This document shows, piece by piece, positions 1-30,070 of a stretch of DNA of 30,070 nucleotides. How positions within the stretch are numbered: the first letter of the stretch is position 1; each line of letters begins with the position of its first letter. Origin of the DNA: a bacterium (GTDB taxonomy: Bacteria > UBP15 > UBA6099 > DSWB01); assembly GCA_020061125.1 (NCBI GenBank), contig JAGUYV010000495.1, forward strand, positions 1-30,070, given 5' to 3'. The translations under genes were made by a program, and so were the position numbers. The notes beneath the pieces are model-generated. The model did not search any database. It saw only the letters and a list, made by a program, of their open reading frames with translations, and had not been told where the DNA came from.

Positions 1-2
1 CG

Positions 3-1727
3 GCCGCGGGCGCGTTCGGCGACGCCCTGGCCCTGGTGAGCTGGTCGCCCACAGGCTCTGCCGACGAAACCGGTCCGGCCGGCGGCTACGCCAACGAGGG
101 CAACGACAACCCCAACATCATCATGCTCTACGGCGCCAAGACCGCCGCGGGCCTGTACGCGCACGGCGTCAGCGACATCGCGAAAATCACCGACTTCACC
201 GGCAACACTATCCAGCCCCTCAAGCCCAAGTGGTCGGCGGACTGCAGCAAACTCGCGTTCCTGGCCTGGGACCGCACCCTGGGCGACACGCCCAGCCGCA
301 CCAGCGTCTATGTTATCAACCTCACGGACAGCCGCCCGGGCTGGGCCACCGCATCCCTGCCAATCGACAGCCTCACCGCCACGGGCGTGTACGCCGTCTA
401 CGACTACAACTCGCGCAACCTGCCCGCGTACTTCCCCAACTGGAGCGCGGACGGCAAGCTCGTGAGCTTCTCCCTGGACACCACCAACTCCCTGGACCTG
501 CTCCAGAGCGGCGCGGACAACGACACTTTCGTGAGCCTGATTTACAGCGGCGTGGACTTCGACACCTATCTGGAATATATCGAGGACCAGCCCAACGCCC
601 TGGGCGGCATCATCGGCCCGCAGATTGTGGGCGCGGCCACCAGCACCGCCGGCATGCGCAACGAATTCGGCCTGGCCCAGTGCCCGGGCAGTTTCACGGG
701 CAGTTCCTGCAATGAAAACCCGCCGGGCAGCGGCAACTACTCGTTCACCCTGGTGTCCCAGACCTCGGGATCGAGCGGCGCGCTGCGCGAGCTGACGCTC
801 GACAATGTCTCGACCGTGACTGCCAACGGCGGCCTGCTGTTCCTTGACGGCATGGTCACGGCCGTGTTCCCGCCCGGAGTGGTGAGCAGCGACACCGTTT
901 TCTGGAACGAATGGCCCACGGCGTACTGCCTTGGCGCAGGACCGGCGTCGCAGACCACAGGCGGCGGCGCGGGCAACTGCCCCATCGAACCCACCGGTGA
1001 ATTCATCGTCAACGCCGGCGAAGCCCGCGAGTTCTTCCCCGACGGAACCAGCTTCGAAAGCCATGTGCGCCTCATCTTCCGCTACTGCGACAACGACACC
1101 GACGGATTCGTGGACGCGGGCACCGAAGGCACACAGATCTCGGGTTTCACCTACAACACCGGAGCCGGGCAGTGCGAAATCGGCGGCGCGCCCACCAGCG
1201 GAGGAACCATAGACGCCGACAGCCTGGCCGTGTACAACTGGGACGATACCGCCGCGCAATGGGTCAAGCTCGAAGGAACCGTGGACAAGGCCAACAAGAC
1301 CATCACCGTGTACAGCACGCACTTCTCGCGCTACGACACCTTCGGATTCCGCGCCGGGGGCCAGCCCGCGGTCATCACCCCGCTGCAGCTATCCAACCCG
1401 CACACATACCCGAACCCGTGGCGCACCACGGACGGCGTTCCCGTGAAATTCGCCGCGGATGCGGCCAGCGGCGACGGCGCCATTATCGTGGACATCCGCA
1501 TCTACGACATCCGCGGCTCGCTGGTGGCCACAGTCGCCGGCGTGGTCAACAAAGCCGGTGCGGCCTACCCCGTGGAGAACAACGGCGTCACCCTGGCCGA
1601 ATGGAACGCCACCAACCAGGCCGGACGCGCCGTGGCCTCGGGCGTTTATCTGTACTACCTCCACGCCAGAGATGCGACCAACGGCACCGTCGCCACCTTC
1701 ACCGGCAAGCTGTCCATCGTACATTGA
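3..1727 (+). CDS. Secreted/surface protein with TolB-like repeats and FlgD-Ig-like C-terminal domain (5' partial)
   Basis: The reading frame is open to the left edge, so the N-terminus lies outside the window; the GTG at 36 is internal. About 574 residues are visible. The first part carries two repeats of the 'P.WSADG.L.F' type (near nt 217-260 and 430-475), as in TolB/WD40-like propeller proteins. The middle ends in a ZU5-like stretch (nt ~1200-1360: 'LAVYNWDD...QWVKLEG' then 'THFSRYDTFGF'). The last ~110 residues (nt ~1393-1724) have 'YPNPW', 'IYDIRG', 'W.A.N.AGR.VASGVYLYYL' and a terminal 'GKLSIVH', the pattern of FlgD-Ig/sorting-type C-terminal modules seen on secreted proteins of several uncultivated phyla. 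Function of the whole is unknown; an extracellular or cell-surface role is inferred from the domains. The FlgD-like fold is fairly sure, the propeller assignment moderate. Confidence 0.8.
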   Translation, partial: AAGAFGDALALVSWSPTGSADETGPAGGYANEGNDNPNIIMLYGAKTAAGLYAHGVSDIAKITDFTGNTIQPLKPKWSADCSKLAFLAWDRTLGDTPSRTSVYVINLTDSRPGWATASLPIDSLTATGVYAVYDYNSRNLPAYFPNWSADGKLVSFSLDTTNSLDLLQSGADNDTFVSLIYSGVDFDTYLEYIEDQPNALGGIIGPQIVGAATSTAGMRNEFGLAQCPGSFTGSSCNENPPGSGNYSFTLVSQTSGSSGALRELTLDNVSTVTANGGLLFLDGMVTAVFPPGVVSSDTVFWNEWPTAYCLGAGPASQTTGGGAGNCPIEPTGEFIVNAGEAREFFPDGTSFESHVRLIFRYCDNDTDGFVDAGTEGTQISGFTYNTGAGQCEIGGAPTSGGTIDADSLAVYNWDDTAAQWVKLEGTVDKANKTITVYSTHFSRYDTFGFRAGGQPAVITPLQLSNPHTYPNPWRTTDGVPVKFAADAASGDGAIIVDIRIYDIRGSLVATVAGVVNKAGAAYPVENNGVTLAEWNATNQAGRAVASGVYLYYLHARDATNGTVATFTGKLSIVH

Positions 1728-1784
1728 TGCGAATAGTGCCGCAGTCACGATTCCTGGCGCACACAAAACGCTCTCATTCAATTG

Positions 1785-1813
1785 TTGCACCGCTATTCCC
1801 CTTCCGCTAACAT
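1785..1813 (+). promoter_or_regulatory. Weak sigma-70-like promoter for the FGGY kinase
   Basis: TTGCAC (1785-1790), 17-bp spacer, TAACAT (1808-1813). The -35 matches only the TTG, the -10 matches 4 of 6. A start about 7 bases downstream of the -10 falls on or next to ATG 1821, which would make the mRNA leaderless. Confidence 0.3.
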
Positions 1814-1820
1814 GATAGAC

Positions 1821-3242
1821 ATGACACTTGTTCTTGGCATTGACATCGGCACGCAGAGCGTGAAAACGGGATTGCTGGATGTTGACAGCGGTGAGCTACG
1901 GCACATGGCCGTGCGCCCATACAGCGGCGGAGCATTGCAGCCCCCGGGCGAGTTGTGGAACGCCGCGCTCGAAGCCATGGCCGAAACCATGCACAAAAAC
2001 GAAGCCGGCAGCGGCGCCATCGCCGCGGCAGGCATCTGCGGCCAGATGCATGGAACCGTGCTCATCGGCGCGGGCGGCGAGGCGATGGGCGATGTCATCA
2101 ACTGGCAGGACGAGCGCTGCAACAGGCACGCCCCCGAGTTTCAGGGACTCTGCGCCATCGAGCGCATGGAGCAACTCATTCCGGCGGATATTGCGGAGGA
2201 TCTTGGCGTGGACCGCATGGCCAGCGGTTTCCAGGCCGCCACCCTGTTCCACATCATGCACACGAACCCGGATCTATTCCGGACCGTGCATCATGCGCTG
2301 ACCCCCACCGACTACATCCGGCGGCAGTTGCTGGGCGGCGGAGATTTCGTCACGGATCCCACAAACGCATTCGGCACGGGCGTGTTCGATGTGCGCAGGA
2401 ATTGCTGGAGCGAAGAGGCGATGAACGCGCTGGGACTGCCGCCGGCATTGTTTCCCGAGGTTCGGCCCACGGATTCGACCGCTGGCGAGGTGTGCGCTTT
2501 CGTGGCGCGGCGTACGGGACTGATGCAGGGCACGCCCGTGTGCGTGGGCGGCGGAGACAACCAGATGGCCATGATCGGTTGCGGCGCATCACAGCCCGGC
2601 GGGCCGGCATGCATCAGCATCGGAACGAGCAGCCAGATCTGCGCGCTCACCCCCTCTTACGCCAGGACTGAAGGCATTGACACGCGCAGTTTCCCCGGCG
2701 GCTGTTACGCCCTTGTCTACGCGGGCCTGGCTGGCGGAAAATGCTACACCTGGCTGCGAAACATGCTTCTGGCAGATCTGGCCGCGGTGCGCGCCACCAC
2801 CATGCAAGCCTCGGAACTGTTCAAGCACCTCGATTCCCTGGCGGCCATCGCGCCGTCCGGCTGCGACGGCCTGCGCTTCGAACCAACGCTGCGCGGCACA
2901 AGACGCAACCCCGCTCTGCGCGGCGCGTTCACAGGAATCAGCGAAAAAAATTTCTTCATCGGCTTCAGAGCGCGCGCAGTCATGGAGGGCGTAGCCCGCG
3001 AATTGCGTAAGGCGTTCGACGCCATGGATATCGCCACAGTTTCCGGCCTGGCGGGCGCGGGCAACGGCCTTGTGCGCAGCCAGTTGTGGCGTGAGATTAC
3101 GGCCCGCTGCTTCGGCGCTCCCGTGCGGGTCACGGACTTCGAGAATGCTGTGTTCGGGGCAGCCGCCGTGGCCGCGCAGGCCGTGGGCCTGCGCAAGTTC
3201 AAGGACATCCCGGTGCAATTCGCTTTCGAGGCCAATCCTTAA
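1821..3242 (+). CDS. FGGY-family carbohydrate kinase, sedoheptulokinase/xylulokinase-like
   Basis: A 473-residue ATP-dependent sugar kinase of normal FGGY length. The N-terminal phosphate-binding motif 'VLGIDIGTQSVK' starts at residue 4. Further landmarks are 'CGQMHGTVL', 'INWQDERC', 'GGGDNQMAMIG' (containing the expected catalytic Asp) and 'ISIGTSSQI'. The 'WQDERC' and 'GDNQ' forms resemble sedoheptulokinase more than classical xylulokinase ('WND.R'), so sedoheptulose or another ketose is a plausible substrate, but specificity cannot be read from sequence. ATG 1821 was chosen because the family begins right there; ATG 1812 and TTG 1782 are in-frame alternatives and none has a clear Shine-Dalgarno. 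The upstream neighbour is an unrelated secreted protein 93 bases away and the downstream gene is a sensor kinase, so it probably stands alone. Confidence 0.9.
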   Translation: MTLVLGIDIGTQSVKTGLLDVDSGELRHMAVRPYSGGALQPPGELWNAALEAMAETMHKNEAGSGAIAAAGICGQMHGTVLIGAGGEAMGDVINWQDERCNRHAPEFQGLCAIERMEQLIPADIAEDLGVDRMASGFQAATLFHIMHTNPDLFRTVHHALTPTDYIRRQLLGGGDFVTDPTNAFGTGVFDVRRNCWSEEAMNALGLPPALFPEVRPTDSTAGEVCAFVARRTGLMQGTPVCVGGGDNQMAMIGCGASQPGGPACISIGTSSQICALTPSYARTEGIDTRSFPGGCYALVYAGLAGGKCYTWLRNMLLADLAAVRATTMQASELFKHLDSLAAIAPSGCDGLRFEPTLRGTRRNPALRGAFTGISEKNFFIGFRARAVMEGVARELRKAFDAMDIATVSGLAGAGNGLVRSQLWREITARCFGAPVRVTDFENAVFGAAAVAAQAVGLRKFKDIPVQFAFEANP

Positions 3243-3284
3243 AAGACTCCTTCGCGCTCTCTTTCATCTCTATCAATAGTTCCG

Positions 3285-3314
3285 TCGAAAACTGAATCGC
3301 ATTGCTGTTATAAT
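3285..3314 (+). promoter_or_regulatory. Sigma-70-type promoter for the NarL-type two-component pair
   Basis: A perfect TATAAT (3309-3314) is preceded at 18 bp by TCGAAA (3285-3290, 4 of 6). Only 9 bases separate the -10 from ATG 3324, so the predicted start (about 3321) leaves almost no leader and no room for a Shine-Dalgarno. Confidence 0.5.
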
Positions 3315-3323
3315 GAGATTACA

Positions 3324-5729
3324 ATGCAGCAGACACATGAAAACCAACGGAACCGCCGCACCAGGGAACTCGAAATACTGGCCGCTTACGGGCCGGGGCT
3401 GTTCGCATGCGGCTCGATTTCCGAGATCTGCAACACCGCGGGGCAGATCATTCACGGACAGCTTGGTTATACTTGCACGATCTTCGAACACGCCGATTTG
3501 CAATGGAACATGCGCTATGTGTCCATGCTCTCTCCGGAAAGAGACGCGGCAAGAAACCTCACGGGGCTGGATCCCGACGACTTTGCCATCCCCTCCGGTT
3601 TCGAATTTTTCGACCGCCTGCTGCATGGAGCCGAAGCGTACTTTCTCGAAGACAACCGCGACTTTCTCAAGCACGGGTTTCAGGCCGTTTATGACATGCG
3701 GCCGGAAATCAGACACTTCCTCGACCAGGGCATTGATCGCATCGTGACGCTGGTTTCGAGCGCCATACTTCCCATAAAAAACCACGCGGTCATCGTGTGC
3801 CCAATCATTTCCGGCCATAATATTTTCGGCAACGCCACGGTTTTTGGTGAGCATTTGAGCATCGAAGATGTTCCCATGATGAAGCATTTCGCCGCACTCG
3901 TGGGCACGGCCATCAATCTAAAAACCAAAGAACTTGCGCTCAACGACAGCGAGGCCATGGCCCGCGCGTTGATCAACGCGCCCATGGACGCCGCATACCT
4001 CATGGACATCAACGGATATCTGCTGGAATGCAACCGGAACGGCGCGCAGCGGTTCGGCCTGGAACCCGAACAGATGACCGGAAAATTTCTTCTGGACTTT
4101 TTCCCGCCCGAAGTGGCCGCTTTCAGGCGCAAAGCCGTAATGCGCGTGATTGAATCCGGCGCCCCGCTGCGCATGGAGGACGAGCGCAACGGCGTGTGGA
4201 ACGACACCGTAATCTATCCCATCACCGATTCCGCTGGCGCAGTGACAAAAGTCGCCATTCTCGGACGCGATATTACGCTGCGCAAACAGACCGAAAGCCA
4301 GTTGCGCAGAAGCGAAGAGAATTTCAGAAGCCTGTCCGAGGAAATCACGGATGGCGTGGCCGTGCACATAGACGGCAAGTGCTACTGGTGCAACAGGGCG
4401 TTTACCGAAATGTTCGGCGTATCTCGCGAAAAACTCATGGGGCAGGACATTTTCCGGCTCATTGCACCCGGGCAGCGCGAAGAAATCCGTAAACGGTCCC
4501 GGGACCGTCTCGATGGCAAGAAGGTCCCTTCCCAGTATCAGACGGCCGGATTGCGCTCCGATGGAAGTTTGATAGATGTTGATGTCATTGCAAAAAAAAT
4601 AACATTCGACGACAACTTGGCCACGCTGCTCGTTGTGCGTGACATCACCGAAACCAGGCGCGCCGACGAAGCGCTCAAGAAATGCGAGCGCCGCTATCGC
4701 AGCGTGATTGAAGATGTGGACGCCCTGATCTGCCGCTTTAAGCCGGACGGCGCGCTCACATTCGTGAACGAGGAGTATTGCGCTTACTTCAAGGCCACTC
4801 GCGAAGAACTTGTAGGGAAACAATTTTTCGAATTTATACCCAAGGAAGAGCGCGAGGAAGTGCGAGAAAGATACACATCGCTGACAAGAGACAATCCCAC
4901 GGTAACATACGAGCACCGCGTCATCATGCCCAATGGCCGCGTACGCTGGCAGCGCTGGACGGACCGCGCGATTTTCGACGATCAGGGAACCCTTGCGGAA
5001 TACCAGTCCATCGGCTTCGACACGACCGAGGAGCGCATGGCCGAGGAACGCATCACGGCGCTGTCCCGCATGCTCATTACCTCGCAGGAGCAGGAGCGCG
5101 CGCGCCTGTCGCGCGAGCTGCACGACGAGATGGGCCAGCAACTGTCCGCAATTCAACTCGTTCTGGAAAGCATGCTCTCGCGCCCGCAGCCGGACCGCGA
5201 CTTCATTGACATGATCGCGCTTCGCATCGAGGACCTCACCATCGAGTTGCGCCGCATCTGCAAGGGTCTGCGGCCGGTGATTCTCGACACCTTCGGATTC
5301 CACATGTCACTGGAGAATCTCATTCATGAGTTCCGTGACAATTTTGATCTGGACATCAAATACATGCCGCTGTCCCGCGACAAATACCCCCTGCCGCCCG
5401 TGGCTGCAATCAGCACTTACCGCATCGCGCAGGAAGCGCTGACCAACGCGCTGCGCCACGCCGGGGGCGCCAGAATCACAGTGCGCCTGCGCGCGGACAG
5501 GGACCAGGCGCAACTGGAAATCGAGGATGAGGGGCCGGGGTTCGAAATTTCCGCCATCGGCGCATCCTGCCTCGGTCTGGTTGGCATGCGTGAGCGCGCG
5601 GCCTTGTGCGGCGCGGATCTGATTATTGACACCGCTCCGGGATGCGGCACACGCATCGCGCTCACCGTTCCTCTCGATGAATCCCTGCACAAGGAGAATT
5701 CTCTTGATACGCATCCTCATCGCCGATGA
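3324..5729 (+). CDS. GAF-like/multi-PAS sensor histidine kinase of the NarX/UhpB (HisKA_3) type
   Basis: An 801-residue soluble kinase with no membrane segment. An N-terminal GAF-like region (about 15-205) is followed by three PAS domains (about 210-325, 335-445, 450-575), each closed by a typical 'D(I/T)T...' linker. The dimerisation domain carries 'RLSRELHDEMGQQLSA' with phospho-acceptor His600, the HisKA_3 signature of kinases that pair with LuxR/NarL-type regulators. The HATPase domain (about 685-785) shows 'RIAQEALTNALRHA' and 'IEDEGPGFE'. Signal input is presumably cytoplasmic (small molecule, redox or light; not identifiable). ATG 3324 follows a -10 box by 9 bases and has no Shine-Dalgarno. 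The 3' end overlaps the start of the cognate regulator by 26 bases, so the two are translationally coupled. Confidence 0.93.
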   Translation: MQQTHENQRNRRTRELEILAAYGPGLFACGSISEICNTAGQIIHGQLGYTCTIFEHADLQWNMRYVSMLSPERDAARNLTGLDPDDFAIPSGFEFFDRLLHGAEAYFLEDNRDFLKHGFQAVYDMRPEIRHFLDQGIDRIVTLVSSAILPIKNHAVIVCPIISGHNIFGNATVFGEHLSIEDVPMMKHFAALVGTAINLKTKELALNDSEAMARALINAPMDAAYLMDINGYLLECNRNGAQRFGLEPEQMTGKFLLDFFPPEVAAFRRKAVMRVIESGAPLRMEDERNGVWNDTVIYPITDSAGAVTKVAILGRDITLRKQTESQLRRSEENFRSLSEEITDGVAVHIDGKCYWCNRAFTEMFGVSREKLMGQDIFRLIAPGQREEIRKRSRDRLDGKKVPSQYQTAGLRSDGSLIDVDVIAKKITFDDNLATLLVVRDITETRRADEALKKCERRYRSVIEDVDALICRFKPDGALTFVNEEYCAYFKATREELVGKQFFEFIPKEEREEVRERYTSLTRDNPTVTYEHRVIMPNGRVRWQRWTDRAIFDDQGTLAEYQSIGFDTTEERMAEERITALSRMLITSQEQERARLSRELHDEMGQQLSAIQLVLESMLSRPQPDRDFIDMIALRIEDLTIELRRICKGLRPVILDTFGFHMSLENLIHEFRDNFDLDIKYMPLSRDKYPLPPVAAISTYRIAQEALTNALRHAGGARITVRLRADRDQAQLEIEDEGPGFEISAIGASCLGLVGMRERAALCGADLIIDTAPGCGTRIALTVPLDESLHKENSLDTHPHRR
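5691..5706 (+). promoter_or_regulatory. Ribosome binding site deciding a TTG start
   Basis: AAGGAG (5691-5696) lies 7 bases before TTG 5704. No ATG or GTG in this frame sits at the receiver-domain start, so the site fixes the regulator's start codon as TTG inside the kinase gene. Confidence 0.7.
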
Positions 5730-6342
5730 CCATGATTTGTTCCGCGCGGGCCTGCGCATGCTCATTGCAACACAGGACGATATGAAAGTGGTGGGCGAAG
5801 CCGGCACCGGGCGCGAAACCATCGCTCTGTGCAAGCGCGTCATTCCCGATGTGCTGCTTCTGGATCTGGACATGCCCGACATTGACGGCATCGAAGTCAC
5901 CCAGCAGATCACTGCCGCGCTTCCGGACATGCGCGTGCTCGTGCTCACCATGTATGACAGTGAAGACTACGCCATGCAGCTCACGCGCTGCGGCGCCGCG
6001 GGCTACATCGTCAAGGGCACTTCGCCCAAGGATCTTCCCGAGGCCATCCGCATTGTGGCCGGAGGAGAGGAATACATCTCCCCGCACCTGGCCGAAAAAA
6101 TCCTCTTCGAAGAAAAACGCTTCCGAAAGGAAGACCCTCTCGACCTGCTTTCGGCCAGGGAAATCCAGGTGCTCGGCAAGCTGGCCCTTGGCCACTCCGT
6201 GCGCGACATCGCAGAGGAACTCGGATTGAGCGTGAAAACCGTGGAGACCTACAAGCGCCGCACCATGCACAAGCTCGATCTGCGCAACATCTCGGACATC
6301 ACCCGTTTCGCGATCAAGCACGATCTCATAAAAAATTTCTGA
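5704..6342 (+). CDS. NarL/FixJ-family response regulator
   Basis: A 212-residue regulator: receiver domain (1-120) with acidic pocket D8-D9, phosphorylation site D54 ('LLLDLDMPDIDG') and conserved Lys in 'YIVKG', then a LuxR-type helix-turn-helix (about 145-210; 'LSAREIQVLGKLALGHSVRDIAEELGLS' split around the canonical 'VKTVETYKRR'). It should accept phosphate from the HisKA_3 kinase immediately upstream and bind DNA as a dimer. The TTG start is chosen from the AAGGAG seven bases upstream and because the receiver begins at once ('IRILIADDHD'). The gene ends 9 bases from the convergent NtrC-type regulator with no terminator visible between them. Regulated genes are unknown. Confidence 0.93.
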   Translation: MIRILIADDHDLFRAGLRMLIATQDDMKVVGEAGTGRETIALCKRVIPDVLLLDLDMPDIDGIEVTQQITAALPDMRVLVLTMYDSEDYAMQLTRCGAAGYIVKGTSPKDLPEAIRIVAGGEEYISPHLAEKILFEEKRFRKEDPLDLLSAREIQVLGKLALGHSVRDIAEELGLSVKTVETYKRRTMHKLDLRNISDITRFAIKHDLIKNF

Positions 6343-6351
6343 CCGCGCGCC

Positions 6352-7731
6352 CTATTTCAACTCACGCGGATCAATGCCGCAGTCATTGAGTTTTTTAATG
6401 ACATACGAGCGGGCAAGATCGGCGCGCCTCGCGGCTTCGGACACATTGCCGCCGCATTCACGCAACAAGTTCTTGAAGTAGCGCGCGTCGAACTGTTCGA
6501 CCACGCCCGCCTTGAGTTCGCGGTAAGGCCCTTCCAGCGGGAAACCCGGTTCCGCGCCGGCTCCTCCCCGGAACCGTTCGGGCAGATCCTCAAGCATGAT
6601 GTATTCGCCGTCGCTCATGACCACGAGGCTCTCGATGCAGTGCTTGAGTTCGCGCACATTTCCCGGCCATTCGTAGGACAGGAGCCGCTTGCGCACTTCG
6701 CCGGACATCTCGAGCCGCTTGCCAAGCTGCGCATTGAAAAATTTCATGAAATAGTCAAGCAGCGGGCCGATGTCCCCCTGCCTCTCGCGCAGAGGCGGCA
6801 GAGGAATGTGTATCACACGCAACCGGTGGTAGAGATCTTCGCGGAACCGGCCCTGCGAGACTTCATCGGCAAGATCCCTGTTCGACGCGGCGATGATGCG
6901 CACATCCGCCGTGCGGAGCCGGGTTTCGCCCACACGGTAGAATTCGCCGCTGTCGAGTACGCGCAGCAGCCGGGTTTGTAACGCGGGCGTGGCGCTCGAT
7001 ATTTCGTCGAGAAACAGCGTTCCTCCATCCGCGGCCTCGAACACGCCTTCACGGTCCGTGACCGCGCCCGTAAACGCGCCTTTGACATGTCCGAATAATT
7101 CGCTCTCGATCAGCGGCTCGGGAATGGCCCCGGTGTTGATGGAAATGTAGGGTTTTTCTTTGCGCGGATTGTTTGTGTTGTGGTGAATGGCGGACGCCAC
7201 CACATCCTTGCCAGTCCCGGTTTCTCCGGTGATCAGGACCGGGACATTCTTGGGCGCCACCCGGTCAATTATGGACATGATCTTTTCGATTTCCGGACTC
7301 TGGGTCACGATATTGGCGAAGCTGGCGCGCGCGCGCGGACGCAGATCGCGCACCTCTTTGTCCATGCTTTCGTAACGCACGGTTTTATATATGCGGAACA
7401 TGAGATTATCGAGATTGAAGGGCTTGTGCACATAGTCGCTGGCGCCGGCTTCGAGGCTTTTCATGGCCAGATCCTGATCGCCGTACGCGGTGATGAAGAT
7501 CACCGGTATGGGGATGGATTCCGCGCGCAGGCGTTCGAGCACATCCAGCCCGCTCATGCCGCCCATGCGATAGTCAAGCACCATGAGGTCGAATTTCTTT
7601 TTCCGCAGGGTTTCCAGGGCCTGCTCCCCTGAAAGCGCGTATTCCGCGCCGTAACCTTCGGAGAGCAGCTTTTCCCGAATGGCCCAGCACAGGTCTTTTT
7701 CGTCGTCAACTATCAGCACATTGATTTTCAT
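6352..7731 (-). CDS. NtrC-family sigma-54-dependent response regulator
   Basis: A 459-residue activator with the standard three domains. The receiver has D9-D10 and phospho-Asp D53 ('[12 protein letters not shown]'). The AAA+ domain (about 140-370) has Walker A 'GETGTGKD', the sigma-54 contact loop 'GAFTGA', Walker B 'GGTLFLDEI' and 'WPGNVREL'. A C-terminal Fis-type helix-turn-helix follows ('[17 protein letters not shown]'). GAFTGA is intact, so it should activate sigma-54 RNA polymerase. The start is ATG 7731 with GGAG about 8 bases upstream. It follows the PAS kinase 7744-8937 by 12 bases in the same transcript. The only clear sigma-54 promoter in the window (11658) lies behind a different regulator, so this protein's targets are probably elsewhere. 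Confidence 0.94.
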
Positions 7732-7743
7732 GGCGTCTCCGCG

Positions 7744-8937
7744 TCATGGTTGAATTAAAGGCAGGCGCACGATCACATGCGCGCCGCCTTGAGTCGCATC
7801 GAGAAATTCGAGCGCCCCGTGGTGCTCTTCGATGATGCGCTGGCAAATGGCCAGGCCCATGCCCGTGCCCGCGGGCTTGGTGGTGAAAAACGGATCCAGG
7901 ATTCGCTTGCGAATGTCCGCGGAAATGCCAGGCCCCGTGTCCTCAAACGCCAACTCTACCTCCCCGGATTCGGGCTGGGGGCGGGCATCCACGCGCAGTT
8001 CGCCTCCCTCGGGCATGGCTTCCAGCGCATTGAAAAACAGGTTGGTGAAAAGCTGGATCAGTTTTCCCTCGTCGGCTTCCACGGCCACGGGGTCGTGCCG
8101 GGCGTAACAGCGATCGAGCGCCACGCCGCCTTTTTTTAACTTTGGAAAAAACATGTCCGAAACATCATCAAGCAGGCGTGTGAGATCCAGAGGGCGCATT
8201 TCCGGCGGACGGTCATGCGCCAGGTTCGACAGCGAACGCACAGTGGTGGCAATGCGTTTTGCCTGTGTGTTCATGACCTCAAATGAATAATTCAGTTTCT
8301 CATCCGCGATGTTTTTGATCGTCTTGTTGGATTTCACGAGGTCCAAGTGCGCCTGCATAACGGACAGCGGGTTCTTGATTTCATGGGAAATGCCCAGGCT
8401 CAACTGCGCGATAGCCGCGTATTTTTCGGAACGGGCCAGGGCTTCCTCCATGCGCTTGCGGCCGGCAATGTCCTTGATCAGCGACAGCACGCCCCGGTAT
8501 TCGCCCCGGAAGTAGAAGCTCGTGCTTGTGATGAGGATTGGGATTCTGGTTCTGTCGCCGGTCACGAGCAGGGATTCGTACATGCCCGGACGGCCGGGGA
8601 TCTTCTTCTCTTCGTCAAGTGAAAAAAAATCCGACCAGGGGCGATCGAGCACCTGATCCCGGCTCTCGTACCCGGCCATGCGCACGAAGCCCATGTTGGC
8701 GAAACTCACCCGGCCCTTCTGGTCCTCGATCATGATGCCGTCGTCCGTGCTCTCGATGATCTGTTCGAACATGGAGAGGGCTTCTTCGAGTCCCTGCCCG
8801 CCGGGCTGCGCGCCGCCGCGCATTTGGGCCAGTTCCTCTTCCAGGGCGCGGCGGCGCTCCGCCATGGCCGCCAGTTCCTGTTCCACTTCCTGGATGCGCG
8901 CACGCCTGCCGCTTGTTTCTGCGTTGCCTTGTTCCAT
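7744..8937 (-). CDS. Soluble PAS-domain sensor histidine kinase (NtrB-like)
   Basis: A 397-residue kinase without membrane segments. Order: charged coiled coil (about 10-45), PAS domain (about 50-165), HisKA with phospho-acceptor His185 in 'GISHEIKNPLSVM', and HATPase (about 285-395) with N box 'LFTNLFFNALEAM', 'EDTGPGI' and 'GTGMGLAICQ'. It should phosphorylate the NtrC-type regulator encoded 12 bases downstream. The ATG at 8937 has GGAG about 10 bases upstream on the minus strand. The PAS domain would sense a cytoplasmic signal. The gene is transcribed divergently from the membrane kinase at 9104, sharing a 166-bp intergenic region. Confidence 0.93.
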   Translation of the reverse strand: MEQGNAETSGRRARIQEVEQELAAMAERRRALEEELAQMRGGAQPGGQGLEEALSMFEQIIESTDDGIMIEDQKGRVSFANMGFVRMAGYESRDQVLDRPWSDFFSLDEEKKIPGRPGMYESLLVTGDRTRIPILITSTSFYFRGEYRGVLSLIKDIAGRKRMEEALARSEKYAAIAQLSLGISHEIKNPLSVMQAHLDLVKSNKTIKNIADEKLNYSFEVMNTQAKRIATTVRSLSNLAHDRPPEMRPLDLTRLLDDVSDMFFPKLKKGGVALDRCYARHDPVAVEADEGKLIQLFTNLFFNALEAMPEGGELRVDARPQPESGEVELAFEDTGPGISADIRKRILDPFFTTKPAGTGMGLAICQRIIEEHHGALEFLDATQGGAHVIVRLPLIQP

Positions 8938-8978
8938 GAAAAATTGCTCCGCCGCCGCCTGCGAACCGGGTCATCTAA

Positions 8979-8984
8979 ATTATA
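8979..8984 (-). promoter_or_regulatory. -10 box for the PAS kinase/NtrC pair
   Basis: A perfect TATAAT on the minus strand, 42 bases upstream of ATG 8937, in the divergent intergenic region. No good -35 is seen at 17-18 bp. The predicted start near 8972 gives a leader of about 35 bases containing the Shine-Dalgarno. Confidence 0.45.
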
Positions 8985-9091
8985 TTGCATTCCCGGGACA
9001 CGGAAAGCGCGCGCGTAAAAATGCCCGGACCGCGGATTGCGCCCGCACCGTTCATTTCGAGTCGGAATCTGGAATCTCTACCGCACTGGTA

Positions 9092-9097
9092 TACAAT
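9092..9097 (+). promoter_or_regulatory. -10 box for the membrane kinase/NtrC-type pair
   Basis: TACAAT (5 of 6) ends 6 bases before ATG 9104. The expected transcription start coincides with the ATG; no Shine-Dalgarno is present. The -35 region (CTGGAA at 9069) is poor. Confidence 0.4.
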
Positions 9098-9103
9098 GAA
9101 TGC

Positions 9104-10183
9104 ATGACGGACGAAAATTCCGCGCGCCAGTCTCTGACCAGAACCGCGGCCCTACTCGGCGCGAGCATTGTCCTGATCAGCCTTCTGCATTATCTCACCA
9201 GTCTCGAATACCACATGCTGCATTCCTTTTTCCAGAGGCTGTACTACATCCCGATCATTTTCGCGGCGCTCATGCTGGGACTTCGCGGCGGGGCTGCCAC
9301 GGCTCTGGCCTGCACTGCGGCTTACGCGCCGCATGTAATATTCCAATGGGGAACCATGGGAATGCATTTCGCGGACCAATTGAGCGACATGCTCATGTTC
9401 AATGTGGTGGGCGCAATCACGGGTCTGCTCTCGGACAAGGAGCGCCGCATGAAAGACATGTACCGCGACGCTTACACGCGACTTCAGGAGTCCTTTGACA
9501 AAGCGCAGGAGGCGTCCAGAATGGCGGCCATGGGACAACTCGCCTCGGCGGTGGCGCACGAAATCCGTAACCCGCTCAACGGCATCAAGGGCGCGCAGGA
9601 TATCCTGTTCGAGACAATCTCCTCTGACCGGAAAGAATACAGATTCGTGGATATCTTGAAAAAGGAAACCGGGCGGCTCGAAGACATTGTCACGGAATTC
9701 CTGGATTTCGCAAGGCCGCGCGCGCCACGCCGCATCATGGCGAATGTGCTGCATGCGTTGCGCGCGGTAGCGGACTTAAGTCAACAGCACGCGGCCGCGC
9801 GCGGCGTGTCCCTTTCCGTGGACGAATCCTGCGCGGATCTCTGCGCGCTCATGGACCCGGATCAGATCCGCCAGGCGCTGCTGAACCTGGTGCTGAACGC
9901 CATAGACGCATGCGAAAACGGTGGCGTTGTCAGTTTGGGCGCGCGGCGTGAGCCGGGAGGCGCGGCCATCGAGGTTCGCGACAACGGCGCGGGCATCGCC
10001 CCCGATGAACAACATCGCATCTTCGAGCCGTTTCATACGACAAAGAGCCGTGGGACCGGTCTGGGACTCGCCGTTTGCAAAAGTATCGCCCGGGCGCACG
10101 GCGGAACCATAAGCGTGCAGAGCGCGCCCGGCCAGGGCGCTGCATTCATCATATTCCTGCCGGATCCGGAGAGGTCCGAATGA
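9104..10183 (+). CDS. Membrane sensor histidine kinase (ZraS/AtoS-like catalytic part)
   Basis: A 359-residue kinase. Four hydrophobic segments in the first ~115 residues ('LLGASIVLISLLHYL', 'YYIPIIFAALMLGLRGG', a 'ALACTAAYAPHVIFQW' segment and 'MLMFNVVGAITGLL') form a compact membrane sensor with only short loops, not a periplasmic sensor domain. A short coiled stretch leads to HisKA with His152 ('VAHEIRNPLNGIKG') and HATPase with 'LNLVLNAIDAC', 'VRDNGAGI' and 'GTGLGLAVCK'. ATG 9104 is chosen because the upstream in-frame sequence overlaps the divergent promoter and is not protein-like. The stop overlaps the regulator's ATG (ATGA at 10180). The link to the metal genes downstream makes a metal or envelope-stress signal likely; this is inference. 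Confidence 0.9.
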   Translation: MTDENSARQSLTRTAALLGASIVLISLLHYLTSLEYHMLHSFFQRLYYIPIIFAALMLGLRGGAATALACTAAYAPHVIFQWGTMGMHFADQLSDMLMFNVVGAITGLLSDKERRMKDMYRDAYTRLQESFDKAQEASRMAAMGQLASAVAHEIRNPLNGIKGAQDILFETISSDRKEYRFVDILKKETGRLEDIVTEFLDFARPRAPRRIMANVLHALRAVADLSQQHAAARGVSLSVDESCADLCALMDPDQIRQALLNLVLNAIDACENGGVVSLGARREPGGAAIEVRDNGAGIAPDEQHRIFEPFHTTKSRGTGLGLAVCKSIARAHGGTISVQSAPGQGAAFIIFLPDPERSE

Positions 10184-11547
10184 AACAGCACATCATCCTA
10201 TTCGCAGACGACGACGCCAGCCAGCGCGAGGTGGCCGCGTACCGGCTCGAACAGGCGGGCTACACGGCGATCACAGCAGCCGATGGCGCGCAGGCTCTGG
10301 ACCTGTTCAGCCGTCACACGCCCAGCGCCGTGATCACGGATCTGCGCATGCCCGGAATGCACGGACTGGATCTGCTCGCACAAATCAAAAGCCTGTCCCC
10401 GGACACCGCGGTCATTGTTGTCACAGCCCACGGGTCCATTGATTCCGCGGTCGAGGCCATGAAACGCGGCGCTTTCGACTACCTCCAGAAACCTTTCTCT
10501 TCCGAGCAACTCATCCTGTGCGTGGAAAAGGCGCTGCGCGTTGCCGATATCGTGCAGGAAAACAGGTATCTGCGCCAGGTGGTCGCGGACAAATTCCGAT
10601 TCGAGTCCATGATTGGAACCTCGCCCGGAATGGAAGCCGTGTTCCGCACCGCAGCGCAGGTGGCGCCGCGCGACGCCACAGTGCTGCTGCTGGGGCAGAG
10701 CGGCACAGGCAAAGAACTTCTGGCCAAGGCCATCCACTTCCAGAGCGCGCGGCGCGACAAGCCGTTCGTGGCCGTGAACATGGCGGCCGTGCCCGAGACC
10801 CTGGCCGCGTCGGAACTTTTCGGCCACGCCAAAGGAGCGTTCACTGGGGCGATAGCCGACAAGCCGGGCCGTTTCGAGCAGGCGCACCGCGGCACGCTGT
10901 TCCTTGATGAAATCGCGGATTTGCGTCCCGAGCTGCAGGGCCACCTGCTGCGCGTGCTGCAGGAAAAAACCGTGGAGCGCGTAGGAGAGAATAAAGCCCG
11001 CGCCGTGGATGTGCGCATCATTGCCGCCACAAACCAGGATCTGGAGGAAAAGGCGCGTGAGGGCGAGTTCCGCGAAGATCTTTTCTACCGGCTCAATGTG
11101 GTGCCCATCACCCTGCCGCCTCTGCGCGAGCGCACCGGCGACATCCCCTTGCTCCTCGATCATTTCAACAAAAAAATCAGCGCAGGGTCGGGCGCGCCTC
11201 CTCTGCGGTTCTCGGACCACGCCCTGCGCGCGCTTTCGGCTTATTCGTGGCCGGGCAATGTGCGCGAACTGGAGAATCTTGTGGAACGATTATCCGCAGT
11301 CACCGAGACCGGGATTGTGGACATTGCGGATCTGCCCGAGTCTCTGCGCCGCCCGGGCGGAGCATCCGCGCGCCTGTTCGTGGATCTGCCCGACGACGGC
11401 ATTTCCCTTTACGACATCGAAAAAGCAGCCATCGAGCGCGCTCTGGAAAAAAACAGCGGCAATCAGTCCCGCACCGCCCGGTTTCTGAACATTCCCAGAA
11501 ACACCCTGCTGTACCGCATGGATAAACTCGGCATCCCCAGAAAATGA
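10180..11547 (+). CDS. NtrC-family sigma-54 response regulator (ZraR-like), likely activator of the metal-binding operon
   Basis: A 455-residue activator. The receiver has phospho-Asp D54 ('VITDLRMPGMHG') and Lys in 'YLQKPF'. The AAA+ domain has Walker A 'GQSGTGKE', intact 'GAFTGA', Walker B 'GTLFLDEI' and 'WPGNVREL'. The Fis-type C-terminus is 'NQSRTARFLNIPRNTLLYRM'. The start ATG overlaps the kinase stop codon, so the pair is coupled. Its stop codon lies inside a perfect 16-bp palindrome (11545-11560), and a sigma-54 promoter follows at 11658, placing a probable target operon immediately downstream. The arrangement recalls ZraSR controlling ZraP, but the target genes are different, so it is not named zraR. 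Confidence 0.94.
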   Translation: MKQHIILFADDDASQREVAAYRLEQAGYTAITAADGAQALDLFSRHTPSAVITDLRMPGMHGLDLLAQIKSLSPDTAVIVVTAHGSIDSAVEAMKRGAFDYLQKPFSSEQLILCVEKALRVADIVQENRYLRQVVADKFRFESMIGTSPGMEAVFRTAAQVAPRDATVLLLGQSGTGKELLAKAIHFQSARRDKPFVAVNMAAVPETLAASELFGHAKGAFTGAIADKPGRFEQAHRGTLFLDEIADLRPELQGHLLRVLQEKTVERVGENKARAVDVRIIAATNQDLEEKAREGEFREDLFYRLNVVPITLPPLRERTGDIPLLLDHFNKKISAGSGAPPLRFSDHALRALSAYSWPGNVRELENLVERLSAVTETGIVDIADLPESLRRPGGASARLFVDLPDDGISLYDIEKAAIERALEKNSGNQSRTARFLNIPRNTLLYRMDKLGIPRK

Positions 11548-11583
11548 CGGATATCCGTCACCGCTTCTGACCAATATGCGGCA
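11545..11583 (+). promoter_or_regulatory. Tandem candidate enhancer sites for the NtrC-type regulator
   Basis: TGACGGATATCCGTCA (11545-11560) is a perfect 16-bp palindrome. A second element, TGACCAATATGCGGCA (11568-11583), matches it at 11 of 16 positions. Centres are 23 bp apart, about two helical turns, and lie about 108-131 bp upstream of the predicted sigma-54 start, the usual place for NtrC-family enhancers. The first site contains the stop codon of the regulator gene. Confidence 0.55.
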
Positions 11584-11657
11584 ACGCAAAACCCTCACCC
11601 AATCTTCTAAAATTATTTCTTCCTCTTAACACGACACTTTTCGTTTCTGCATGCTCA

Positions 11658-11673
11658 TGGCATGAACCTTGCA
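11658..11673 (+). promoter_or_regulatory. Sigma-54 (RpoN) promoter
   Basis: TGGCATGAACCTTGCA fits the -24/-12 consensus TGGCACG-N4-TTGCA with one mismatch. The invariant GG (11659-11660) and GC (11671-11672) are exactly 10 bases apart. The start is expected near 11684, leaving a leader of about 32 bases that contains GGAGG (11701) before ATG 11716. Confidence 0.8.
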
Positions 11674-11715
11674 TTTTCATGTCGCAGTTATGCCGGAATC
11701 GGAGGCGAAAACGCT

Positions 11716-11877
11716 ATGAAGCCACTACTCGCCGCACTCTTTACGGCAGCATTAGCAGCCACAACCGCGGTCACCGCCCTGCTCTTCCGGCAGTTCGAAT
11801 ACATGCTGCGCGAACATGCCCACTCCATGAAACCGGGCATCGCGGAACCCACTCAAGAAAGGAAGATCGCAACATGA
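11716..11877 (+). CDS. Small (53-aa) single-pass membrane protein
   Basis: A short gene with a strong ribosome site (GGAGG at 11701-11705, 10 bases before ATG). Residues 1-24 are hydrophobic and Ala/Leu/Thr-rich, either a signal anchor or signal peptide. The tail is polar with 'MLREHAHSM', a possible metal ligand cluster (two His, two Met). The stop overlaps the next start (ATGA at 11874), so it is coupled to the DUF3347 gene. I recognise no family. It is the first gene behind the sigma-54 promoter, so a role in the same response is likely. Start at ATG 11662 is rejected because it lies inside the promoter. Confidence 0.65.
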   Translation: MKPLLAALFTAALAATTAVTALLFRQFEYMLREHAHSMKPGIAEPTQERKIAT

Positions 11878-12503
11878 AAACACAAAAAACATTCACCGGA
11901 CTGCTGTTGCTCCTGGCGATCGCGCTGGCCTGGGTTGTTCCCGTCCAAGCCGCCAAAACGCCAACCGTTCAGGATCACATCACCGCCATCGCAGATGCGT
12001 CTGTGAAAATTCATGGCGCCCTGGCTTCGGACAGCGTCAAGGATGTGCGCAAGAACGCCGCGGACATCGTGAAATCAGCGGACGCCGCCATCAAGCTGGC
12101 GGCCAAGGACAAGAAGAAAAATGCAAAGCTGATTGACGCGCTCAACGGCGTGATAACCGCGGCTGCGGATTACGGCAAGGGGTTGAAAAAGGATGAAGAA
12201 ATCAAGATTGACGCGGCGCGCGAGAATTTCTATCCGCTGTCCAGTTCGATCATCGAACTCGTCAAAGGACACCTGCCCGAGAAAGCCGCGGCAAAGTACA
12301 CCATGTTCCACTGCCCCATGGCAAAGGGATACTGGCTGCAAAGCGACGCCAAAAAACTGCGCAATCCCTATTACGGCAGCGAGATGCTCGAGTGCGGCAA
12401 GAAGACCGCAATCAAGGATTACGACCCCAAGAAATGCAAATGCCACGACAAGCACGAGCACGGAAAGCTGGATGAGAGCAAAAAGAGTGAGCACAAGCAT
12501 TGA
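11874..12503 (+). CDS. Secreted DUF3347-domain protein with Cys/His-rich tail (metal binding)
   Basis: A 209-residue protein with a clear Sec signal peptide (residues 1-26, cleavage after 'VQA'). The mature part is helical and Lys/Ala-rich, ending in the DUF3347 signature: 'HCPM' (H146, C147, M149), 'YWLQ', 'NPYYG' and 'MLECG' (C174). This is followed by 'KKCKCHDKHEHG' (C188, C190 and several His) to the end. DUF3347 is usually met in the periplasm with, or fused to, CusB-type adaptors and is thought to bind copper or similar metals; here it is free-standing with an extra ligand-rich tail. It is co-transcribed with the 53-aa gene from the sigma-54 promoter, separately from the efflux genes, and could act as a periplasmic metal buffer or chaperone. 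Confidence 0.88.
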   Translation: MKTQKTFTGLLLLLAIALAWVVPVQAAKTPTVQDHITAIADASVKIHGALASDSVKDVRKNAADIVKSADAAIKLAAKDKKKNAKLIDALNGVITAAADYGKGLKKDEEIKIDAARENFYPLSSSIIELVKGHLPEKAAAKYTMFHCPMAKGYWLQSDAKKLRNPYYGSEMLECGKKTAIKDYDPKKCKCHDKHEHGKLDESKKSEHKH

Positions 12504-12573
12504 ATTACGGTTGCGCGCTGATAGGCGCTCACGGCGCTAAACGAGAACAAGGAGCAAATGAAATGCGCAATAG

Positions 12574-12602
12574 TTGACATAATGCCCCCATTATGATATC
12601 TT
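12574..12602 (+). promoter_or_regulatory. Sigma-70-type promoter with palindromic operator ahead of the efflux operon
   Basis: A perfect TTGACA (12574-12579), 17-bp spacer, TATCTT (12597-12602, 4 of 6). The spacer is almost entirely taken up by an 18-bp perfect inverted repeat, CATAATG-CCCC-CATTATG (12578-12595). A protein bound there would cover the promoter. The start near 12609 gives a leader of about 50 bases with GGAGG (12649-12653) 7 bases before ATG 12661. Confidence 0.65.
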
Positions 12603-12660
12603 TGCCGCAGTTCATTTTCCAAAATCTTTTGAGACGCTTGCGGATTGTGGAGGTCTGATC

Positions 12661-13335
12661 ATGTTCGATAGACTTGAAACAATTCACCCCATGATAGTCC
12701 ACTTCCCGATCGTTCTGATCATTGGATCCCTTGCCGCATACGCCGCATACGCCGCCACGCGAAGGGAATTCTTCGCCCTGGCTGGGGCGTGGACAGTGCC
12801 TCTGGGCGCCGTAGCGTCAGCCGCCGCGGTCATCGCTGGTAAAGTTGCCGAAGCCCATGCATCTCACAACGCCGAAGCCCATGTGATACTGGAGCGCCTG
12901 CACAAGCCATTGGGCTACACCGTCCTTGTGCTAACGGCAGTGCTGACAATCTGGGGCTTCGTCTCACGCTGGAAATTCCAAGGAGCCAATCTTGCTGCAT
13001 TTCTGTGTGCTCTAATACTAACAACGATTCTCACAGCCGCAACCGGGCATTACGGAGCGACCATGGTGTATGAACACGGAATGGGCGTGAACCCCGCAGT
13101 CCTCAAGCCCTCTGCACACGAGCATGACCGTGACTCTCATAAAAGCCACGAATCCATGCGCAGGCGCATGAATGGGTCCAACGGACATGCGCACGAGCGG
13201 CGTCAAGGCGCGTCGCACAATCATAGCGAATCAGGGGATCTCGAATCCGCTCCTCACGAAAACCGAAATAGTAATTCATCATCGAATCATGAGGATCAAG
13301 ATCAATCGCACAGCGGCCACGAGCACGAGCATTAA
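12661..13335 (+). CDS. DUF2231 membrane protein with His-rich C-terminal tail
   Basis: A 224-residue inner-membrane protein. The DUF2231 start 'IHPMIVHFPIVLI' (His9, His14) is followed by four hydrophobic segments (about 10-31, 38-60, 84-102, 110-132) with conserved His in 'HKPLGY' and 'ATGHYGA'. DUF2231 proteins are often encoded near metal or cytochrome genes but their reaction is unknown. Residues 151-224 form a polar tail with 14 His, ending 'HSGHEHEH', which would bind divalent or soft metal ions. The tail-coding DNA is visibly lower in GC than its surroundings. It is the first gene of the efflux operon, 27 bases before the first TolC-like gene. Confidence 0.85.
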   Translation: MFDRLETIHPMIVHFPIVLIIGSLAAYAAYAATRREFFALAGAWTVPLGAVASAAAVIAGKVAEAHASHNAEAHVILERLHKPLGYTVLVLTAVLTIWGFVSRWKFQGANLAAFLCALILTTILTAATGHYGATMVYEHGMGVNPAVLKPSAHEHDRDSHKSHESMRRRMNGSNGHAHERRQGASHNHSESGDLESAPHENRNSNSSSNHEDQDQSHSGHEHEH

Positions 13336-13362
13336 ATCTTGCACGATATGGAGTTGATCCAC

Positions 13363-14748
13363 ATGACTTCAAAACTCGGTAATCTTACGCACCGGCTATT
13401 GCGAATGCCCGTGCTTCTTTTATGCAGCGTTCTGCTCGCGTCCCCGCCATCAATGGCCATGGACGCCGCGGCCGCAACAGGTCAAAGACTGACAGCCGCT
13501 GTCAGCGAATCCACGCCGGACATGGAACCAGCGCCCGGAGGCCTGGCCGCGCTCCTGCGAGAGGCGTTCGCACAAAACCCCGGCGCGGCCGCTGCGCGCG
13601 CTTCATGGCTGGCCGCTCTCCAGGAACATCCCCAGGCTACCGCCCTGCCCGACCCCATGCTCGAATTCATGCGCGAGGAGAACGGTTATGAACTCATGCT
13701 CTCGCAGATGTTCCCGGCGCGCGGCATGCTGCGCATCAAGGGAAGCATGGCGGACGCAAGGGCTGAAATGGCGCGTCTGAACTACGAAATGACAGTGCGC
13801 GATCTGGTCACGGACATGCGCACACGCTACGCGGAGCTTCAATACCTTGACCGCGCCATCGAACTGACCACGCAAAACCTGGTGCTCGTCGAGCGTCTCG
13901 TCTCCATTTCGCAAAGGGACTATGGCGCGGGCAAAGCACCTTTGAACGATCTCATGCGAGCACAGGCCCAGCACGCGCAGGTGGGGTATGATCTGCTGCT
14001 GCTCCAGGAAGTCCGGGACACCGAGACCGCACGCATGAACGCCCTGCTCAACCGCGCGCCCGAAACTCCGCTGACCATTCTCTCGCAACAACCCGTGGCC
14101 GCCCCTGCCCTTGATATCGAAGCACTGTATGAAATCGCGCAAGCTGCAAGACAGGAAATTCTCATGGCGGTAGTCGGCGAAACCATGGGTGAGCTGGACA
14201 TGGGCATGGCCAAAAAGATGTCCCGGCCCGAGTTTGTGCTGGGTGTGACGCGCCAGTCCATGGAAAGCAGCGCGGCCATGAGTGGAGCGGATGCGGAAAT
14301 GGGCGCGGCGCCAGCCTCAACGGGAAACGATGTTTCATGGAAATTCACCGTGGGCATGACCATACCCCTTTGGGCCGCGCGCAACAGGGCCGCAGTGCGG
14401 GGAGCGGAGCATAAACTCGAAGCCGCGCGACACGCCAGACAACAGAGCGTGAACCAGGCGCACGAACAGATCAAGAGCCTGCACTTCAAAATCCGCACAA
14501 GCGCCCGGCTCGTTGAACTCTATGAGCAGACCCTGGTTCCGCAGGCGCGCCAGGCTCTGGAACAGAGTGAAGTCATCTACAATGCTGGCACATCTTCAAT
14601 ATCGGAAATCATCGAGGTGCAGGCCGTGTGGCTGAATTTCGAGCTGGCGCTTGCACGCGCACGCGCCGATCTGACACAGAACATCGCCATGCTTGAAATG
14701 ACAGTGGGCGCGCCCATTGACTCAATATCCGGAGGTGGCGCGCAATGA
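13363..14748 (+). CDS. TolC/CusC-like outer-membrane efflux protein (first copy)
   Basis: A 461-residue outer-membrane efflux protein with a signal peptide (about 1-33). Two long helical halves are typical of OEP: 'VTDMRTRYAELQYLDRAIELT' is one repeat's coiled-coil region (broken here by charged residues) and 'YEQTLVPQARQALEQSEVIYNAG' its counterpart near the C-terminus (length slightly over twenty only when joined; shown at 14521-14588). A Met-rich stretch (about nt 14164-14320, with 'GELDMGMAKKM' and 'MESSAAMSGADAEMG') lies between the halves. ATG 13363 is preferred over ATG 13348 because GGAG sits 9 bases before it. Its stop overlaps the ATG of the second TolC-like gene. It should form the outer-membrane exit channel for the CusBA pump. 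Confidence 0.88.
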   Translation: MTSKLGNLTHRLLRMPVLLLCSVLLASPPSMAMDAAAATGQRLTAAVSESTPDMEPAPGGLAALLREAFAQNPGAAAARASWLAALQEHPQATALPDPMLEFMREENGYELMLSQMFPARGMLRIKGSMADARAEMARLNYEMTVRDLVTDMRTRYAELQYLDRAIELTTQNLVLVERLVSISQRDYGAGKAPLNDLMRAQAQHAQVGYDLLLLQEVRDTETARMNALLNRAPETPLTILSQQPVAAPALDIEALYEIAQAARQEILMAVVGETMGELDMGMAKKMSRPEFVLGVTRQSMESSAAMSGADAEMGAAPASTGNDVSWKFTVGMTIPLWAARNRAAVRGAEHKLEAARHARQQSVNQAHEQIKSLHFKIRTSARLVELYEQTLVPQARQALEQSEVIYNAGTSSISEIIEVQAVWLNFELALARARADLTQNIAMLEMTVGAPIDSISGGGAQ

Positions 14749-16349
14749 CCCGCATTCCCGCCTTCGCAATCACACACGCAATGAAAATCCCCGCACGATT
14801 GATTCACCTGTCACTTATCGTCATTTATTTTACCATTGCGCCAATGGCGCGCGCCGCCTCGCCCGCGCACAATACAGATTATGCTCCGGCATTCTTCGAG
14901 CAGGCCGTTCGCAACGCCGAAACCTCGGAGCAAAGCATGTCCGCGCACCAGATCCCGGACATGTCCGGCGCTCAAGCGGCTTTCGAGGAATCCTTGAAAG
15001 AACTGCGGGAACACGCCGCACTAGCAGCGAGGAGAACACCCGCGGACATTCTGCACGATTTCCTGCCACAAGAAATCATTAAAGGAATGAACGCAGCGCG
15101 CGCGACTGACCCGGACTACGCCGCGAAACTCTTTTCCGGAGGCGTAACGCTCGAAATAATTCTTGGCGCGGCCGTGGCGTACAGCCCCTCGATCAAGGGC
15201 GCGGAGCAGGATTTCAATGCGGCCATGAACCGCTTCAGCCAGGCCGAATATCTGAACCAGCTTGTGTACCAGTACCTGGGTTTTACGCAATCGCTGGACA
15301 TCATCGCAACGCCCCAGAAAAACAAACGCATGACGCAGATGAGCTGGCCCTTTCCCGGATCCGCATCGTTGCAAGCCGGCGCCGTGAACATTGATGTAGA
15401 AACCGCGCGCGTGAACTTCGAGGCCGCGGTGCGCGATGTCATGGCCGAAGTGAGCGAGGCGTACACCGAACTGCTATTCAACGAGGCCATGGCCGCAATC
15501 GTACGCGAGAACCTGGGTGTGGCGCGCAAGGCAGAGAAAACCGCCATCGCGCTCTACTCCACGGGCAAGGGAATGTATGGGGATATGGTCATGATCGCCA
15601 GTCGCATTGACAAGCTGGAGGCCATGGAGCAGAGCTTCACGCACAAACGGCGCGGCGCGGCGGCGCGCCTGCTTCAGACTGCGGGCCTGCCGCACGATAC
15701 GCCACTCGGCAAACCAGCGCCCTTCGCCGATTCGCCTCCTCTGTCCAGGGACGCCGCGCGCAAAGCCGCCGTCACGCACGGCCAGGAAGTGCGCGCCATG
15801 GAGCTTATGGTCCGGCGCATGGATGTGATGGTGGACATGGCCGCTCGAATGGCGTTTCCCGATTATTCATTGGGGCTGTCCTATTTTCAAAACCTGGAAA
15901 TGGAGCCAATGGCCGGGCAGAGCGCAATGCCAAATTTCGCGGTGCGCCCCATGGGACCTGGCGCCGCACCGTCATTTGCTTCGGAAAATTCCTACATTCG
16001 CGAACTGCGCAACGCGCGTGACGCCGCCGCTCAAAAACTCGACGACATGCGCAACCGCATGGCGGCCATGGCGGATCAAAATTACGCGGATTATCTCGCC
16101 GCCTCAAATACCGCAAGCACCATCCGCAATTCCACGATTCCCAAAGCTCGGAATGCATACGAAGCCGCGCTCGGATCGTACATGTCGGGCATGGGCGGTT
16201 TCACGGGGGTCCTTGACACACTGGAAATGCTGCTCGACGAAAAGATGGAGCTTCAGGACGCCGTGATGATGGCGCGCATGGCGCGAATCATGCTTGACAA
16301 AACCACAGGCGGCGGCGCGCACGCGATTAAAGGGAGCCAGAGCCAATGA
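14745..16349 (+). CDS. Second TolC-like outer-membrane protein, divergent and Met-rich
   Basis: A 534-residue protein directly following the first TolC-like gene (ATGA overlap) and overlapping cusB by the same ATGA pattern. A hydrophobic leader (about 13-40, ending 'PMARAASPA') indicates export. An N-terminal region of about 100 residues not typical of OEP proteins precedes the helical body ('VNFEAAVRDVMAEVSEAYTE', 'MELQDAVMMARMARIML'). Met is very frequent, e.g. 'MELMVRRMDVMVDMAARM' (nt ~15799-15852) and 'MEPMAGQSAMPNF'. It may be a second channel subunit or a metal-binding partner; similarity to TolC is weaker than for the first copy. ATG 14781 ('MKIPARLIH') is an alternative start that would give a shorter signal peptide. 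Confidence 0.78.
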   Translation: MTRIPAFAITHAMKIPARLIHLSLIVIYFTIAPMARAASPAHNTDYAPAFFEQAVRNAETSEQSMSAHQIPDMSGAQAAFEESLKELREHAALAARRTPADILHDFLPQEIIKGMNAARATDPDYAAKLFSGGVTLEIILGAAVAYSPSIKGAEQDFNAAMNRFSQAEYLNQLVYQYLGFTQSLDIIATPQKNKRMTQMSWPFPGSASLQAGAVNIDVETARVNFEAAVRDVMAEVSEAYTELLFNEAMAAIVRENLGVARKAEKTAIALYSTGKGMYGDMVMIASRIDKLEAMEQSFTHKRRGAAARLLQTAGLPHDTPLGKPAPFADSPPLSRDAARKAAVTHGQEVRAMELMVRRMDVMVDMAARMAFPDYSLGLSYFQNLEMEPMAGQSAMPNFAVRPMGPGAAPSFASENSYIRELRNARDAAAQKLDDMRNRMAAMADQNYADYLAASNTASTIRNSTIPKARNAYEAALGSYMSGMGGFTGVLDTLEMLLDEKMELQDAVMMARMARIMLDKTTGGGAHAIKGSQSQ

Positions 16350-17821
16350 AACAAAAACCACTCATCATCGCAATCCTTCTGCTCATTGCGGGCTTTTCGC
16401 TCGGCCAGTTCTTCCACCTTCCGGAGATGGTTGCGAAGTGGAAACCGGAGAGCAAGGCGGGAAGCGCCGCCAAAAACACGGCCGGCAAAATCCTGTACTG
16501 GACCTGCGGCATGCACCCGCAAATCCGCGAAGACAAACCCGGCAACTGCCCCATCTGCGCCATGAAACTCACGCCCGTGCGCGAGTCCGCAAGCGGTCAT
16601 GAAGAGCATGAAAACGATGACGGCACGGTGACCATTGACGCCGCCACGGTTCAGAACATGGGCGTGCGCACCGCGGCCGTGACCCACGGCCCGCTCGAGC
16701 GATCCATTCGCGCCGTGGGAACTATTGAGGTCAACGAGCGCAGTCTCTCCTCTATCAACTCCAAGGTGGAGGGATGGATTGAAAAGGTTCATGTGCAGGA
16801 AACCGGAGCGTTCGTCAAAAAGGGGCAGCCTCTGTATGACATATACTCCCCGGACCTGGTTTCCGCACAACAGGATTACCTGCTCGCTTTGGACAGCGGA
16901 TCCGCCAAAATCCGCGCCGCGGTCAAAACCCGTCTGAAGTTCTGGGACATTCCGGATTCGGAGATCGAGCGCCTTGCGCGCACTCGCGAAATTCAAAAAA
17001 CACTCACCGTAAACGCGCCCGTGAGCGGTTACATAGTGGACCGCATGGCCCAGGAAGGCTCAAGCGTGATGATGGGCGCGGACCTGTTCAAAATCGCGGA
17101 CCTGTCCGAGGTCTGGGTCATGGCCAGCTTCTATGAGAACGAAACGCCGTTCCTGTCCGTGGGGCAGGACGCGGACATGACGCTGTCGTATCTCCCGGGG
17201 AAAATATTCCGCGGCCGATTGGATTACATCTACCCCACCCTGGACCCCATGACCCGCGACATCAGAGCGCGGCTGGTGTTCGCGAACCCGGACCTGCTGC
17301 TCAAGCCCGGCATGTTCGCGAATGTAACGCTGAAGTCGCGCATCGCGGACCACGCCCTGCTGATTCCCGAAGAAGCCGTGATTCGCACAGGCGTGCGCGA
17401 TGTGGTGTTTGTTCAGAAGGGCAAAGGGCGTTACGCTCCCCGTGATGTGAAATTGGGCCCGGCCGGCGACAAGGGCATGACGCAGGTACTTGAAGGCCTT
17501 TCCGGAGACGAGGCCGTGGTGGTCTCTTCGCAGTTCCTGCTGGATTCCGAGAGCCGCCTGCGCCGCGCCGCGTCCGATGGGACGGCCGCGCCCGGAGCGC
17601 ATAATCACGGGGCCTCGGCCCCCGAGGCAAAGAGCAGGCCTTCCGCGAAAAATAAATCATCCAAAAAAAATTCCGCGGCATGGCCCGACCCGGCCAGGGG
17701 CAAGTATGTCTGCCCTATGGAGGAGGACAACTATTACTATGACGAGCCAGGCAAATGCCCCAAATGCGGCATGACTCTGGTGGAAACCCAGTCCCTGCAA
17801 AATGAATCGCACCAACACTGA
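16346..17821 (+). CDS. cusB: CusB-like RND periplasmic adaptor with heavy-metal-binding motifs at both ends
   Basis: A 491-residue adaptor. N-terminal membrane anchor (5-21), then a heavy-metal-binding domain: 'CGMHPQ' (C54, H57) and 'CPICAM' (C68, C71; family normally CPxCGM). The hairpin and lipoyl-like core follow ('VEGWIEKVHVQETGAFVKKG', with 'PVSGYI' as the second half), then the beta-barrel and membrane-proximal parts. After a Ser/Lys-rich linker the C-terminus has a second motif: 'YVCPMEEDNYYYDEPGKCPK' plus 'CGM' (nt ~17704-17772) and ends 'HQH'. Adaptors of this class pass Cu(I)/Ag(I) to CusA. Two such motifs in one adaptor suggest extra metal capture. It is translationally coupled to the TolC-like gene upstream and lies 21 bases before cusA. 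Confidence 0.92.
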   Translation: MKQKPLIIAILLLIAGFSLGQFFHLPEMVAKWKPESKAGSAAKNTAGKILYWTCGMHPQIREDKPGNCPICAMKLTPVRESASGHEEHENDDGTVTIDAATVQNMGVRTAAVTHGPLERSIRAVGTIEVNERSLSSINSKVEGWIEKVHVQETGAFVKKGQPLYDIYSPDLVSAQQDYLLALDSGSAKIRAAVKTRLKFWDIPDSEIERLARTREIQKTLTVNAPVSGYIVDRMAQEGSSVMMGADLFKIADLSEVWVMASFYENETPFLSVGQDADMTLSYLPGKIFRGRLDYIYPTLDPMTRDIRARLVFANPDLLLKPGMFANVTLKSRIADHALLIPEEAVIRTGVRDVVFVQKGKGRYAPRDVKLGPAGDKGMTQVLEGLSGDEAVVVSSQFLLDSESRLRRAASDGTAAPGAHNHGASAPEAKSRPSAKNKSSKKNSAAWPDPARGKYVCPMEEDNYYYDEPGKCPKCGMTLVETQSLQNESHQH

Positions 17822-17842
17822 CACGAAACACGGTGACACGCC

Positions 17843-20800
17843 ATGATTGAACGAATTATCGAATACTCACTCAAGAACAGGCTGCTGATCCTCATCCTGG
17901 CCGCGTTTCTTTTTCTCGGCGGCATGTTCGTGATGCGCGACATGGCCGTTGACGCGATCCCGGACTTGAGCGATGTGCAGGTCATCGTGTTTACGGAATA
18001 TCCGGGACAGGGTCCGCAGATCGTGGAAGACCAGGTCACCTATCCGCTGACCACAGCTATGATGGCGGTGCCTCACGCGCGCAATGTGCGCGGATTTTCG
18101 TTCTTCGGTTATTCGTTTGTATACATCATTTTCGAGGATGGCACGGACCTGTACTGGGCGCGCAGCCGTGTTCTGGAGCAGTTGAGCGCGGCGGCCGGAC
18201 GCCTGCCCGATGGCGTCACCCCAACCATCGGGCCGGATGCTACGGGCGTGGGATGGATTTACGAATATTCCATTGAAGACACTTCGGGTAAGCACGACCT
18301 CTCGCAGTTGCGATCCATTCAGGACTGGTATCTGAAATATGAGCTGACAGCCGTGCCGGGCGTGTCCGAGGTCGCGAGCCTGGGCGGGTTCGTGAAACAA
18401 TACATTATCGAGGTTGACCCCAACAAGCTCGCGGCTTACGGCATGTCCATACAGATGGTGGAAATGGCCATCATGCGCAGCAACAACGATGTGGGCGGCA
18501 GCGTGCTGGAAATGGGCGAAACCGAATTCATGGTGCGCGGCCTCGGATATATCCAGTCCATTGAAGACATTAAAAAAATTGCTTTGGATGCGGACATGAA
18601 CGGCACCCCGGTTCTGGTGCAGGATGTGGCTCGTGTGAGCATCGGGCCTGAAATGCGCCGCGGCGTTGCTGAACTCGACGGACAGGGTGAAGTCGTGGGC
18701 GGCATCGTGCTCATCCGCCAGGGCGAGAACGCCCTGAAAGTCATCAAAGCCGTTAAAGAAAAAATCGAGGATCTGAAATCCGGCCTGCCCGAAGGCGTCG
18801 TGATCAAGCCCATGTACGATCGCTCGACCCTGATCGAGCGCTCCGTGGACACCCTGCGCCACGAACTCATCCTGCAAATCATCGTGGTCGCCATCGTGTG
18901 CATCGTGTTTCTGTTCCATGTGCGCAGCGCGTTCGTGGCCGTATTCACCCTGCCCGCGGGCGTGCTCGCGTCTCTCATCATCATGCACTTCATGGGAATA
19001 ACCGCCAACATCATGAGCCTGGGCGGCATCGCCATCGCCATCGGCGTGATGGTGGACGCGTCCGTGGTCCTGGTGGAAAACGCCCATAAAAAAATGGAGC
19101 ATTACGGCGATTCTAAACCACACCTTGAAATTATCTCCGAAGCCGCCAGAGAAGTAGGGCCAGCCCTGTTTTATTCTCTGTTGATCATCACAGTGTCGTT
19201 CCTGCCCGTGTTCGCACTCCAAGAACAGAGCGGCCGCCTGTTCAAACCCCTGGCCTACACAAAAACATTCTCCATGGCTGCATCCTCTATCCTCGCCATC
19301 ACGATCATTCCCGTGCTCATGTACTATTTCGTTCGCGGCAGGATACCGCGGGAGGAAAACCATCCCGTGAGCCGTTTCTGCATTCGCATCTACAGGCCTG
19401 TGCTCGAATTCGTTCTGCGCCGCCGCACGGGAGCCATCGCCATTGCCGTGCTCGCTCTGGTTCTCACTGCGATTCCCATGTCCCGCGTCGGGTCCGAGTT
19501 CATGCCTCCGCTGGACGAGGGGGACATCCTGTACATGCCCACCACGGACCCCGGCATTTCCGTGGCCAAAGCGCGCGAACTGCTCCAGCAGACGGACAGG
19601 ATTATCAAGTCGTTCCCGGAAGTCAAAACCGTGTTCGGCAAAATCGGCCGCGCCGAAACCGCCACCGACCCCGCGCCCATGATGATGATTGAAACAACAA
19701 TTCAACTCAAGGACAAAAAGCACTGGCGCAAGGGCATGACCACGGACAAACTCATCGAGGAGCTGGACGCAGCAGTCCAGATTCCCGGCCTGACCAATGC
19801 ATGGACCATGCCCATCCGCACACGCATTGACATGCTCTCGACCGGCATTAAGACGCCCGTGGGCGTAAAGGTCATGGGACCGGATCTGAATGTGCTGTCT
19901 GACATCGCGGATCAGGTGGCCGCTGCGGTGCGGCCCTTGAAAGGCACGGCCAGCGCATACGCCGAGAAAACCATGGGCGACAATTATGTGGACATGAAGA
20001 TTAACCGCGACGCCATCGCGCGGTATGGGATGACCGTGGGCGATGTGCAGGATGTGATCGCAAGCTCACTCGCGGGCATGAGCGTGACGCAGACCGTGGA
20101 GGGACTGGAGCGCTATCCCGTGGCGCTTCGCTATCAGCGCGAACTGCGCGACACCTTGCCCGCGCTGGAGCGGGTGCTGGTCCTGGCGCCGTCCGGCGCG
20201 CGCGTGCCTCTGGGCGAACTCGTGGACATCACCGTCACAAAAGGCCCGGCGGGCATCAAGAGCGAAAACGCTCGCCGCACGGCCTGGGTGTATGTGGACG
20301 TCAAGGGCGCAGACATCGGCACTTTCGTGAAACGAGCCAAGCAGACCGTGGCGTCACAGGTGAAGCTGCCGCCCGGCTACAGCATCGTGTGGAGCGGCCA
20401 GTACGAATACATGCAGCGGGCAGCCGCCATTCTGAAAATCGCCATCCCCCTCACTCTGCTCATCATCGTGCTGCTGCTGTATTTTCACTTCGGAAATTTC
20501 ACGGAAACCGCCATCGTGCTTCTCGCCGTTCCGTTCTCGCTGGTCGGGGGCTACTGGCTGCTCTACATACTGGGCTACAACACCAGCGTGGCGGTGTGGG
20601 TGGGGTTCATCGCCCTGGCGGGCCTGGACGCGGAAACCGGCGTGGTCATGCTCGTGTATCTCAAACATGCCTGGCAAAACCGCATGGATTCCGGAAACAT
20701 GAACACGCCCGAAGACCTTCGAGAATCCATCATGGAAGGCGCGGTGCTGCGCGTGAGGCCCAAACTCATGACCGTATCCACCACGCTCATGGGCCTGCTG

Positions 20801-20962
20801 CCCATCATGTTCTCGCACGGCACGGGCGCGGAAGTCATGAAGCGCATCGCCGCGCCCATGATCGGCGGGTTGATCACAGCCGTGCTCATCGAGCTGCTCC
20901 TGTACCCGGTCATCTTCGACATTCTCAAGGAACGCGAACTGCGCCGCCGCGCCGTGCTTTGA
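17843..20962 (+). CDS. cusA: CusA-like heavy-metal efflux RND pump (Cu(I)/Ag(I) type)
   Basis: A 1039-residue RND transporter of full length: 12 membrane helices, two periplasmic loops, and the HME-family start 'IPDLSDVQVIVFTEYPGQ'. The copper/silver site is kept: M565 ('ILYMPTTDPG'), M615 ('MMMIETT') and M664 ('RIDMLSTG') lie at a constant offset of 8 from E. coli CusA M573, M623 and M672, and E617 matches E625. Proton-relay residues are present in 'AIGVMVDASVVLVEN' (Asp), 'LAGLDAETGVVML' (Glu) and 'VRPKLMT' (Lys). It therefore should export Cu(I)/Ag(I) with CusB and the TolC-like channel(s), driven by proton influx. It is the last gene of the operon; a promoter for the next gene overlaps its stop. 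Confidence 0.96.
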   Translation: MIERIIEYSLKNRLLILILAAFLFLGGMFVMRDMAVDAIPDLSDVQVIVFTEYPGQGPQIVEDQVTYPLTTAMMAVPHARNVRGFSFFGYSFVYIIFEDGTDLYWARSRVLEQLSAAAGRLPDGVTPTIGPDATGVGWIYEYSIEDTSGKHDLSQLRSIQDWYLKYELTAVPGVSEVASLGGFVKQYIIEVDPNKLAAYGMSIQMVEMAIMRSNNDVGGSVLEMGETEFMVRGLGYIQSIEDIKKIALDADMNGTPVLVQDVARVSIGPEMRRGVAELDGQGEVVGGIVLIRQGENALKVIKAVKEKIEDLKSGLPEGVVIKPMYDRSTLIERSVDTLRHELILQIIVVAIVCIVFLFHVRSAFVAVFTLPAGVLASLIIMHFMGITANIMSLGGIAIAIGVMVDASVVLVENAHKKMEHYGDSKPHLEIISEAAREVGPALFYSLLIITVSFLPVFALQEQSGRLFKPLAYTKTFSMAASSILAITIIPVLMYYFVRGRIPREENHPVSRFCIRIYRPVLEFVLRRRTGAIAIAVLALVLTAIPMSRVGSEFMPPLDEGDILYMPTTDPGISVAKARELLQQTDRIIKSFPEVKTVFGKIGRAETATDPAPMMMIETTIQLKDKKHWRKGMTTDKLIEELDAAVQIPGLTNAWTMPIRTRIDMLSTGIKTPVGVKVMGPDLNVLSDIADQVAAAVRPLKGTASAYAEKTMGDNYVDMKINRDAIARYGMTVGDVQDVIASSLAGMSVTQTVEGLERYPVALRYQRELRDTLPALERVLVLAPSGARVPLGELVDITVTKGPAGIKSENARRTAWVYVDVKGADIGTFVKRAKQTVASQVKLPPGYSIVWSGQYEYMQRAAAILKIAIPLTLLIIVLLLYFHFGNFTETAIVLLAVPFSLVGGYWLLYILGYNTSVAVWVGFIALAGLDAETGVVMLVYLKHAWQNRMDSGNMNTPEDLRESIMEGAVLRVRPKLMTVSTTLMGLLPIMFSHGTGAEVMKRIAAPMIGGLITAVLIELLLYPVIFDILKERELRRRAVL

Positions 20963-20988
20963 ATCCTCCATCAGAATCGCTATATAAT
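20959..20988 (+). promoter_or_regulatory. Sigma-70-type promoter for the acetate-CoA ligase gene
   Basis: TTGAAT (20959-20964, overlapping the cusA stop), 18-bp spacer, perfect TATAAT (20983-20988). The start is expected near 20995, leaving a leader of about 103 bases. Confidence 0.55.
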
Positions 20989-20994
20989 AAACAG

Positions 20995-21019
20995 GCTCCC
21001 GCGGGAACCCCGCAGGAGC
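20995..21019 (+). other. Strong hairpin at the predicted 5' end of the acetate-CoA ligase mRNA
   Basis: An inverted repeat of two 5-bp arms per side (GCTCC/GGAGC and GCGGG/CCCGC) separated by one C-A mismatch, with a 3-base loop. It begins where transcription should start. T-rich sequence comes only about 14 bases later, so as a terminator for cusA it would be weak; it may serve as both or stabilise the mRNA. Confidence 0.45.
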
Positions 21020-21080
21020 GCGCGCTGTTCTCCTGTTTTGTGTTTTAGTTTAGGCCACGATCAGGAAATAACCGCTCGCT

Positions 21081-21100
21081 GGAGGATCCGGCATATAATG
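21081..21100 (+). promoter_or_regulatory. Ribosome binding site for the acetate-CoA ligase
   Basis: GGAGG (21081-21085) lies 12 bases before ATG 21098; somewhat long spacing but the only good site, and it supports this start rather than the upstream in-frame GTG/TTG codons. Confidence 0.55.
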
Positions 21101-23194
21101 TTCGAACATCTATTCAATCCGCGCGGGGTAGCCGTGATCGGCGCATCCAGCACGCCCGGCAAGGTCGGCTTCGATGTGATGCGCAACCTCATCAACGGCA
21201 AATTCCCCGGCCGCCTCTATCCCGTCAACAAGAACTACAACCAGCTTTTCGGATACAAGTGCTACACCGATGTCAAAGACATTGACGGTCCCCTGGATCT
21301 GGCCGTGTTCATGATCCCCCCCAAATTCATCCCCGGGGTCATGGAAGATCTTGGCAAGCGCGGTTGCGACACGGCCATCGTGATTTCAGCCGGATTCAAG
21401 GAAGTCGGCGCCGAGGGCGCGGCCATGGAGCGCGCCATGCTCGAAGTGGCCGCGCGTTACGGAATGCGCATCCTGGGACCGAACTGCCTGGGCGCCATCA
21501 ACACCTCCGCGCGCCTCAACGCATCGTTCTCCGCGGGCATGCCCCCGGAGGGCAACATCGGCTTCATTTCCCAGAGCGGCGCGCTCGGCACCGCCATCCT
21601 CGATTGGTCCTACGCAAGCAATGTCGGCTTCTCCAGATTCGTGTCCCTGGGCAACAAGTGCGACATTGACGAGGTGGACATGCTCGAAGCCATGGGCAAG
21701 GACAAGTCCACGGATGTTATCGTAGGTTACATCGAAGGCACGAACCGCGGCCGCGAATTCATGGACACAGTTCTGAAAATCACAAAAAAGAAGCCCGTAA
21801 TTCTCATAAAAAGCGGCACAAGCGAGGCCGGCGCGCGGGCCGCGTCCAGCCACACCGGCAGCATCGCCGGTTCCGAGGCCGCGTTCGAGGCTGCGTTCAA
21901 ACAGTCCGGCATTATCCGCGCTTATTCCGTGCAGGATCTATTCGACTACGCCGCGGCGTTCTCCTCGCAGCCGCTTCCGCAGGGAAACAAGATCGCCATT
22001 CTGACTAACGCGGGCGGCCCCGGCATCATGGCCGCGGACGCCGTGGGCGATTCCCGCGTGGAAATCGCACGCCTGTCCAAAGAGACCATCGAGAAGCTCA
22101 AAGAAAAGCTGCCCCCGGCCGCGGGCTTCAACAACCCCGTGGATGTCATCGGCGACGCGGACGCAAAGCGCTACGCCGACGGGCTGGAAATTCTGCTCCA
22201 GGATCCCGGCGTGCACGGCGTGGCCGTGATCCTCACGCCCCAGGGTATGACGCAGGTCGAGGAAACCGCCAAAGCCATGGCCTATGCATCGCTGGTCAGC
22301 AACAAGCCCATCATGGGCGCTTTCATGGGCGAGGAAAGCGTGAGCAGCGGCGTGCATCAGCTCCAGAAAAGCCGGATCCCGGTCTACGGGTTCCCGGAAC
22401 GCGCCGTGCGCGTGTTCGCAAGGTTGTCGGAATACGCGGACTGGAAGCGCAAACCCTCGGAAAAACCCGCAACCGCCCGCTACAACAAGGACCGCGTCGG
22501 CGAATTCGTGTCCGCGGTGGAATCGAGCGGCAAGACCGAGATCGGCGGCGAGCAGGCGCTGCAGCTCATCAGCCGGCTCGGCATCCGCATCCCCAAATAC
22601 GAGACCGGAGAAGATACGGCCGAAGCCGCGAAAATCGCAAAAAAATTCGGGTATCCCGTGGTTCTGAAAGTGGCTTCGCCCGACATCTCGCACAAAAGCG
22701 ATGTGGGCGGCGTCAAAGTGGGCATCGCGGACGAGACAGAGCTTGAACGCGCCTACCGCGAAATCATGATCAACTGCCAGCGCGCCGCGCCCTCGGCCAT
22801 CATCCACGGCGTGGAAGTGCACGAAATGATTTATGGCGGCAAGGAACTCATCATCGGCATGAACCGCGACCCGCAGTTCGGACCTCTCGTGATGTTCGGC
22901 CTGGGCGGCATCTATGTGGAGATTCTCAAGGATGTGGCCATGCGCATCGCGCCCTTCACCGAATCCGAACTCGAAGACATGATCCACGAAATCCGAAGCG
23001 TGAAAATGCTTACCGGAGCGCGCGGCGAGAAGCCCAAGGACCTGCCCGCGGTCAAACAGGTTCTGCGCCTCATCGCCAGACTTTCACTGGATTTTAACAG
23101 CATACTGGAAATGGACATCAACCCGCTCATGGTCATGGATCGGGGACAGGGCGTGGTCGCGGTGGACGCGCGATTCACGTTCCAGCGGCGCTGA
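21098..23194 (+). CDS. Acetate-CoA ligase (ADP-forming), fused alpha-beta subunits
   Basis: A 698-residue NDP-forming acyl-CoA synthetase. The order is CoA-binding Rossmann domain ('NPRGVAVIGASSTPGKVG'), two succinyl-CoA-ligase-like domains ('GPNCLGAINT', 'GFISQSGALG') and a C-terminal ATP-grasp domain ('LGIRIPKYE', 'VVLKVASPDISHKSDVGGVK'). Both phospho-histidine carriers are present: H252 ('SSHTGSIAG') and H532 ('ISHKSDVGG'). It interconverts acetyl-CoA (or other acyl-CoA), ADP and phosphate with acetate, ATP and CoA, and in anaerobes conserves energy by substrate-level phosphorylation. The start at ATG 21098 fits the family N-terminus. A BioD-like/DRTGG protein follows after 30 bases, a pairing seen beside this enzyme in other anaerobes. 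Confidence 0.94.
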   Translation: MFEHLFNPRGVAVIGASSTPGKVGFDVMRNLINGKFPGRLYPVNKNYNQLFGYKCYTDVKDIDGPLDLAVFMIPPKFIPGVMEDLGKRGCDTAIVISAGFKEVGAEGAAMERAMLEVAARYGMRILGPNCLGAINTSARLNASFSAGMPPEGNIGFISQSGALGTAILDWSYASNVGFSRFVSLGNKCDIDEVDMLEAMGKDKSTDVIVGYIEGTNRGREFMDTVLKITKKKPVILIKSGTSEAGARAASSHTGSIAGSEAAFEAAFKQSGIIRAYSVQDLFDYAAAFSSQPLPQGNKIAILTNAGGPGIMAADAVGDSRVEIARLSKETIEKLKEKLPPAAGFNNPVDVIGDADAKRYADGLEILLQDPGVHGVAVILTPQGMTQVEETAKAMAYASLVSNKPIMGAFMGEESVSSGVHQLQKSRIPVYGFPERAVRVFARLSEYADWKRKPSEKPATARYNKDRVGEFVSAVESSGKTEIGGEQALQLISRLGIRIPKYETGEDTAEAAKIAKKFGYPVVLKVASPDISHKSDVGGVKVGIADETELERAYREIMINCQRAAPSAIIHGVEVHEMIYGGKELIIGMNRDPQFGPLVMFGLGGIYVEILKDVAMRIAPFTESELEDMIHEIRSVKMLTGARGEKPKDLPAVKQVLRLIARLSLDFNSILEMDINPLMVMDRGQGVVAVDARFTFQRR

Positions 23195-23224
23195 CGCGCA
23201 TCGCATCAACGGGAGGAATTCACA

Positions 23225-24274
23225 ATGAAAACTCTGTTCATCGGGTCGGCTTCCGGATTTGCAGGCAAAAGCCTGGCGGCCATCTGCCTGGGCAAAATCT
23301 TGCAGGAAAAAGGACTCAAAGTGGGGTTCTTCAAACCGTTCGGCACCGCGCCCTGCATGGAGTGCGACGCCGTGGCCGACGAGGACGCCGTGAATATCAA
23401 ACGCATTCTGGACCTCGAAGATCCCGTGGCCGACATCAGCCCCCTTGTTCTGACTCATGACCTGATGATGAAAGTGTACAAGGGCGAACTCTCGGGCCAG
23501 AAGCAGGCAATCACATCGGCTTACGAGCGAATCTGCAAGGGCAAAGACATCGTGCTCATCGGCGGCGGCCGCACCATCAGCGAAGGCCGCGCCCTCGGAG
23601 TCCCTTCAACGGAGCTTATTAAAGAATACGACTGGCCGTGCCTGGTGGTGGACCGATTCTACAACAAAGTCAGCATAGACATCCTCCTGGCTTACAAGAA
23701 CATCCTCAAGGACCGCATGAAGGGGCTGATTCTGAACCGCCTCGAAGATCACAACCGCAATTATGTGGAAAAACTCATCGTTCCGTTCCTGGCCAAACAG
23801 GACATTCCGGTGGTGGGGCTGATACCGAACGACACGACCCTATCCGCAGTGAGCGTGAACGCGCTGTGCACCGCACTTGGCGGCGAACTCTTGAGCGCGC
23901 AGCACGCGGGCGACATGCTGGTGCACAATTTCGTGGTGGGCGCCATGAATGTGGAGCAGGCGCACAGGCGGTTCCGCAAGCGGCAGAACAAGGCCGTGAT
24001 CACGGGCGGGGACCGCGTGGACCTTCAAGTGGCCGCGCTCGAAACATCCACGAGCCTGCTGATCCTCACCGGCGGCATCTCGCCCCACCCCATGATCACT
24101 GCCAAAGCCGAGGAACTGGGCGTGCCCGTAATCGTGGTCAGCGAGGACACCATGTCCGTGGTGGGCAAAATCGAGGAACTTGTGGGACGGCCGCGCATGC
24201 GCGAACAGGAGAAAGTGGACTGCGCCCTGCAACTGTTCCGGGACAATGTGGACCTGTCAAAACTGGGGTTTTAA
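23225..24274 (+). CDS. Phosphotransacetylase-family-like protein: BioD-like P-loop domain plus DRTGG domain
   Basis: A 349-residue protein resembling the regulatory N-terminal half of long phosphate acetyltransferases without the catalytic PTA_PTB domain. The N-terminal P-loop is 'SASGFAGKSLAAICLG' and continues as a dethiobiotin-synthetase-like NTPase ('KVGFFKPFG', 'IVLIGGGRTISEG'). The DRTGG domain (about 210-325) shows 'VITGGDRVDLQVAALET', 'LILTGGISPHP' and 'VPVIVVSEDT'. It cannot carry out the transferase reaction itself. Because it is the second gene behind ADP-forming acetate-CoA ligase (GGGAGGAATT ribosome site before ATG 23225), a regulatory or nucleotide-sensing role in acetate metabolism is the best guess. 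Confidence 0.87.
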   Translation: MKTLFIGSASGFAGKSLAAICLGKILQEKGLKVGFFKPFGTAPCMECDAVADEDAVNIKRILDLEDPVADISPLVLTHDLMMKVYKGELSGQKQAITSAYERICKGKDIVLIGGGRTISEGRALGVPSTELIKEYDWPCLVVDRFYNKVSIDILLAYKNILKDRMKGLILNRLEDHNRNYVEKLIVPFLAKQDIPVVGLIPNDTTLSAVSVNALCTALGGELLSAQHAGDMLVHNFVVGAMNVEQAHRRFRKRQNKAVITGGDRVDLQVAALETSTSLLILTGGISPHPMITAKAEELGVPVIVVSEDTMSVVGKIEELVGRPRMREQEKVDCALQLFRDNVDLSKLGF

Positions 24275-24346
24275 TCAAGCCCCGGACGCGATTGCGCATG
24301 TAGCGGGAGAACCGGCTGCGCGGCCACGATCCGCTTCCTTACTTCA

Positions 24347-25954
24347 TCATTTGATGTATCCCATGTCTTTGAGTTTCCTGGTCTTCTGGCTGTCGGTCAG
24401 CGACTGTGTGCGGCGTCGTTCCCAATGGTGGTGGGCCAGCGTCAGGCGTTTGCGATACTCTTCCAATCGTGAGGCCATGCCAGAGAACACGGGATTCGCG
24501 GAATCGTAAATATCGCGCCGCTCCTCGGGATCGGACGGAACATGAAATGCCACGAGCCGGGGCGAGGGATCGCCGATATCCGTTTTCACAAATTTCACAA
24601 TATGTTCCGAATTTCGCACCGAGGCCCACATGGCATCGGCGCCTCCGTCCGGCGGATGGACTTTCGTGAGGGTTTTGAATTCCTTGAGGCGTTCGTAATT
24701 CTCGCGATCGGGCACCACTTCATGCGAAAAGGCTTCGAGATCCGGAGGGGCGGCGCTTCCGCGCAATGTCGCGGACAGGTCCACGCCCTGGGGCGCGGCC
24801 TCATCGGGCATGGCCTGGGCGCATAAACCCGCCAGCGTGGGAAACGCGTCCACGGACCGCGTGATAAATTTATGCAGCCCCGGTTTCACGCCCGCGCACG
24901 GTCCATATATGAAAAACGGGGTATGCAGCACCTCGGGCGCCTGCTGATTTCCATGCGTGAATTTGAAGAACGCATTGTCCCGGTGCATGATTTCCCCATG
25001 GTCCGCGGTGAACGCAATCACGCTCTCTTCCATGAGGCCGCGCTCGCGTATCCGTTCCACGGTTTTTCCGAACAGGGCGTCGAGCCGCGCCACATTGAGC
25101 TTGAACAGATAGGTGATTGCGGACAGATACTTTTCAAGTTTGGCGGGCGGGAAATTCAATGCGCGCACATGGCTGGGGAAGTCCCATTGCAATTGCAGGG
25201 CGTCTTGGCTGCTGTTCTGGTATATGTCATGAAATTGTTCGACCTCTTCGAGCGACAGCCCCGCGGCCTTGCGTTCTGCGGGGAGATCTTTCACGCGGTA
25301 TGCAGGCGTCAGCCCGTAGTCTTGAATGCGATTCCGGAGCGTGGGCTGAAACGGATACACGGAATGCGTGATGGTGAATGCCGTCATGACAAATGCGCGG
25401 TAGTTCCGGTCCGAGGCCAGCTTATCCAGAAGCATTTCAAACAGCCAGTGGCCGGGAGTCAGCAGATAGTCCGCGACATGCCGCGAGCCGGCGCCGTAGT
25501 TCATGCCGAATTTGGCCATAGCGTGCGCATCGAAATAGAATGTGTCGTACCCGTTGTTCGCAAACACCTGTGAAATTTGAGGCAGAGGAGATTGCAGGAT
25601 TTCCGGCTGTGAAAAAACGCCGTGCAGATCCGCGTGCGCGCCCGTGAACAGGGAGGCATATGAAATGCCCGAGGCGCCGATTTCCACGCTGTTGTTCATG
25701 AACACCGCGCTTTTTTCCGCCAGGCGCGCCAGATTCGGTGTGAACCCGATGTCCTCGTTGAAGGGATTGATGGCCCACGCGGGAACCGTGCACGGCACAT
25801 AATAGAGCACCAGCCGCGGATGGTCGGGATTACGGGAAGAACTGCGCAGAGGCGGCGTGCTGCGGTTTCTTCGCCAGGTGTACAAACCCGCTCCGGCTGC
25901 GGCCACGCCCGCAGCTCCCGCCCCCGCCAGCATGAGAAATCGTCTTCTGTTCAT
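24347..25954 (-). CDS. Exported sulfatase/alkaline-phosphatase-fold protein with a degenerate active site
   Basis: A 535-residue protein with a Tat-like leader ('NRRRFLM', then an Ala/Gly hydrophobic stretch to about 25). The sulfatase-type core is recognisable from 'TPNLARLAEKSAVFMNN', 'YASLFTG', 'ITHSVYPFQP' (H197), 'FTADHGE' (D318, H319) and 'HGNQQAPEVLHTPFFIYGP' (H334). However, the CxPxR nucleophile motif reads S95-G-I-S-Y99, and the usual first metal-binding Asp pair after the first beta strand is replaced by 'YYVPCTVPAW'. It may use Ser95, act as a phosphoryl/phosphoglycerol transferase variant, or be inactive. It stands alone on the minus strand, convergent with the acetate genes. Confidence 0.82.
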   Translation of the reverse strand: MNRRRFLMLAGAGAAGVAAAGAGLYTWRRNRSTPPLRSSSRNPDHPRLVLYYVPCTVPAWAINPFNEDIGFTPNLARLAEKSAVFMNNSVEIGASGISYASLFTGAHADLHGVFSQPEILQSPLPQISQVFANNGYDTFYFDAHAMAKFGMNYGAGSRHVADYLLTPGHWLFEMLLDKLASDRNYRAFVMTAFTITHSVYPFQPTLRNRIQDYGLTPAYRVKDLPAERKAAGLSLEEVEQFHDIYQNSSQDALQLQWDFPSHVRALNFPPAKLEKYLSAITYLFKLNVARLDALFGKTVERIRERGLMEESVIAFTADHGEIMHRDNAFFKFTHGNQQAPEVLHTPFFIYGPCAGVKPGLHKFITRSVDAFPTLAGLCAQAMPDEAAPQGVDLSATLRGSAAPPDLEAFSHEVVPDRENYERLKEFKTLTKVHPPDGGADAMWASVRNSEHIVKFVKTDIGDPSPRLVAFHVPSDPEERRDIYDSANPVFSGMASRLEEYRKRLTLAHHHWERRRTQSLTDSQKTRKLKDMGYIK

Positions 25955-26044
25955 TTTTCTGGTTTATCCTTCTATTTGCTTTTCCGCGTTTCGATTCGCT
26001 TCCATCGGGATATCCGTGTCTTCGGTCTTTCTATTCTCGCATAC

Positions 26045-26075
26045 ATTATAATTAAAGCCCACCCCATGATTTCAA
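26045..26075 (-). promoter_or_regulatory. Sigma-70-type promoter for the sulfatase-like gene
   Basis: On the minus strand TTGAAA (26075-26070, 5 of 6), 19-bp spacer, perfect TATAAT (26050-26045). The predicted start near 26038 gives a leader of about 84 bases. The rest of the 25955-26150 gap holds nothing further that I recognise. Confidence 0.45.
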
Positions 26076-26150
26076 ACCGGGAAGCAGGATCCATCGAAAA
26101 AGCCTGTTCACATATGCCTGTTTCAGCATGTTTGACAAAAGGGGAAAGTG

Positions 26151-27401
26151 TCAGTTCTGAACAATGCCGCGGGAGGCGCCCAGGGCGGCGCCCAGGCACG
26201 GCAGGGTTGTGGCGCCCTGTGAACACACCAGGAGTTCCGCATGGCGCGGCAATGCGTCAGGAGCCAGATCGATTTTCATGACACGCGCATGATCCGCCAG
26301 CGCCGCACACAAGGCCGGCCCTAAAATCTTTGATGTCACGGCGTTGTACCCCGACCCGGTACCATAGATGCGCGTGGCCGGGGGCAAACCATTCTCCAGT
26401 CTTTCTTTCTGCATGAGGGCAAGTACGCGGCCGATAAATTCGGCCTGAATGAAAAAGCACAGCGCAGCCGCGGGATCGCCGTCCCCGAGTCTGCGATCAA
26501 GCTCCTGCGGCATTAGTTCCAGGCCCGTGAATTTCTCATAAAGAAACGCCGGGAAATCCGCAGCCCCCGTGAGGTCCGCGAACACCTGGTCCGAGCGGAT
26601 GCGGCTTGCGGCGCGCGGGGCCAGAGCGCGCGCCATGAACATCTCGAGCTTGCCCGGCGACATTTTTTTTCTGTCCCTGGCGTGCTGGCGGATTGCGACG
26701 GGCAGCGTGTCCAGGATTTCCCGAATCTTCGCGCCGGGCTTTTCCGCGCAGGAATCTTCGTACCGCTCAATTCCCAGCAGCAGCAGGGTGTGCAAATCCG
26801 CGGATGAAAAGGTGGCGGCGAATCCGGGATCGTCGTTCATGGCCAGATCGGGAATCCACACGGGCTTGTTGCGCGCGGTGCGGCTGCGCAGACTCACGCG
26901 TTTCCCGTCGCGGGATGAAACCCCGCCGAAACCCGTGCCAAGGCTGAAAACGATGCTGTCACCGTTGCCCGGGGGCAGCGCGTAAATGGGCGTCCAGGAA
27001 TCTTTGTACAAAAACACCTGCGTCTTGAGTTCCTTTTCAAGGCGTTCCTTGAGAGGATAGTTTTTCATGCCCGTGTTGAGCGCTTCAATCACGCGGCCGT
27101 CTTCCACGAACCCGGCCGAGGCCACGCCCACCGCATGAATGCATTCCGCGCCCGCATCCTTGAGCAGCTCAAGAACCGCGCCCACCATGGCCCTCTCAAT
27201 GAGCTTGGACCGTCCTTCCGCGGTCAGGCCCCGTTGCGCTTCATGGTCAAGCATGGCGTGGTATTTTATGTTTTCGAGTGCCGACACAAAGGACACGGAC
27301 TCGCCCCCGGCATCCGCGACGAACACGGCCGCCGCCAGCTTGGTGCCGCCCAAATCCAGCCCAACGACAATGCGTTCCCCTGTGTCCTGCATTCCTGTCA
27401 T
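26151..27401 (-). CDS. ROK-like sugar kinase, long form without the ROK zinc motif
   Basis: A 416-residue protein of the actin-like ATPase fold. 'VGLDLGGTKLAAAV' (residues 13-26) is the ROK phosphate-1 motif, 'SLGTGFGG' phosphate-2, and 'GTGSGYNAV' the adenosine site. 'VGVASAGFVEDGRV' is the usual substrate-side segment. ROK kinases are near 300 residues and carry CxCGxxGC; this one is over 100 longer and that cluster is absent. An insert of about 130 residues (about 200-330, with 'FSSADLHTLLLLGIERYED') lies between the lobes. A hexose or amino-sugar kinase role is likely but the substrate is unknown. It could also be a sensor protein. ATG 27401 has GAGG close upstream; Met4 (27392) is an alternative start. 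Confidence 0.8.
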   Translation of the reverse strand: MTGMQDTGERIVVGLDLGGTKLAAAVFVADAGGESVSFVSALENIKYHAMLDHEAQRGLTAEGRSKLIERAMVGAVLELLKDAGAECIHAVGVASAGFVEDGRVIEALNTGMKNYPLKERLEKELKTQVFLYKDSWTPIYALPPGNGDSIVFSLGTGFGGVSSRDGKRVSLRSRTARNKPVWIPDLAMNDDPGFAATFSSADLHTLLLLGIERYEDSCAEKPGAKIREILDTLPVAIRQHARDRKKMSPGKLEMFMARALAPRAASRIRSDQVFADLTGAADFPAFLYEKFTGLELMPQELDRRLGDGDPAAALCFFIQAEFIGRVLALMQKERLENGLPPATRIYGTGSGYNAVTSKILGPALCAALADHARVMKIDLAPDALPRHAELLVCSQGATTLPCLGAALGASRGIVQN

Positions 27402-27448
27402 GGCCTCACGACAACAAATTTTCGTTGTTCCGGCATGTACTTTAAATC

Positions 27449-27476
27449 ATTTTACCCAAATATCGTTAACGATAAA
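27449..27476 (-). promoter_or_regulatory. Promoter and palindromic operator of the ROK-like kinase
   Basis: On the minus strand TTTATC (27476-27471), 16-bp spacer, TAAAAT (27454-27449, 5 of 6). The perfect 14-bp palindrome TATCGTTAACGATA (27461-27474) overlaps the -35 and spacer, and a half site AATCGTTAA follows at 27481-27489. This looks like a repressor operator, perhaps sugar-responsive. The leader would be about 41 bases. Confidence 0.45.
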
Positions 27477-27507
27477 CGGGAATCGTTAATTTTATTGAAA
27501 GAAGGTC

Positions 27508-27532
27508 AAAAAGCCGGAACAGGCGATTCCGG
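27508..27532 (-). terminator. Intrinsic terminator of the FecR/beta-barrel operon
   Basis: On the minus strand the stem CCGGAA/TTCCGG (27532-27527 with 27519-27514, 7-base loop) is followed by C and a run of five T, 14 bases after the beta-barrel stop codon. Confidence 0.65.
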
Positions 27533-27545
27533 AACCGGATCCCTG

Positions 27546-28703
27546 TTAAAACCTGTTGATGAGTCCCAGTGCGGTTACCTGCTCCTTGTATTCGTAAATA
27601 GAATCGTTGGACCGGCTGTTCACCCATGTGCGTGATACAAACGCGGACTGCGACTCGTTTAACGCGCGCCGGATTTGCAGCATTATATAAGTCAATTTGT
27701 TCTCCGTTGGCGTCGAGGGTTCGGTCTGTCCATAATTACCTGCATAGCGGTTGGGATACCGGGTTTTGTCGGAGAGATAATATACGGTCGCCGATGTGTC
27801 TTCATCGAAATCCCGCAGCGCAAACACGGACAACGCGGTTTGGCTGTAAACATCATATCCCGGAACAAGTTTTTCGCCGTACTCGAATGTAGCGTCGTTG
27901 TACCAGAAATAGTAACCATTGCTGTCGGATGCGTTGTGGGTTTTTTCGTAGGATATCTGAATAAAAGCGAGCGGATAGAGACTCACGAGCCGCGACACGG
28001 ACGCGGTGAATGTGTTGGTCCGGTCCGAGCGGTGCGCGCTTGTGTCGCTGTAGGAAATGTCCACGATGGCTTCGCCGGGATAGTGCGTGCGTCCGGAACG
28101 GTAACTCACGCTTGCGTTCACAAAATTCCCGAAATCGCGGGACAGGGTCGCAGACCAGCCATGCTGGCGGGAATCCTGGTCCTGATCCGAATAAAATTCC
28201 ATCGCGGAAAAAGCGTCCAGCCGCAGAGTGTTACCGCGCCCCAACGGGTGCATGTAATACAATCCCAGTTCGCGGGTGCTTCCGTTCAGCGCAGTCAGTG
28301 ACTGATTTGAGGCATCGGTCTTTTCCATTCGCGCCAGCGCCCCGCCCTGCCCCCTGCCCAGCGGCTGCGCCCATTCCGCGCGAAACCCGGATTCCGTGAC
28401 ATCCTCGGTTGCATATTTGCCGTCGTCCGTGCGCGCAATGTCGAGATCAAGCATAAGAGACCTGTCACGGCCCATGGGAAAATCCGCGCTTGCGTCCAAA
28501 CGCGTTTTGAACATGGAATTGCTTTCCGCGTCGTCCCGCGTGCTGTAAAAATTTGTCGTGGACTCCGAAGACAGTTTGAGTTCCACGACGATTTCCGGCC
28601 TGCTCTTTTCAAGCTCCGGCGCGAGTTCCTGCGCCATGCATGGCGCCGCCCGCAAAAAGGCGAACAGCAAAAGAGAGGTGCTGATGAAGCGGATGCGATT
28701 CAT
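27546..28703 (-). CDS. Outer-membrane beta-barrel protein of unknown function
   Basis: A 385-residue protein with a Sec signal peptide (about 1-24, 'PCMAQ'). The mature part alternates polar and hydrophobic residues in many strands with aromatic girdles ('GWSATLSRDFGNFVNASVSY', 'LAFIQISYE', 'YYFWYNDATFEYGE') and ends in 'ALGLINRF', a C-terminal Phe typical of the outer-membrane assembly signal. No specific family is recognised. It is the gene after the FecR-domain protein (41 bases) and ahead of a terminator, so the two are probably one operon. A channel or surface-anchoring role is possible; nothing in the sequence decides this. Confidence 0.75.
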   Translation of the reverse strand: MNRIRFISTSLLLFAFLRAAPCMAQELAPELEKSRPEIVVELKLSSESTTNFYSTRDDAESNSMFKTRLDASADFPMGRDRSLMLDLDIARTDDGKYATEDVTESGFRAEWAQPLGRGQGGALARMEKTDASNQSLTALNGSTRELGLYYMHPLGRGNTLRLDAFSAMEFYSDQDQDSRQHGWSATLSRDFGNFVNASVSYRSGRTHYPGEAIVDISYSDTSAHRSDRTNTFTASVSRLVSLYPLAFIQISYEKTHNASDSNGYYFWYNDATFEYGEKLVPGYDVYSQTALSVFALRDFDEDTSATVYYLSDKTRYPNRYAGNYGQTEPSTPTENKLTYIMLQIRRALNESQSAFVSRTWVNSRSNDSIYEYKEQVTALGLINRF

Positions 28704-28744
28704 TGCGCCTTGCGCCGGAATGCGCCTGGGAACCGGCCGAACGG

Positions 28745-30070
28745 CTACTGGTCCCCGGCGGATGGCTGCGCTTTCATTGCGTCGGATTTGGTCTTTTCAA
28801 TTTCCGCCAGCCGTTCCTTGATGATCTGTTCGAGTCTCTGGCGAATCTGCTCGGGCGTAAGATCCGACTCCTTGAGCCTTTCCATGAGCTTTTCCAGATC
28901 CACATTCAGAGACATGGCCTTGAGCGCGAGCATGCGCAGTTTCATATCGGCCCGGACTTCGTTGAGCCGCCGGAGCGCCTCACCCAGTTTCTGCGGATCC
29001 ACGCCGCGCCTGATGGCTTCGATAATCAGGGTTGCCTCCCGGTCATTAATCACGCCGTTTCGCAGAGCACGGATCAGCGGCTCGAGCTTTTCGCGGGTCA
29101 CGCCTTTTTCCAGAGCGTCCTTGATGATTTGCAATTCGCGGCGCGCGGGATCGTCGGGATTCATGCGGCTCATGGCCTGTTCGAGTTTGGCCCGATCCAT
29201 GTCGCGCAGGATGTCGGCGCGCAATGTATCGAGTTCCACAGCGGACATGTTCTGCGCTCCGTCCTGCCCGGCGCGCGCATCCCGCAGGGCTTCCAGCTTC
29301 TGGCGCAGGTCCGCGCCCCTGCCGTCACGCACCAGCTCCACGACTTTCAGCAGCCTGTCGCGGGGAATGTCCGTGCGGGACGCCAGGTCCAGGGCTATGC
29401 CCGCGGCGTCGCGGTCCACGCCGCGGTGCACGGATACGAGCACATCCTGCGCGTCGTCCGCGCTCAAACGGCCCTCGCGGACATTCTCCATGAGTTTCTG
29501 TTTCTTGTCTTCGGGCAGCTTGTGGATGCGGGCCGCAACGGCGGTGCGGCTCACGGCGTCCTGTGTGTCGGCGTCATCTTCACTTTCGTCCTGGTTCAAC
29601 CGCCTCGCAAGCCTCTCGCGTTTTCTTTCAAGCAACTCTTTTTTAAGCCGCAGAGGGCGGATGGGGGCACGGCCGCGTTTCACATCCGTGGAGTGCTCCG
29701 GGTCCACGAGCACGCGGTCCCTGATGTTCTCCAGAATACTGCCCACTTCCACCTGTCCGTCGAACACGGTCACGGAAGTAGTTTGCTCATCGTCAAGTTC
29801 CACGGAAAAATCCGTGCCGCGCACGCCGGCGATGGCCGTGGGCGTTTCCACGGTGAACCCGGAACCGGCCGTGAGCTTTTTGCTCACCACGGCGCGCATG
29901 GACCCGGATTCAAGGGACACTTTGGAATTCCTGGTCGAGGCGGCATAGTCCGCGGCCAGGGCGCTGATTTTCAACACGGACAATTCGCCCACCACCATCA
30001 GAGTTCCGTCCTCGAACACCAGGCGCGCCTTGGAACCTGCTCCGGTTTTGATGCTGTCGCCGGGCGAAAG
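28745..30070 (-). CDS. FecR-domain protein with helical repeat region (5' partial)
   Basis: The frame runs off the right edge; the GTG at 30019 is internal because the upstream codons continue the FecR domain ('PGDSIKTGAGSKARLVFEDG'). The FecR domain continues with 'GELSVLKI', 'TAIAGVRGTDFSV' and 'TVFDGQVEVG'. Outside the iron-dicitrate system this domain occurs in many secreted or periplasmic proteins of unknown role and is not itself evidence for iron uptake. About 40 charged residues follow, then a long alpha-helical region containing four 33-residue repeats (nt 28811-29206), ending in a Lys/Glu-rich tail. No anti-sigma membrane part is visible in the window. It is co-directional with the outer-membrane barrel gene 41 bases downstream, suggesting a joint envelope function. 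Confidence 0.83.
   Translation of the reverse strand, partial: LSPGDSIKTGAGSKARLVFEDGTLMVVGELSVLKISALAADYAASTRNSKVSLESGSMRAVVSKKLTAGSGFTVETPTAIAGVRGTDFSVELDDEQTTSVTVFDGQVEVGSILENIRDRVLVDPEHSTDVKRGRAPIRPLRLKKELLERKRERLARRLNQDESEDDADTQDAVSRTAVAARIHKLPEDKKQKLMENVREGRLSADDAQDVLVSVHRGVDRDAAGIALDLASRTDIPRDRLLKVVELVRDGRGADLRQKLEALRDARAGQDGAQNMSAVELDTLRADILRDMDRAKLEQAMSRMNPDDPARRELQIIKDALEKGVTREKLEPLIRALRNGVINDREATLIIEAIRRGVDPQKLGEALRRLNEVRADMKLRMLALKAMSLNVDLEKLMERLKESDLTPEQIRQRLEQIIKERLAEIEKTKSDAMKAQPSAGDQ
28811..29206 (-). repeat. Four 33-residue helical protein repeats in the FecR-domain protein
   Basis: Counting from the GTG at 30019, units are residues 272-304, 305-337, 338-370 and 371-403. Anchor residues M274, V307, V340 and V373 and the 'KL' pairs at 278, 311, 344 and 377 recur at exactly 33 residues ('DRAKLEQAM', 'TREKLEPLI', 'DPQKLGEAL', 'DLEKLMERL'). 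Each unit is long enough for two short helices. Confidence 0.6.

Follow-up and report, generated by a model that had tools for sequence, protein, structure and literature searches.

The DNA between an NtrC-family regulator gene and the genes that follow it is very probably the control point of a sigma-54-dependent metal-defence operon. It lies in a window of 30,070 nt (the whole stretch of bacterial DNA analysed) belonging to a draft genome of 4.1 Mb that is 79% complete. In the proposed mechanism, a kinase with four membrane helices (9104-10183) would sense excess metal at or within the membrane, or a membrane signal caused by metal, and would phosphorylate the regulator (10180-11547), whose Fis-domain dimers would bind two palindromes (11545-11560 and 11568-11583) about two helical turns apart. 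The bound regulator would then loop to the sigma-54 RNA polymerase waiting at 11658-11673, and ATP hydrolysis through its GAFTGA loop would open the promoter near 11684. The transcript would encode a small membrane protein and a secreted DUF3347-type protein, and would probably run on into a DUF2231-OMP-OMP-CusB-CusA block, OMP being an outer membrane efflux protein. The sites with their spacing and conservation, the genes and the linkage between them are read directly from the DNA; binding, looping and activation are proposed from established NtrC/sigma-54 biology.

Predicted promoter, putative enhancer pair and genes of the window

The predicted sigma-54 promoter, TGGCATGAACCTTGCA, occupies 11658-11673 on the forward strand, with the -24 GG and the -12 GC exactly 10 bp apart (GG-N10-GC). 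As the first-pass annotation had proposed, the box ends 42 nt before the ATG at 11716, which is preceded by a purine-rich ribosome site (GGAGGCGAAAACGCT), and transcription is predicted to start near 11684. In a scan of the 30,070 nt this is the sole site scoring at least 10 of the 12 consensus letters, and boxes of this quality were rare in dinucleotide shuffles (P = 0.0004). Strict TGGCAYG-N4-TTGCW sites number 11 in the genome, this one included, compared with 0 for the reversed control; most of these are intergenic, just 5' of a start codon, and one stands ahead of a P-II-like gene, a type classically controlled by sigma-54. Sigma-54 requires an ATP-driven activator and is silent without one. 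The rpoN gene, on whose presence the first-pass annotation had made its reading depend, occurs in one copy (a single Sigma54_DBD gene, 116.8 bits).

Upstream of the box we find two putative enhancer sites. Site 1 is the perfect 16-bp palindrome TGACGGATATCCGTCA at 11545-11560, whose TGA doubles as the stop codon of the regulator gene, and site 2 is TGACCAATATGCGGCA at 11568-11583, offset by 23 bp. The palindrome and the spacing were described correctly from the start, and only the identity of the second copy needed correction, from 11/16 to 12/16. The recomputed site centres fall at about -131 and -108 relative to the predicted start, in agreement with the earlier estimate and within the range of about 80-200 bp upstream in which paired palindromes are typical of NtrC-type enhancer binding. 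In dinucleotide shuffles the perfect palindrome had P = 0.002 and a second copy of at least 12/16 had P = 0.0024; with up to two mismatches allowed, site 1 occurs once in the source genome. That the palindrome simply belongs to the end of the regulator gene, with a coincidental -24/-12 box downstream, is hardly credible: the overlap with the stop codon speaks in its favour, as do three other perfect 16-bp palindromes in the window, whose coordinates lie inside open reading frames, but the shuffle statistics and the recurrence of the whole arrangement in a relative and in other families go against it.

The sensor histidine kinase (359 aa, 9104..10183, forward strand) consists of a four-helix membrane domain at about residues 16-110 followed by HisKA and HATPase_c (Pfam). 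Hydropathy indicates about four helices joined by short loops, and the AlphaFold2 model is all-helical (pLDDT 89), which bears out the initial description of four membrane helices and no periplasmic domain; neither a periplasmic domain nor HAMP was found in it by Pfam, hydropathy or AlphaFold2. The membrane domain resembles DUF4118, the KdpD-type membrane domain, weakly at best (22.2 bits, below the Pfam gathering score of 28.4). Foldseek of the kinase against the PDB gave nothing below E 0.7, and PDB sequence searches yielded nothing usable. Its orthologs are 36-52% identical, and two residues of the sensor, His29 and His40, are kept in nearly all members of this sensor type. The regulator (455 aa, 10180..11547, forward strand) has the composition of the NtrC-type class, namely a receiver (Response_reg), a Sigma54_activat domain with GAFTGA and a Fis-type helix-turn-helix (HTH_8) with the recognition helix IPRNTLLYRMDK, as seen by Pfam and in the alignment with relatives. 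The two genes belong to a stretch (3324-11547) where three two-component systems are packed side by side, the others being a PAS-type kinase with a NarL-type regulator (3324-6342, forward strand) and a PAS kinase with an NtrC-type regulator (6352-8937, minus strand).

The first gene of the predicted sigma-54 transcript (11716..11877, forward strand) encodes a 53-aa single-pass membrane protein, recognised by hydropathy and by counterparts at the same position in three relatives (G001, G003 and G006), and its stop overlaps the next start (ATGA). The second gene (11874..12503, forward strand) encodes a secreted protein of 209 aa, predicted to bind metal, with a conserved CPM...MxxCG core and a His/Cys-rich tail. 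It appears to be a distant relative of DUF3347: the window protein itself scores 17.5 bits, below the gathering score of 25.5, and all five members of its family match DUF3347 (best E 1.8e-7), an assignment also based on a model. A single-sequence search with this protein over the genome contigs found no match, an alignment-based search with the family recovered mainly the same relatives (MAGs such as ADurb.Bin236), and Foldseek against the PDB gave nothing below E 0.7. Behind these two genes, all on the forward strand, lie a DUF2231 membrane protein with a His-rich tail (12661..13335, Pfam), two outer membrane efflux proteins (13369..14748, start uncertain, and 14745..16349, both Pfam OEP), a CusB-type membrane fusion protein with two heavy-metal-binding (HMBD) motifs (16346..17821, Pfam/NCBIfam) and a heavy-metal efflux RND pump of the CusA/CzcA family (17843..20962), which scores 1217 bits against TIGR00914 (cut-off 701). 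These neighbours suggest a metal as the signal, with copper or silver the likeliest. The interval separating the DUF3347 gene from the DUF2231/Cus block showed no terminator-like site. A sigma-70-like promoter (TTGACA-17-TATCTT with TG before the -10; 12574-12602, forward strand; 10/12 by consensus match only) sits in the same interval and is a possible separate second start for the pump block.

Comparison with known metal-responsive systems

The usual view of copper and silver pumps has them controlled by MerR-type regulators or by two-component systems of the OmpR type, neither of which involves sigma-54. CusR and SilR are themselves OmpR-type regulators that do not use sigma-54, and CusS and SilS carry periplasmic metal sensors. 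Like CusRS-CusCFBA and SilRS-Sil, the window system appears to place a CusCBA-type pump, along with a secreted protein that binds metal, under a two-component system, but its regulator is of the NtrC type and predicted to depend on sigma-54.

In ZraSR-ZraP (HydHG) of Escherichia coli and Salmonella, a sigma-54 promoter drives a secreted metal-binding protein (PMC4987338), and current work presents ZraR as a zinc-activated regulator of envelope stress (PMC7657598). The combination of kinase, NtrC-type regulator and sigma-54 promoter is common to both systems, and the divergent layout of ZraSR-ZraP matches that of the three relatives G001, G003 and G006. In contrast, the window system has a four-helix sensor, no ZraP and an RND pump behind, and its regulator genes lie upstream of the enhancer instead of diverging from it. 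The first-pass annotation had called the system ZraSR-like, a ZraSR-ZraP logic rebuilt with another sensor and another output; the logic holds, as do the different sensor and output, whereas kinship does not, with scores far below the NCBIfam equivalog cut-offs (195.9 against 479 bits for ZraS, 378.6 against 760 bits for ZraR). The AtoSC models outscore those of ZraS and ZraR, as does the NtrC model in the case of the regulator, and the family models gave no ZraP-type match to the 209-aa output protein.

Of the tested precedents for copper genes under sigma-54, CorSR of Myxococcus xanthus is the nearest, a copper-responsive kinase with a sigma-54 regulator, where deletion and lacZ fusions show regulation and putative sigma-54 promoters precede copper genes such as those of a multicopper oxidase and a P1B ATPase (PMC3707914). 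CorS, however, has one transmembrane helix, a periplasmic sensor and HAMP, unlike the four-helix window kinase, which lacks HAMP, and CorSR is encoded within its own target operon. Neither 'binding site' nor 'palindrom' occurs in the main text of the CorSR paper (PMC3707914). Searches of the open-licence literature, which yielded CorSR and ZraSR, returned no description of a four-helix sensor combined with this enhancer pair. The best reading is that the window system represents an undescribed branch of the sigma-54-dependent, metal-linked two-component systems, similar to ZraSR and CorSR in the way it would work but a member of neither.

Relatives in the same phylum

Comparison within the phylum covered seven genomes, among which G002 holds the closest kinase (57% over the sensor part). 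Behind the regulator gene of G002 come TGACCGATATTCGTCA and TGACGAATATCCGTCA, with an offset of exactly 23 bp, and then a GG-N10-GC box, TGGCGCGTTTTTTGCT; the two sites are 14/16 and 15/16 copies of site 1, placed as in the window. The stretch TGACNNATATNNGTCA is found exactly at three places only in the seven genomes, one in the window and two in G002. Both the palindrome pair, kept here at the orthologous regulator, and a -24/-12-like box have been retained among relatives, as the first-pass annotation expected if its reading were right. The gene behind the box in G002 encodes a secreted protein of 185 aa whose 31 cysteines form CxC repeats and which may be a metallothionein-like protein of the periplasm; it corresponds to L080:11206-11763 and has no Pfam match. 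Since the window and G002 share the pair, the 23-bp spacing and the box but differ in their target genes, the control appears to be conserved and the output swapped between them.

In G001, G003 and G006 the kinase/regulator pair is divergent from a small membrane gene followed by DUF3347-like, OMP, OMP, CusB and CusA genes. The claim that the regulator drives a 53-aa/DUF3347 operon gains from this linkage, kept in three relatives, and was drawn too narrowly in its extent, the output being wider than two genes, with the Cus pump genes directly behind in the relatives. In the upstream regions of these three genomes the -24 box reads TGGCATG or TGGCGCT, and the -12 element TTGT or TTGA. A diverged pair of sites (TGTTGCATTTCAAGCA or a similar sequence, followed by TGAT...CA at an offset of 22 bp) lies 166, 166 and 167 bp from the -24 box. 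When G001 and G003 were compared in promoter register, 27 of 38 positions of a 38-bp block matched, which 0 of 4000 shuffles reached; in free register, G001 and G006 gave P = 0.18, not significant. The diverged pair in the G001-type relatives is significant through its fixed position only. Another candidate enhancer, an ACGG...CCGT element with 5-bp spacing at intergenic position 138 of G001, was rejected because it is unpaired and its distance from the -24 box is about 290 bp.

The final C of the -12 element is replaced at several loci, giving GT or GA in G001, G003, G006 and in two genomes from outside the phylum (G080 and G221), and GG in G333. At L014, L015, L016, L137, L160 and L170 the -12 is often TTGT, TTGA or TTGG, with the -24 GG kept. 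Some of the boxes without the -12 C may be weak or misjudged. Other single matches to the motif in the phylum have neither partner site nor box, except for one lead in G001, where two tandem sites with a 22-bp spacing and a TGGCATAGCTCTTGAT box (L171 near 1501, G001:C22:13267) precede a CheY-like gene and a YHS/thioredoxin-reductase-like gene. These genes would be a candidate distant target for the second system of this type in that genome (L081).

Sensor loci beyond the phylum

Of 386 genomes searched with the sensor-domain profile, 45 gave a match, and 40 of these lie outside the phylum. At 40 such loci many of the kinases adjoin an NtrC-type regulator, and a substantial minority are accompanied by metal genes: a multicopper oxidase with Met/His-rich proteins (L128, L129), CusB/OMP (L137), Met/His-rich and DUF2231 proteins (L139), CusA (L142, L145, L150, L157), OMP-OMP-CusB (L146), HMA (L152), and a P-type ATPase with DUF2231, OMP and CusB (L160). 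A CusA-type gene is found no more than 10 kb from the sensor in 7 cases, compared with 0.42 expected (P 3e-7), the cases not all being independent, as G080 and G221 represent one genus and G105 and G243 one family.

The enhancer pair recurs as well. At L137, TGTAGAATATTCTACA and TGTAGAATATGCCACA stand 23 bp apart before TGGCACGGCAGTTGTT, and L134, L128 and L129 have similar pairs 21 bp apart; the 23-bp spacing is shared by the window, G002, G080 and G221, with 21-22 bp at other loci. With overlapping registers of the same pair counted individually, matches to a TGnnGRATAWYCnnCA pair plus box numbered 33 in the 46 loci, whereas the shuffled sets gave 1, 2 and 2. Perfect motif sites fell in metal-linked loci in 10 of 10 cases (window, G002, L128, L129, L134, L137, L152, L160; about 0.3 in shuffles), with the reservation that the window, G002, L128, L129, L134 and L137 had served to define the motif, so that their counts lack independence; only L152, the two L160 sites and L170 came to light after it had been defined. 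At L170 (G221) the pair and box precede a 137aa-OMP-CusB-CusA series separated from the regulator by another large gene, and at L168 (G064) the predicted transcript comprises a 122-aa protein, a YHS protein and, further on, OMP, CusB and a CusA-like protein. At L137, L168 and L170, as in the window, the first gene of the predicted sigma-54 transcript encodes a small membrane protein. A clear site pair was absent from the metal-linked L142, L145, L146, L150 and L157.

Together these loci suggest, still tentatively and with a little less than even confidence on our part, an undescribed sigma-54 metal-defence family spread across unrelated bacterial families, in which one sensor type (with His29/His40) and one enhancer pair (TGnnGRATAWYCnnCA twice, 21-23 bp) would form a portable cassette, with outputs from metallothionein-like proteins to Cus pumps and the metal detected in or at the membrane. 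In little-studied bacteria, sigma-54 appears to be a recurrent answer to the need for metal defence. The motif has enough specificity for members and targets to be predicted from sequence alone, even with the operon away from the regulator (as in G221), and in the sensor the idea that metal can be detected without a periplasmic domain becomes open to test. On the other hand, 28 of the 46 sensor loci have no metal gene nearby, where either the sensor has other uses or its targets lie elsewhere. Together with a sensor that has no recognisable metal-binding domain and the envelope-stress role now given to ZraR (PMC7657598), these loci with non-metal neighbours are compatible with a switch that is real but has another signal, the kinase sensing membrane or envelope stress and the metal-handling proteins forming part of an envelope response. 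We consider this unlikely, as the outputs vary by locus but metal handling is their common theme (DUF3347 with Cus, Cys-rich, multicopper oxidase, HMA, YHS, P-type ATPase).

A metal-defence switch run by the adjacent pair is also in line with the recognition helices. Regulators with IPRN or IPRH at this helix (IERH in L160) pair with GRATATYC-type sites, and the VTRNTL/ITRNTL helix of the G001/G003 type pairs with diverged TGTTG...CAAGCA sites, a correlation over few cases whose direction is as expected if the regulator binds the sites. Activation of the promoter by another NtrC-type regulator, such as 6352-7731 or one elsewhere in the genome, seems quite improbable: a second kinase/NtrC pair does adjoin this one on the minus strand, and enhancer-binding proteins are able to work from remote sites, but a pair of the 9104-11547 type stays beside the site in three relatives and in G002, and it is the recognition helix of 10180-11547 that co-varies with the motif, the helix-turn-helix of 6352-7731 being unlike it. 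In the kinase tree, the window groups with G002 (99) inside the clade of the phylum (98), and metal linkage is clustered (7 changes, compared with 14.4 in shuffles) and spread beyond one clade.
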